This document shows positions 1 through 64,000 of a stretch of 64,000 nt of DNA, piece after piece. The notes under the pieces are model-generated. The model did no database searches, was not told the origin of the DNA, and was given only the letters and a program-made list of their open reading frames with translations. Every line of letters starts with the position of its first letter. Position 1 is the first letter of the stretch. The DNA comes from Wolfiporia cocos (Eukaryota > Basidiomycota > Agaricomycetes > Polyporales > Phaeolaceae), in NCBI GenBank assembly GCA_029448655.1, contig JACCLO010000013.1, positions 558,001 through 622,000 on the forward strand, in the 5' to 3' direction. Position numbers and translations under genes: made by a program.

Positions 1-928
1 TAGGTTCAGGTTCAGTCCAGGTCCGGTTCAGGGTAGGATGTCAAGGTTCGGTTCTCGGTTCAGGGGGGCCATGGATACCCTTGAACCAGGTTCGAACCGG
101 ACTGAACCTTGAACCACTTAGCATTGATATATTCCTTGTAGCTACTTGTGGATAAGCATTAATTACAATCATGGTCTTGCCATCCTTGCTATAGTATTGT
201 TGTAGTAAGTTATGGATAACTGGCTTCACCATGACAAGCATCAGTGCTCATATACTCCAGTCTCCCACTATGGCAAGAGTTCAACCCCATGTTGGAATTA
301 CTGTGCTTTCTGTGACATGAGGCTGCATTCACTGCTGTTAGATGAAGTCAAAAATGTAGATTTAATGTTTCACTTTGTATTCATGATCCTACTGTAGGTT
401 ATATACAGAGCTGTCTAATAAGGTTTGTTATTGAGCTTTGCCTGAGGCTAATTCACATTTGTTCTGCTCATGGAATCTGATTACTGAACTGAACTGCTCA
501 AAATAGCTGCCTTGAGTGATTATTGTGCATCAACAAGTTATTTTTTACCACTCTGAAGAAGACTAAGAGCCACTTCAGAATGCAGCAGCCCAATAGACAC
601 CAAATGGATGCTTGAGGCCCTGCAAAACTTGAAGTGTGGTTATTCTAGTGTTTCCAATATTGCTGGGGATGAGGTAGACAATATAGGGCAATTGGAATAC
701 ACAGAAAGGTACCCAGAGTTGGTGTCCAAAATATTATGTTTACACACTATGAAAGCAAGTGACTTAGTGGTCCGAACCTAGTTCGAACCTTGAACCGAAC
801 CTGCTGAACTGGTTCCACAGGTTCAGTCCAGGTTCAGGTTCAGGTTCAGGCTCCCTGCAGTCGGTTCGGTTCTGGGTTCAGCCCCAGACCCCCCTGAACC
901 TGAACTGAACTGAACTTCGGCAACACTA
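1..928. mobile_element. hAT-like non-autonomous element, left end cut by the window
   Basis: The right end, 770-928, is an array of short words built from GGTTCAG/CTGAACC and closes with CGGCAACACTA, the reverse complement of TAGTGTTGCCG, a hAT-type terminus. The left visible part, 1-118, carries the same words in inverted orientation. Between them is about 650 bp of AT-rich sequence without a convincing reading frame. The design matches three complete hAT-like elements later in the window that have 8-bp target duplications. It sits inside the left terminal repeat of the tRNA-bearing element that follows. No transposase is present, so it would need one in trans. Confidence 0.75.
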
Positions 929-985
929 GTTTGCACGCAGATTAATCTGCTAACTGCGGCAGATTAATCTACTGTGACAATAAAA

Positions 986-1075
986 TGGCACATCCCAGAT
1001 TCGAACCAAGGACCTCAGCGCAGATGAGAATAACAACGTCGCAGCGTAATTAGCCGACTGAGCCATTGTGGCAAC
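986..1075 (-). other. tRNA-like sequence (left arm, copy 1)
   Basis: Read on the minus strand it has a box A-like TGGCTCAGTCGG, a box B-like GGTTCGAATCT and a 3' end reading TGCCA. The first and last seven bases pair at five of seven positions. At about 87 nt it is longer than a standard tRNA and I could not fold a convincing anticodon arm, so I call it a tRNA-derived relic or Pol III promoter, not a working tRNA. Confidence 0.55.
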
Positions 1076-1363
1076 AGGTACCATTGACCAATTAAAATAT
1101 ATATAACACAAATTTTACACACAATTTTTGCAAATCATCAAGGCAACTAACTGCTCCAACAAGCATACAGAAATCAATGATAGTGGTAGCTTGATTTACC
1201 ATGCTTGACCTGGAGCAACTCACCATGGGAAAGCTGAATACACTGGAATCACAGGTCTTTAGAGGCAGATTCATTTGTATTTGTGTTATGGAAGATGTTA
1301 AACTGCAAAAATGAAGTTTACAAAATACTCTATATATTGCTTAAAATGGGGCAGACACTAATT

Positions 1364-1450
1364 GCACTGTAGCTCAGTTGGCTAATGTATGATGTGATGC
1401 TGTTATTTTCATCTGTGCTAAGGTCCTTGGTTCGACCCCGGGATGTACCA
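1364..1450 (+). other. tRNA-like sequence (right arm, copy 1)
   Basis: It contains TAGCTCAGTTGG (box A) and GGTTCGACCCC (box B) and ends ATGTACCA, on the strand opposite to the left arm. The acceptor stem does not pair well, so it looks like a degenerated tRNA-derived segment. Confidence 0.5.
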
Positions 1451-1689
1451 TTTTATTGTCACAGTAGATTAATCTGCCGCAGCTAGCAGATTGATCTGCG
1501 TGCAAACCTAGCTCGCAACTGCGATTTCTTAAGCGAAGGGCAGTTGGCAGATTAAGATAATTGACTGAAGTCCCTCAGGACTAATGAACCCACCAGGAGC
1601 ACTTATGTGCACCCCTGCGAACGAATCTGCCAATGTCATAGCACGACCTTTTCACGAGCGAAAAGTTGTGAATGATCTGTGCAGCCAAG

Positions 1690-1849
1690 AATCTGCGCTA
1701 TCCAGGCCCTCCTCGCACAGACATTCAGGCTTCAAGGACAAGCCCGTCGAGACCGTCGCGCTATTAACAAAGACGCAACGATATCACAGCTGCTGTCAAC
1801 TCTTGGCGAGAGGCCGGACATCAGTACTTACATTCCTGACGAAGCATAG
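1690..1849 (+). pseudogene. C-terminal coding remnant, unrecognised family
   Basis: In the frame ending at TAG 1847-1849 the DNA encodes a hydrophilic tail of about 52 residues that includes ARRDRRAINKDATISQLL and ends TYIPDEA. A diverged copy of the same tail lies at about 31540-31665, where a stop interrupts it. Both copies lie beyond the 3' side of a FunK1 gene, so they duplicated with it. The upstream part is absent or was displaced by the transposon ending at 1576. I do not recognise the parent protein. Confidence 0.4.
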
Positions 1850-2268
1850 ACTGTGAATCCCCCGCTGGCTGTAACGATTCTATTTGGTTTCTCTCACGGA
1901 GATTAGGATGTACACTGATGAGGCTGTAGGTATGGGTGGATTCACGCTTGACATTGATTGCTTGTTTGCGCAGGCCCGTTCGGCATGTAAATCAAGAACA
2001 GTGGTCATATATCGAAGCAGATAACATACACAGAATAGCTGCAGTTATAACGTATAGCGATTGGGCCGGTGTGAGAGCAGTGGGGATGAACGATCTATAG
2101 AGACAGACACAGGCAGTGAGATGATAAGTTAGTGTATCGAGAAGTCCATCATCTACCCGTAGCTACATAGCCAACAATACCAGTCCGTGAATGTCATTCC
2201 AACTTGACGCAACTCTAGCCTCGCGCCTCCAACAGATCCAACGCCGAACGCTGTAGTGAACGGCACGA
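1850..2268. other. 3' flank of FunK1 gene A, no gene
   Basis: No coding frame stands out. The stretch 1913-2268 aligns by eye with 44830-45218, the 3' flank of FunK1 copy B, so the duplicated unit extends beyond the coding region. Confidence 0.6.
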
Positions 2269-4921
2269 TTAATTCTGTCGTGCCCGCTTCGCGCTGCGCT
2301 CGTACTGCTTCCGAGGAGGCAGGAGGTCGCTCCAATTCCGCTTCCGGCGCTTCGTGCTCGTTGTTCCTGAGGCAGAGGGCCCTGCGGCAGTGCCGGATGG
2401 TCCTGCAATCGTCGACAGATTGGGAAAGGGGGGGAGGTATTCCATGTCACTCGCCCAAGAGTGCGAGTGCTGCTTCTTTGGAAATCCTTCCTCGGCGGCG
2501 CGCCTGAGCTCGCGAGAAATGTCCATCATACCGGGGTCGTAGTGCTCTGGGTCGAGAATCGGCGGCGGGCCACCCTGTCCACTCCTCCGCACACTGCCCT
2601 TCTGCTGAAGACTGGCCTTGAGGTTCAGCGTACCAACGGCAGGCTTTTTCGAGCCTTGACGCATCGTAGGTGGGAGAAATGGAATCGCCTCGTCGTTCTC
2701 CGGCCAGCCGTCCATTTCCAAAGCCTCGTTGAACACGCCCAGTACCGACTCATAGGTCAGCGGTCCTCGCGCAGCCCCCTCTGTTCTGATGCCTCTAAAA
2801 TTGGCATCAAAAACGAGCCATCGGAGTTTGTCCAAGAGCCAGCTTAAAGGTCTATTGCCCTCTACCGACAGCGAGTCCGACAACAAAGAGCTGACTTTCG
2901 AGTTTCGCGCAGCTGCCTCCGTAATGGCATTGAATAGCACACTGCATGCCCAATCCTTGTGTTTGTCTGAGTGCTTCGTATGACGGAGCACGACCCAGAT
3001 CAAAAGCCAGTAGAACGACTCAAGATCGTGGCACACTTGGTGATCGATGGTTTCCTTCTCAGGGTCATCCTCGTCGCGAGGCATATCGAGCAGGGCGATG
3101 GCGAGGAATTCAAGCGTGCCCTGCAAGACTATCAAGAACACATAATAGAGGGCATGAAACGCAACTCACCGTCCTCTCCTTTAAATCTTTCTTGAGTTCG
3201 TCCGCCAGCTCGGAATCCTCTTCTGAAAGGGGACTGCCTCGGTTACCATCCGGGTCCTCGTACATAAGTGACTCTACTAGGCCGCTGTAGTCGAGGTCAT
3301 CTAGGAATCCCTTATACTTCTTGAGGAGATCGCGTATAATCATGACATTTCCGTCGCTCACGTCGCGGTGCAAGACGCCTGCCAGAAATGCTAGCTGGTG
3401 TCCTGTGTGAACGATGCAGTTAGAAAGTGTAGACGTTGACGAAGTCAATCAGCGCACCTTTGATTGCATCTCGGATCGCTTCAACGAGTTCTTTGGTAGA
3501 CGAGAACTTGGACAATGGAATTCCGACGGAATCGAGGACAATGCGCATGTGGCTCCGCTCTCCGGAGTCTCTGATATCCTCCCTCTCGTTCAATCGGCAA
3601 GCGGAAGACTGGGTGAGATGGAGAGTTGAATTCCCGTCAGCGTCACGAACGTCCCCTAGGTCCTGTCCAAACAGCATCTCCGGCAGCGCATAACGTTCGA
3701 GACCTCGCTCCTTGAGGAACTTCTTAATCCTGGCGTAGAAGACGGTCTCTCTGTGGCGAATGACTTGTCGCCACGCTTCCTTGACGATCACGCGCACGGG
3801 AACGTAGTCAGCAGCGACGGCTTGTGCAGCTTTGCGGGCATCTGTCGTCCAGCGAATAGTCGTGTCATCGCCGTCTGGTAGTCGGAAGACTTCGACAGCC
3901 TCGCGGACCATGGTCGCGCGGGAGAAAAGACGGGGATTTATCGAGCGCGGTCGAAGAAGCAGGAAGTACTTGTCAGAACCTGGCAGCATCACCACTCGGT
4001 TGCAAATGCGATCACAGTCGTCCAAACCAGGCACACCGATGCTGTCGACCTCCGCTGCACTGACGCGATACGAGTAATCGTCGTGACCGAGAATTGCGCC
4101 AGGCCGATCGGAGTCGGGGTGGGTGAGTCGATGCAGGAAGTTGAGAAGAATATGGGGGCACTTGACGTAGTCAAATAACGGTGATGCAATGGCAGAAGCA
4201 TGGTCGAAGCGAAAAATGCGAGCCTTTCGCCCGTAGATCCCGACAGTGTAGCTACAGAGGCTCCCATGCGCCGTGAGGAGCTTGCACGCGTTCTTGGCCA
4301 GCTGAACGCGTGCCTGATCAGCTTTCAAGCTATTCTTCGAGATAGGATCGCTGCTCAGATCCGATTTGACCTCAACAGCCAAGGCGATCTGGTCCCACGT
4401 CAGTTTCCCTGGGCGTGCCTCAGCACCAGGAAGAAGCGCGACGAGATCGGGCCGGGTAGACTCCATGCCGCTGATCCATTGAGGAAATGGGTGCTCTATG
4501 TCGGTACTGTTGGTATCCACGAGTTGCATTCTCTTGTCCGCAGGGAGCTTGGAGCATAGCGTGTTCAGCCCTTTGATCTTTGTTTGATGATGAGCGTTGT
4601 CCTGGAATCGAAACAGCTCCGGCTTACCAATGGCTTGTACAATGACTTTTCAGAGCGGACCTTCTTTCTGCCGCCAGGTAGCTTGAAGGCATCACGCACA
4701 TCATCCTCACGCCATGATGCAGCTCGTGACGTGGGTACATAATCCCTCAGAAAGTCATCGATTTCACCTGGGCTTTGGTTGATTTTACCATTGATCTCGC
4801 TCGACCATGCATCCAAGTTGTTGGGGTATGTGTTCAAGGATTGCTCGCGTAAGCTGATGCGCGTCAAGGACTTCCTAGAACCTGGAGTCGCTTCAGCACC
4901 ACTAGATTTATGAGTAGCCAT
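2269..4921 (-). CDS. FunK1-type fungal protein kinase, copy A (intact)
   Basis: Predicted exons (minus strand) are 4921-4628, 4577-3458, 3402-3170 and 3120-2269, with introns of 49-55 bp and consistent phases, giving 832 residues. I chose the ATG at 4921 because the exon aligns with the first exon of copy E. The N-terminal half is the long FunK1-specific region; the kinase core follows, with PVRVIVKEAW (candidate lysine strand), the catalytic loop LHRDVSDGNVMI in exon 3 and a DLDYS segment where DFG normally lies. The C-terminal tail is Ser/Pro/Gly rich and ends with the basic KQYERSAKRARQN motif shared by all copies here. FunK1 kinases (Pkinase_fungal) are expanded in mushroom-forming fungi; substrates are unknown. 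This is the only copy in the window without an inactivating change. Confidence 0.85.
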
Positions 4922-6149
4922 CTAGCGAGAGATTACACAGTGAGGAAGAGTCGCAGGTGGCGTCGTGGCCGTGGGGGCTCGCAAAGCGACTGCGAGGGTG
5001 GACCATCCTTTATGATAATCGAGACAGCTAGCCGGCGGTGTTTCAAAGGGTAGTGATCAGCGATTGTGATAAATCACGAGGCGGCCGCAAGAAATGCAGG
5101 AAAATCAGCGGCGGTCCAGTGGCCACGGTGAGATGTCTTACCTGATGGATGCGCGTGACGTAAAACTGGCAGATTCTAACGTCTGAGAGTACGCACTTGC
5201 GATGGGAGGAGGAGAGGATACGGTGAGGAGGTGCGCCACATTGGGCGCTTCGGATTGTCGCGGAGTAACGCGATCACATGCTCACATGCAATTCGCGCGC
5301 AGCCACGAAACGCGCAAACCGCGTGGCAGCACCGGACCGAGTCTCAAGCGCAGCTCGCATTCGTAGGCGAAAGCCGCACTGGCTGTTGTCCGTGGCATGT
5401 ATCAGGAACATAATTAGGCCTGGACAGCATTACAGTGTTCGTGGGTAACAACTTTATCCAATGGTCAGAAGTACTGGTGACTGTATACATGGATCCGCCG
5501 TGTTGATGGTAGTAGACGATCCCACTACGCCTCGCTCTGCTTAGTGCTTGCTGCGTACCACATTCGTCTTTGCAGCAAGAGGCACGCAATCTGGCAGTTT
5601 TTTTCCCCTCGGCACTGTGTTCCTGCTTTGTAGTTGGTAGCCTATCAAGTTGCACGACCATAGGTAAACCGCGCGTGTATACGATTAGTGGCTTATACGG
5701 ACGAAGAATACTGCTTGTCGTTGCTCAGTATTCAGTGCTCAGTGCGAGGCGCGCTATGAACACATCAGATACAGATCATGTCTGCTACGTAAAATCGTTC
5801 ACTCAACCCATAAGCAAGCATGAGCACAGGGTACCTGGGTATATGAGTTGTCTGACCTTGCAGCATCACAACGGGCACTCATGATCTGCCAGTCATACCA
5901 CTGTGATTGTTTCATGAGCCAAGAGTTGCTTCGCTTGGAGAGCTGTACTCGTGATTCGATGTAAATGACATTCCAACATAAATATAGTCGAAGGCTATAT
6001 TTACCCACAAGTTATGCAGTAGCCACGTGAGTGGGTAGTGGCGTTGGGCCGTACTGGTTTTACCAATATTACAACCTGGAGGATGACCTGTGAGGTTTTA
6101 TGTAAGAGCATTACAACCCGGAGGATGACCTGTGAGGTTTTATGACCAC
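4922..6149. promoter_or_regulatory. Upstream region of FunK1 A; duplicated bidirectional-promoter fragment
   Basis: 5030-5335 resembles the intergenic DNA between FunK1 B and E (47630-47880) and that beside C (33187-33370 and 33995-34090), including TAGCTAGCCGGC and GCGGAGTAACGC blocks. At B/E this DNA separates two divergent FunK1 genes, so A has probably lost its plus-strand partner. 5340-6060 shows no convincing gene. 6069-6152 is an imperfect tandem duplication with a 42-bp period, immediately before the target duplication of element 1. Confidence 0.5.
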
Positions 6150-6154
6150 ATGGG

Positions 6155-7253
6155 TGACACAAGCAACACTTCAAGCAACTACTCAGGGGAATATTACCCA
6201 TGTGGAAGTGTATTCCTGATCTGAGGCTACTCAAGGCGTATAAGGCCAAGACGAGTCTGGGGTGCTACCCTGCTCGTCGGCCAGTACATATGCTATTCTA
6301 CTGTTTGTACATTGTTTGGCAACTGTACAGTTATTACGTAAGTGTTACGGGTCGAATACCCGTTCGTATATTCGAGTCGCGAATATAGATCGTTCTTCTG
6401 CACATAGGCACGTCGCCGTATGCAAGGCAAATACTCGTTAGATGCCTTCAGGTCCTAGGTGAAGTCCCTAGGAGATCGTGTAATATCCAATACGCGTTAG
6501 AGGATATAATCTGTTCAAGTGCGAGTCGAAATAGAATATAAGACTCGCCTAAGTCCGAGAAGTCAGTTGGGCACTTCGAGGACTTAGTTGTTCGGTTGCT
6601 CGAGCGAGAAATACTGAGCGTAGTTTCCTACGTTTGAGAACGAGTATAAGACTTCTTGTTTGTACAACAAGGTCGAGCTGAAGAGCCTCGACAGTAAATA
6701 CATGAGTTTATATACTTCGTTATGTTTCAGGGGTCAAGCCTGTCCCAGATGTCACCAATACCTATCTACGCTATAGTACCAAACGTTTGATAAGTATGCA
6801 GTGATATGTCCGAGACGATAGATAGGAATGATGGCGGTTGAACGCCATCTATCAGCTAATAAACGATGAACATGAAACGGTGGCAGAGTTGGATCTGCCG
6901 AAGATGAAACGCACCCTGTAGACTAGTACAACTGGGGATGCGCCCAGTAGAGTCACGAGTAGCCAGGGGAGTTGGTTGTGCAACAAGTCCCTGTATCGTA
7001 TTCGCCCAATGGTGAGTTCTGTCGATATTCGAAAAATTCAAAATAACCATAACAGTAAGCTGATAGTCCATTAACTAAGGTAAACCCTATAATGGGTGTA
7101 GGTACATGGCACAGAGTGTCCGGGGGTCTAACAACACATGATAGGGTGTTCAGGGTCTTGGCACGTGACTGCATAGGCACGCGCTTAGATAAGATAAGGG
7201 TTTAGGCTCTAGTCACTAGTCGTTGGCTAGGCGAAAGAAATTGGCTTGTGACA
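6155..7253 (-). repeat. Element 1 3' LTR, interrupted by a solo LTR
   Basis: The segments 6155-6342 and 7060-7253 together match the 382-bp LTR at 31041-31422. They are separated by a solo LTR and one copy of its GTAAG duplication. Its TATA-like site reads CATATG where the other LTR reads TATATG. Confidence 0.9.
6343..7054 (-). repeat. Solo LTR of the element-2 family
   Basis: It is 712 bp, starts TGTTACGGG and ends CATAACA on the plus strand, and is flanked by GTAAG on both sides (6338-6342 and 7055-7059). Its reverse complement matches the 709-bp LTR of element 2 with scattered substitutions and small indels, so it is an older family member reduced to one LTR by recombination. Confidence 0.92.
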
Positions 7254-7270
7254 GTACCCCCTCTTCTAGC
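7254..7270 (-). other. Element 1 polypurine tract
   Basis: On the minus strand AGAAGAGGGGGTAC lies directly before the 3' LTR, where plus-strand DNA synthesis is primed in LTR retrotransposons. Confidence 0.7.
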
Positions 7271-10200
7271 TGCATGTCCCCACGCCCAGCAATTACTTTG
7301 TACATGTTTAGGTCCATATGACAGGGATGGTTGTGTTCGTGCTTTTGACAGATGTGTGGATGTGCCATCTGTATGGTATACTGTACGGGGTAGATCCAAC
7401 CCGGGTTGTTGGGTATGGTGGATTCTACACATTGTCCCACTTGTATTCCATATTGTATTACATGAGTTTGCGGGTTACAGAACCAGAAATTCCTGGTGAT
7501 GAGCTGCTTCGGGTAGATGTAGAAGGGTATCTTTGCGTCCTTCAGCAGTGTGGTGTCTACATCGTCATGGATGATGAACTCGTTTGGGTTCTGTCTGAGT
7601 TCCCAGGCAGCGGCTTTTCTGTCGAAGTCTTCCCACTCGGGGTCCCATACAGTGTGTCTGTTTTTCCACTGATGGCCCAGAGCGGTAGGTCTGTCCTTGA
7701 AGAACTTGGTGACTAAGTCCTGCCATGGATTCAATCCGTGTTTCCTTTCCCATGTCGTTGTCCCATCAGACCATTCGACTTCTAGCTTGACTCGCCCTCG
7801 GTCTTCTCTGGATGCGAGGATCCTGAGAGGCCTGCGAGCGTCATTGCTTTCCGTCCATTCGTTATGGTTCTGAGTGGGGAAAGCCGGAGTGTGATATGGT
7901 AGTAATAGGACCTCGTTAAATACCGGGTATATGCCACGCATATCTACGGGCAGGTCCAGTTCATATGCTCCATGTCCGACTTTCTTGGTGACCTTGTACG
8001 GGCCGTACCATTTTGAATCGAGTTTCTTTGTAGGGTTTCCCATGTTAATGTTCTGCCCATCAACCCAAACCAGATTGCCCTCGTTGTACGAGTGAGGGGT
8101 GGTTCATTTTTGGTCATAGTATTCTTTCATATGAAGTTTGGCTTTCTCGAGGTTTTTCGAAGCGGTTTGGCTGATTGTGTGCATGTGCTCAACCCAATCC
8201 TTGGCGGTTTCCACCCCCCCTTCCAGCTCTGGTGCCTCCACGCCTGTAAATGGATGGTATCCATGAGTAAGGTAGAAAGGGCTGTAGCCCATGCTACTAT
8301 GTACGTAACATTTGTAGGCAAAGCTAGCTAGCGGGAGTAAGTCCGGCCAGTTGGTATGTGTGTTGTTAATACATAATCGTAGGTACACCTCTAGTTCCTG
8401 GTTTATACGTTCCATCTGCCCATCTGTCTGTGGGTGGAACGCAGTACTAGGGTTTCCCTTGATGCCTAATCTACAGTATACATCTTTGATAAAGTCCGAT
8501 ACAAACTGTGGTCCTCTGTCGCTAAATACTTTCTTTGGTAGTCCATGCTGTGCATATACCTTATCTACGAATATGTTGGCCCAACCTTCAGTGGTAAGCT
8601 TGGTTGTGGTTGGGACCGCAATATAGTCCTTGGATTTCATGTCTACAACTACAATTATGGCGTCTCGACCCTTGGATGTGGGGAGTCCCGTGATCATGTC
8701 GACAGAAATGTTCTCCCAGTTGTGCGTGGGTGTCGGATTCGGATTTAGTAGTGCAGCTCTCTTCGAACGGTCTGGCTTGGCTTGCTGGCATTTGATACAC
8801 GCCTTGACGTACTGACAGATGTTGTTTCGCATTTTTGGCCACCAGTACGATCGGTGAATGGCAGTGTACGTGTTTTCCATGCCGGGGTGTCTTGCTGAGA
8901 CCGTGTCGTGGAATGAAGAAATGATTTTTCCGATTAATTCCTTGTCTCTCGGAATGATCAACTTCCCCCTCCTGTAGTGTAGGCCGTCCTCGGCCGTTTC
9001 CACTGACCCTTCCACTACCTCCTTATCATAGAGAGCGGCTTCCGCTTTGACCCTTTCTTTTACCTCCTTGTGGGTGATTCCGTGAGGTAGGGTATAGAAT
9101 GAGGATCGCAGCCTTTCTGTGCTGTCTTTGGTGAAGAAGTGTTCCTTCAGGACGACCTGTCCCTCGAGGTGATTCTTGTTGTCATCATGGTCACCTCATC
9201 GGGATAGTCCGTCTGCCCTTCCATTGGTCTTCCCGGGGATGTGCACGAGTTGTAGGTCATACTCGGCGAGTTCTGTCATCTACTGGGCTTGTTGCGGATT
9301 AATTTTCTGCGGGGTTTTAAAATACTCTAGGTTCTTGTGGTCCGTTAGTACTTCTACAGGGTGTTTTGCACCCATTACAAAATGACAACATTCGTCTAAG
9401 GCATGCATGATAGCTAAGAGTTCGCGATCGTAGATCTCATAGTTCCGTTCTGCCGGTAGTAGCGTTTTTGAGTGATACGCTATGGGCTTCCATATGCCGT
9501 CCTGATTCTGCATGAGGCAGGCTCCAGTTGCGAAGTCTGAGGAGTCTGCCTCGATGTGGAATGGGTCGTCATCATTGGGTATCCCTAGTACAGGTGCTGT
9601 GACGAAGATGTTTTTTAACTTGTCGAAGCATTCCTGTTCTGTTATGCCCCATTGCCATTCTCCATCTTTGCTTAGATTGATAAGGGGGCGTGCTACCGTT
9701 GAGAACTTCGGGATGAATCTCCAGTAGAAGTTCGCAAATCCGATGAAGGACTGCACTTCTTTCTTGTTCCGAGGTGCTGGCCATTCGGCTACTGCAGCGA
9801 CCTTCATGGGATCCATATGGATTTCCCCGTGAGAGATTATGTGTCCCAGGTATTCTACTTCGGACTTCTCTCTGTGTTCTTTCTGGTTATCTGTGAAAAT
9901 AAGAATGTCATCTAAGTATACAATGACCTTCCCCGTAAGGACTAGGTCTCTAAATATGTTGTTCATCAAGGTCTGGAACGTGCCTGGTGCATTGCACATT
10001 CTGAAGAACATCACTAATGGCTCGTAGAGCCCTCTATTAGTGATGAAGGCGGCTTTTTCCTCGTCGCCTTCCTTGATTCGGACGTTGGTGTATCCCCAAC
10101 GAATGTCCAGTTTAGAAAAGTACTTAGCCCGTTTGAACTTGTTGAGCAACTCCGTGATGAGCGGGAGTGGGCACTTGTCCTTTTTGGTCATCTGGTTCAA

Positions 10201-10725
10201 CTTTTGATAGTCCTGGATAGGGCGTAGTTTCCCATCCTTCTTTTTGACAAAGAAGAAGGGTACCCCCCATGGCGACTTCGATGGGCAGATGCGGCCCATG
10301 CGCAGTTGTTCTTCTAGAAAATCGTCCAATGCTTCTTGTTCTCTAGGTGAAAGGGCGTAGATCTTGCCCGCATATGGTTCTGAATTGGGGAGGAGTTCGA
10401 TGGCGTGATCCCACGGTCGCCATTCTGGGAGTGTGTCGAATTCCTTTTCCTTGAACACGACTTTGAATTCGTGCAAGTACTCGGGTACGACTTCCTCGAA
10501 CGTCTTGGCTTCTGTGGTCTTGCCCATCGTGATGGCTTTTTCTGTTGCCTTTGTGGCGTGGACACGTTCCACGATGTCCGCTCTACACTTGTCCCTGTTT
10601 CGGATCCATGTGTCAGCGAAAATATAGTAAATGTGATCACCATCCTTGATCTGCTCGTGCTCACAGTCACAAGAGAATGTGATCCTTCACTTCTTCCAGT
10701 TGATGGAAGGATTATGGTCTTTGAG
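7254..10725 (-). pseudogene. Element 1 pol: RT, RNase H, integrase, C-terminal chromodomain-like region
   Basis: The RT/RNase H part is 10572-9280, with YLDD intact (VIVYLDDILIF), the RNase H start IEADSSDFATG and a TDHKNLEY segment. About 20 residues are missing between the YLDD region and EKSEVEYLG, an in-frame deletion. At 9280 a Trp codon has become TAG. The integrase is 9015-8104 with the HHCC finger (HPGMENTY...CIKCQQ) and the acidic core (SVDM, FSDRGPQF, HPQTDGQMERIN). From 8043 follow a GPY/F-like stretch and a poorly conserved chromodomain-like region. The stop at 8103-8101 and others show it is dead. Confidence 0.85.
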
Positions 10726-12640
10726 TCAGTCGAAGCCGAGAAAGATGTCCGCAGAGCTAAGTTCCGTGATGTGGAACTTGTGGGTTTCCAAGTGCATGTC
10801 GATCTGCATCTGAAGCTCGACATAGTGCATCATGAGCCCCATGCTGTTGGTTGATCCGTCTGCATTGAACAGCTTGATAGGGCGGTCCAATGGGATCTGC
10901 TCGAGTCGGTGTTCCTCCACGTAGGACTTACTAATCACCGATCCAGTAGAACCGGAATCGATGAGAGCCTTTGTGAAGAGGGCACGTCCGTCGGGGCGGT
11001 GGAGAGTGATCGGTACTTCGATCTGCTTTCCCCATTTTCCCGTCTGGATGACCACTACACTTCCCCTGAGTTTCTCACCAGTTGAACTGAAACCCTGTGT
11101 TCCTTGTGTGGTTTTGCGGATCGACTTGACGATCTTGGTGTTGGGTGTCATATTGCATTCGAGTATGAACTGGGCGATTCTGTCCCCATACTCGACCTGA
11201 TAATCTGCTCCAGTTTGATTATTCAGTATGACTTTTACGTGGCCGGTGTAGTCTTCGTCTACTACACCGCCCTCCACATTGACTCCTTTGAGAGCGAGTC
11301 CGGATCGTGGAGCAATACATCCATATACACCGGCTGGCATCCTGATTTTGATGCCAGTGTCCACGGTGATACACTTCCCATTTGGGACTAGGACCTCCTC
11401 CGCAGAGTATAGGTCATAGCCCGCGGCACCTTCGCTTTTGTGCTCTGGTGGTATTGCCTGTGGGTGGTCTAGGTAGATGTCGAGTGTGACGGTCTTCTTC
11501 TTGACGCGTCTATGCCACACTTTCTTTTCTGATTTTTTCTTAGTGGTATCTGATGTGTCTGCCATTTCCACATCAGATGTCACTACCGGGTCCACATCCA
11601 TCGGAACATATGTTACATTAACATTGAAGGAATTAAGCATGGTATTTGCCTCTCGCCATGCTCCAGTGGGAGGTGCCTCCAAGGCTGTTACAAACGAATC
11701 ATCGGAGCATGTTGAAGCTCCGTCATCGTTGTCTATGTCCGATTCTACAGATGTGAGTGGTACAGATACTGGTTCTAATATCGGGGGCCCGGTCTCTAGC
11801 CCATATAGTCCATCCACCAGTACGTCATTCTCCATGGCAGTCGAGTCATTTTTTTGGGAGTTTACTGGTTCTTCTACTTCCAATACTGAAAAATGATTCG
11901 AGGGGGAGGGACTTACCTGAGTGGGGGCGAACCCGGCTTTTTTCGTGGCGTTGGGGTTCTCCTTGGCCCAAGCTGCCACCATTCGGACAAAGTTCTCCTG
12001 GGGGATTTCGCCTAGGACCTTGGGAGCATCATTCCCTTCAATAGCCTGCCAGGTTTGCGCTGTTCCGGATCTGCTGGCTCCCGTGGTGGTGTTGGTGGAT
12101 TTGTGGGGGAGCCAGTTGGGTTGGTGCCATGTGGTCTTGTTGCAGCCCTTCCCTGGTGCCTCTGCCTGAGTCTTGCTGCAATAGTGGCACTTTCTCTTGA
12201 GCAAGTTCGCCCTTTCTTCAGCCGTTGGCTCCGCTCGGGGGGCATGCTCGGGCTTAGCACGCTCCTTGCCCTTGTCCATTCCCTTGGTATCCCAGTTGCT
12301 TCACAGCTTCTCTTCGTCGTGGAGGCATTGCATGGCATTGTCCATATGGAGGATGGCTTGTTTCCAAGATTCATAGTCCTCTGGTATCTGGACGTTGTAT
12401 CCACGTTGCGATTTGTCATTGACGGTGGCGGCGACGAATGCCTGGTGGACCGAAGAATAGATGTCCTTGGGGATGGCCCTGGTAATCCAGCTGTGGACTA
12501 CCTGGTTCTCCCTGTCATACTTGGCCTCTCCCAAGAGTCGTTCTAACTCCTGGAAGTATTCTTCACCTTTCCCTGCCGTCATTACGAGCCGCTCGGCCAC
12601 TACCACTGCTGTTTTCTCCAGGTTGGGGTCATCGAACTTC
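10726..12640 (-). pseudogene. Element 1 gag 3' part, dUTPase and protease
   Basis: From 12640 the frame continues the capsid begun at 30270. It meets an in-frame TGA at 12303-12301, probably a former CGA arginine codon, then resumes. A Cys/His cluster (KCHYCSKTQAEAPGKGC) sits where a nucleocapsid knuckle is expected. After an acidic linker comes a full dUTPase domain, about 11440-11060, with all five family motifs: AAGYDLYSA, PRSGLALKG, GGVVDEDYTG, RIAQFILE and QGTQGFSSTG. The aspartic protease follows (ALIDSGSTGSV, about 10970-10935). The frame ends at TGA 10728-10726 where relatives have Trp in the FLGFDWLKD motif. The dUTPase-before-protease order differs from elements 2 and 3. Confidence 0.85.
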
Positions 12641-12645
12641 TGGTG

Positions 12646-13354
12646 TGTTACGGTTATTTTAATTTTTCGAATATCGACAGAACTCACCATTGGACGAATA
12701 CGATACAGGGACTTGTTGCGCAACCAACTCCCCTGGCTACTCGTGACTCTACTGGGTGCATCCCCAGTTGTATTAGTCTATAGGGCGCGTTTCACCTTTG
12801 GCAGATCCAACTCTGCCACCGTTTCATGCTCATCGTTTATTAGCTGATAGATGGCGTTCAACCGCCATCATTCCTATCTATCGTCTCAGGTATATCACTA
12901 CATACCTATCAAACGTTTGGTACTATAGCGTAGATAGTATCGGTGACATCTGGGACAGACTTGACCCCTGAAACCCAACGTAGTATATAAACTAATGTAC
13001 CTACTGTCGAGGCTCTTCAGCTCGACCTTGTTGTACAAACAAGAAGTCTTATACTCGTTCTCAAACGTAGGAAACTACGCTCAGTATTTCTCACTCGAGC
13101 AACCGAACGACTAAGTCCTCGAAGTGCACACTGACTTCTCGGACTTAGGCGAGTCCTATATTCTATTCGACTCGCACCTGAACAGATTATATCCTCTAAC
13201 GCGCATTGGATATTAACCGATCTCCTAAGGACTTCACTTAGGACCTGAAGGCATCTAACGAGTATTTGCCTTGCATACGGCAACAAAGCCTACGTGCAGA
13301 AGAACGATCTATATTCGCGACTCGAATATACGAACGGGTATTCGACCCGTAACA
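12646..13354 (+). repeat. Element 2 5' LTR
   Basis: It is 709 bp, begins TGTTACGGTT and ends GACCCGTAACA. A TATA box (TATATAA, 12984-12990) lies 35 bp before AGCTCGACCTT (13019-13029), a sequence complementary to the primer site just after the LTR, so the transcript probably starts there. The 89-aa minus-strand frame inside it (and in the 3' LTR) is a by-product. Confidence 0.93.
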
Positions 13355-13355
13355 G

Positions 13356-13366
13356 AAGGTCGAGCT
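13356..13366 (+). other. Element 2 primer-binding site, self-priming type
   Basis: AAGGTCGAGCT lies one base after the LTR. It is the exact reverse complement of 13019-13029, placed at the expected 5' end of the transcript. This is the arrangement used by Tf1/sushi-type elements, where a cleaved 5' fragment of the element RNA primes minus-strand DNA. It does not begin with TGG, as tRNA-primed sites usually do. Confidence 0.7.
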
Positions 13367-13400
13367 TATCACACCCTCACCTACCACGGTGTAAGGGCAC

Positions 13401-15248
13401 ATGATATTTGGACCAGAATTCCCAGCACGACTGATTGAACTCTTGCCCGAGGACATTCAGGGAGTCTACAGACTCAACCGATACGAGTGGACTGACACCA
13501 TTGGAGCCTTCCGTAACCGCGGAGGAATTGTTGTCATTCCAAGAGAAGATAGGGCATCGAAGTGGGTAGAAGTATACCCCTCCGCAAGAACGACCGCTTG
13601 GGAAATAACGCGTGAAGCGTTCGAACGATTCGGAGAAATCCCTCCGATGTCAACCGCGACGTTGACCGAAAACGAAACCGAAACCATCAACAGAACCTTC
13701 GATGCCGATGGAAATACGAATCAGCCTTCGGGCGCCACAGGAATGGCAGGAATTGAGCGCATCGGAAATGATGGGAGAAATCCTGGAAACTTTACAGGAA
13801 CAGATAACAGCCAGACCGGAGGACAGGACCCTCCAGGATTTATATCTGCTTTTGCGCAGAGTGGGATTGGGCCTATGGCTGGAGGAACAGACCTCTTTGG
13901 AAACCCCCCACAGAACGCACCCGGAATGGGTAGCGGAGGAAATCCGTCTTGGACTAGCCCAAGCGGAGGAATGGGAACGACAAACCCAGGAACATGGCCT
14001 TCAGGCCTATTTGGACGAACCTCCGCAGGTACAAGCGGAGGAGGACTGGGAGGAAACTTCGGACTCGGAGGAGGGAATGCCCCCCCTCCTGGAGGACTCG
14101 GAGGAGGAACCCCCGCGAACCCCGGAGGAGGAAACCCTGGAGGGAACCCAGGGAACCCCGGAGGAAACCCAGGAAACCCGGGTGGAGGACACCCGGGAGG
14201 AGGAGGACCCCCAGGCGGGCCTCCGCCACCGAATGCGCCGCAGCCTCAACCTCCGGCGCCGAACCCGTACTACCGACCCCCAATGATAAAGATCAATCCC
14301 CCAGACGTATTCGACGGGGAACGATCCGACATGCAGAACTTCATAAACCAGTGCAATTCCTGGTTTACGATGTACGAAACGTCGTTCCAGAACGACGTTC
14401 AAAGAGTGATCTTTATCCTCTCTTATATTTCGAACAAGGGGAAAACGGGCCAATGGAAACAGAATTATCACCGGGTTTATACGAACCCCCAGACGAAACG
14501 ATTCTTCCCGCCTAGTCTTGCACAGTTTGATGCAGACTTTCAGAAAGCCTTCGGAGCCATCGAAGAGGTACAGAAGGCGCGGAAGAAAATCCTGGACGTA
14601 ACCCAGGACAGGAAGGACATCGATGATTATATCACCGAGTTCAACAACTTGGCCGGAAAGGCCCAGTACGACCGATACAGCGCGGACGGAAACGCGCTGC
14701 TCATAACCCTCTTCGAGAAAGGGTTACCCGAACATACGACCCGATACATCATCGGCGTTCGACCGCTACCAGCAACCATTGATGAATGGCAGTCCGCTGC
14801 CTCGTACTATGAAAATACGTACAAAATATTCTTGAAACGGGACAAACCGTTTGTCAAGAAAAAGGCTTGGCAAGCCTCGAACCAGAAGGACGGATGCACT
14901 AGTGCTCCACAGATAACCGCACCGAAAGATCCGAATGCGATGGATGTAGATCGAATGACCACCCAGGAAAGGGACGATCACATCAAGAAGGGAAAATGTT
15001 TCACCTGTCATCAGCCAGGACATATGTCGCGAGACTGCCCAAAGAGGCCGAGGAAGCCAGCCCGCCCTAGGCGGACTACTCGAAAGATCGAAGAAGAAGA
15101 AGCCGAGCAAGAAGCTCGCATTGAAGAAGTCTCTGAGGAAGAGACTGAATACATTACCGCTAACAGAGCGGTCACAGCAATTAGGGCTCTGAAAGCCAAG
15201 AACCCCGAGCTCCTAGCACAGCTCGTAGAAGAACAGGATTTTGCCTAG
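13401..15248 (+). CDS. gag: Element 2 Gag (capsid and nucleocapsid)
   Basis: The product is 615 residues. The N-terminal 130 residues have an ERFGEIPPM-like segment also found in element 3. Residues about 140-290 are a Gly/Pro/Asn-rich disordered stretch. The Ty3-type capsid follows (from about 300, with IKINPPDVFDGERSDMQNF and later FEKGLPEHTTRYI). A CX2CX4HX4C knuckle is at about 535 (CFTCHQPGHMSRDC) with a basic tail after it, then an acidic C terminus. The start at 13401 is the first ATG after the LTR in this frame. Pol lies in the -1 frame and overlaps the end of gag. Confidence 0.9.
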   Translation: MIFGPEFPARLIELLPEDIQGVYRLNRYEWTDTIGAFRNRGGIVVIPREDRASKWVEVYPSARTTAWEITREAFERFGEIPPMSTATLTENETETINRTFDADGNTNQPSGATGMAGIERIGNDGRNPGNFTGTDNSQTGGQDPPGFISAFAQSGIGPMAGGTDLFGNPPQNAPGMGSGGNPSWTSPSGGMGTTNPGTWPSGLFGRTSAGTSGGGLGGNFGLGGGNAPPPGGLGGGTPANPGGGNPGGNPGNPGGNPGNPGGGHPGGGGPPGGPPPPNAPQPQPPAPNPYYRPPMIKINPPDVFDGERSDMQNFINQCNSWFTMYETSFQNDVQRVIFILSYISNKGKTGQWKQNYHRVYTNPQTKRFFPPSLAQFDADFQKAFGAIEEVQKARKKILDVTQDRKDIDDYITEFNNLAGKAQYDRYSADGNALLITLFEKGLPEHTTRYIIGVRPLPATIDEWQSAASYYENTYKIFLKRDKPFVKKKAWQASNQKDGCTSAPQITAPKDPNAMDVDRMTTQERDDHIKKGKCFTCHQPGHMSRDCPKRPRKPARPRRTTRKIEEEEAEQEARIEEVSEEETEYITANRAVTAIRALKAKNPELLAQLVEEQDFA

Positions 15249-15337
15249 GAGGGAAGCCCACGGTCTTACCCTCCGAGAAAGCAGCGCATGTAATTACCTC
15301 GTTCGAGAAGAATCGATCCCTCTTCATCCCGGTAATC

Positions 15338-18300
15338 ATGACGCTGGCAAAACCCGTGAAGTGCAATGCACTAATCGACTCAGGAGCAATGTCAAACCTG
15401 ATCCACAGCAGAGTGGTAGAAAAATACAAGGTGCCCACGCAACCCTTGAAGAACCCGATCATCGTCAAAAATGTTGATGGAACAGAAAACAAGGATGGGC
15501 GAATAGACCGAGAAGCCACCATACTACTACGATATCCAAAGACCCAGAAAACGCGAAAGGTCCGATTCCTGGTAGGATCAATCGGAACAGAGAATATGAT
15601 TCTAGGGTATGGATGGCTAAAAGACGAAAACCCCACAATCGACTGGAAGGACCAAACAGTCGATGTACGATCAATACTAGGGGCAGAAGAAAAGAAACAG
15701 GAAGCCACGATCCGAATGGATACGGTGGAGATGGTAGTTGCCCCAGAAGGGAAAATTCCAACAAGGGGGACCCAAGAAGCTGCGGGATATGACCTTTACG
15801 CCGCAGAAGAAACCGAGATCCCCGCCGGAGGATGGAAACTCGTCTCCACAGGAGTAAAAATGAAGATCCCGAAGGGATCGTATGGAAGGCTGGCCGGACG
15901 ATCAGGCAACACCCTCAGACACGGATTGGTAGTACAAGCCGGAGTCATAGATTCAGACTACCGAGGAGACGTCGGTGCCATCGTCTTTAACCACTCAGAC
16001 AAAGCGCATAGAATTATCCCGGGCATGCGAATAGCCCAGATAATTTTCGAACGACACCTCACCCCTGACATCTTGAAGGTCGAAGATCTAGATGAAACAG
16101 AACGAGGGGAGAAAGGGTTTGGATCCACAGACCAGCCAGAAGAAACAGCGCAGCGGCTCTATACTCCCGAAGAATACGAAGCGATCCGACGCTTCGCAAA
16201 AGATAACTCTAGGATCATAGGAAAGAAAGGGGAGACACGAAAGAAGTTCCGAACAAAGATACAAATCATCAACGCTGTCAGGAAAGCGCTGACGAAATCT
16301 CAGGAATTCGCACAAAAAACCCCCGAACCAGAACGAACAATTGAAGAGATGGTCCCGAAACACCTATTGGACTTCGCCAAGGTGTTCAGTAAGGAGTCCG
16401 CAGCAGCGTTCCCCCCGTCGAGACCATGGGACCACGCAATCGAATTAAAACCCGATTTCGTGCCGAAAGACTGCAAAGTCTATGCACTCTCGCCTAAAGA
16501 GCAACAGGCGTTGGACGAATTTCTAAAAGAAAACTTGGCCAAGGGATTCATAGTCCCTTCAAAATCCCCGATGGCGTCACCATTCTTTTTCGTCCCAAAG
16601 AAAGACAGCGGCCTACGACCCTGTCAAGATTATCGATATCTGAACGAAGGGACGATAAAGAACGTCTATCCCTTACCACTGATCTCGGAGCTCCTGGAAA
16701 AGCTAAAAGGAGCAAAGATCTTCACAAAAATGGACCTTAGAGCGGGATACAACAACGTGCGAATCAAAAAGGGAGACGAATGGAAGGCGGCCTTCAAAAC
16801 AAACCGAGGGTTGTACGAGCCCACGGTTATGTTTTTCGGATTATGCAACGCGCCGGGAACCTTCCAGGCAATGATGAATGAAATCCTGAAAGAAGAGATT
16901 CTCGAAGGGTGGGTGCTCGTCTACATGGACGACATCCTCATTTTCTCAGAAGATGAGAAAACACACAAGGAACGAGAGCGACGAATTCTCCAAAGACTGG
17001 TGGATAACCACCTCTTTGTGAAACCTGAAAAATGCGCCTTCGGCGTCGACAGAGTCGAATTTCTGGGACTAGTCATTACCCCAGGAAATATTCAGATGGA
17101 CCCAGCGAAACTCAACGGGATTAAAAACTGGCCAACCCCCCGAAATCTCAAGGAAGTCAGATCCTTCCTCGGGTTTGCGAACTTCTATCGAAAATTCATC
17201 GACCACTACTCAACGCACGCACGACCCCTGGTAGACCTCACAAAAACGGTCACAGGAACGGGGTTCCAGTGGACGGACAAAGAGCAGAGAGCATTCGACT
17301 TCATGAAGCAGGCATTCACGACGGCGCCCGCGCTAGGAACACCCGACAAGGAAAAACCATTCATCCTCGAAACAGATGCATCTCAGTTCGCCACAGGAGC
17401 AGTGTTAAAACAAACAGATGAAACAGGGCGTGAACGGCCAGTGGGATATCTCTCACAATCCCTGACATCGACAGAACGGAACTACGAAATCTACGATCGC
17501 GAACTACTCGGAATAGTCCGAGCACTAGAAGAATGGCGGCACCTATTGGAAGGAGCACCACATCGGATCTTGATCCGAAGTGATCATCAGAACCTGACGT
17601 ACTGGAGAAGTGCACAGCGCTTAAACCGGCGACAAGCGAGATGGCATCTATTCCTCTCGCAATTCGACCTGAAATTGCAGCACGTCCCAGGAAGAAAACT
17701 AGTCATGGCCGACACACTTTCCAGGTTGTACCACCTGGACGAAAGCAACGAAGACAACGAGGGAATCACCATGATCCCAGACGAACTCGTCGTTCACGCA
17801 ATCCAGATCCCGATCATTGATCGAATCAAGAACGCCCACGATCGAGATGAATCTGCGGAACAGGCGATCCGTGCTCTAGAAGGCACAGGCGAATTCCCCG
17901 CAAGAACCACCGCAGATGAATGGCAACAAACGGATGGAATACTGCTCTACAGGGGCAGGATGTACGTGCCAAGGGACGAGGGCCTTCGACGGGACGTTAT
18001 CTCGAAATACCACGACACGATCCCGGCCGGACACCCTGGGATCTGGGGTACGACGATACAGGTTACGACCCATTTCTGGTGGCCCGACATGAGAACAATG
18101 ATAGCGGAATATGTCCGGGGCTGTGCAATCTGTCAACAGATGAAACCTGATAGGAACCCGCTAAAAACCCCTTTACAACCAATACCGACACGAGAGGACG
18201 CCCTCCCATTCTCACAGTGCTCGGTTGATTTTGTCACCGACCTGCCAAGAGTCGGAAAATATGACTCCATGATGGTGATCGTCGACCATGGCCTATCCAA

Positions 18301-20392
18301 GGCCATCTCTCTCACCCCATGCGACAAAACAATCACGAGCGAAGGGGCCGCAGAAATATTCCATCGAAAGATTTACTCACAATACGGCATTCCCCGAAAG
18401 ATCATTTCAGACAGGGGACCGCAGTTCGCATCGAAACTGTTCAAGGAATTATGCAAGCTGCAGGGAACGGAATCTTCGATGAGTACGGCGTACCATCCAC
18501 AGACCGACGGACAAACGGAAAGAATGAATCAACAGATCGAAGTGTACCTTCGTATCTATTGCATGAACGACCCTTTCCAATGGGTACAACGACTACCTGA
18601 CGTCGAATTTGCGCACAACACCAAGCGAACCGAAAACCGACCTGCGCCTCTTGAAATAATCTTGGGTTATATTCCAAGGGGATTCCCAGACTACGACAGG
18701 GTAGGAAACGTCCCGGCAGCAGTCGACAGGATAAAAAAGATCAAGGAGGCGCGAAAGATGGCATTCATCGCGCACGAACTAGCTCAGAAAAGAATGGCGG
18801 GACGTTTCCTCCGAGAATTACCGAAGCTCGAGAAAGGAGACAAGGTTTGGCTCGACGCAAAGAACTTAACCATCCCCTACGAATCTAACAAGCTAGCACC
18901 AAAAAGGGAAGGACCCTTCACCATCACAGAAAAGATGGGACCCACGACATACCGGTTGCAGTTACCGGCGAACTGGAAAATTCATCCGGTATTCCACGCT
19001 GCCTTACTAAAACCATTCAAAGAAACAAGGGTGCACGGACCCAATTACCTACGGCCGCCACCTGATATCATCAAGGGACAGGAGGAATACGAAGTCGAAG
19101 CTATCTTGGCTGACAGATGGCGAGGAAAGAAGCATCAGTATTTTGTCAAGTGGAAAGGCTATGCTACAGCCGACAACTCATGGGAAGACGAGGGAAACTT
19201 GGAACACTCAAAGGAGATGATAAAAGACTACCACAGGACGAGAGTCAGGACAGCCCCAACACTCGAAAACCAAACAGTAATAGTATGTCGACGACTCGCC
19301 ACCAACTCCCTCGCCGCGGTCCGACCCCTCACAGCGATGAGAGTCACAGGCAAGGACGACCGAGAGGTACGCCGCAGAGGAGGTACTCCCCCCAACACCT
19401 ACAGATCAGACACGCCCTGCTCTGGTACAGGGCCGAGGAACCTTTTGCTGGCCGAGCCGATGGCTGGACGGCCCTCTTTGACATCGCGCAGGATCTCACC
19501 CACGTCTACAGCTCGTACCAGAATATCACCGAGGACCTCGTCCGAATGGAGGGGCAGATCAGAGCGCAGAGAGAGGGACTCGAGTTACTCACCGACAGAC
19601 TTATCGACCGACTGGCCGCCACCACGACGGCCCGACTACGACACGCGCTCAACGACTTCGAGGATCGCGAGCACGCTACTCCCAACCGACCCGAATACGT
19701 ACCACGACCCGCCCGCTTTTTCACCACCGATGAACGACGTCGAGTTGCAAGGCCGTTTAATTTTATGGAGGGCGATAGAGTATTATTTCCACTGCCTACC
19801 GAGACTCAGAGGGCCCGCCGAACAGGAGTTAGAGACTCGACGCCACGTATTCCTGGTATGGGAGGCAACGGGAGACGTGAACCACCTGCACGCCCGACGA
19901 GCCCTAGGGCTACCCCAGAACGACAGCGAAGAGCGAATAGCACGCCGCCTATTCGACGATCTCCATCGGTGCAGAGCATTACCCGCGAGGAGTTTGAGCG
20001 AGGTGCGAGGGAGCACGAACGAGACACCGCCTCCTTACCCACGTGGGCGCAACGGAACCTCCACCGCGCCGCTCACCACTGGAGATACCGACACAACGAA
20101 TATCTCAGAGATATCCCTTCCCTACGGGTACCAGCGAGGCCCTCGCCTGAACAACCCTGTCGGCAGTGCGGATCCGCTAGCCACTGGATCCTCGACTGCC
20201 CCGACTATATTTGCAGAGCTTGTGGGCTCAATCAACCAGGTCATCGACAGAATGAATGCCGCCAACACTTCGTATGGCGAACTCCTACGACCCCGTCCCT
20301 CAGCGGGAACGGCGACATCTACAACGAACAGGACGCCGAGGCACTCTGAGGAAAGGAACTTGGAAAATTCGTCGAGGCCGACGAATGTCTAG
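15338..20392 (+). CDS. pol: Element 2 Pol: PR-dUTPase-RT-RH-IN-chromodomain plus conserved extension
   Basis: The product has 1684 residues from the first ATG, but the frame is open and conserved back to at least 15245, upstream of that ATG, so translation probably enters from gag by a -1 frameshift. Domains: aspartic protease (ALIDSGAMSN, residue about 13); dUTPase (about 140-265; AAGYDLYAA, GRSGNTLRHG, GVIDSDYRGD, RIAQIIFE, RGEKGFGSTD); RT with YMDD at 16922-16933; RNase H (LETDASQFATG, 17355); integrase HHCC (HPGIWGT...CAICQQMK, from 18028) and DDE core (SVDFVTD, ISDRGPQFA, HPQTDGQTERMN); GPY/F-like motif (about 18910-19010); chromodomain (EYEVEAILADRW...FVKWKGYATADNSWED, 19085-19190). A further 390 residues are low complexity except for a conserved block at 19730-19990 (VELQGRLILW...RRALGLP). 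Confidence 0.92.
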   Translation: MTLAKPVKCNALIDSGAMSNLIHSRVVEKYKVPTQPLKNPIIVKNVDGTENKDGRIDREATILLRYPKTQKTRKVRFLVGSIGTENMILGYGWLKDENPTIDWKDQTVDVRSILGAEEKKQEATIRMDTVEMVVAPEGKIPTRGTQEAAGYDLYAAEETEIPAGGWKLVSTGVKMKIPKGSYGRLAGRSGNTLRHGLVVQAGVIDSDYRGDVGAIVFNHSDKAHRIIPGMRIAQIIFERHLTPDILKVEDLDETERGEKGFGSTDQPEETAQRLYTPEEYEAIRRFAKDNSRIIGKKGETRKKFRTKIQIINAVRKALTKSQEFAQKTPEPERTIEEMVPKHLLDFAKVFSKESAAAFPPSRPWDHAIELKPDFVPKDCKVYALSPKEQQALDEFLKENLAKGFIVPSKSPMASPFFFVPKKDSGLRPCQDYRYLNEGTIKNVYPLPLISELLEKLKGAKIFTKMDLRAGYNNVRIKKGDEWKAAFKTNRGLYEPTVMFFGLCNAPGTFQAMMNEILKEEILEGWVLVYMDDILIFSEDEKTHKERERRILQRLVDNHLFVKPEKCAFGVDRVEFLGLVITPGNIQMDPAKLNGIKNWPTPRNLKEVRSFLGFANFYRKFIDHYSTHARPLVDLTKTVTGTGFQWTDKEQRAFDFMKQAFTTAPALGTPDKEKPFILETDASQFATGAVLKQTDETGRERPVGYLSQSLTSTERNYEIYDRELLGIVRALEEWRHLLEGAPHRILIRSDHQNLTYWRSAQRLNRRQARWHLFLSQFDLKLQHVPGRKLVMADTLSRLYHLDESNEDNEGITMIPDELVVHAIQIPIIDRIKNAHDRDESAEQAIRALEGTGEFPARTTADEWQQTDGILLYRGRMYVPRDEGLRRDVISKYHDTIPAGHPGIWGTTIQVTTHFWWPDMRTMIAEYVRGCAICQQMKPDRNPLKTPLQPIPTREDALPFSQCSVDFVTDLPRVGKYDSMMVIVDHGLSKAISLTPCDKTITSEGAAEIFHRKIYSQYGIPRKIISDRGPQFASKLFKELCKLQGTESSMSTAYHPQTDGQTERMNQQIEVYLRIYCMNDPFQWVQRLPDVEFAHNTKRTENRPAPLEIILGYIPRGFPDYDRVGNVPAAVDRIKKIKEARKMAFIAHELAQKRMAGRFLRELPKLEKGDKVWLDAKNLTIPYESNKLAPKREGPFTITEKMGPTTYRLQLPANWKIHPVFHAALLKPFKETRVHGPNYLRPPPDIIKGQEEYEVEAILADRWRGKKHQYFVKWKGYATADNSWEDEGNLEHSKEMIKDYHRTRVRTAPTLENQTVIVCRRLATNSLAAVRPLTAMRVTGKDDREVRRRGGTPPNTYRSDTPCSGTGPRNLLLAEPMAGRPSLTSRRISPTSTARTRISPRTSSEWRGRSERRERDSSYSPTDLSTDWPPPRRPDYDTRSTTSRIASTLLPTDPNTYHDPPAFSPPMNDVELQGRLILWRAIEYYFHCLPRLRGPAEQELETRRHVFLVWEATGDVNHLHARRALGLPQNDSEERIARRLFDDLHRCRALPARSLSEVRGSTNETPPPYPRGRNGTSTAPLTTGDTDTTNISEISLPYGYQRGPRLNNPVGSADPLATGSSTAPTIFAELVGSINQVIDRMNAANTSYGELLRPRPSAGTATSTTNRTPRHSEERNLENSSRPTNV
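19285..20349 (+). CDS. Accessory ORF overlapping pol in element 2, double zinc knuckle
   Basis: It reads in a frame different from pol and encodes 354 residues from an ATG in the context ATGTCGACG, which is shared exactly with element 3. Residues 38-129 form a conserved helical, coiled-coil-like module (HLQIRHALLWYR...LVRMEGQIRAQREGLEL). The middle is a variable Arg/Pro-rich linker. From about 228 (SVQSITREEFERG) conservation returns, ending in two knuckles: C292, C295, H300, C305 (CX2CX4HX4C) and C310, C313, H320, C325 (CX2CX6HX4C). The frame stays open for 56 more codons upstream, but conservation starts at the ATG. I do not recognise the family; an RNA-binding or nucleocapsid-like role is inference. 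How it is translated is unknown. Confidence 0.7.
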   Translation: MSTTRHQLPRRGPTPHSDESHRQGRPRGTPQRRYSPQHLQIRHALLWYRAEEPFAGRADGWTALFDIAQDLTHVYSSYQNITEDLVRMEGQIRAQREGLELLTDRLIDRLAATTTARLRHALNDFEDREHATPNRPEYVPRPARFFTTDERRRVARPFNFMEGDRVLFPLPTETQRARRTGVRDSTPRIPGMGGNGRREPPARPTSPRATPERQRRANSTPPIRRSPSVQSITREEFERGAREHERDTASLPTWAQRNLHRAAHHWRYRHNEYLRDIPSLRVPARPSPEQPCRQCGSASHWILDCPDYICRACGLNQPGHRQNECRQHFVWRTPTTPSLSGNGDIYNEQDAEAL

Positions 20393-20403
20393 GGAGGGGC
20401 TGA
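20391..20403 (+). other. Element 2 polypurine tract
   Basis: AGGGAGGGGCTGA lies immediately before the 3' LTR, the expected place for plus-strand priming. Confidence 0.75.
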
Positions 20404-20770
20404 TGTTACGGTTATTTTAATTTTTCGAATATCGACAGAACTCACCATTGGACGAATACGATACAGGGACTTGTTGCGCAACCAACTCCCCTGGCTACTC
20501 GTGACTCTACTGGGTGCATCCCCAGTTGTATTAGTCTATAGGGCGCGTTTCACCTTTGGCAGATCCAACTCTGCCACCGTTTCATGCTCATCGTTTATTA
20601 GCTGATAGATGGCGTTCAACCGCCATCATTCCTATCTATCGTCTCAGGTATATCACTACATACCTATCAAACGTTTGGTACTATAGCGTAGATAGTATCG
20701 GTGACATCTGGGACAGACTTGACCCCTGAAACCCAACGTAGTATATAAACTAATGTACCTACTGTCGAGG
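20404..20770 (+). repeat. Element 2 3' LTR, first part
   Basis: The first 367 bp of the 709-bp LTR, identical by eye to 12646-13012. It ends with CGAGG, the target duplication of element 3. The break lies between the TATA box and the likely transcription start. Confidence 0.93.
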
Positions 20771-21304
20771 TGTTACGATCCGTATGAATCCGTATATTTT
20801 GACGCCTCACTGGAGAGGAGGACTTAGCGTTCAACCGCTGTATTGACCGATTATTCTTAGGGTCCCTGCGCAACCACCGACCCTCGTTTCATGTACAACA
20901 ACCCTACGCCCCTAGTCTCATAGCGTATCAGGTTCTAGGTGATATCTGTTGTATATCTACAGAGCTTCTACGTTTCAACCATTGTTGCGCCCAACCGCAG
21001 CGTTTCGGCTTAGTTATCGTAGCATACTAACCTTATGGACTTAGTGGTAGCAGTACCAAGGACACTATGACCCCAATCACAGAATCGTAGTATAAAGACC
21101 CTGTTGTAAATACTGGCCGAGTTCCTCAGCTCGACCTTGTTGAATTACAAGGATCCTATACTCGTTCTCAAAAGACTTAAGCAATTAAGTCTGCAGCCAG
21201 TATATCGACGCTCGACTCCGCTGAGTCCGACGAGTAGTGCGCTACTCGATACGCTGAGTAACTCGACTTAACATCTCAGCTGAACGGATATTCGATCCGT
21301 AACA
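20771..21304 (+). repeat. Element 3 5' LTR
   Basis: TGTTACGATCC...GATCCGTAACA, 534 bp. A TATA box (TATAAAG, 21091) lies 37 bp before AGCTCGACCTT (21128-21138), the complement of the primer site. Confidence 0.93.
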
Positions 21305-21305
21305 G

Positions 21306-21316
21306 AAGGTCGAGCT
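21306..21316 (+). other. Element 3 primer-binding site, self-priming type
   Basis: AAGGTCGAGCT, one base after the LTR, is complementary to 21128-21138. The site and spacing equal those of element 2 although the LTRs are otherwise largely different, so selection has kept the pair. Confidence 0.7.
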
Positions 21317-21349
21317 CTTAACAGACTCACTTACCAAGAGTGCAAGTCC

Positions 21350-22999
21350 ATGCAACGCTTTGACCTGGATCTCCCGAACCGGTTGATCCACCTGCTCCCC
21401 GAAGAATACAGACGCATCTACTACGAAGACAAACACGAGTGGAGAGATCCCCCCGCAGGATTCTTCACAAAAGGAGGGTATCTCACCGTCCCGACTCCAG
21501 ACAGACTTATTCCCTCGTGGGTACAGTTACCCCCATCCTCGAACGACCCCTGGGAGCAGACGCGCGCCGCTTTCGAACGCTTCGGAAACGTCACAAATTT
21601 GATGACACCGACCATCACCATATCTCGAACAGGCGATGGACAACTCGGAGGACAGACAACGAACCCCAACCCTGCAGGAGGAAGCATGGGTCTGGGAGGT
21701 ACAACCTTGGGCGGAAGTGCTGTTCCGGGAAGCGGCGGCACGAGCCAGGGCGCAGGGGGAGTGGCCAATATCCCTCCGTCAGTTAATAATCCGCTACCTG
21801 GAAATCCTAGCGGAACAAACCCCACCGGACCAGGAGCGTCTGGAGGAGGAGGAATTCCTGGAGGGGGAGGTCCCCCCGGGGGCGGAGGTCCCCCGGGCGG
21901 CACCGGTAATCCAGCAGGCGGCGCAGGAGGCAATCCAGGAGGACCGCCAGGCGGAGGAGGAGGACCACCAGGCGGAGGAGGCCCCCCAGGCGGAGGGAAC
22001 CCCGCGGGATGGGGCAGGCAGTTCGCCCCACCAGGGCGAGGGAACCGCATAAAGCTCGCCACCCCCGAACCCTTCAAGGGAGAACGAAAGAAGCTACAAC
22101 GCTTCAAGAATGATTGCAACACATGGTTCACCATGTTCGCGGCAGACTATCAGACCGACGATCAGAAAATCCTCTTCATCATGTCCTACATTCGAGGAAG
22201 CGACCGAGTAGACCAATGGAAGGAGAACTACTACGCCAAGCACACAGATCCGGCGACAGGAGCATTCGTCCTCCCCCCGCTACCCCAGTTCAGTGCAGAA
22301 TTCGACGCCGCATTCGAACCCATCGAAGAGAAACAGAAAACCAATGACGATCTCTTCGACCTCAGGCAGGAGAAGAAGAACATCGACGACTTCAATATTG
22401 AATTCGATAACCTCGTAGGGAAAACGGGACTGGACCGACAACAGTGCAACCCACTCCTCGTCACCTTGTACAAGAGAGCCATCCGACCCGCACTCGTTAC
22501 GCATATCATAAATATTGTTCCCCCCGTCATAACCCTCACGGACTGGATGAAACAAGCATCCATCAACGAGAACAATTATAACACGTTCATCAAAGGACGA
22601 GGAGACCCCAAGAAGAAACCCCAGTGGCGACCCAAGGGACCTAGCTCCCCAGCCACACCGACTCCCGTGAAAGACCCGAACGCAATGGACGTTGACCGAA
22701 TGTCCACAGAAGAGCGACGCAAGCTCCAAACTGAGGGGCGGTGCTTCAATTGTAAGGAGAAGGGCCACCTCTCCAGCAACTGCCCAAAGCGAAAGAAGAA
22801 GTCTCCTGCAAAGGGCAAAGCTCGAAAGGTAGAGGCCGTAGAGGAGGGGAACCCCGCCGCTCACACGGAAGGAGAAGACACCGAGGATGAGGACGATGGA
22901 GCCACCGCAGTGGAAGAAGCAGTTAACGCGATCAGGATTCTCAAAGCTAAGAACCCCTCGTTCCTTGCCCAGATTCTCGATGACCAGGATTTCGAATAG
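21350..22999 (+). CDS. gag: Element 3 Gag
   Basis: The product is 549 residues, with the same plan as element 2's Gag: an N-terminal segment with FERFGNVTN, a Gly/Pro-rich disordered stretch (about 100-225), a Ty3-type capsid (from about 230, PFKGERKKLQRF), a CX2CX4HX4C knuckle (CFNCKEKGHLSSNC, about 465), a basic patch and an acidic tail. The ends of both Gags are alike (ILKAKNP...Q.D.QDF). Confidence 0.9.
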   Translation: MQRFDLDLPNRLIHLLPEEYRRIYYEDKHEWRDPPAGFFTKGGYLTVPTPDRLIPSWVQLPPSSNDPWEQTRAAFERFGNVTNLMTPTITISRTGDGQLGGQTTNPNPAGGSMGLGGTTLGGSAVPGSGGTSQGAGGVANIPPSVNNPLPGNPSGTNPTGPGASGGGGIPGGGGPPGGGGPPGGTGNPAGGAGGNPGGPPGGGGGPPGGGGPPGGGNPAGWGRQFAPPGRGNRIKLATPEPFKGERKKLQRFKNDCNTWFTMFAADYQTDDQKILFIMSYIRGSDRVDQWKENYYAKHTDPATGAFVLPPLPQFSAEFDAAFEPIEEKQKTNDDLFDLRQEKKNIDDFNIEFDNLVGKTGLDRQQCNPLLVTLYKRAIRPALVTHIINIVPPVITLTDWMKQASINENNYNTFIKGRGDPKKKPQWRPKGPSSPATPTPVKDPNAMDVDRMSTEERRKLQTEGRCFNCKEKGHLSSNCPKRKKKSPAKGKARKVEAVEEGNPAAHTEGEDTEDEDDGATAVEEAVNAIRILKAKNPSFLAQILDDQDFE

Positions 23000-24903
23000 G
23001 GAGGAAGCGCACGGTCTTACCTCCCGAAAGTGCAGCCCATGTAATTACCTCGTATGAACGCGACCGGTCGCTGTTTATCCCCGTAACCCTGAAGCTGCAG
23101 AAAGCCGTGAAAGTAAACGCCCTCATCGACTCGGGAGCCATGTCCTCCCTGATCCATTCAAAACTTGTCATTCGACACCGAATCGTGACTCGACCTCTAA
23201 GAAACCCAATCACCGTCCGGAACGTCGATGGAACCACCAACAAGGACGGACAGGTAGATCGGGAAGTCTACCTCCCCATCAAATACGGAGGAAAGGAACG
23301 AAAAGTCCGCTTCCTCGTAGGAAACATCGGAAAAGAAGAAGTAATCCTCGGATACAATTGGTTGAAAAAGGAGAGCCCTGTCATCGATTGGGCAACAGGG
23401 AAGGTCGATATCACCCCTGACAAACCAACAGAAAAAGCCCGAACGACCAACGCCATAATCCAACTTGACACTGTCAAAATGACAGTAGCCCCCGAAGGGA
23501 AACTCCCAACGCGGGGAACCGACGGTGCCATTGGATACGACCTATACGCCTCAAAGGATGAGGAAATCACCCCTGGGGGATGGAAGGCGATCCCCACCGG
23601 GGTTCGGATGGAGATCCCGAAAGGATCTTACGGGAGGATAGCCTCACGATCGGGCCTCACGCTCAAACACGGGCTCACGGTTGGGGCAGGAGTGATCGAT
23701 CCTGACTATCGCGGAGAAGTCCAAGTCATCCTGTTCAACCAATCGACGACACCTCATCGTATTATTCCCGGAATGCGCATTGCGCAAATAATATTTGAAC
23801 AAGCCCTCACCCCCGAAGTAGTCCAGGTAGAGGAGCTCGATGAAACAAAGAGAGGGGATGCGGGTTTCGGCTCTACCGACACTCGGCAGCCAGTGGAGGA
23901 TCCCATCTCAGACGAAGAATACCAACTACTCAGGAGATTTGTCCGAACCAAGAAACTGGTCGCCCCTAGAACCAGGAACCCAAGGCGATTCCGGCAGGAA
24001 AGCGCAGCCCTATCCCGCATACGCAAGGTAATGACGAAATCCCAGGAACTCTCCGAGACAGAGAAAAAGGGGCCCACAGAGGACGCCCTCCCCGAACACC
24101 TGAAAGACTTCGCACACGTCTTCAGCAAGAAAGCCGCAGCCGCATTTCCCCCTTCGAGACCGTGGGACCATGCTATCGAACTAAAACCTGACTTCGTCCC
24201 CCGGGACTGCAAGGTATACTCGCTGTCCCCCAGAGAACAAAAGGCCATGGACGAATTTCTGGCAGAAAATCTCGCCAAGGGATTCATCCGACCATCGAAG
24301 TCCCCCATGGCGTCCCCCGCCTTCTTCGTCCCAAAGAAAGACGGAGGGCTAAGGCCCTGCCAGGACTACCGATACCTAAACGAAGGAACGGTTAAGAACG
24401 CTTATCCCCTACCCCTGATATCTGAACTCATTGAGAAGCTAAGAGGGGCAAAGGTGTTCACCAAAATGGACCTGCGAGCAGGATATAACAACGTACGGAT
24501 CCGAGAAGGCGATCAATGGAAGGGCGCATTCAAAACCAATGCTGGCCTCTACGAACCAACAGTAATGTTCTTTGGGATGTGCAATTCACCAGCAACGTTC
24601 CAGGCCATGATGAACGAGATACTAAAAGAGGAAATCGCGGAAGGATGGGTATTAGTCTACATGGACGACATCCTCATCTTCTCTCCAGACCAAACGACCC
24701 ACAGAGAGCGAGAGCGACGAGTCCTGCAAAAGCTGGCTGAGGAAAAGCTATTCGTGAAGCCCGAGAAATGCGCGTTCGGGGTAGAGAGGGTAGAGTTCCT
24801 TGGACTCGTAATCGCCCCCGGCCAAATCCAGATGGACCCCGCCAAGCTCAAAGGGATCCGCGACTGGCCACCCCCGCGAAATGTCAAAGGGGTCCGCTCC
24901 TTC

Positions 24904-24937
24904 TTAGGGTTCGCGAACTTTTAGGGTTCGCGAACTT
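24904..24937 (+). repeat. 17-bp tandem duplication in element 3 pol
   Basis: The unit TTAGGGTTCGCGAACTT occurs twice in direct succession, 24904-24920 and 24921-24937. Element 2 has one copy at the same place (LGFANFYRKF). Seventeen bases shift the frame and create TAG at 24922-24924. Confidence 0.95.
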
Positions 24938-27031
24938 CTACAGAAAGTTCATCGACCACTATTCCGCGCACGCGCGACCGCTCATCGACCTCACAAAAAC
25001 GACAACGGGCACAGGGTTCAAGTGGACAGAACGAGAAAGCGAGGCGTTCGAATTCTTAAAAAATCAGTTCGTAACAGCCCCCGCGCTGCTCCTCCCCGAC
25101 AAAGGGAAACCCTTTATCCTGGAAACCGACGCCTCCCAGTTCGCCCTCGGAGCAGTGCTCAAACAAAAAGACGATAACGGAAACGAGCGACCGGTGGGCT
25201 ATCTATCACAGTCCCTCACCCCGGCCGAACGAAACTACGAAATCTACGATCGAGAACTCCTAGGAGTGGTTCGCGCGCTGGAAGAATGGCGCCACCTTCT
25301 AGAAGGGGGTCCACATCAGATCTTGATTAGGAGCGATCACCAGAACCTTACGTATTGGCGAAGCGCCCAGAGATTGAATCGGAGGCAAGCGAGATGGCAC
25401 CTGTTACTATCTCAATTCGACATACGGCTACAGCACGTCCCAGGAAAGAAGTTGGTAATGGCAGACACCCTCTCGCGCCTCATGAATTTGGACAGCTCCG
25501 AACACGACAACGAAGACATTCTGATGCTGCCCGATACCCTATTCATTCACGCAATCGAAGTCCCGATCATCGATCGGATCAAGATCGCGAAGTCCTTCGA
25601 TCCGATCGCGGAACAGGGACTCCGCGCCCTTGAACAAGGGGAACAGCCTCCTTTAAGGACAGTAATGGAAGACTGGCAGTACACCGAAGGGGTCCTCTTG
25701 TATAAGGGGCGGATGTACGTGCCGAGGGACCCGGGGCTGAGAAAGGACGTTATCTCAAGATATCACGACCCAATAGCGGCAGGCCACCCCGGAATTTGGG
25801 GGACGACCCTGAAGGTGCAAGAGCACTTCTGGTGGCCCGACCTTCGAAAAACCGTGGCCGAATATGTCAAAGGCTGCGCCATCTGTCAGCAGATGAAACC
25901 CGACCGACATCCGACAAAGGCGCCGCTGCAACCGATTCCGACCCGAAAAGACGCACTCCCCTTCTCACAATGCTCAGTGGACTTCATCACCGACCTCCCC
26001 CGGGTAGGGAAATATGATTCGGTTATGGTCATTGTCAATCATGGGCTGTCAAAGGCGATATCCCTGACCCCATGCGATAAGACCATCACCAGCGAAGGAG
26101 CCGCCGACATATTCCACCGGAAAATCTACTCGAAGTACGGGCTCCCTAGGAAAATCATCTCGGACCGAGGCCCCCAGTTCGCCTCGAAGTTTTTCCAAGC
26201 TCTCTGCAAGCTTCTAGGGATCGACTCCGCCCTGAGTACGGCGTATCACCCACAAACCGACGGACAGACCGAGCGAATGAACCAACAAATAGAAGTCTAC
26301 CTGCGTATCTACTGCATGAGCGACCCGTACCTCTGGGCTGCCAGACTCCCAGATGTAGAATTTGCCCACAACACGCGCAGGACCGAAAGAGGTTTGGCCC
26401 CCACCGAAGTCATCATGGGGTATATTCCCCGGGGATTGCCCGAAGAAGACAACCCGACATCGGTGCCAGCCGCGGGAGAAAGGCTGAAAAACATCAGAGA
26501 GGCAAGGGAGAAGGCTATCGCTGCGCACGAACTAGCCCAAAAACGAATGGCCGGACGGACCCTGCGCGATTTGCCTAAACTTAGCAAGGGGGACAAGGTG
26601 TGGCTTGATGCCAAGAACCTCCACCTCCCGTACGAATCACGGAAGCTCGCTCCAAAAAGGGAGGGACCGTTCACCATCGCCGAGAAGCTCGGGGCCGTCA
26701 CGTACAGGCTGGCTCTGCCCCCGCGGTGGAAGATACACCCGGTCTTCCATGCCTCGCTACTGAAACCGTTCAATGAGACAAGGGTGCATGGGCCCAATTA
26801 CACGAAGCCACCCCCGGACCTGGTCGAAGGGCACAAAGAGTACGAGGTCGATTCCATCCTGAACCAAAGGCAACATCGAGGGAAAAGGCAGTATTTGGTC
26901 CATTGGAAGGGCTACCCAACCGCTGACGACTCGTGGGAAGACGCAACGAACTTGAAGAATTCCCCCGACCTCCTGAAGGACTACAAAAGTCGGCGGAGGG
27001 GGAGCAGAACCCGCCAGGTCGAAGAAGTAAC

Positions 27032-28105
27032 ATGTCGACGCCTCCGCCTAGCCAACCCGACCGTCCCAGGGCGCCGACGCTGCGTCGGTCCCTCGCCGTC
27101 CGCATGGGATACCAGACAGGCAGGTGTTACGGGTGTTCCGAGGAGGCCCACCTCCGCATCCGCCATGCGCTCACCTGGCACAGGTCCGACGTTCCCCCCG
27201 GAGGTCATCCAACCCCCTGGACCGATCGATTTGAGCTCGTACAGGAGCTCGCCGCCGTCTACGACGGCTACCAAGACGTTACCGAGCGGCTTGTCCAACT
27301 CGAACGGACAGTCCGCTGGCAGAGACAGCAGCTTGGGCGGAACATCGATCAGTGGATCGACCACCTCGGGGCGTCGACGCCATCGCGAATCCGGAGAGAG
27401 TTCAACCAAGGAGAAGAAGGCCCGCGTCGCCCGCCCCGTCAGCGAAGCCCCGTCCCTCCAATGCCCTCCTGGCTACTCGACGACGATGAATTGGCTCGAA
27501 TTGCAGAACCGTACGATTTTATGGAATACCGCTCTCTGGTACCTGACCACGCTCCCCCTGAGACCTCCGCCGCAGGAGCTCGACCTGGAGAACCGGAGAG
27601 CCCTGCTCCTCATCCACGAGGCAGCGAACGACGCCCAGTTCGAGAGGGGCAGAGCAGCGCTAGGATTGCCACCCCGCCGCTCACTGCCCCAGCTGACGAC
27701 GAAGCTGGTCGACGATCTCCGTCAATTGAGGTCATCAGCCGAGAGGAGTTCGAGCGGGGTCGCGACGCCTGGAACGACCCCCTTCTCAGTCTACCTAGAT
27801 GGCTCCGGGAGCGCATCTGGGTCCACCACCACCACCAGCGGTACGAATCCGGCGACTATCTCCGCGACGTCCCCTCCGCTCGATCCCCGCCCAGGCCATC
27901 TCAAGCAGAGCCCTGTCGAAGCTGCGGCAGCCCTTACCACTGGATCCTCGACTGCCCCGACTACCGCTGCCCCACGTGTCGGGTATCCCAGCCCGGACAT
28001 CGACGAGGGGAATGCGCGCCCTACCAGCTCTGGGTCCCTCCCGCCACGCCTCCTCTCCCCGATGGAGATGCAGGGTATAACGACCCCGACCCCGAGGCCC
28101 TTTGA
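27032..28105 (+). CDS. Accessory ORF overlapping pol in element 3, double zinc knuckle
   Basis: It encodes 357 residues from the shared ATGTCGACG start, in a frame different from pol. It contains the same N-terminal module (HLRIRHALTWHR...LVQLERTVRWQRQQLG), a diverged linker, the SIEVISREEFERG block and knuckles at C295, C298, H303, C308 and C313, C316, H323, C328. An extra CYGC pair lies ahead of the module. The ORF is unaffected by the 17-bp duplication upstream. Function is unknown; a nucleic-acid-binding accessory protein is my inference. Confidence 0.7.
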   Translation: MSTPPPSQPDRPRAPTLRRSLAVRMGYQTGRCYGCSEEAHLRIRHALTWHRSDVPPGGHPTPWTDRFELVQELAAVYDGYQDVTERLVQLERTVRWQRQQLGRNIDQWIDHLGASTPSRIRREFNQGEEGPRRPPRQRSPVPPMPSWLLDDDELARIAEPYDFMEYRSLVPDHAPPETSAAGARPGEPESPAPHPRGSERRPVREGQSSARIATPPLTAPADDEAGRRSPSIEVISREEFERGRDAWNDPLLSLPRWLRERIWVHHHHQRYESGDYLRDVPSARSPPRPSQAEPCRSCGSPYHWILDCPDYRCPTCRVSQPGHRRGECAPYQLWVPPATPPLPDGDAGYNDPDPEAL

Positions 28106-28146
28106 GTGGCCGTGATGCTTGGATTTCATCGAGGGCGATGACGGCT

Positions 28147-28160
28147 TAGGAGGGGGGTGA
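28147..28160 (+). other. Element 3 polypurine tract
   Basis: AGGAGGGGGGTGA lies directly before the 3' LTR. Confidence 0.75.
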
Positions 28161-28694
28161 TGTTACGATCCGTATGAATCCGTATATTTTGACGCCTCAC
28201 TGGAGAGGAGGACTTAGCGTTCAACCGCTGTATTGACCGATTATTCTTAGGGTCCCTGCGCAACCACCGACCCTCGTTTCATGTACAACAACCCTACGCC
28301 CCTAGTCTCATAGCGTATCAGGTTCTAGGTGATATCTGTTGTATATCTACAGAGCTTCTACGTTTCAACCATTGTTGCGCCCAACCGCAGCGTTTCGGCT
28401 TAGTTATCGTAGCATACTAACCTTATGGACTTAGTGGTAGCAGTACCAAGGACACTATGACCCCAATCACAGAATCGTAGTATAAAGACCCTGTTGTAAA
28501 TACTGGCCGAGTTCCTCAGCTCGACCTTGTTGAATTACAAGGATCCTATACTCGTTCTCAAAAGACTTAAGCAATTAAGTCTGCAGCCAGTATATCGACG
28601 CTCGACTCCGCTGAGTCCGACGAGTAGTGCGCTACTCGATACGCTGAGTAACTCGACTTAACATCTCAGCTGAACGGATATTCGATCCGTAACA
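28161..28694 (+). repeat. Element 3 3' LTR
   Basis: 534 bp, identical by eye to 20771-21304, followed by the CGAGG duplication. Confidence 0.93.
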
Positions 28695-28699
28695 CGAGG

Positions 28700-29041
28700 C
28701 TCTTCAGCTCGACCTTGTTGTACAAACAAGAAGTCTTATACTCGTTCTCAAACGTAGGAAACTACGCTCAGTATTTCTCACTCGAGCAACCGAACGACTA
28801 AGTCCTCGAAGTGCACACTGACTTCTCGGACTTAGGCGAGTCCTATATTCTATTCGACTCGCACCTGAACAGATTATATCCTCTAACGCGCATTGGATAT
28901 TAACCGATCTCCTAAGGACTTCACTTAGGACCTGAAGGCATCTAACGAGTATTTGCCTTGCATACGGCAACAAAGCCTACGTGCAGAAGAACGATCTATA
29001 TTCGCGACTCGAATATACGAACGGGTATTCGACCCGTAACA
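28700..29041 (+). repeat. Element 2 3' LTR, second part
   Basis: The last 342 bp of the 709-bp LTR, identical by eye to 13013-13354, followed by the TGGTG duplication. Confidence 0.93.
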
Positions 29042-30270
29042 TGGTGCAGTTCCCAGACGAACCGATCCCAGCTGATCCTCCACTGACCGCTAAGGTAGTG
29101 TTTGCGAGTAAATGTGGTTACCCAGGAGTCAACCTTGGGTCCACGGATCAGTGAGATGGCCACCCCAACCTTCTTAGAGTCGGTGAAGAGGATGGGGGCG
29201 TTGTTGTTGATGTACAGTCGGAGCCACATGTACCAGTCCGTGAATCCGATGCCGGTGAACACTTTGGGCTCCCTGACCTTGGATTTGTACCGTGGGTCCG
29301 GCCTTGGCTCGGGCAGCAGGGAGTACGTGTCCCACTGCGATGATGCCAGTTTCTTGGGCCTCCACATTGATGCACGTGTTCCCTGGAGAGGCGCGGCTCC
29401 CCAGGTGTTCATGGGCGCTGCCTGCAGCGGCAGAGGTGTCGGGACCGTCATGTTTGCAAAATTGAGCCAGGGGGGTTGGACCGCATGGGTGAAGCTGGCC
29501 AGATGAGCTGGTACTGGGGTCGCGAGTATCGGCGGGGTGTATCCGGGCAGGAATGGATTGGTCTGCCAGGAGTTACCACATGTCGGGGGCATCGGGAGTG
29601 GTCGAGATCCACGGGGGGTGCGCTGGGGAGAGTGCATATGCACCGATCGAACCCAGTTCTCCCCCGGGCGGAAATGACTTTCCACGGCTGAGACATCAGA
29701 TCTTATGGGGGGAGGTGCCTGGCTGTGAAGTGAGGCCGTGTCTCCGGCTTGGAGTGCATCCGCCTGCAACCTCTGTGCTTCCCGTAGAAATCGTCCTGCC
29801 ATTTCTTGTGACCACGTGCCGGATGATACCATTGCCCTGGCAACCTGCTGACACCGGTTGCCGAAGTCTGCCGTGGTGGGGTTCGGTGGGAACACCCACT
29901 GGAAGGCCAAGGGTGAGTCGATGTGACCCAGCTGGCTTCCACCCCGAATTGTGTTGCTTTGATTCTGGGCGAGGTGGAATGCTTCCTCGATATGATCAGG
30001 TTCAGGGACTCGGTTTGGGGTGAAGGTTCGTATTGATTGTAGGTACGACGACCTGGCTACCGTGTGTTCCTCGGCTGGTGTGACCTCAGGGTCTCTCAGG
30101 GCGTGGATGCTGTCTGCCACCGAGAGGAGACCCATGTTGGCGACGAACGTGTCGAACGGGTTGAAGTGGTCGGATGCCGGGGGCGGTGCTACCAGAAATG
30201 CAGGTGTGGGAGCGGGGTCCGGGGCCTGTTTGGGCCGGGGGTTGTGGATGAAATTGATGGAGTGAGCCAT
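29042..30270 (-). pseudogene. gag: Element 1 gag 5' part
   Basis: It starts at ATG 30270 (MAHSINFIHN) and encodes about 410 residues before the insertion point of element 2. The N terminus is Pro/Ala rich, the middle has segments about leaf length typical of a disordered linker, and from about residue 335 (REPKVFTGIGFTDWYMW) the sequence looks like the start of a Ty3-type capsid. The capsid resumes at 12640. The last residues of the apparent ORF are LTR sequence. Confidence 0.8.
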
Positions 30271-31040
30271 GTCTCGTATGTAATGAAGATTATGGTAATT
30301 GGAAAATGTAGTCGCGACTGAGACCGCTACCCACCCACTGTGGGACCTCTAGAGGCTATCGGGGTGGTAGCTATAAAATCTCTGTCCACTACAAACTGCC
30401 AGCACCTCTTCTCGGAGATGCGCCAAGAAACGGCAAGGGGTTTTCAGCCCAAGCCCGGCAAGAACTCGCAGCCTCCAAAACCTCGTCCAGCCCCGAAGCT
30501 AATTTGGGATACTGGGGGCACGGGAACTATCCACCTATGTGATGGGGCGTGTAAAAACTCTACCGTAGGGCGGCAAGTGCTGGTACAGTACGTAGGCAAT
30601 TTCCTGCCTCTTCAGCTGCGGGTTACGCGCTGGGTTGTATAGTAACGGGGGCACGGTAATGCGCGTATCGTCGGGGCAGTAGGCCCGTAAATAGACGACC
30701 AGTGCTTCAGTACACTGCCAGAGGGCCCCTTGTCACCTTTGATTATTACGCGATGGGTGCACAGTTACTCTGGTGGGGATGAAACCCAAAGCCTTTACGC
30801 TGTGTTGCACGACGGTGGCTCAGTAGCTTTGAAGCAATGGTAGGAGTGGTCCCCTACACACTGTTCACAGTGGATCCCCCAGAACTCTAATCCCTTAACC
30901 CTGGGATGTGGTGGGTATGAAGACCGATCACGTGCTCGGAGAACCGAAGTTCAACAAGAGCGAAAGAAAGGTGCACTTTGCCCCTAGTGCACTGGGGTTG
31001 CTTAGGGTGAAACCACTAAGCAGGGAGGAGACTCATTTTA
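30271..31040 (-). other. Element 1 leader between 5' LTR and gag
   Basis: No coding frame is convincing here. Directly inside the LTR, 31029-31039 reads AAAATGAGTCT on the minus strand. This differs by two transitions from AAGACGAGTCT, which would be the exact complement of the LTR segment at 31134-31144, 32 bp past a TATA box. It may be a decayed self-priming site. Confidence 0.55.
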
Positions 31041-31422
31041 TGACACAAGCAACACTTCAAGCAACTACTCAGGGGAATATTACTTGCGTGGAAGCGTATT
31101 CCTGATCTGAGGCTACTCAAGGCGTATAAGGCCAAGACGAGTCTGGGGTGCTACCCTGCTCGTCGGCCAGTATATATGCTATTCTACTGTTTGTACATTG
31201 TTTGGCAACTGTACAGTTATTACGTAAGCTGATAGTCCATTAACTAAGGTAAACCCTATAATGGGTGTAGGTACACGGCACAGAGTGTCCAGGGGTCTGA
31301 CAACACGTGATAGGGTGTTCAGGGTCTTGGCACGTGACTGCATAGGCGCGCGCTTAGATAAGATAAGGGTTTAGGCTCTAGTCACTAGTCGTTGGCTAGG
31401 CGAAAGAAATCAGCTTGTGACA
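31041..31422 (-). repeat. Element 1 5' LTR
   Basis: It is 382 bp; on the minus strand it begins TGTCACAAGC and ends GCTTGTGTCA. A TATA-like CATATATAC is on the minus strand near 31172-31180. It matches the 3' LTR with about 13 transitions. The ATGGG duplication follows at 31423-31427. Confidence 0.92.
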
Positions 31423-31427
31423 ATGGG

Positions 31428-31674
31428 GGATTGAACCCTCGATCTCTGCCCCATAGCCTTCGACTATATTTATTCCAACATTCGCTGCTTAGACTATACG
31501 GTATACAGGCTCTTCTCGTACATATAGGCCAACAGTGATCTATGCTGCAACGACGAGCCCGTTGGGACCACGTCATTAACAGCGATGATGCAATGTCGCA
31601 GCTGTTGTCAAGTCTCGGCAAGTGGCCGTAAATCAATATTTACAGTCCTGACGAAGCCTAGATTGCAAATTTGC
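31428..31674. other. Flank between element 1 and FunK1 C, with coding remnant
   Basis: 31540-31665 is a diverged copy of the C-terminal remnant at 1690-1849 (DDAMSQLLSSLGKW then a stop, later SPDEA). 31424-31465 on the minus strand ends like a tRNA T-arm (GGGTTCAATCCCCCA), but I find no acceptor partner, so it is not called as a tRNA. Confidence 0.4.
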
Positions 31675-33175
31675 TTATGACCCCAACTCGACATTAATAT
31701 TGAAGAGCGAGGCGCAGGTGAGTGTCCTACACACAAACGCCGCAGATTGAACGCAGAGGTGTTTAGCTGAGAATTCACCTTCAATAGCGTCCCGAATTGC
31801 TTGCACGAGCTCCTTCATGGACTCGAATTTGGACAAGGGGACCCCGACAGAATCAAGAATGACCCTCATGCGGCTTTGCTCTCCTTCCAATTAGTCGTCT
31901 TCAGTCTCCATCAGTCCCCAAGCAGGCGACCGAGTAAAATGCGAAGTAAAATTCCCATCAGCATCGCGAAGATCCCCCAAGTCCTCGCTGTGCAGCATCT
32001 TCAGCAATCCAAAGCCCTTGATGTTCTGCTCATGGAGAAAGTTCATGATTCTGGTGTGAAGGAGAGTCTCTCTGCGGCGGATTACTTGCCGCCACGCTTC
32101 TTCGACAATGACGCGCACAGGCACGTAATCATCGGTGACAGCTTGCGCAGCTTTGCGGGAATCTGTCTTCCAGCGAAGAGTCGTGTCATCGCCGTCTCTG
32201 TAGAACATAGACAGCCTGTTAGCCTATCTCAGTCGCAAGGATGGTATAACGACTTTATTGTAGTACCTAGACAGCCTGTTAGCCTATCTATGTACACTAC
32301 ATGTGAGTATATGCGGGGTAACAGTGTATCATAGATTGGGAAACATGCCTCAGTCGCAAGGATGGTATAACAACTGAGGAAAGGAGAAAACAGCGAGAGA
32401 GAGAGGTATTTGAACACAGCTACACGTGACTCTGACAGAACTCCAACGATGACAACATAACGTCTATGTAGTGTGACATATATGGTAACCACAGTCTCGT
32501 TGTAGTCGGAAGACCTCGACCGCCTCGCGCACCATGGTCGTGCGGAAGGAAGACGGGGATTTATCGAGTGCGATCGGAGCAGGTAGTACTTGCCGCAACC
32601 TGATGGCATCACCAATCGGTCGCAGATGCGATCGCAGGCGTCCAAACCAGGCATACCGATGTTCTCGAGCTCTGCTGCACCGTTGATGCGATACGAAGAA
32701 TCGTCGTGGCCGAGGACTGCGCCGGGTCGATCGAAGTTGGGATGGTTGAGTCAATATAGGAGGTCGAGCAGAGTATGGAGGTACTTGACATAGTCGAATA
32801 AAGGTGATGCAATGGCAGAAGCATGGTCGAAGCGGAAAATGCGAGCTCGTCGTCCGTAGATCCCGACAGTATAGCAACAGAGGCTCCCATGGGCCATGAG
32901 GAGCTTGCACGCGTTCTTGGCCAGCTGAATGCGCACCTAATCAGCTTTCAAGGTATTCTTCTCGATAAGATTGCTGCTCAGATCCGATTTGACCTCAACA
33001 GCCAAGGCGATCTGGTCCTAGGTTAGTTCCCCAGGCATGCCTCAGCACCAGGTAAAAGCGTAACAAGGTCGGGTCGGGTACGCAAATGCTGGCGACACTT
33101 GCGGAGATGAGTATAGCTCAATATTGCTGGTATTCATGAAACGCATCCTCTTGTCCTCAGAGCTTGGAGCATAGA
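31675..33175 (-). pseudogene. FunK1-type kinase pseudogene, copy C
   Basis: It aligns with exon 2 of copies A and B (for example LAKNACKLLMAHGSLCCYTVGIYGRRARIFRFDHAS split over frames, and DYVPVRVIVEEAWRQVIRRRE). Exon 1 is missing: upstream promoter-like DNA joins directly to the start of exon 2. Exons 3 and 4, with the catalytic loop, are absent beyond 31700. Several stops and frameshifts interrupt the rest, and about 304 bp of foreign sequence is inserted at 32198-32501. It cannot encode a kinase. Confidence 0.85.
32198..32501. repeat. Unclassified insertion with two direct repeats in FunK1 C
   Basis: Copy A reads straight through this point. The insertion holds AGACAGCCTGTTAGCCTATCT twice (32210-32230, 32270-32290) and TCAGTCGCAAGGATGGTATAAC twice (about 32229-32250, 32350-32371, one base differs). 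I see no clear terminal repeat or target duplication. Confidence 0.6.
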
Positions 33176-33186
33176 GTGTTCGGCGC

Positions 33187-34380
33187 TTGTTTGCCGGGGT
33201 AGCTAGCCGGCAGTGTTTCTAAGGGCAGTGATCAGCACTTCTGATAAGTCATTGAGCGGCCGCAGGAATGCAAGACAATGAACTGTGATACAGTGGCCAA
33301 AGAATAATCTGACGATTGTTTTCTACCTCAAGGAGTACGCGCTTGCGATATGAGGAGGAGAGAATACGAATAGTGATGTGCAAAGCATGGCTCAAAGCCG
33401 TGAGCCGGGCCTGGCCGAGCCGACTTAAGCTGGGCCGAGCCAAGCCTGGGGGGGCGGCTTAAGACGGCTCAGGGCCCGGCTTGGATCATGAGCCGGCCGT
33501 AGCTGAGCCCTGAGCCGGCGGCTTTAGGCGCGCAGCTGTGGTGTTGTTAGAATTAGCGAAAATGGGCCCTTTAGTTTAAGATTTTGCATCAATTCACCTT
33601 ATATGATCTCAACAACCATTACAATGACTTGTGATCTGCTAACACGGTGCGGAACGTTGTGACTACTGTTGTGATCGGGGTTGTGATCGAGATCTGGATT
33701 TTCGGTCAATATCATAAGCAGCTGTAAAAACACTTGTGGATCAGAATAACAACAAATAGTAGACATATAAGCATTCTGAATATGTTGTGCTGTCATTTGA
33801 ACTGCACAAGCCAATAATTTTGAGGTCCTACATGATTACCCATAAGCCCCGGCCTGAGCCTGAGCCGGGCCCAAGCCGGCCTGGGCCGTCAAGGAGGGCC
33901 CGGCTTGACATTCCGCTGAGCCCGAGCCCTTCAAAGCCGGGCCCAAGCCCCGGGCTTTGAGCCGAGCCGTGCTTTGCACATCACTAAATACGAACAGTAA
34001 GCTGCATTAAAGCCTGGCGGAGTAACGCAATCACGTGCAAATCACGCGTAGCCACTCAACGCGCAAACCGCGTGGCGGCCTCGCCGGAACATGCCACAGG
34101 TGTAGCTCGCAGTTCGGAGCTGCTTGATACTTTCTGCATGCCGCATAACCCTTTGCAGCGGGGAGCATGCAGAATTCCCAACCTCGTGCATAAGTGGCCG
34201 AGTGGCACAGTACCTTCGATTTGGAATACGAATGAATACTACATGAGCATCCTCGACTTCATGGTGGTTGAGTGGCCGAGTGGCATGATAGCTTCGACTT
34301 GGGAAATTTAACACTAGAACGCTCCTTGCTTGTGAACGTACACGGTACACGGGCTGCGGCCCCCAAAAATTCAATGCCAT
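33187..34380. promoter_or_regulatory. Copy of the divergent FunK1 promoter region, split by a hAT-like element
   Basis: 33187-33370 and 33987-34380 together resemble the B/E intergenic region 47630-48122. Shared features are TAGCTAGCCGGCAGTGTTTCT, GCGGAGTAACGC and two GTGGCCGAGTGGCA-type boxes about 70-90 bp apart (near 34194 and 34270). The plus-strand FunK1 gene that should follow is missing. Confidence 0.55.
33371..33986. mobile_element. hAT-like non-autonomous element (616 bp)
   Basis: Perfect 8-bp target duplication AATACGAA at 33363-33370 and 33987-33994. Inverted ends TAGTGATGTGCAAAGCA and TGCTTTGCACATCACTA. Subterminal arrays of GAGCCGGGCC-type words flank an AT-rich core with no gene. 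A near-identical copy of the same length is at 43547-44162. Confidence 0.92.
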
Positions 34381-35073
34381 GCGTCCATGCCTCTATCGTG
34401 GTTGTATTCCAAGTGCCGAAAGACAAGCAGCCAGAATCGGAATAGCTCAAGGTCGTGGTATACCCCGGGCACCGATGTTACCCTCTTGAGCATCACAGCT
34501 GTGAAATTTCAAGCAAAATATTCTTAAAGCTGTTCATGAATATGAGCAGTATGGTGGGGGCACATTCACCTCACCGGTTTGCACCTAAGCCTACTCACTT
34601 TGTGGCATTGGCATACTCAACTTCATCACGATTCTGCCCGACTTCTGGAAACTTATGATCTCCATATGTAACAGAGCATGTAAGCCTCGAAGAGTTAGGC
34701 ACTGCATCGATCAGTGCCGCACCCTCGCTGACTGCCACCGCTCGGTTGCATGTATTTGCGTGCGAAATATCAGCAGCCAATTGTCCACCTTCATATGATT
34801 GAACAATTGTCCTTATCAGGCAGTCTCTCAGTTTGTGTCAAATTGAGTGCCACGAGGGTTACGCGTACCGGAGGGAACAACAAAGTCGGCTACGCAAGAT
34901 GATTGTCCTCAGACCACACTGCCCTGTCATATATAAAGGCGCGATAATAGCATCGACCCAGCTGCATCAATGGCATCGGCAAAATGTGAACACTCATATC
35001 TAGTCCGTTAACTATTGTAAATACCAGCTCAGTAGATATATGTAGATATGAGCAGATACTACGTGCGGGGTAG
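34381..35073. other. Intergenic, no gene recognised
   Basis: I see only short frames without conserved features and no clear repeats. Confidence 0.5.
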
Positions 35074-35173
35074 TGGCAGGATAAACGAGGAACGAAATAT
35101 TATTTACAGGATCAAAGAGGACAGACATATTAATTGCAGGATCAACAAGGATGGAAGTTTTGTTTGTGGGATC
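35074..35173. repeat. 30-bp minisatellite, left part
   Basis: Imperfect units of about 30 bp around AGGATCAAAGAGGACAGA. The array is interrupted by the hAT-like element at 35174 and resumes at 35814. Confidence 0.7.
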
Positions 35174-35813
35174 TAGTGATGTGCCAGGCCTGGCCCGGCT
35201 CAAAAGCCCCGGCTTTGGCCCGGCTTTGGACGGCCTTGGCTTTTCAAAACCTCAGGCCGGGCCCCCATTGACGGCCCACGGCTTGGCCCGGCCCGGCCTG
35301 GGGCTTGCCCGGGGCCTGGCACTGTAAGGATGATCATCACTGTAGCCACACAAACTTATAACATACCTTCTCCAACTATCTTCTGACAAAGCCAAGCTCC
35401 AGTATCTTCAATAATTAGTGAATTATAGAGTAAAATCATCATTTCGCCGGCACGGTGCTCTGTGGCGCGCCTTCCAAATGGGGCATCGTATAGGCGCCCA
35501 AAAGTGAGCGACAGGCTTCAGCACCAAGAATTCAATCCATGGGACTATCCTCTTGCTTGAATTTAAAAATATAGACATACTTCATTGGAATATGGCATAC
35601 TGCTACTATATATATCCTTATATCATAGTTACTAGACATTTTATCTGTTAGAGCTTTCAGGCCCGGGGCTCACGGCTTGGCCCGGCCCGGCTTGAGACAC
35701 AAGCCGGGCCCTGGGCCGTCTCAAGCCGTGGTGTAGGGCCCGGCCTGGCCCGGCCCAAGTAGGGCTTGGCCCGGCCCGGCCTATGGCCCAAAGCCGGGCC
35801 TGGCACATCACTA
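35174..35813. mobile_element. hAT-like non-autonomous element (640 bp)
   Basis: Perfect 8-bp duplication GTGGGATC at 35166-35173 and 35814-35821. Ends TAGTGATGTGCCAGGCCTGG and CAGGCCTGGCACATCACTA-like. The subterminal words are GGCCCGGC/GCCGGGCC and differ from those of the 616-bp family, as does the AT-rich core. Confidence 0.92.
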
Positions 35814-35960
35814 GTGGGATCAACGAGGACAGAAATCTTAATTGCAGGATTAAAGGGGACAGGAGCTTTATTGGCAGGATTAATAAGGACAGAAATATTA
35901 ATTGTAGGATCAATGAGGATGGGAATATTGATATGATCAATGTGGATGGGGATGTCAATG
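35814..35960. repeat. 30-bp minisatellite, right part
   Basis: About five more imperfect units. Because the unit is a multiple of three, both strands stay open and give a 10-residue repeat (plus strand GRINKDRNIN-like), which is probably incidental. Confidence 0.7.
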
Positions 35961-38100
35961 GCATGATCAAGTTGCACACTTTTACTTATTTACAGTTTGT
36001 GTATTCGAGCATAGCCATGGCTGGTCCCCTCAGAAAGCATGCGAAGCAATAGTAAGTAAATGAGCCCATATACCACAGGTCAGTTATATCCAGCCATTAA
36101 TGTTACATAATGTTGAAACGTTGAACATTGAACGCAAAGGAAGGCATCGGCACACAGTGGGGTGGCGTCCAGGAATGACGCGGCTCCCATCCAATATAGC
36201 AAGTCCCTTGCTTGACTGAGCAACACCTTTTGTCATTCTGTCACACTTTCGGGCGGCTCTTGAATCTTGTCCATAAAGGCCGGCTCTTATCACTATCGAC
36301 GCACTCAACCTTCTCTCCCCCCCAATCCATATGGTATCCTCTCGACATCTCAAGCGCAGTCTATCACACATGCGTACCTAAGATGATGCCTCTGCCACAC
36401 AATCTCCCTCGTCTCTTTCTCCTAATCTCTTGGCACCGCACATTACCGTCTTTATTTTCAGCCATGGTTGCTCCCTGCATGTGCAGTACATCTATTTTTT
36501 CTCCCTCTACATGCCCTACTAATCCGTGATTAATCCTGCTTCCGTTAAGCTTACGACGCCTGCCATGATAGGCACAAAATGCTGGACAGCGCCCACCGCT
36601 GCATTCCCTTGGGCACTCCTCGCCCACTGCCTGATACCTGGTGCGCTGACTACCATGTTCCCTCCCCTTTCCGTGCGCATATATGCGCTTCTCTGCCTGG
36701 CAACAGTGACTTTAAATATGCCATAGGCTCCCTAAGATTGCTGTTCCAACCCACATCCTTGTATGCCCAGGGCCCCATGGTCATGTTCTCCCCATGCATG
36801 GTCTTGGTATGTTATATGGGCTTTTCTACGTCATGTCCGGTGCGCTTTTTCTTTTCTTGAGATGCCTGATACTCGTGTTGTGCTGGTTGAGCTCAAGCAT
36901 CGATCACCTGCCACCACCATCGCTGCCTGGCAGTGCCGGTGCGTGCATCTAAATCTAATATTCGACTTCTGATTCTAATTGGCCGTGCAACAACAGCGCT
37001 TTAATTCACCCGCTATACTGACCCCACTGTAGGCCCTGCTGTTGCGGCTGTTTGTGTGCACTGGCTGGGGGAAGGCATTGGTGGGGGACGGAAGATGGGG
37101 GTGGGTTGCCAGCTCGGGGGGCAGGGATGAGGATGGCATATGCGTCAACTCGTAGTCCTCCTGTTAGTACTCATGCATGTTTCAATAAAGTATGAATTTT
37201 CATTGGCGTTATACTACTGGGTCTAAAACAACAGTCTGATATTAATATACTAGCGCTCCCGGAAATAGCTATTGTACGGTCCTCGCAATAGCAATGGCAC
37301 TCCTCACAATAGCGAGGACCTCAGGTGAGGTCCTTGCAATAGCATGGGCCTAGGGCGTCGTGTCCTTGCAAGAACGCGTCCTTTAGGCGCTTGATATTGT
37401 GCGGACTTGCTACTATAAGGGGGTTATACATGAGTATACCGGTCCAGCTACAGTTGCAGGACCTGCTAGGTATATCTACATAGATATGAGTAGATCTACG
37501 GTCTCGCACTTTGCTGATGGGGTCTGAAAGTTGGACTGCGTACATTTCTAGATCCTCTACTAGTGCCTCTTACGGTCAAATGAGCCTGAGAGTTGATAAC
37601 CTCGGGATGAATGGCATTATGCTCAAGAGAGTCATGCAAAACATTCACAGCGTGGCTTGCAGTCTGTGGTATAGGCTGGGGCTTACATAGAGCCGCCAAT
37701 CATAGAGCCGCCGATCCGATATGTCTGGATGAGTGGCACCACTGCGCAGTTTACACGTGAATATCACATGATCATGCTGATCCGTGGACCTGAAGCGCCC
37801 AATGTGGCGCACCTTTCCCTGTATCCTCCTCCCCCGTAGCAACTGTGCGCCCTTGGGCAGGAGAGAAAGAAAATACGATTGAAGGTAAGTTGGTCTTTGC
37901 TAATGACCACTCTTCTGCCGACTTGCACACCATCTGCGGCATGTATTGTGGTCACTTTTGAAACACCGCCAGTTAGCCACGCTAATCGCATAAGAACAGG
38001 TCCTTGGCGGTTTGGATCGCCCAAACTCCCTCTTTCCGAAACCTTCATATCCTCGATGGGCTTCGATCCAGTCCTCGGCACTACAACTACTCCATATAAG
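35961..38100. other. Intergenic, no gene recognised
   Basis: 36060-37200 has only short low-complexity frames; an AATAAA lies near 37183. 37270-37345 has several GCAATAGC boxes around a short palindrome (AGGACCTCAGGTGAGGTCCT, 37315-37334). On the minus strand 38106-37870 reads as a plausible protein fragment (VVVVPRTGSKPIEDMK, IHAADGVQVGRRVV) whose family I do not recognise. Confidence 0.4.
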
Positions 38101-38868
38101 ATAAAGGCCATACAGTATCCCTGGAGATTAGAACAGCGCAACAAGGACAATCCAGAACACCTCAAAGGATGGCTATCCGAGCTTAACGACAAGGTGGGGG
38201 TGGTGGATGTGCCGTTGGACGAGTTTCTTGATTGATTCGTACCCTGTGATACGTTGGACTATCCGCAGTTCAGGATCAAAGATCCCTTCACAGAACTTCG
38301 AAGGCTTGAGCTCAAAGAGGAGAAGGAGATGTACGATCCATTGGTGAGTATTCGGTGTTGAGGGTGTCATGCTGCCACATACTTACATACTGAGCAACAT
38401 AGGTGCATGCATTCAACATGCTAATGTTGGACATTCACAGTGAAGGCAACGGACTTAGGTTCCTGAGGAGAGACAAGAAGTCGACCCCAAACCCATACAA
38501 AGAGTTGGCCCTGGCGATGAGCAAAATGTTCCCCAATATCATTGGTGTGCTGCCTGGCATGCCTGTGGACGAGGAAGTACCTTGGGCACAGGTCGGAATC
38601 ATGGTGGAGATCAAAGGGGCCAACCATCTCGATCCAATGGATAGTGTAAGCCAGTGAGCTGATGCAGATTTGGTCCAAATCACAGAAAGTGCTCTCAACC
38701 TCCTCTCTGCTCATGGCGTCCAGTATGCTTACGTCTTCCACGGCATGGGCAGCTTTGCTCATATTTATCACTTCGATCATGCTTCTGCCATTGTGTCGCA
38801 CTGCTTCTATTACACCGACGAGCATGAGTTCATATCGAATTTTTTCTATCAACTCCTCCAACCCTCTT

Positions 38869-39334
38869 TGTCACGGTTAATTCACGTGACCCTATATTGC
38901 CATACGCCGGGGTCGAACTCACGTATCTACGTCCCCCTATCACATGATCTCCCCTATGGTCACCTGACTTATAGATTAGCGTACATGTACACAGCCTCTA
39001 TCTTATCTACCAGCGTTGGGGCAGCGTAGGGGCCACCTTTAGGGTGGCCTTAGCGGCAGTGTTGTCACATCATGTATATAGTCTGTAGCGTTCTGAGGCT
39101 TACTCCTCAGAACAGTTATTGTAACGTTGGGGCGTGTCCCTCTTACTCAACCTCTCCTCTGCGTGCCTCCGAGGACGATAAACGTTTGCGGGCCTCTGCC
39201 CTATATCCTCGTGCTAGTCTGTGGTACCCCTCGCTGGCAGTATCGTACGCGACGTCAGCAGGACCATACCCCGTGTTAGCCAATGGTGCTGGTAGCGCCT
39301 CAATAGGCCGTAGACCCAGAGTGAGTCTGTGTCA
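38869..39334. repeat. Solo LTR (466 bp) in FunK1 D
   Basis: TGTCACGGTT...GAGTCTGTGTCA, with TG..CA ends and a perfect 5-bp duplication CTCTT at 38864-38868 and 39335-39339. It has no other copy in the window. Confidence 0.85.
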
Positions 39335-39767
39335 CTCTTATTCTGACCAGGTCATCCCGAATGGCCAGGATGACTTCTCTTTCGTGGTTTCGGAGAGTTT
39401 CGTCAAAGGACTAGGGATCCCCGGGTTGGTTGATGAAGACTTGTATTGGAATCATATACTCACGTTGCTGTTAGTGGCTCTGGATTTCTTAACCCTTCAT
39501 CCCATCCACTTTAGTCCGTGGCTGTTTTCTTGGGTGACTCGGGTTGGGGAGGCGCTGCTGATCTACCGGCGTCCGCCGCCTGAGGGTCGGTGCCTGACAC
39601 AGGGAGAAGCTGACAGTACTCCTCCCTCATTGTGGCACAAGGGGAATGTGCCTGCAAAAAAGATATGTGGAGCCTCATACCGCACGGGCAAGCATGCGGA
39701 GATGACACCGAAAACTCTTCCATGGCTGTCAAGGATTCTGGCATGATGGATCTGTCGGCCAAGCAGA

Positions 39768-40374
39768 TGTTATCACAAGACAACTCATGCAGGGAGGGAT
39801 CCCTAAACTATCCCTTGCTACTCGCATAGGGATAGAACTACAAGGGCGTGCTACATCGTTGTAGCAGAGGCCGCCTTCTAGGGGGTATCCAAGAAGCAGT
39901 AGTGGGGCTCACAAGCTGAGAGGATCAAGGGACCGTCTAGGTCCAAATGACAATCATAGTCTGAGGCCCTAGTGGCCTCAGCTGTGACATATATACATGA
40001 GCGGCCAAGTAACTACTGAGTAACTACTGGCCCTGAAGTACAGGCCTGTGCTCAGCTCAGGGGCTGGGACAGAGGCTGGGTAATAGCCTGGCATCAAGCC
40101 TGGCTGATGGTAACCAAAGCTGCTAAGCCATAAGGGCTTAGCAGGGTATATAGTATAAGCAGGCGCCGCCTACGCGGTCACCTGCCTACACGTTGTGGTC
40201 ATGTGCTACCCTTTGCACTGTGTACCTAAGGCCCTACGCATCCAGTAAGGGGCGCGAGGGTGGCTAGAAGCCTTAAAGGCTTTAAGGGGGCGCCCTAGGG
40301 CCCGTATTGTAGGGACATGCCATGTAATTGGCTTAGAATAGAGGAAACGAGGAGATACTCACTTTCTTGTGACA
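39768..40374. repeat. LTR-like insertion (607 bp) in FunK1 D
   Basis: It begins TGTTATCACAAGA and ends TTTCTTGTGACA, short imperfect inverted TG..CA ends, and contains a TATA-like TATATAGTATAA (near 40148). The flanks do not give a clean 5-bp duplication, so the exact ends are uncertain. Copy E has no such sequence here. Confidence 0.6.
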
Positions 40375-41478
40375 GACGTGTGCAGACAACTCTATGGATT
40401 CTAGCACATATCGGCTCGAAGACAGCTCAAGCTCTGCACATGACGGTCTACTCAGTGGTTTCCAAGTCAAATGTGTCATTATCAAGGAGCAGTATCACCA
40501 GACTGAACACATGAATGAAGTCGTCCACTACAACAAGATCAATGCCTACCTCGAGAAGCACAACATCCCCAACTATGTTTTGGCTAAGATGTTGTATGGT
40601 GAGGATCTGGGGGAGACATACAGTTTCCACATCACCATATCTGCATCAGCCAAGGATCCAAAGAACGGGCCGCAGAATGAGCAAAGCCACATGCAAATTG
40701 TTCTCGACATTATCGGAGAGCCTCTAAGCAAGTTCACTTCAACGAAACAGCTGGTCTGAGCAATTCACAACACGATCATAGGTGTGTCTTCTTGCTTGGG
40801 TAATTGTACTTGTTGCTGACCGTTGGATACACATCCAGGTCATCTGCTGGCGTATCTGTCCGGTATTCTCCATCGAGACATCAGTTTCGGCAATGTTATG
40901 CTAGTGCGCAAAGGGGTGGTAAACTTCTCTGGTTTCATTCACAACTTTGACTACAGCTCTCCAGTCAACTCGTCGAAGTTCAGATGGAAGGGTCATCGGG
41001 GAACTTTGCTTCAGGGAGTTTCGCTTCAGGGTACTCTGCTCTCTGCGGACGAACGGAAGAATTTGAGGGAACTTGAGAATGAGCTCAAGGAGAGAACGGT
41101 AGGTCATGTACGATACATTCCACCCGTTCATTGTTGAATTCCCCAATTTATCAGGGCACGGTTGAGTTCATGGCTATGGAACTCATAGATGCGGACCCAG
41201 AGACCGGTGTTCCCCATCAAGTACACCACGACCTCAAGTCATTCTTCTGGCTCTTAGTCTGTGTCATGCTTCGTCACACACACCATGACCATGAGGAAGG
41301 TAAAGATGCGTTCACGGATATATTTGGTGCAACCACTGCAAGGCAAGCCAGGGTAGAGTTTCAGTCAATTATCTTAATCTGCCAACTGCCCTTTGCTTAT
41401 GAAATCGCAGTTGCGAGCTAGGTTTGCACACAGATAAATCTGCTAGCTGTGGCAGATTAATCTACTGTGACAATAAAA

Positions 41479-41575
41479 TGGTACATCCAGGATTCGAACT
41501 AAGGACCCTAGCACAGATGAGAATAATAGCATCGCAGCGTAGTTAGCCAACTGAGCCATATTGGCAACAGTTACT
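41479..41575 (-). other. tRNA-like sequence (left arm, copy 2)
   Basis: On the minus strand: box A-like TGGCTCAGTTGG, box B-like AGTTCGAATCC, end TGTACCA. The variable/anticodon region is longer than normal and unpaired. Confidence 0.5.
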
Positions 41576-41856
41576 CTGGACCAATCAAAATATATATAAC
41601 GCAAATTTTACACACAATGTTCGCAAATCATCAAGGCAACTAACTGCTCCAACAAGCATACAGAAATCAATGATAGTGGTAGCTTGATTTACCATGCTTG
41701 ACCTGGAGCAACTCACCATGGGAAAGCTGAATACACTGGAATCACAGGTCTTTAGAGGCAGATTCATTTGTATTTGTGTTATGGAAGATGTTAAACTGCG
41801 AAAATGAAGTTTACAAAATACTCTATATATTGCTTAAAATGGGGCAGACACTAGTT

Positions 41857-41943
41857 CCACTGTAGCTCAGTTGGCTAATGTATGCTGTGATGCTCTTATT
41901 CTCATCTGTGCTAAGGTCCTTGGTTCGAATCCGGGATGTACCA
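41857..41943 (+). other. tRNA-like sequence (right arm, copy 2)
   Basis: TAGCTCAGTTGG (41863-41874) and GGTTCGAATCC (41922-41932) match Pol III boxes A and B; it ends ATGTACCA. The acceptor stem does not pair, so it is probably not a functional tRNA. Confidence 0.55.
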
Positions 41944-42259
41944 TTTTATTGTCACAGTAGATTAATCTGCTGCAGCTAGCAGATTGATCTGCGTGCAAAC
42001 CTAGCTCGCAACTGCGATTTCTTAAGCGAAGGGCAGTTGGCAGATTAAGATAATTGACTGAAGTCCCTCAGCCAGGAGGAGGAAGCAGAGCATATTCTAC
42101 AGGAAAATGTTCACCATCAAGGACAATGCTCCTCTTAGCCATTTGCTTGATAGACTACAGTTAATGGTCTTCAGTGCCTACATTTGGGGGGGTCCAAAGT
42201 TCAGGAACATCATACAAATACCGGTACCACTGACGTACGATGCAATAGGCACTCGAGAT

Positions 42260-43270
42260 TAGTGTTGTGAGGTCCGGTCTCAAGGACCGCTAAAGACCAA
42301 GGACCGGACCAGGACCGGACTGACTAGGACTGATTCAACAGTCCGGTCCAGTCCTGGTCCTGACACGGTCCTGGTCCCGGTCCTTCTGAGTGGTCAGATT
42401 TTGCAGGACCGGTAAGGACCGGTCTGGACCGGTCCTGGACCGGTCCCGAATTTATCGTAGAATAGCACTTATAATGTGGTTACTCCAAGGTAGGGAACCA
42501 TGACTGACCAATTTACAATAAAACCAAAGTATTTAAGACCCCCTAGAGTGGGTCTGCATCATGTATATACCACTGGCTATTAGGGTAAACACATCAGACA
42601 GAAGCTGACATGAATAGTAACAACCAAAAACCTTCTGATTTATGATACAATGAAGTACTGCTATTGTCTTGGGCAATGCTTGGCACACACAGGTTGTCCT
42701 CATATTATCACTAGTTTTGCTGACTGACATGCTGTTGTGTATTCTCCCATCCAGTAGTGTTAACACTCACATATTATGGTACACATGCATGGTGCATTCA
42801 ATATCACCCAGTTATTGGCAGAGCGCTGCTTAGCGGTAGTTATATGCTACTCATTGTGGCACATACAAAAATGCAACACATGATCTCATCAGATACAACT
42901 TGAGGTGTGCAGTTACTGCAGTGTCATTTCTGTGTGTTGACTTCAGTATACAATTTTACTTTCAGAAATCAAGAATCAGTGCACCATAGCCAATTTTTGG
43001 GCTGTACTTAGTATGTTCTGGTATATATCGAGTAGTAAGTACACTTTTGTTGCAGTTTCTGACATATAAAACTATAGTTAAGTCAATAACCACTTGATCG
43101 ATCCTGGACCGGTCCAGACCGGTCCTAGGACCGCTATAGGACCGCGGTCCTACTTGGGACCGGTCTTCAGTCCGGTCCCTCGTTGCCCATGGCGGTCCGG
43201 TCCTGGTCCCGGTCCTCGGTCCTGCCCAAAACATGCAAAAGACCGGACCGGACCGGACCTCACAACACTA
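42260..43270. mobile_element. hAT-like non-autonomous element (1011 bp)
   Basis: Perfect 8-bp duplication CTCGAGAT at 42252-42259 and 43271-43278. Ends TAGTGTTGTGAGGTCCGG and CCGGACCTCACAACACTA. Subterminal arrays of GGACCGGTCC-type words surround an AT-rich core without a gene. Confidence 0.93.
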
Positions 43271-43546
43271 CTCGAGATGAAAGGATGGCCAGAGGATGAT
43301 GCGGCGATCCCATTCAAGCCACCATATTCAGAGACGGACGGAGGGATGGATGTCAAGATTGATGCGGGTGTCATTGGGACCTTCAGCCCCCTCAAACCGG
43401 ACGTAGCTGGACCCGCCCTTCCTACTCATAATGGTAGTGCTCCATCTTTGCCAAGCAAGGCTCAAGGCTCCCATGATGCAGATATGACTTCGATTTTCCC
43501 CAAGCTTGGCACGGAACGAGGCAGGAAGGCGAAGTCTACCCGCAGC

Positions 43547-44162
43547 TAGTGATGTGCAAAGCACAGCTCAAAGCTGTGAGCCGGGCCTGGCCGAGCCGAC
43601 TTAAGCTATGCCGAGCCGAGCCTGGGGGGGCAGCTTAAGACGGCTCAGGGCCCGGCTTGGATCATGAGCCGGCCGTAGCTGAGCCCTGAGCTGGCGGCTT
43701 TAGGCGCGCAGCTGTGGTGTTGTTAGAATTAGCGAAAATGGGCCCTTTGTTTTTAAGGTTTTGCATCAATTCACCTTATATGATCTCAACAACCATTACA
43801 ATGACTTGTGATCTGCTAACACGGTGCGGAACGTTGTGACTACTGTTGCGATCGGGGTTGTGATCAAGATCTGGATTTTCGGTCAATATCATAAGCAGCT
43901 GTAAAACACTTGTAGATCAGAATAACAACAAATAGTAGACATATAAGCATTCTGAATATGTTGTGCTGCCATTTGAGCTGCACAAGCCAATAATTTTGAG
44001 GTCCTACATGATTACTCATAAGCCCCGGCCTGAGCCTGAGCCGGGCCCAAGCCGGCCTGAGCCGTCAAGGAGGGCCCGGCTTGACATTCCGCTGAGCCCA
44101 AGCCCTTCAAAGCCGGGCCCAAGCCCCGGGCTTTGAGCCGAGCCGTGCTTTGCACATCACTA
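43547..44162. mobile_element. hAT-like non-autonomous element (616 bp), second copy
   Basis: Perfect 8-bp duplication CCCGCAGC at 43539-43546 and 44163-44170. It has the same length and nearly the same sequence as 33371-33986, so both moved recently. Confidence 0.93.
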
Positions 44163-44419
44163 CCCGCAGCCAAGTCAGCGGTCGCGGGACCAAGAGGAAG
44201 CAGTCCAGCCGATCGCGGTCGATTGCACAGCAGACAGATGTCGATGCAGAATCTTCTAAAGTCGCTGCAGGTCCGCCTAGGACAGACCCAGGAAGTATTG
44301 CTGCAGGGTGGCATCGTGCGGAGCCGCGGCGCAAGAAGCATCGGACCAAGAACTGGAGCGAACTCGTGCCTCCTCGAGAGATGCATGAACGCAAAGCCAA
44401 ACGGACTCGGCGGAACTAG

Positions 44420-45218
44420 TTATATCTGCAGACACGCTGTAATATCCCGGGCTCACCGGCTGCTCACGAGGGCTGCTTCGTGATGGGACGGTACCCACAG
44501 GTTAACGTTATGATATGGATAGATGATGAACCTCGTACTTTCGACTGACTTAGACTCGTAAATATGCTCACCTCGTTGGCTGTGCTTGCATATAGCCTAG
44601 TAGCACGTACATGTAACACTTATCTTGCATCAATTCCCATCTCAATATGTCGCGACTTCTTACACGCAAACCAGGTGTACCGCGTATCGAATGATTTGCC
44701 CACAGCATGAGCCAAGGATGCGCGGTAGGTCAGCTGCGCGCGCACACGTATCTGCAGCTTTCACCGAGGCGCAAGATGCCACACATTTAGAAACCGCCAC
44801 TTTCATTTGGTGTCGCTCATGAAAATCAGGATGTGCGCTGACGAGGCTGTAGGTATGGGTGGGTGCACATCTGTTATTGATTGCTTGTCTAGCGTTTGCG
44901 CAAATCCACTCGTAGGTGGATCGGATCTTCGCTTGAACAGCGGCCATAGATCATCAGAGCTGATAACGTACAGCATACGAATGCGATCGCTATGGTCATA
45001 AAGTATAACGATCGAGCTTGTGTGCGAGTAGCGGTGACGAACGATCTATGAGGAGCCAGACAGAGGCAGTGAGGTGATTAGTTATTGCATCTAGAAGCTT
45101 AAGTCCATCTACCACCCGCAGCTACAAGACCAGTCCGTGAATGTCGCTCTAACTTGGCGCACTTCTAGCCCCGTGCTTCCAACAGATCCAACGCCGAGTA
45201 CTATAGTGAACGGCGCAG
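44420..45218. other. Shared 3' intergenic region between FunK1 D and B
   Basis: 44420-44620 matches the 3' flank of E (51004-51210); 44830-45218 matches the 3' flank of A (1913-2268). No gene is visible. Confidence 0.6.
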
Positions 45219-47490
45219 TTAGTTCTGTCGTACCCGCTTTGCCCTGCGCTCATGCTGCTCTCGAGGAGGCAGGATCTCGCTCCAGTCCCGCTTCCGGCGC
45301 TTCGTGCTCTCCGCTCCTGAGGCAGAAGGCTCTGCGGCAGTGCCAGATGGTCCCGCAGTACTGTGAAGATGGGGGAGATCTGGGCCTTTCTTAGTGCCAT
45401 AGTAGGCCCCGTGGTGGGTGGACGCCTCCACGGTCGTTGGCAGGCTGCTCTGCCCATTCTCCCGCACACTGCCCTTCTGCTTGCTGCTGCTCCCGAGGTT
45501 CAGCGTACCATCGCTAGGTTCGTTTGGCTTTTGACGCAACGTAGGTGGAGGGAAGGGGATAGCCTTATCGTTCTCTGGCCAGCCATCCATTGCAAGCGCT
45601 CGGTCGAACGCTCGTAACACCGACTCGTAGCTTAGTGGTCTCGCAGGTCTATCATTCTCCACGTATACCTCTTGGTCACCTTCGATCACGATATGACTAT
45701 CCAATTTGTTCAGATAGGCAGCAGCGACCAGCAGCTTCAGCCTCCTCAAGAGCCAGCTAAGAGGCCCGTTGCCCGGTACGAGCACTGGCATCATCCCCAG
45801 GTGGCCGGGTCTCTGCATCGCCATCCTTGCCTCCATAGAGGCATCGAATAACATACTGCACTCCTCATTTCTGGGTTCAATCGAATGTTTGGTGTGGCGA
45901 AGCACAACCCAAATCAAGAGCCAGTAGAACGACTCGAGATCATGGCACACTGCGTGCTCGATAGGTTCACTTCCGATGAGTTCACCGTTCGAATATACGT
46001 TCCTCTCCACGTTCCTAACCTGAAGCAGGGCGATGGAGATAAATTGGGGCGTGCTCTGCAGTGATGTTCTGTTTAGGTTGTGAACAACGTAGATGGCAGC
46101 TCACCTTCCTCTCTTTCAGGCCTCTCTTGAGTTCGTCAACCATTTTGAGATCCTCGCCGGATAAGGGACTGCCTCGGTTACCGTCCGCATCAACGTAGTG
46201 CTGCGAATCCACTAGGCAGCCGTAGTCGAAGTCGTCGAGAAATCCCGTGTGCTTCCTGCAAGGGTCGCGTATGATAATTATATTGCCATTGCTCACGTCA
46301 CGTTGCGGGACACCCGCAAGTGATGCTCGTAAGTGTCCTGTACACAGACGTTGCAGATCAAATGCAGAGGTGTTTAGCTGAGCGAACTCACCTCTGATAG
46401 CGTCCCGCATCGCTTGCACGAGCTCCTTCGTGGACTTAAATTCGGACAGGGGGACCCCGACGGAATCGGGAACGACCCGGATATGGCTCCGCTCTCCAGC
46501 CAATCTGATGTCCTCTTTCTCAAACAATTTCCAAGCGGACGACCGGGTGAGATGCAAGGTAGGACTGTCATCTGCATCACCCAGATCCTTCCCGTACAGC
46601 ATATTCAGCATTCCAGAGCTCCCGAGGTTTCGCTCGCGGTGGAAGTTTATGATTCTGGCTCTGTGGCGCGTACATTGCCGCCACGCTTCCTTGATGATGA
46701 CGCGCGCAGGCACGTAGTCATCGGTGGCAGCTTTCACGCTCCCCGAATCCATCTGGTGAGCTTGTCGGGCATCTACTGTCCAGCGGGTAGTCACTGCGTC
46801 ATCGCCTTGGGGCAACCTGAAAACCTCGAGTACCTCGCGAACGGCGGTAGCGCATGAGAAAAGACGGGGATTTCTCGAGCGCGATCGGAGGAGCAGGTAG
46901 TACTTGCCGCAACCTAGCAGCATTACCACTCGGTCGCAGATGCGATCGCGGCCGTCCAAGTCAGGCATACCGATGCTGTCAACCTCTGCTGCACTGGCAC
47001 GATGTGAAGAACGGTCATGACCGAGGACTGCACTGGGCAGATCGAAGTCGGGATGGGTGAGTCGATACAGGTAATTGAGAAGAATATGGGGGTGCTTGAC
47101 GTAGTCGAGTAACGGTGATGCAATGGCATCAGAAGTGTGGTCGAGAATGCAAGCTTGTCGTCCGTAGATGCCGACAGTGTAGCTACAAAGGCTCCAACGC
47201 GCAGTGAGGATCTTGCACGCATTCTTGGCCGGCTGAATGCGCGCCTGATCAGCCTTCAAGCTATTCTTCTGGATAGAATCACTGTTCAGATCCGATTTGA
47301 CCTCAACAGCCAAGGCGATCTGGTCCCAAGTCAGCTTCCTCGGGCGTGTCTTAGCACCAGGAAGGCGCGCAACGAGATCAGGGTGAATAGGCTCCATGCT
47401 TGTGACCCATCTTGGAAACGGAGGCTCTATCTCGGTATTGCTGCTATTCACGGACCTCATCCTGTTGTCCGCAGGGAGCTTGGAGCATAG
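45219..47490 (-). pseudogene. FunK1-type kinase, copy B, exon 1 deleted and HRD altered
   Basis: Exons 2-4 can be read without a stop: about 47490-46392, 46337-46105, 46055-45219, with introns of 54 and 49 bp at the same phases as in A. Exon 1 is gone; the position of its ATG reads ACG and is joined almost directly to exon 2. The catalytic loop reads PQRDVSNGNIII, so the HRD histidine is Gln. The lysine strand (PARVIIKEAWRQ) and C-terminal basic motif (REQHERRAKRVRQN) remain. A shorter product from the ATG at 47460 is possible but would lack the normal N terminus. Confidence 0.8.
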
Positions 47491-48122
47491 AGTGTTCAGC
47501 CCTGATTTGCAAATAGTCGTCTAGTGAGAGAATACACAGTGAAGAGGTATCATAAGAGGTATTCGTGGCCGTGGGGGCTCGGAAAGTGACCGAAAGGTTA
47601 GAGCATCCTCTACGATAGTCGAGGTAGCTAGCCGGCAGTGTTTCTAAGGGCAGTGATCAGAGATTGTGATAAATGATTAGGTGGCCGCAGGAAATGAGCT
47701 GCGATGCAATGGTCCACAGAACAATCTGACAATTATTTTCTACCTCGAGGAGTACACACTTGCGATAGGAGGAGGAGAGGGTATGGTCAGCCCACATTTA
47801 CTGGGCGCTCCAAGGTGTCGCGGAGTAACGCGATCACATGCAATTCACGTGCAGCCACGGACCACGTGGTGGCCCCGCCGGACCGGGCCACGGAGCTGCT
47901 TGCTGCGTGCCACACAACTCTTCGCAGCGTGAAGCACGCAGACTCAACTTGTGAGTAAGTGGCCGGGTGGCATAGTACCTTCGATTCGGAACGTTCACGA
48001 GCGGTCCTCAACTTCGTGATTGAGTGGCCGAGTGGCACATTAGCTTCCGTTTGGAAAATCTAGAATACTCCCGCTCATAAACGTACACGGTACATGGATT
48101 GCAGCTCCCCGAATCCAACGCC
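47491..48122. promoter_or_regulatory. Divergent intergenic region between FunK1 B and E
   Basis: 632 bp separate two FunK1 genes pointing away from each other. It holds two GTGGCCGRGTGGCA boxes (near 47961 and 48023), each followed by a TTCGATTCGGA-like stretch. The region recurs next to copies C and A, so a divergent gene pair with its promoter was the duplicated unit. Confidence 0.6.
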
Positions 48123-51003
48123 ATGAAGGCCATACAATATCTATGGAGATTAGAACAGCGCAACAAGGACAATCCAAAATGCCTCGAGTCATGGCTATCT
48201 GAGCTATACGACAAAGTGGGGGTGGTGGACGTGCCGTTGGACGAGTTTCTCGATCGATTCGTACCTTGTGATATGTCGAACTATCCGCAATCTGGAATTG
48301 CAGACCCCTTCAAGAAACTTCGACAGCTTGATGTCAAAGACGAGAAGCAAATGTACGATCCATTGGTGAGTGTTCGGTGTTGAAAGTGTCGTGCTGCCAC
48401 ATACTTACGTACTGCGCAACATAGGTGCACGCATTCAACGCGATGATGATGGACATCCACGGTGATGGCGACGGACTTACGTTCCTGAGGAGAGACAAGA
48501 AGTCGATCCCAACGCCATATAAAGAGTTGGCTCCGGCGATGTCCAAAACATTTCCCGATATCATCGGTCTGCTGCCTGGCACGCCTGTGGACGAGGAAGC
48601 GCCTTGGTCGCAGATCGGACTCGTGGTGGAGACTAAAGGGGCCAACCATCTCGATCCGATGGATAGTGCAAGCCAGCGAGCCAATGCGGATTTGGTCCAA
48701 ATCGCAGAAAGTGCTCTCAACCTCCTCTCTGCTCATGGCGCCCAGTATGCTTACGTCCTCCACGTCCTGGGTTGCTTTGCTCGTATCTATCGCTTCGATC
48801 ATGCTTCTGCTGTCGTGTCGCGCCGCTTCGATTACACCGACAAACATGAGTTCATATCGAAATTCTTCTACCGGCTCCTCCGACCCCCTTATTCCGACCA
48901 AATCGTCTTGAATGGCCAGGACGACTTCTCTTTTGCGGTCACTGAGAGTTTCGTCAAGGGACTAGGGATCCCCGGATTGATTGAGGAAGACCTGTATTGG
49001 AATCGTGTAGTCACGATACCGTCGGTATCTCGGCATTTCTTGACGCTTCGTCCTATCCACTTTGGCTCGCGGCTGTTTTCTCGGGCGACATTAGTTCAGG
49101 AAGGGCTACAAGTCTACCGGCGTTCGTTGCCTGAGGATCGGCGCCTGACAAGGGAAGACTCTAACGGCGCTTCTCCCTCGTTGCGGCGCAAGGGGAAAGC
49201 ACATTCAATTAACAATACGTGGAGCCTCGTACCGCACGGGAAAGCACGACGTGGAGATGATGCCGACAGCTCTTCCATGGTTGTGGAGCATTCTGGTGCG
49301 CCGGATGTACCAGTAGAGCAGGCGCGAACGGACGACTCTCAGGCTGTGGATTCTAGTGCGGATCGGCCCAAAGACAGCTCGAGCTCTGCACGCGACGATT
49401 TACTAGATGGCTTCCTCATTGAACGTGTCATTATCAAGGAGCAGCATCGCCAGACCGAACGCATGAACGAAGTTGTCCACTACAACAAGATCAATGCCTA
49501 CCTCGAGAAGCACAATATCCCCAACTATGGCTTGGCTAAGATGCTGTACGGCGAGGATCTGGGGAACTCGTGCAGTGTCCACGTCACCATATCTGCAACG
49601 GCCAAGGATTCTAAGACCGGACCGCAGAATGAGCGAAGCCACACGCGAATCGTTTTCGACACTATCGGAGAGTCTCTAGACAAGTTTACTTCAACGAAAC
49701 AGTTGGTACAGGCCATCCGCGACGCAATCATAGGTGTGTCCTCTTGATCGGGCAGTCGATTTTGTTGCTGACCGTTGGATACGCATCCAGGTCATCTGCT
49801 CGCGTATCTGTCCGGTATTCTCCATCGAGACGTCAGCTTCGGCAATGTTATGCTAGTGCGCAAAGGGGTGGTAAACTTCTCTGGTTTCATTCACGACTTT
49901 GACTACAGTTCTCCTGTCGACTCGTCGAAGTTCAGATGGAAGGGTCGTCAGGGAACTTCGCTTTAGGGAATTCCGCTTCAGGGGACTCCACTCTCTGCAG
50001 ACGAGCGGAAGAACTTCAGAGAACTTGAGAACGAGCTCAAGGAGAGAACGGTGAGTAATGTACGATACATTCCAGCCGTTCATTGTTGAATTCCCCAATT
50101 TATCAGGGCACATTTGAGTTCATGGCTATGGAACTCATAGATGCGGACCCAGAGACCGGTGTTACCCATCAAGCACACCACGACCTCGAGTCGTTCTTCT
50201 GGCTCTTAGTCTGTGTCGTGCTTCGTCACACACACCATGACCATAGAAAAGGTAAAGACGCGGTCGCGGAGATATTCGGCGCAACCACTCCAAGGCAAGC
50301 CAGGGAGAGGAAGGAGATCATATTCTACAGGAAAATGTTCACCGTCAAGGACAATGCCCCTCTTAACTATTTACTCAAAGGGCTGCGGTCAATGGTCTTC
50401 CACGCCTACATTTGGGAGGGTCCAATGTTCGAAAACATCACACAAATACCGGTACCGCTGACATACGACGCAATGCTCGAAGTGTTTGACGAGGCGCTCG
50501 GGATGGAAGGATGGCCGGAGGACGATGCGGCGATTCCATTCAAGCCACCCTATCCAGAGACGGACGGAGGGATAGATGTCAAGATTGATGCGGGTGTCAT
50601 TGGGACCTTCCGCCCTCTCAAGTTGGACGTAGCTGCACCCGCCCTTCCTAGTCGTGGTGGCAGCGCTCCATCTTTGCCAAGCGAGCCCCGGGACGCAGAT
50701 ATGACTCAGACTCGCCCCAAGCGCAGCACGGGACGAGGCGGCGAGGGGAAGTCTACCCGCAGCCAGGCCAGCGGTCGCGGGACCAAGAGGAAGCAGCCCA
50801 GCCGAACGCGGTTAACTGCACAGCAGACCGACGTCGACGCAGAATCTTCTAAAGCCGCTGCAGGTCCACCTACGACAGACCCAGGAAGGACTGCTGCAGG
50901 TGCGGAGCCGCCGCGCAAGAAGCGTCGGACCAAGAACTGGAGCGAACTCGTGCCTCCTCGAGAGATGCATGAACGCAAAGCCAAACGGGCGCGGCGAACG
51001 TAG
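48123..51003 (+). pseudogene. FunK1-type kinase, copy E, near-intact with one premature TAG
   Basis: Predicted exons are 48123-48365, 48425-49733, 49791-50050 and 50107-51003, with introns of 59, 57 and 56 bp in consistent phases, 903 codons in all. It has the N-terminal FunK1 region, the catalytic loop LHRDVSFGNVML (exon 3), IHDFDYSSP at the DFG position, HHDLESFFWLL, GWPEDDAAIPF and the C-terminal REMHERKAKRARR. The single lesion is TAG at 49964-49966, where D has CAG. It lies in a small in-frame repeat (SLQG/PLQG units of 15 bp). It could be a recent allele-specific null, a read-through or a sequence error. Confidence 0.8.
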
Positions 51004-52535
51004 TTGTATCTGCAGACACGCTGTAGTGTCCCGGGCTCACCAGATGCTCACGAGGGCCGCTTCGTGACGCTGTTCACAGGTTAACGCTAATGGTGTTGTG
51101 ATATGGATGGATGATGGACTTCGAACTTTCGACTTACATAGACTCGTAGATACGCTCACGTCGTTGACTCTGCTTGCGGTACATATAGCCTAGTGGCACA
51201 TACATGTAACACTTCTAGCCTTGCATGCTCAGTGTCTCGTCAAATGCACCGCACATCGCGTTCATGTCAGCGGGAGCACCTACCGCTCCATCGTATCTGG
51301 TATTGACATGTTCCATTTGTAGCCAATGCATTTGCAGATTGTTATTGGGAGGCACGGCGCGAATGTCTCTGAGAAACACGAAGCGCTAGATTGTTGCCCG
51401 TGCTGATGATCGTCGGGAAGTCATAATACAGCGGTGACAATAGATGTCTTCTTAGCAGTCTCGAATTGTATGAAGCTCAGAAGAACCGGTATATACCCTG
51501 CCCTGCGCAAACTTCGCCGAACCAATAGAGTGATGCGACTAAAGCTGTACAGCCGCTGCTTGATTCAGTCATAAGAGCGTGCACAGGGCAAAACGCCGTT
51601 TACGGGCCTTTGGAACGGTTCGTCGCCAGCACGTTCCTCGGTGCCGCGAACCCCGTAAGAGTGGGGGGCGTAGTCCTCCGGGTCTTGCATCCCACATCCT
51701 TGGTTCAGAACCCAAACCGAAAGGAGGGACGTACAGGCATGTCCATGTTCGATCGTCCCATTACAGACTGGCTCGGGTGTGAGCGAGCTGGCTCACAGTG
51801 GCACAAGGATAGCGCCCCAACATGCGCTGCTGGGAAACTTGCGCGGCGCGCTCGCAAATCGGTCCCCCAGGACCTCGCTGCGGACAGTCGAGCCGTCTGC
51901 GTGACGAAATAACTCACCAGCAGGAGTCGTAAGTCGGATGTGGCGCAGCACTCTCTGAAACCTCACTCGGAGAAGCATCAGCTTTAAGCTCAAGCTCAAG
52001 TTAGCTGTGCCGAAGGCGAGGGAGACCAGACAGGCAAAAATCCTCGCCAAGCGTGGCGGATGGTCGAACTGACGGACTCGCTATAGCGGCGACGCCGGCT
52101 GTGGCGGCGCAGTTATAACGAGACTGGCAATAGAACCAGCTCAGCCACTATATGACACTTCTTCCGACGTGCTAAGCATATTTCTCACCTTTGGTGGCGT
52201 CGCCACCTGCGGCTGCCGGCGTGCTATACGTGGCTCTGTAAGCTCGAGACTCGAGGCCGTTGAGGTTTCGAAGCTTTGAGGTGCATTGCAATATGCCAAC
52301 GAGCGAGGCCTCCGCAAGCTATAATATTCATGCGAACATGGGACAGTCACATGAGAGCGTATGGTATATTTTGCGCAGCGACGCGAACGTGAACCAGCCA
52401 ATGTCCGAGCCCGGCGCCCACACGCCCGGGCCTGCTTCAGCCAGCGGGACACTACGTACCCTGACAGCGACGAGACCCAAGTCGGGAGTAAGTGCGCGCG
52501 GGGATGGGGAGAGCGAGCATGTCGGGGGCACAGGC
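51004..52535. other. Intergenic, no gene recognised
   Basis: 51004-51210 is the 3' flank shared with D. The rest has short frames without conserved features; the 3' UTR of the minus-strand Sec61-beta gene probably lies at its right end. Confidence 0.5.
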
Positions 52536-53121
52536 CTACTTCGTGAGCGCACGGACGATCTTGGCGGATATGTGCAGGAAGACGATGGACGCGATGAAGA
52601 AGAGCGAGAGGACGAGGACGATGAACGGGTCTCTGTGTGCAGGATGTTAGTATTTGGCCCTGGCTGCGGTCGTGAGGGGATGTCGCGGCGTGGGTGTGAT
52701 AGGAGGATGGGACACGTACACCCGGAGTCCTGGCGAGTCGTCCGTGTACAGCTTGAGCATCGTGTTCGACGAGCCGCCCGCGCCCGCTGCACGCGTCGAG
52801 TTCGGCCTTGCGACCTGCGATCCTGCCGCTCGCCGCCTGGCGTCATGTGTGCGCGTTGCAGCAGCACCAGAGGGTCAATGCGACGGTCCATGGGCAATTC
52901 AGCATTATATGTGAGTCAAACGGTCAGCGTATGGCTATGTGCAGAGATAAACGACTACGCACCGGATGTTCTGCGCCCCGGGAGGCTTCGCAACCGCGCT
53001 TGCGCCGTTCGCGCGGGTGGGGCGGGGTGCGTCTGAGTCGGACTGTACAATGTAGTTACGGCCACGGCAATTGTTCAGTTTCCACTCTCCATAGCTGCAG
53101 CAAGAATGTAAGGCGTACCAT
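52536..53121 (-). CDS. Sec61-beta subunit of the ER translocon
   Basis: Predicted exons are 53121-53119, 53042-52963, 52836-52720 and 52632-52536: 98 residues. The first exon holds only the ATG, followed by a donor GTACGC. The protein begins MSDSDAPRPTRANG, has the conserved block GGSSNTMLKLYTDDSPGL then RVDPF, and ends with one membrane helix (IVLVLSLFFIASIVFLHISA) and KIVRALTK, the hallmark of tail-anchored Sec61-beta/Sbh1. It acts with Sec61-alpha and -gamma in protein translocation into the ER. It diverges from the SNARE gene across a 545-bp intergenic region. The match to the family is strong over the whole length. Confidence 0.92.
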
Positions 53122-53666
53122 GACAGAGTGTGAGAGGGAGTGTGCTGGCGGGTGAGTGAGCGTGAACGATGGTACTTGAGAGCGGTACTGAGAGCTCCAC
53201 GTGGTCCTTCCACGAATGGGCGTCTATGAGCGTGACAATGCGACACCGTTGCTGTAACACTTGTGATGGTGACCCTGTGACAGCGCGCAGGATACTAGCT
53301 AGAAGTGTGAATCTATAACAGATTCTGTAGTCATCGATGCGTCTAGCAATGGCGGAATGCGCCGTCCTCCCAGTAATAGAAAGTCTATGACGGCGCACGC
53401 ATTCAGTGGCAATAGATACGCAGGGCTGAGTACTCGCAGTGTGTAATGGAATATGGTAATTAGTTGGCACGCATCCGCGTGACAGAGGCAGATACAAATT
53501 ATAACCCTGATTGCGGAGCTGTATGACGCATTTTAATATATTGCGTGAGGCTTGTGACGCGTTATCAGTTGCAGTTGCTGCACTGGGGTTGCAGTGCTAC
53601 CTTGAGGATTAACATATGCGAGCTTGCTGAATTGTTCATTATATCCTATTGTCCTGACGGTCCATT
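53122..53666. promoter_or_regulatory. Divergent promoter region between Sec61-beta and the SNARE gene
   Basis: 545 bp between two start codons pointing outward. No specific site recognised. Confidence 0.5.
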
Positions 53667-54554
53667 ATGTCTCTCGTATGTATATCTCGAAAGCCCACCC
53701 TCGATTCAGACGGTTGATCTCTCTACGGGCAGATTCATGCATTGGTTGCCCGAGGTTCGACCATCCTGGCCGAACATAAAAGCGGGCAGCGGGATTTCTC
53801 GCAAGGTATATTAAAGCATTCCTGTATGTTGTACATTGATGCAGAGTCTACGCAGCGACACAGACAATCCTCTCCAAGATACCTCCCAATAACAGCAAGC
53901 TCACGTATGTTTGGGAACAATATCTGTTCCACTACGTATCTGAAGGTGGATTCACCTACCTGGTGATGGCGGAGGACTCTGCTGGCCGGTGCGCTCTCAG
54001 CTTGAAACCTTGAAAGTAGACATCATTAACCCGGGCCTTTGGCATAGTCGGATGCCATTCACCTTCCTCGCCGAGCTCCAGCAACTCTTCACATCCGCCC
54101 CCTCCGCCTCCGACTCCGACTCGTTCTCGTCCGCGCCCGCATACGCCCTGCAGGGCACCTTCGGGCCGACGATCGCGCAGCTCATGCATACGTACAACAC
54201 CGCGCCACCCGCCGACGAGCTCGCGCGGGCACAGTCCGAGCTTGCGCAGGTGAAGGACATCATGGTCCAGAACGTCGAGCAGATCCTCTCGCGCGGCGAG
54301 CGCATCGAGCTCCTCGTCGACAAGACGGACAACATGGCGAGCCAGGCGACTGCGTTCCGCCGCGGCGCGCGCACGGTGCGCCGGAGCATGTGGTGGAAGA
54401 ACAAGCGGGTGGTTGGGCTCAGCTTTGTGGTCGGCTTGGTATGTTTCTCCTATCATTTGTGAGTTTACTTTCTGACAAGGCGCAGGTTCTGGCTTGGATT
54501 CTAGCCGCTCAGTTTTGTGGGGCTGGTCTGAACCAGTGCGGGGCAAAGTCATGA
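53667..54554 (+). CDS. VAMP7-like longin R-SNARE
   Basis: Predicted exons are 53667-53675, 53733-53805, 53847-53988, 54048-54438 and 54486-54554: 227 residues. The first exon encodes MSL only. Residues 1-120 are a longin domain (HALVARGSTILAEH, KLTYVWEQYLFHYVSEGGFTY). The SNARE motif follows (about 135-190: ARAQSELAQVKDIMVQNVEQ, GERIELLVDKT with the zero-layer Arg) and a C-terminal membrane anchor (VVGLSFVVGLVLAWILAAQF), then a short lumenal tail. VAMP7-type SNAREs act in fusion at vacuole or endosomes; the closest yeast counterpart by role is Nyv1. Sec22 and Ykt6 are less likely given the longin start and the transmembrane end. Intron phases all agree. Confidence 0.88.
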
Positions 54555-54966
54555 ACAGTGCCCTCGTGGTGTGTCTCGTTTATGGCCCTTGCGGATACTT
54601 TGCGGATTCTATGTTGTATATTATACTCTTACCTCTATTTCTTGAATGTATCATTATTCCGTTGCGTGATAGATTGATGGCAAACACGTCGCGGAGGCAC
54701 TTTCGGAACACGCCACGTTGTTGCGCAGTCGCGCAGACCGAATTCCTTAGTGTCCTACTTCCAACCACCTACTTCGTACTTTCCCGCCATTCAACGCGTA
54801 ACTTGTACTACGACACACTGTGGAAGCGTTTTCTGAGTGCTAATCCAAGGCAAAACCAGCACTACATCTCGCGACTTTGGTCGCCGCCAACACTCATTAT
54901 CTCCCGCCACGGACCCGCTCTCTGACCTCACTCCAAACCCTCTGTAACTCATAACCTACCCCGACA

Positions 54967-56325
54967 ATGTCCGCAATCGACTACTCCGTCGTCGTGCCCG
55001 CGTACAGGGAGGCGGGCAACCTGCGCCCGCTCGTGACGCGCATCTTCGCCGCGCTGCAGCGCATCGACTCGCCCGTGCCCGCGCACGCGGTCGAGGTGAT
55101 CGTCGTCGACGACAACTCGCGCGACGGCTCGGTCGAGGTCGTGCATGCCCTCCAGCGCGAGGGCTACCGCGTCCGCATCATCGTGCGCACCACCGAGCGC
55201 GGGCTCAGCAGCGCCGTCGTGCGCGGCTTCCAGGAGGCGCAGGGGGACAACATGCTCTGCATGGACGCCGATCTGCAGGTGAGTGCGTGCTGCGTGTTCT
55301 GCAGGTGTGGCTCGCTCGGGCTGTCCGCATCGGCGCGCTCGTCTCTACGCGGCGACAGAGATAGGTAGTGCGTCGTGGCTTGTCATGCGTTCGGCGATGC
55401 TTCATAGAGACTGCCGTATGAGATGTGCGGGCTAGGCCTGCGCGGAGGCATGCGCACGCGTACTTAGATCTCGAATTCCATCTCAGCAGGCAGCATGAGG
55501 GCTTCCTTCCGCGCGATTGTGAATGCACTTGAAGGTCGTCACTGCGCCATGAATATGGGGACATCGACTAGCGGAATAGCTAGACCCCATCTGAGCGATC
55601 TGCACGCTCCTTCCACGACCACGTTTGCACGTCGATTTTCGAGCGGGTCTCAGACGGCCACTGCAGTCTATGACTTTCTGGAAGCAGTGATGATGCTGAC
55701 CGCGTCCTGATTGACGTCCCCACATCCAGCACCCGCCCGAATTCGTACCCCAAATGCTCGCCGCGCTCTCACCAACAAGGGTGTTCGTGCTCGGCACACG
55801 ATACGGCGGCGGCGTAGGCGCCATCGACGAGGGCTGGCCCCTCCACCGGCGCGTCATCTCGAACGGCGCACGCATGCTCGCGCTCCCGCTCACCTCGGCG
55901 AGCGACCCCATGTCTGGGTTCTTCGGCATCCGCAAGGAGGTGGTACGTCGCATGCCTCCCTCTCGCCCCTCGCCTCTCGCTCACCGCACCCGCAGTTCAG
56001 CAAGGCGCGGAACCTCAACTCACAGGGCTTCAAGATCGCGCTGGACCTGCTTGTCAAGGCACGCATCCCCCCGCACGCGATCGCGGAGGTGCCGTTCGCG
56101 TTCGGGCTGCGCACGGAGGGCGAGAGCAAGCTCGACAGCAAGGTGATGATCAAGTACCTCCTGCAGCTCGCGGAGCTGTACTGGTACGGCTACCACGGCG
56201 TCGTCGCGTTCCTTTTCCTCGGCATTTTTGCGCTCTTTGTGCTCTTCCTGCGGTGGTGGTGGAGCGATCCCGTGACAAGGCAGGTGACGGTGCCGCCGAC
56301 GACGGGCAAGGGCCGTGCTCACTGA
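54967..56325 (+). CDS. Dolichol-phosphate mannosyltransferase (DPM1-like, GT2)
   Basis: Predicted exons are 54967-55278, 55730-55942 and 55996-56325: 284 residues. The GT2 fold starts at YSVVVPAYREAGNL; VVDDNSRDG and the metal-binding MDADLQHPPE are present, followed by LGTRYGGGVG and DPMSGFFG, typical of dolichol-phosphate mannose synthases. A C-terminal hydrophobic segment (VVAFLFLGIFALFVLFLRWW) indicates an anchored form like yeast Dpm1, not the soluble form that needs DPM2/3. The enzyme transfers mannose from GDP-mannose to dolichyl phosphate for N-glycans, GPI anchors and O-mannosylation at the ER. Intron 1 is long for this genome (451 bp). Confidence 0.92.
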
Positions 56326-57760
56326 GCACCGCGTGTGCCGTGATGCTGCGTCGATGCATGTTTGTAGTAAAAGTAGATACCCACTGAATGGACAGATCGT
56401 AAGTACAGTATGCTGCGGTGACAGTGCTGGTTTGAGGGTTGTAGTTTATACGAACGCTCACTGCACTGCGGGCTGCGCACTGAACTGAACTGATAAGCAG
56501 ATCCTGGTTCAAGAAGTCCGTTGAAGCTGGTTTGCCATGCCATGCAATACCACTCATCAACGTGTGTGTCACACCGAAAAGGCGTGGTGTACAAAGGCAC
56601 ATTGCTGCGTGGTGCATTCTTTCGAATCGGCGGATTATACTAAGGGCACGTAACGTTCTAGACATTGTAATATGTTGCTTAATGGCTTCCTTCCCCATGC
56701 TGAGAAGCCACGCTCGCCGTCGGTCTCACATGATCGCAACACCAAGAGTGAGCGGAGCGCCCCTAGTCCTTCTTGACTATCTGTGGGTACAACAGGTCGG
56801 AATTGCTGTTAGTTCAGGCCCATAACGCTGTACTAGTTCAGCGCCAGGTGAATGGGAGGTGCACTAGCATGAGCTCCCCGTTATGAACGTCCTGGCGTAC
56901 CCGGAGGTCGGTCCATCCAGAGACTATGCAAGCGCCATATCTCTCCCATGCTAAGACGCCGCCGTCGCCGCTGTCCCATCACCTCAAGGCTCACAAGAGG
57001 CATCACTGAATAGGGCGCTCCATTGCCCGTATTCTTCCATCCACGAACACGGCAGGCCTGCAGCGTTGCACGACTGATGGGCCAGGCCAGGTGCTGCGGA
57101 GGCACTAATCCCCCGAGCTGCCTGCGCAGACCCTGCAGCTCCCCGGAGGCCGTCACGCTGTCTCCGACGGTCTCCCACCTCGAATCACGCAAATGAAATC
57201 ACGCAAATGAAAGCCTTCAATTGGGTGCTGCGAGTCTGTTTGTCAAAACTCCTCCCACATTGAGTGCCCCAGAGCATGCCTGCCGGAACACTACTGCGGG
57301 CGAGATCGCTATAAACATCTTCATCTTGCACCGGCCACCGCGTCGACAGATTGGCGTGAGGCGATGCATTGGGTGGTATCGCGAATAGCGCGCAACGGGC
57401 TGGGAAGAGGGCTGGCGATATCAGGACCCACGCTCGAAAGCTCCCGTGCGGCGTGATGGAAATTTTGCAGAATGTCCGTAGACATGCAGAGGGGTGCAAG
57501 GTGTCTCCGTGTCGCAGGGACGCCATGCGAGAGATACACGACTGATGTTTGTTTCGAAGCTCGCTTTCCGTAAGGCGGCTGAATACATTGTAATGTTTGC
57601 ATTGTAATAATAATAGTGATGGCATCGTGCCAGCTATGCGAATCATGATGATGATGATGATGAGTAGAGACCAAAGCATCGCCAAATATCCCAGGGCGAC
57701 GACATAACACCGAGCATGCTCGACAAAGATAAGCCATTAACAATAGCGCAGGTGGACCAT
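56326..57760. other. Intergenic, no gene recognised
   Basis: Contains a short ATG/ATC triplet run near 57645-57662 and two related stretches (56690-56760 and 56940-57000) but no convincing gene. Confidence 0.45.
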
Positions 57761-59838
57761 TTATGATACCCCTTGCACTTCCCGCATTGCCCGAAACGTC
57801 TGCGTCAGGCCCGATGCTTTAGCTGTCGGACTACCCGTCGATGGCTGACGCGGATACATCGGCTTCGCCTGGTCGTGTGACGCAGACGTCGTAGCGCGCA
57901 CCGCCGGCGGCTGATAATACGCGGGAGAAGACGACGACGTTATGTCGCGCTCCTTCGACGCAGCGCTCGGTGACGGTGGTGTTTGTGTCATGGATGACTT
58001 CTTCGCGCGTGCGCGTTCAGCGGCTTTCGCCGCTTCGCTAGCTCGCGAGATCGTACCCATCCGCTGCATAGATGATTGAGGAGGCATCACCGGTGGAGGA
58101 ACCACCGGCGGTGGCGGCGATGGCGAAGGATTCGACGTCTGGGTCATGGAAGGAGCCGTAGATTGACAGTGATGCGTCGACGACAGTTCAAGCCCGGACT
58201 CAGACGGTGATATAGCACGGACTCGATGCGCTATCGGAGGATCGTCAAGCAACTCGCGTAGCTGGGCGCGCGAGCGGGCATGCTCATCCTCCTGCGTCAG
58301 AGGTCGGAAAGGCGCAGATATGCGATCAAGTACAGATGTAGCAGAAGTACGTGATTCCTGCTGAGCAAGTCCAGTCGAATAAGGAGTGAGGTCCCCGTGC
58401 CGCTCGCGATTTGAGAAACGTATGCCCGAGACACTGGGAGACGACGAGCAGCTTTCCATGTGGACGTCAGGAGTACCGCGAGGCAGAGATCGAGACATAG
58501 GATCGTCGTAGCGGCTCAAGAGAGAAGCGTTACTCGGCCTCCGCGTCATTTTGGGCTCGATCGGGATAGGCTGCCGCAAGTACGAGCTGCCGCTGCTGCT
58601 CTGGCTCCGTCTCTCGTCGTCTTCGTCGCTGGCGTACCCCGAAAGTGAACGGAAAGCATTCGGGAGTAGTGGGGAGATAGCCAGGGTGGGAGGAACTGGT
58701 GATATGCGGAATACGTCCCCCTTTGAATTTTTGATGGGCGGCGAGTCGAACGGATCATCATGCGACTGCGACAAATCCATGAGATCGATAGATCTCTCCT
58801 TGAACAAGAAACGAGATTCAATAGGTCGCGGCGGGATGGGAAGAGGATTGCGAGAACGGCGTTCTAGCTCCTTCGCCCATTCGAGCACTTCTCGGCACTC
58901 AGCTAAGCAAGTATCATACTATCACGTGGCATCAGTGCAAGACAGCTAGACGGAAGCCGAGGCAACGCTCACTTTGCTAAAGGGGGGTCAGACGCGTGCG
59001 GTAGACGAGATAATCGAAGATGCTTACCCGGCCCAATCCTTGTCTAATCTCTCGAGCTCCTCGCGAAGGCTGCTTTCAACAGCATGAGCGACTTCTCGGT
59101 CGTGTTCCCGCTTCCTCTGGAGCTCTTCGATCTCCCTTTCTGCGGACTCTTGCTGCTCGCGCAACTGCTCTTCTGCAGCCTCTCGCTGAAGGCGAAGCTG
59201 CTCATGAAGACGGACTTCAGCTGCTTCTTCCAGTTCAGAAAGCTGCTTCACGAGGTCCTGCCGCACTTGCTGCGCTTCGGCAAGTAAGTACTTCTCTTCC
59301 TTGCCTTTTCGCTGCATCTCGGTATACTTGTAGAGCAGCACATGGGCTGAGCGCAGATCTGCATGCTAACGGCAGCGCAGGGCGTCAGTGGCATTCTATA
59401 GTATTCGAAAATGCAATCGTACCTCTTTTTCGGGCTGCGTCTGCAGCCAGGCATGGATTTCCTGTATTAACTCGTTCACTTCACTCGCCATTGCACCTTC
59501 GCGCACAATGCGAGTAATGTGTTTCATGTACACCTGTGCCTCGCGACTCTCCGAGGAACCGGGCGGCGGAGGAGGAGTAGAAGACCGACTGTATTCAACG
59601 TGCAGTTTGCGCAGCTCGGCCGGGTCAAACGGCGTCCGACATAGAGGACAAGTATGCCGGGTCAGTTGTTGCAAGCACCTTTGGCCAGCCAGAATCAGTC
59701 GAAGGGTTCGAGGATGGAGATCTTGTAGTAGTACCTGAGACAGAACGTGTGTCCACATGTGATAGCATAGGGTACCTTGCCGTCGGTGAAGCTATCGAGG
59801 CAGACGTCGCACACCGATGATGTGCTCAGGACGAGCAT
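57761..59838 (-). CDS. RING-finger protein with coiled coil and Ser/Pro-rich tail
   Basis: Predicted exons are 59838-59735, 59678-59423, 59365-59028, a 4-nt exon 58976-58973, and 58897-57761: 612 residues. The N terminus is a C3HC4 RING (VCDVCLDSFTDGK, TCGHTFCLRCLQQL, CPLCRTPFDP), suggesting E3 ubiquitin ligase activity. Residues about 120-230 form a charged coiled coil rich in Glu, Gln and Arg (QLSELEEAAEVRLHEQLRLQREA). The last 370 residues are disordered, Ser/Pro rich. The microexon is needed to keep phase between the coiled-coil exon and the last exon. Partner and substrate are unknown. A paralog starts at 63556 on the other strand. Confidence 0.8.
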
Positions 59839-62800
59839 GTCGGAAGGAGGGTGTTAAGGAATGGAGGAGGATGGCGGTGGCGAGCGGCACAGAGGTCTGG
59901 CATCCGGATATAAGAGGAGGGAGCAGCCCGGTCGCCTAGCCGTAATCGCGTGCCGGCCAGGCTATGTTCAAGCTGAACCGGGGTGGCAATACTTCCCTGG
60001 CATGAGGCGATCGGGACTCAATCTGGGGAATGTGCGTCCCGCGCTCTGGGGCATGCGATCAAAATATGACGCCCCAGGAGCTGATGTACAAGGAATAGTG
60101 CCTGATGGCGCCCTTACGGACCATCCCGGTCATTGGACGAGGGCCGCACAGAACGTGACCGCTTGGTGGCGACCGGACCTTGACAATTGTGCCGCTCGCG
60201 CCCCGAAGAGACGCCACGTCTCAAACTCTTCGGACTGCCTCGTCGGACCCTTCATAGCATGCGAAAGCATGACGAAACGAGCATAGGTCGGGGAAGTCTG
60301 ACTGATCGGCAGCCGGATCGAACCACCTGCCTCGTGTTCCCAGCGTGCCCGAAAAGGCGTGCTATCGAGAAATGACGGATTCTGCGTCGCATTCTTCTGC
60401 TTCAGGGCCACATTAGGTATGCCTTCATGCGTTATGGAGAGATTAGCTGATCTAGTGATGTCAATATGCCTGTACGTGGAGCACAAGACTGCGTCGTTGA
60501 CGTCGGTCAAAGTGCAAGCGCCACTCACTCGTGTCCTGTGTGAGTCTACAACCAGAGGAGAGTATAATGCGGAAGATAAGCGGCACGCACCGGAGTTAAC
60601 CAGAGGCACAAATCGGACGAGGCCAATCGCTGAAATGCAGCTTTCTTTTCAACCAAATATCGGGAGCAATTCCGAGAACGAGCCGCATGGATGGAAGTAG
60701 TAAAAGGGTGCCAGCAGCATCTAGAAGCTAGCTATGAACGGCGAGGTGCCAGGACAGATTCTGGAATGCAATGCACGAATCGAGAATTAAGGATTGTCAT
60801 AAGCAGATGCAGCGCGTGGCTAGAGCTTTCTGATATGAATCACCCCACATTGAAGCACCCCGCATGCGGAGAGAACAGCTGGCATTCTCGACAGTTGTTG
60901 TTCACATGGATTTTAAAGCGTCCATAGCAGAGGTCGCAGCAGCATCGACAGGGAGGGGAGGTCTGCGCCCTGATGTTTTGTTGCCGCGCATATCTCCGAG
61001 GAACGTGAGCATCTTGGCTTAGTAGCCATGATTGCAGCCGAACGATAGTAGGTCGGCGATTCCAGCGCACATGCAAGAGGGCACGTTCGAACGTCGCGCG
61101 TGCGCATAGATAGCCAATTGGTATAGTCGAATAAAAAGCATCAAGGAGTTGGATGATGGCATTCAAATGCTGAGTGTCAGAACTTACTCAAGCGAAAGTT
61201 CAATCCCGCAGAGTAAAGGTGATGGTGAGAATCGCGGCCCAACTCTTCCATCTGCCCATGATTTTGATCGGAGAGCTACGTACTTCGATTTAATTTGAAT
61301 TTCGAGAACGCATCGTGGACACGACCTCTAAGAAACGTTGATTCGTTGTCCAGCGTAACACGCGTCGCAAAGTAGCCGCCAGGACATTCCCAGGTAATGA
61401 CGATAGAAGATGTTCTGGAGCTGACGGATATCAACGTCGTGGGCGAGATGGGAATTGGAGCGAGTCAAATATCTGTTTTTCAGATACTCAAGTTCTGAGA
61501 AGTGTTCATGACCGCACATTCCACGGGGATTATCGCCGTAATGAGATTGCGTTGCGAAGCTCACCGCGAGTTTCCCGGTTTGAAGAGACACCAGAGAACA
61601 GAAGAGCCAGCTTTGCATTGATACAAGACTACGGAAGCATAGGTGGTCCCCTCGTTCAGGATGAAGCCTCCTAACATATAAGATGCAAGTCTGTCCAAGA
61701 GCATATAGTTGCGACGAACGGAAGCTACTCGAGACCAAAGAGATACTCCACTGGCCAGACACAGCTGATGTTGTACGACAGATTTTCTGACGGGCCATAT
61801 GCAGCGCTTTGTCGCCCCAAAGTAAGCCTGTCAACATTCAACCCAGCGTATATGAAAGTCAACTTGTTGCTGGTCTGCAAGATTTGCCCCAGCTGAAGAA
61901 GAGATGGACAAAAGGCAAAGTCAGTCGGTCGTAGTGACTCTGGTGTCTGGTGATGTGACATTTGTGACATGGCACATTACAGCAATTACTTTGATGGCTT
62001 GTGGCACTCGTTCATGCACTTTATGCGCCGAATGATTACAGTAAATCAGATTCTCGTGACTTCATTGAGTATACGAGAACGCCCTTTGTACACTCCGTGA
62101 GGGGGCGAGATCATGACTGTCAAATTCTCGATGCACCTGGTAAGTGTATCCCAAGTCGCCCCTTTGCTCTCCTGACCACAAGAGGTTCCAGGAAAGTTTG
62201 GACTGGATGAAATCGACTACAATCGGAGTATTCAATGCTCCGAATGTGATTGAAATATGGTGTCTACCGCATCCGCGAGCCTGATATATTTATAAATCGC
62301 GCCTAGATCGGCCAATCTCTTGCATCAAAACATGCATGGCCAAGGTACGCGTATCATCACATGAACGTCCTTCAAAGTAGCCTCGGAGCCTTGGTCTAGT
62401 TGTCTTCATAAACTCGGACACCTCGAGGCATGCGGGCATTGAGGCTGGACTATGTTGCATTGGTACATCCATCTCACATATGCACCTACACAGAAAGGTA
62501 AGCTTGCGGCCGTGTTGCGACACGAGATCTGCATACGCGAGGGTTGCCCAACTATTTCGGCGTTCTAAACCGTTACTGCATAACCCTCCATGACATCAGC
62601 CCACACTCGGAGCTCGACACTCTTCTGCAAGGGTCTGGCAGATTAGCGTCCGTACATCCACTTTGAGCCCCAACTGTGTCGTCTGATCCATCATCTGCCT
62701 GCTACCCTGAGCCGCCTCATCGATGAATACCGCTTGGAGTGCACACGAGGCTATCGATCAACCTCGCTCGGGCTGCGCGCGACTCGTCGGATCCACAGAC

Positions 62801-63555
62801 CACGCTTGCCCAGGAGGTGCTGGATCGCAATTCATCGTTGGCAGTCCGCGTCTTCGGTGGATTAGACTCGGGGCTAGCGCGGCTCGGGCGGTACAAGCAA
62901 CGAGTGCTTCACCGCAGTACTAGTGCCGGGACATTACATTGATTGTTGAGTGGCCCCGAGGCAGTGAGCTTCACGATCTGTGAAGTGTGCAACTGTTCGC
63001 TCAGATTCGGATACGGGCCGTGATGGATCCCAATTCAACGGTGATTTCCATTGTACACATTACATATCGCTGAGTATTGCGATGTCCTCGTTCACTGTTC
63101 ATGACTTTCAGCTAGCAGTAAGCAAGTAATGCATGATTCTGTGTACCGCTAGAAGAGGACTTTGTTGCGCGGGTCTCCCGTCTTCTTTGCGTATATAACA
63201 CTTCTTCTGCATACAAAGGCCACGCGCCTGCACTCATAGCGGTGGGAAACCTCCTAGGTGAAAGAAACTTCCACGCCGGATGATACGCAACCCTCTTGGC
63301 GAGCCCGTTCTGTGATATTGTTCTTCCTCCTTCCTCCTGCAGATATTCAAGCGAAAATAACTTGCAAACTTGGCTCATATCACAGATTTTGGCCGATGCT
63401 GATGGCGATGCGCACAGCTGGCATTGCCTTCACAATATTTACGAGGGTCCCAAGTATCACGGTTACCTAATCTGGACGCCGGGAGGAGTCTGCCTGCCAC
63501 TGCCGCTTGCGCTCCTGCCACCACCCACGACGGACCGCTCACGCTCTGGACTTTG
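59839..63555. other. 3.7-kb region without a recognised gene
   Basis: Scattered frames exist, for example 61328-61837 (-), 62290-62523 (-, ATLAYADLVSQHGRKLTF-like reading when extended upstream) and 62739-62942 (+), but none shows a family motif or a consistent multi-exon model. Both ends should contain the promoters of the two divergent RING genes. Confidence 0.4.
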
Positions 63556-64000
63556 ATGCTCATAGTCCACCCCGCCTCTACGTGCGACGTATGTCTCGAC
63601 CCGTACTCCTGGGAGGCACCGGGCAATTGCCCGCACGCGATTGCCTGCGGACATGTCTTCTGCCTGAAGTGCGTACGAAGACTCAATTGTCTGACAGACC
63701 ATGAACATCTCGGACATGCAGTTGCCTGCGCTCGCTCGACCCGAGCCTCTGCCCGCTCTGCCGCAAAGCGTTCGACCCCAGCCGCATCAAGAAGCTACAC
63801 ATTGACCGGTACACGCCCACTGACTCACAGGGTATGCCTATTGTTGGACGCACGGAGGAAGATGAGCTACTCCATCGCATTGCGCTCTTCTTCGGGGATA
63901 GTGCCTCTGATGAGGATGTGAATGAGGTGCTGGAAGAAGTCCGTGAGTGGCTCGCGTCTCACACGCCTGGTGCAGTAAGTATTCGTCTTGTCTCGCGAAT
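63556..64000 (+). CDS. RING-finger protein, paralog of the 57.8-59.8 kb gene (partial)
   Basis: Exon 1 is 63556-63668 and exon 2 63722-63974, followed by a donor GTAAGT; the gene continues past the window. It encodes MLIVHPASTCDVCLDPY, ACGHVFCLNCLRSLDPSLC and PLCRKAFDPSRIKKLHIDRY, a C3HC4 RING, then an acidic helical stretch (DEDVNEVLEEVREWLASH). The intron interrupts the RING at the same codon and phase as in the minus-strand gene, so the two are paralogs in head-to-head order. Confidence 0.82.

Follow-up and report, generated by a model that had tools for sequence, protein, structure and literature searches.

The window, a stretch of 64,000 nucleotides of the genome of the wood-decay fungus Wolfiporia cocos (contig JACCLO010000013.1, positions 558,001 to 622,000), carries the LTR retrotransposons element 2 and element 3. 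In both of them a reading frame, here called ORF3, overlaps the end of pol. The features are listed below by their positions in the window.

12646..13354, plus strand: 5' LTR of element 2
13401..15248, plus strand: element 2 gag, which has one CCHC knuckle of its own
15338..20392, plus strand: pol of element 2 (protease, dUTPase, RT, RNase H, integrase, chromodomain, tail)
19088..19237, plus strand: chromodomain of element 2 pol (Pfam PF00385, pol residues 1251-1300, E 6e-15)
19238..20392, plus strand: C-terminal tail of element 2 pol including the stop codon, overlapped by ORF3
19285..20349, plus strand: ORF3 of element 2 (354 aa, lysine-free; N-part predicted to be helical, then a linker rich in Arg and Pro, then a double zinc knuckle)
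19390..19668, plus strand: residues 36-128 of ORF3, an N-terminal part predicted to be helical
19736..19978, plus strand: pol tail, middle module (helix predicted at low confidence; over the ORF3 linker; pol-frame constraint in 3 of 7 pairs)
20158..20199, plus strand: ORF3 zinc knuckle 1 (CX2CX4HX4C; C292-C295-H300-C305)
20212..20259, plus strand: ORF3 zinc knuckle 2 (CX2CX6HX4C; C310-C313-H320-C325)
20404-20770 plus 28695-29041, plus strand: 3' LTR of element 2, its two halves split by element 3
20771..28694, plus strand: element 3, within the 3' LTR of element 2
24768..28115, plus strand: 3' part of element 3 pol, with the overlapped tail
27032..28105, plus strand: ORF3 of element 3 (357 aa; start and knuckles as in element 2)

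The 5' and 3' LTRs of element 2 were identical over 367 and 347 bases. The LTRs of element 3 (20771-21304 and 28161-28694) were identical to each other, and this element has a 5-bp target site duplication, CGAGG. The upstream part of its pol (23107-24924) lies in another frame; thus, this copy of pol is broken. In element 2, Pfam matches gave the order protease-RT-RNase H-integrase of Ty3/gypsy chromoviruses, with a chromodomain at the C-terminus of integrase; the protease was called only from sub-threshold matches (best 21.6 bits; cut-off 28.2) and a LIDSGA motif. The LTRs and, for element 3, the target site duplication also accord with this class. Thus, the Pfam domains of element 2 pol bear out the proposal in a preliminary description of this DNA that ORF3 resides in a dUTPase-bearing chromovirus.

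That description had also reported a 354-codon frame distinct from pol, at 19285-20349, that ends in two CCHC-type knuckles, which we confirmed. ORF3 of element 2, which would be read in the -1 frame relative to pol, is wholly nested in the pol frame (15338-20392), and pol remains open to 20392. The start had been placed approximately 95 bp past the chromodomain; because Pfam locates the chromodomain at 19088-19237, the distance is instead approximately 47 bp. Element 3 carries the same ORF with the same ATGTCGACG start, as had been claimed, and its product is 40% identical to that of element 2. The ATG was present in 89 of 97 distinct loci, with A at position -3 in 88 of these 89, and the double knuckle in 93 of the 97. 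In all 19 aligned copies, the eight knuckle ligands were invariant and knuckle 1 had the CX2CX4HX4C spacing of CCHC zinc-knuckle proteins. The classical spacing was not found in both knuckles, as knuckle 2 is CX2CX6HX4C, and the Pfam PF13696 match to ORF3 scored 20.2 bits, under the cut-off of 27. The net charge of ORF3 was +14 in element 2 and -4 in element 3. The knuckles and the richness in arginine suggest that the predicted protein binds nucleic acid.

The 64.43 Mb genome contained at least 115 copies of ORF3 (115 were scored and matched), 94 of them without an internal stop; the loci were chosen by similarity to ORF3, a choice that inflates the number of intact ORF3s. The codon pattern of knuckle 1 occurred at 403 places in the genome, compared with none for a reversed control. 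ORF3 was conserved in the other families sampled, in line with the preliminary description. The public relatives found for it were four W. cocos proteins (7988 candidates were scored in one of the searches). In the W. cocos gene models P0008-P0011, which represent both family types, the N-part of ORF3 is joined to the middle and tail of the pol frame. At nine positions of the W. cocos knuckle region, the pol-frame residues allowed C/H/W in 36 of 36 cells; further, 8 of 8 changes at knuckle positions stayed compatible with C/H/W, compared with 18 of 52 control changes. As judged from these residues, the counts imply that the ORF3 knuckles persist in W. cocos. No relative of the pol tail was found among 7985 public candidates scored, and none of ORF3 among PDB sequences. 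The AlphaFold2 models were poor (mean pLDDT 46 and 34), and Foldseek with the ORF3 model returned one meaningless match (E 7.9) and nothing of note.

We examined the openness of the two frames in seven chosen copies by 5000 synonymous shuffles per copy, in which the amino acids of one frame were held fixed. With pol fixed, the ORF3 frame had no stops where 8-10 were expected, and at most 1 of 5000 shuffles was as clean in the seven copies. With ORF3 fixed, the pol frame had no stops where 2.5-4.7 were expected, and 3 to 162 of 5000 shuffles were as clean. The third frame of the region held 7-20 stops per copy. Stop avoidance in both frames was also tested by segment in six copies. In the N segment, the fraction of shuffles with a clean pol frame was 0.008 in element 2, 0.023 in copy L079 and 0.12 in element 3, and over the knuckles it was within chance (0.26-0.72). 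Overall, both frames were thus open beyond chance, as in an overprinted pair, the pol frame over the knuckles being nonsignificant when taken alone.

At the start of ORF3, synonymous divergence of the pol frame (pS, 60-codon windows) fell from 0.662 to 0.233 between element 3 and L079 (Fisher 3e-29) and from 0.327 to 0.077 between element 2 and L069 (Fisher 1e-15). The drop rests on these two pairs; pairs with L074 were left out, as part of its frame upstream of ORF3 is not in register. The phase of substitutions between element 3 and L079 differed between segments (chi-square p 1e-5). When dN/dS was computed in both frames for seven pairs, as the preliminary description had proposed, ORF3 was not near 1: whole-ORF values were 0.18-0.40 in six pairs, and 0.69 in L079-L098, in which the C part is out of register.

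In three of the seven pairs, dN/dS of the two frames formed a mirror image along the N, middle and C segments. For element 3-L079, the values were 0.22, 1.28 and 0.09 in ORF3 and 1.48, 0.25 and 1.93 in pol; for element 2-L069, they were 0.28, 1.51 and 0.07 in ORF3 and 0.50, 0.21 and 1.41 in pol, on few changes. For L079-L098, only the N and middle segments were used (0.16 and 1.11 in ORF3; 1.17 and 0.17 in pol), dN in the C segment being over 2 in a decayed copy out of register. The mirror image was weak in the near pairs element 2-L075 and element 2-L074, with middle values of 0.27 and 0.34 in ORF3 and 0.47 and 0.37 in pol. It was not observed in the most distant pairs, element 2-element 3 and L058-L079, in which no segment of pol fell clearly below 1, the ORF3 middle was below 1 (0.26 and 0.54), dS was near saturation and the middle was gapped. 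Aligning element 2 and element 3 by the pol protein gave a pol-like phase pattern, and the result for distant pairs therefore depends on the alignment.

In simulations of three pairs, 400 runs each, in which only one frame was under constraint, each frame proved conserved in the N and middle segments beyond the effect of the other (0 to 19 of 400 runs reached the observed value). The observed identity of the pol middle was reached in 0 of 400 ORF3-only runs for element 3-L079 and in 2 of 400 for each of the other two pairs. Over the knuckles, amino-acid constraint on the pol frame was not clear, the observed identity being reached in 32, 62 and 34 of 400 runs. Selection on amino acids was thus found for ORF3 and, by simulation in three pairs, for pol in the N and middle segments; for pol it was not found over the knuckles, nor by dN/dS in the two most distant pairs, and the pol value of 1.48 in the N segment of element 3-L079 also speaks against it. 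ORF3 and a module of the Pol tail both appear to be under selection. The earlier interpretation is therefore partly supported: ORF3 is real, conserved, under purifying selection and part of a dUTPase chromovirus, but selection on the pol frame had not been foreseen and knuckle 2 is nonclassical. Because the overlapping pol frame also shows selection, mainly in the middle, two-way dual coding is favoured over a gene on a spent pol tail.

On the sequence evidence, we thus consider it probable that pol of this dUTPase-bearing chromovirus carries an overprinted accessory protein, ORF3, which probably binds RNA, and that the last approximately 1.1 kb of pol is dual-coding. The pol frame would give a C-terminal extension of Pol past the chromodomain, the functional part of which may be a short, probably helical module. 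The -1 frame would give a separate accessory protein, in which a helical N-part that probably oligomerises is followed by a flexible linker rich in Arg and Pro and by the double zinc knuckle, such that the constrained part of each protein would sit mostly over the flexible part of its partner. Translation of ORF3 probably begins at the ORF3 ATG, which has A at -3, on an mRNA that is either subgenomic or spliced. The product most likely binds RNA or cDNA of the element, whether as a second protein of nucleocapsid type or as a regulator. In this scheme, we infer the production of the protein, its expression route, its folding and flexibility, its binding of nucleic acid and its role.

A different role is possible, although we consider it rather unlikely: instead of being nucleocapsid-like, ORF3 may counter host defence or regulate, for example by suppressing RNA silencing or as a stability factor. 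Its place at the 3' end of pol, apart from Gag's own knuckle, would fit such a role. Further, representative ORF3s of three families contained no lysine and 45-57 arginines, and the zero lysines in element 2, element 3 and L079 compare with 6-10 expected in shuffles with pol fixed; such a lack would avert ubiquitin-dependent turnover. However, AAA and AAG were rare in the tail whichever of the three frames was read, so that the lack may have a base-level cause; 16 of 70 intact copies had 1-3 lysines, and the sequence and fold searches gave no relative in such a role.

A mosaic protein, for which a single frame would matter at any given position, is improbable; it would start in ORF3, pass by splicing or frameshifting into the pol frame in the middle and perhaps return for the knuckles. 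The frame of constraint does switch in just this way in the three mirror-image pairs, and the four gene models P0008-P0011 fuse the N-part of ORF3 with the pol-frame middle and tail. However, both connecting stretches were open in element 2, element 3 and L079, and evolution under one frame usually breaks them: a stop arose in the pol frame of the N segment in 383, 270 and 254 of 400 simulations of the three pairs, and in the ORF3 middle in 380, 257 and 253 of 400. The GT of the implied intron donor was missing in 4 of 11 copies (CCATTC in L079, L085, L096 and L097) and kept in element 2, element 3 and L098. Further, the junctions of P0008 and P0009 differ, and a second shift, back to the knuckle frame, was without support.

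We regard as very unlikely that ORF3 alone is functional and that the pol frame past the chromodomain is tolerated read-through. The pol frame was not visibly constrained over the knuckles, nor by dN/dS in any segment of the two most distant pairs, as this would predict. The element 3-L079 middle (0.25 in pol, 1.28 in ORF3) argues against it, as do the ORF3-only simulations of the pol middle and the improbable openness of pol in the N segment of element 2 and L079. To chance or composition we give almost no credence: the region is CGA-rich and 60-65% GC in elements 2 and 3, and a GC-rich, Arg-rich stretch could be open in two frames, but the shuffle, synonymous-rate and phase tests and the 7-20 stops in the third frame refute this unless one unseen bias is common to all.

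Several origins and expression routes of ORF3 were also considered. An env-like protein was rejected in a crude test, as ORF3 had no strongly hydrophobic segment (top 19-residue Kyte-Doolittle mean 0.38 in element 2 and -0.05 in element 3). Descent from the element's own Gag gave no convincing alignment (best E 0.25 in element 2); the N-terminus in element 3 matched its own Gag at E 0.002 over 25 residues, which is not a reliable alignment. The N-part of ORF3 and the pol middle module both have an L-Q-x-R-x-x-L-W-like motif, but profile comparison did not identify them as duplicates (probability 0.2%). For a -1 frameshift from Pol into ORF3, no heptamer site was common to the families among six copies examined. 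A canonical heptamer in pol phase lies 93 bases before the ORF3 ATG in both element 2 and L069; a further one was seen at -90 in L069 and one at -81 in L079, whereas L075, element 3 and L097 have none. Some copies of the element-2 type may still have a site of their own. In several families, a CAG was noted by eye within approximately 20 bases before the ATG, too weak to count as a splice acceptor.

Long genes nested within other genes are characteristic of viruses with compact genomes. Retroviral accessory genes such as vif overlap the end of pol over a short distance. ORF3 resembles them in position, as an accessory gene at the 3' end of pol, and differs in that its 354 codons are fully nested. 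Knuckle 1 shares CX2CX4HX4C with the Gag nucleocapsid, unlike knuckle 2. Among the titles and abstract openings of the matches listed in open-literature searches (extra, overlapping or nested ORFs; dUTPase elements), none described a nested ORF in the pol tail of a chromovirus. The hepadnavirus S gene, approximately 1.1 kb, is fully nested in the P replicase gene (PMC5604429), and PosPlaTy3-5 of Postia placenta are chromoviruses with a dUTPase between protease and RT (PMC2864245). S encodes an envelope protein, whereas ORF3 is a knuckle protein without a strongly hydrophobic stretch, in an LTR retrotransposon. The PosPlaTy3-5 elements share the dUTPase position in a polypore Ty3/gypsy pol with element 2, but the relevant passages mention no nested ORF at the end of pol. 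LTR retrotransposons of bdelloid rotifers, as described in the main text of PMC5408684, have a captured ORF3 and, except in the Mag family, a dUTPase between protease and RT. They thus resemble element 2 in an extra ORF besides gag and pol; in contrast, their extra ORFs are env-like or enzymatic (DEDDy, GDSL), they have no chromodomain, and that text does not use the word "overlap".

On balance, it is likely that overprinting within its own lineage gave a chromovirus an accessory gene like those of viruses, whose 354 codons lie fully within pol and encode a double-knuckle protein without lysine, and that pol gained a C-terminal module in the same bases, the frames splitting the constraint by segment. 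With alternating constraint and hundreds of comparable copies, this high-copy fungal retrotransposon is a tractable natural case of overprinting. The results suggest that chromovirus pol may end in a selected module plus an extra gene missed by standard annotation, since the four W. cocos gene models merge both frames in a single product. Should ORF3 act on RNA or on host defence, chromoviruses would share accessory proteins with retroviruses.

Element 2 is a young Ty3/gypsy chromovirus, the LTRs of which match without a difference over 367 and 347 bases. The 3' LTR is interrupted by element 3 (20771-28694), which has identical LTRs of 534 bases and target flanks that form a CGAGG duplication. 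In both elements, an ORF with two CCHC knuckles (ORF3) overlaps the pol tail, the part of pol after the chromodomain.

13401-15248, + strand, gag of element 2
15338-20392, + strand, pol of element 2 (protease with weak hits, dUTPase, RT, RNase H, integrase, chromodomain)
19285-20349, + strand, ORF3 of element 2, in the -1 frame within pol
27032-28105, + strand, ORF3 of element 3, a homologue (40% identical) with the start ATGTCGACG as in element 2

The preliminary description reported the same ORF and start context in element 3, as the homologue bears out, and placed the start of ORF3 approximately 95 bp after the chromodomain; the Pfam boundary puts it at about 47 bp. ORF3 of element 2 ends 43 bp short of the pol end. 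The pol of element 3 is split over two overlapping frames (23107-24924 and 24768-28115) and the copy is therefore broken there; we took it as sequenced, with the frame break unrepaired. Elsewhere in the window, an LTR of the element-2 type (6343-7054, - strand; inverse orientation, 94% identical) is possibly a solo LTR, and a broken gypsy-like element of a different kind (7216-12279, - strand) shows by eye a dUTPase-like stretch ahead of a protease motif. Related ORFs with HDLESFYWLL-type motifs (2269-4529 and 45219-47460, - strand; 48425-51003, + strand) are diverged copies, presumably resembling fungal FunK1-like kinases.

Extra ORFs occur in other LTR retrotransposons as well (PMC5408684), and Gypsy elements of the polypore Postia placenta bear a dUTPase, as does element 2 (PMC2864245; a figure legend there names a further ORF without an assigned function). 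No title or abstract listed in searches of the open-access literature concerned a gene lying inside a chromovirus pol tail.

We searched the 64.43-Mb assembly (76 contigs) containing the window. The accessible text of PMC9503964 gives 64.44 Mb, 78 contigs and 25.49% Gypsy for Wolfiporia hoelen SS20; we infer that the window genome belongs to W. hoelen or to a species very close to it. ORF3 of element 2 had at least 115 matches (all 115 scored among 634 candidates), 94 of them without an internal stop as counted from the match table. ORF3 of element 3 had at least 116 (114 of 602 candidates scored), including the group containing locus L079 at about 58-73%, and copies of the element-2 type around 42%. 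Across the genome, the knuckle 1 codon pattern occurred 403 times and its reversed control never. From the match lists we drew 98 loci (L001-L098), a sample thus biased towards loci with a similar ORF3; because L008 and L039 are one place, 97 remain. The ORF3 ATG was present in 89 of the 97 places (with A at -3 in 88 of these 89) and both knuckles in 93. ORF3 was intact in 71 of the 98 ORF3-selected loci, so that its absence from other family members, named in advance as grounds for rejecting it, was not seen; the pol tail was open over more than 330 residues in 83 loci, and both held in 68.

Stops in decayed ORF3 copies were almost all TGA (20 of the 21 stop-bearing rows in the element 2 ORF3 search), matching the expectation if CGA codons decay through CpG mutation. 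Many small contigs among C21-C72 appear to bear one and the same copy of the element-2 type, which has one TGA and often occurs twice at a distance of 67-79 kb (C30:21566 and C30:93632; C38:14160 and C38:86189; C43:14160 and C43:81225); some of these distances differ by about 5 kb. Either the element is part of a large repeated array or the assembly has produced this picture; the 6 kb beside one such copy (L102) contained gag of the element itself, and Rfam gave no match there.

The pol tail and ORF3 frames are intact in both window elements, and each copy has 7-20 stops in the third frame. Synonymous codons were permuted with one frame's protein fixed (seven chosen copies, 5000 shuffles each). 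With pol fixed, a mean of 8-10 ORF3-frame stops was expected and 0 or 1 of 5000 shuffles was stop-free; with ORF3 fixed, 2.5-4.7 pol-frame stops were expected and 3-162 shuffles were stop-free. Pol-frame openness over the ORF3 N-part was notable in the element-2 type and L079 (0.008-0.023 of shuffles clean), weaker in element 3 (0.12), and not notable over the knuckles (0.26-0.72).

Pol-frame synonymous divergence between element 3 and L079 was 0.66 in the 584 codons before the tail vs 0.23 within it (Fisher, 3e-29), and between element 2 and L069 0.33 vs 0.08 (1e-15); the drop begins at the ORF3 start at 60-codon resolution. Inside the overlap of element 3 and L079, the substitution phase shifts segment by segment. 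The proposed comparison of dN/dS in both frames showed for element 3-L079 that ORF3 was not near 1 overall, with 0.22 (aa 1-160) and 0.09 (241-357) but 1.28 in the middle (161-240), and the pol frame gave 1.48, 1.93 and 0.25, respectively. This mirror image appeared in three of seven pairs, also in element 2-L069 (ORF3 0.28, 1.51, 0.07; pol 0.50, 0.21, 1.41; few changes) and the first two segments of L079-L098 (ORF3 0.16, 1.11; pol 1.17, 0.17). Element 2 with L075 and L074 showed strong knuckle constraint in ORF3 (0.07, 0.08) and slight middle contrast. The two most distant pairs (element 2-element 3 and L058-L079), with dS near saturation and a gapped middle, lacked the mirror image, ORF3 being below 1 throughout and pol about 1 or more. 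When elements 2 and 3 were aligned by pol protein, the middle windows took a pol-like phase pattern, and this pair's result is therefore alignment-dependent.

Because overlap distorts single-frame ratios, we simulated evolution under one frame only (three pairs, 400 runs each). ORF3 identity exceeded the pol-only expectation in every segment (runs reaching the observed value: N-part 0, 4, 1; middle 7, 0, 3; C 0, 0, 0). Pol-frame identity exceeded the ORF3-only expectation in the N-part (0, 19, 14) and middle (0, 2, 2), and did not over the knuckles (32, 62, 34). The N-part had fewer ORF3 third-position differences (49/158) than the C segment did (59/119; p 0.002), which would fit a pol linker of slight remaining importance.

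Rough AlphaFold2 models were made of both proteins. The best part of ORF3 is a long helix at aa 60-128 (block pLDDT 63-78 for aa 61-120), with the linker and C-terminal end mostly below 50. The one stretch of the pol tail that approaches 50 (blocks 43-55) spans approximately residues 165-245 and is helical, and two further helices are predicted at about 30-36. The models, too weak for proof, suggest that the likeliest folded parts of each protein mostly overlie flexible-looking parts of the other, a predicted layout that fits the alternation of constraint between frames. Apart from weak Pfam hits to the knuckles, the homology and fold searches gave no match. The ORF3 N-terminus of the element-3 type, and not of the element-2 type, has a knuckle-like CX2CX4HX4H (27125-27166, + strand; CYGCSEEAHLRIRH), weakly like the Gag knuckle (E 0.002).

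ORF3 would be a separate translation product: its ATG is preserved together with the A at -3, and six copies showed no frameshift site common to the families. Its start is conserved and its knuckle ligands are invariant across aligned copies; it may bind nucleic acid through them and act beside Gag, which carries its own knuckle. The net charge of ORF3 varies between families (+14 in element 2, -4 in element 3). Coating of RNA by simple electrostatics is therefore uncertain, and the alternative of a regulatory or counter-defence role deserves serious consideration.

Lysine is absent from the ORF3 proteins of element 2, element 3 and L079, which contain 57, 47 and 45 arginines, respectively; in gag and pol of elements 2 and 3 the two residues are about equally frequent. 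Among intact copies, 54 of 70 were lysine-free and 16 had 1-3, and shuffles with pol fixed (five copies) gave 6-10. AAA and AAG are scarce in every frame of the tail, so this lack may originate at the nucleic-acid level. A lysine-free ORF3 would be without the usual ubiquitin sites, which is a lead only; proteins of the ubiquitin system have been described as having lysine deserts (PMC10169902).

Four protein relatives of ORF3 were found, all from W. cocos. A spliced mosaic protein is the obvious rival reading. It follows these four gene models (P0008-P0011, two per family type), in which the N-part of ORF3 is fused to the middle and tail of the pol frame; however, the implied donor GT, although present in elements 2 and 3 and L098, is missing in four L079-kind copies, the junction differs between P0008 and P0009, and the stretches that would be skipped remain open. 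Knuckle residues in W. cocos were judged from the pol-frame proteins, not DNA: an ORF3 Cys calls for pol-frame Val or Ala, a His for Thr, Ile or Met, and a Trp for Gly, a condition that is necessary but not sufficient. All 36 cells (nine positions in four proteins) were compatible, and changed cells stayed within the allowed set in 8/8 knuckle vs 18/52 control cases (Fisher, 0.0006); thus the knuckles are probably retained in W. cocos. The overprint would then predate the split of the window genome's species from W. cocos in both families, unless elements moved between them.
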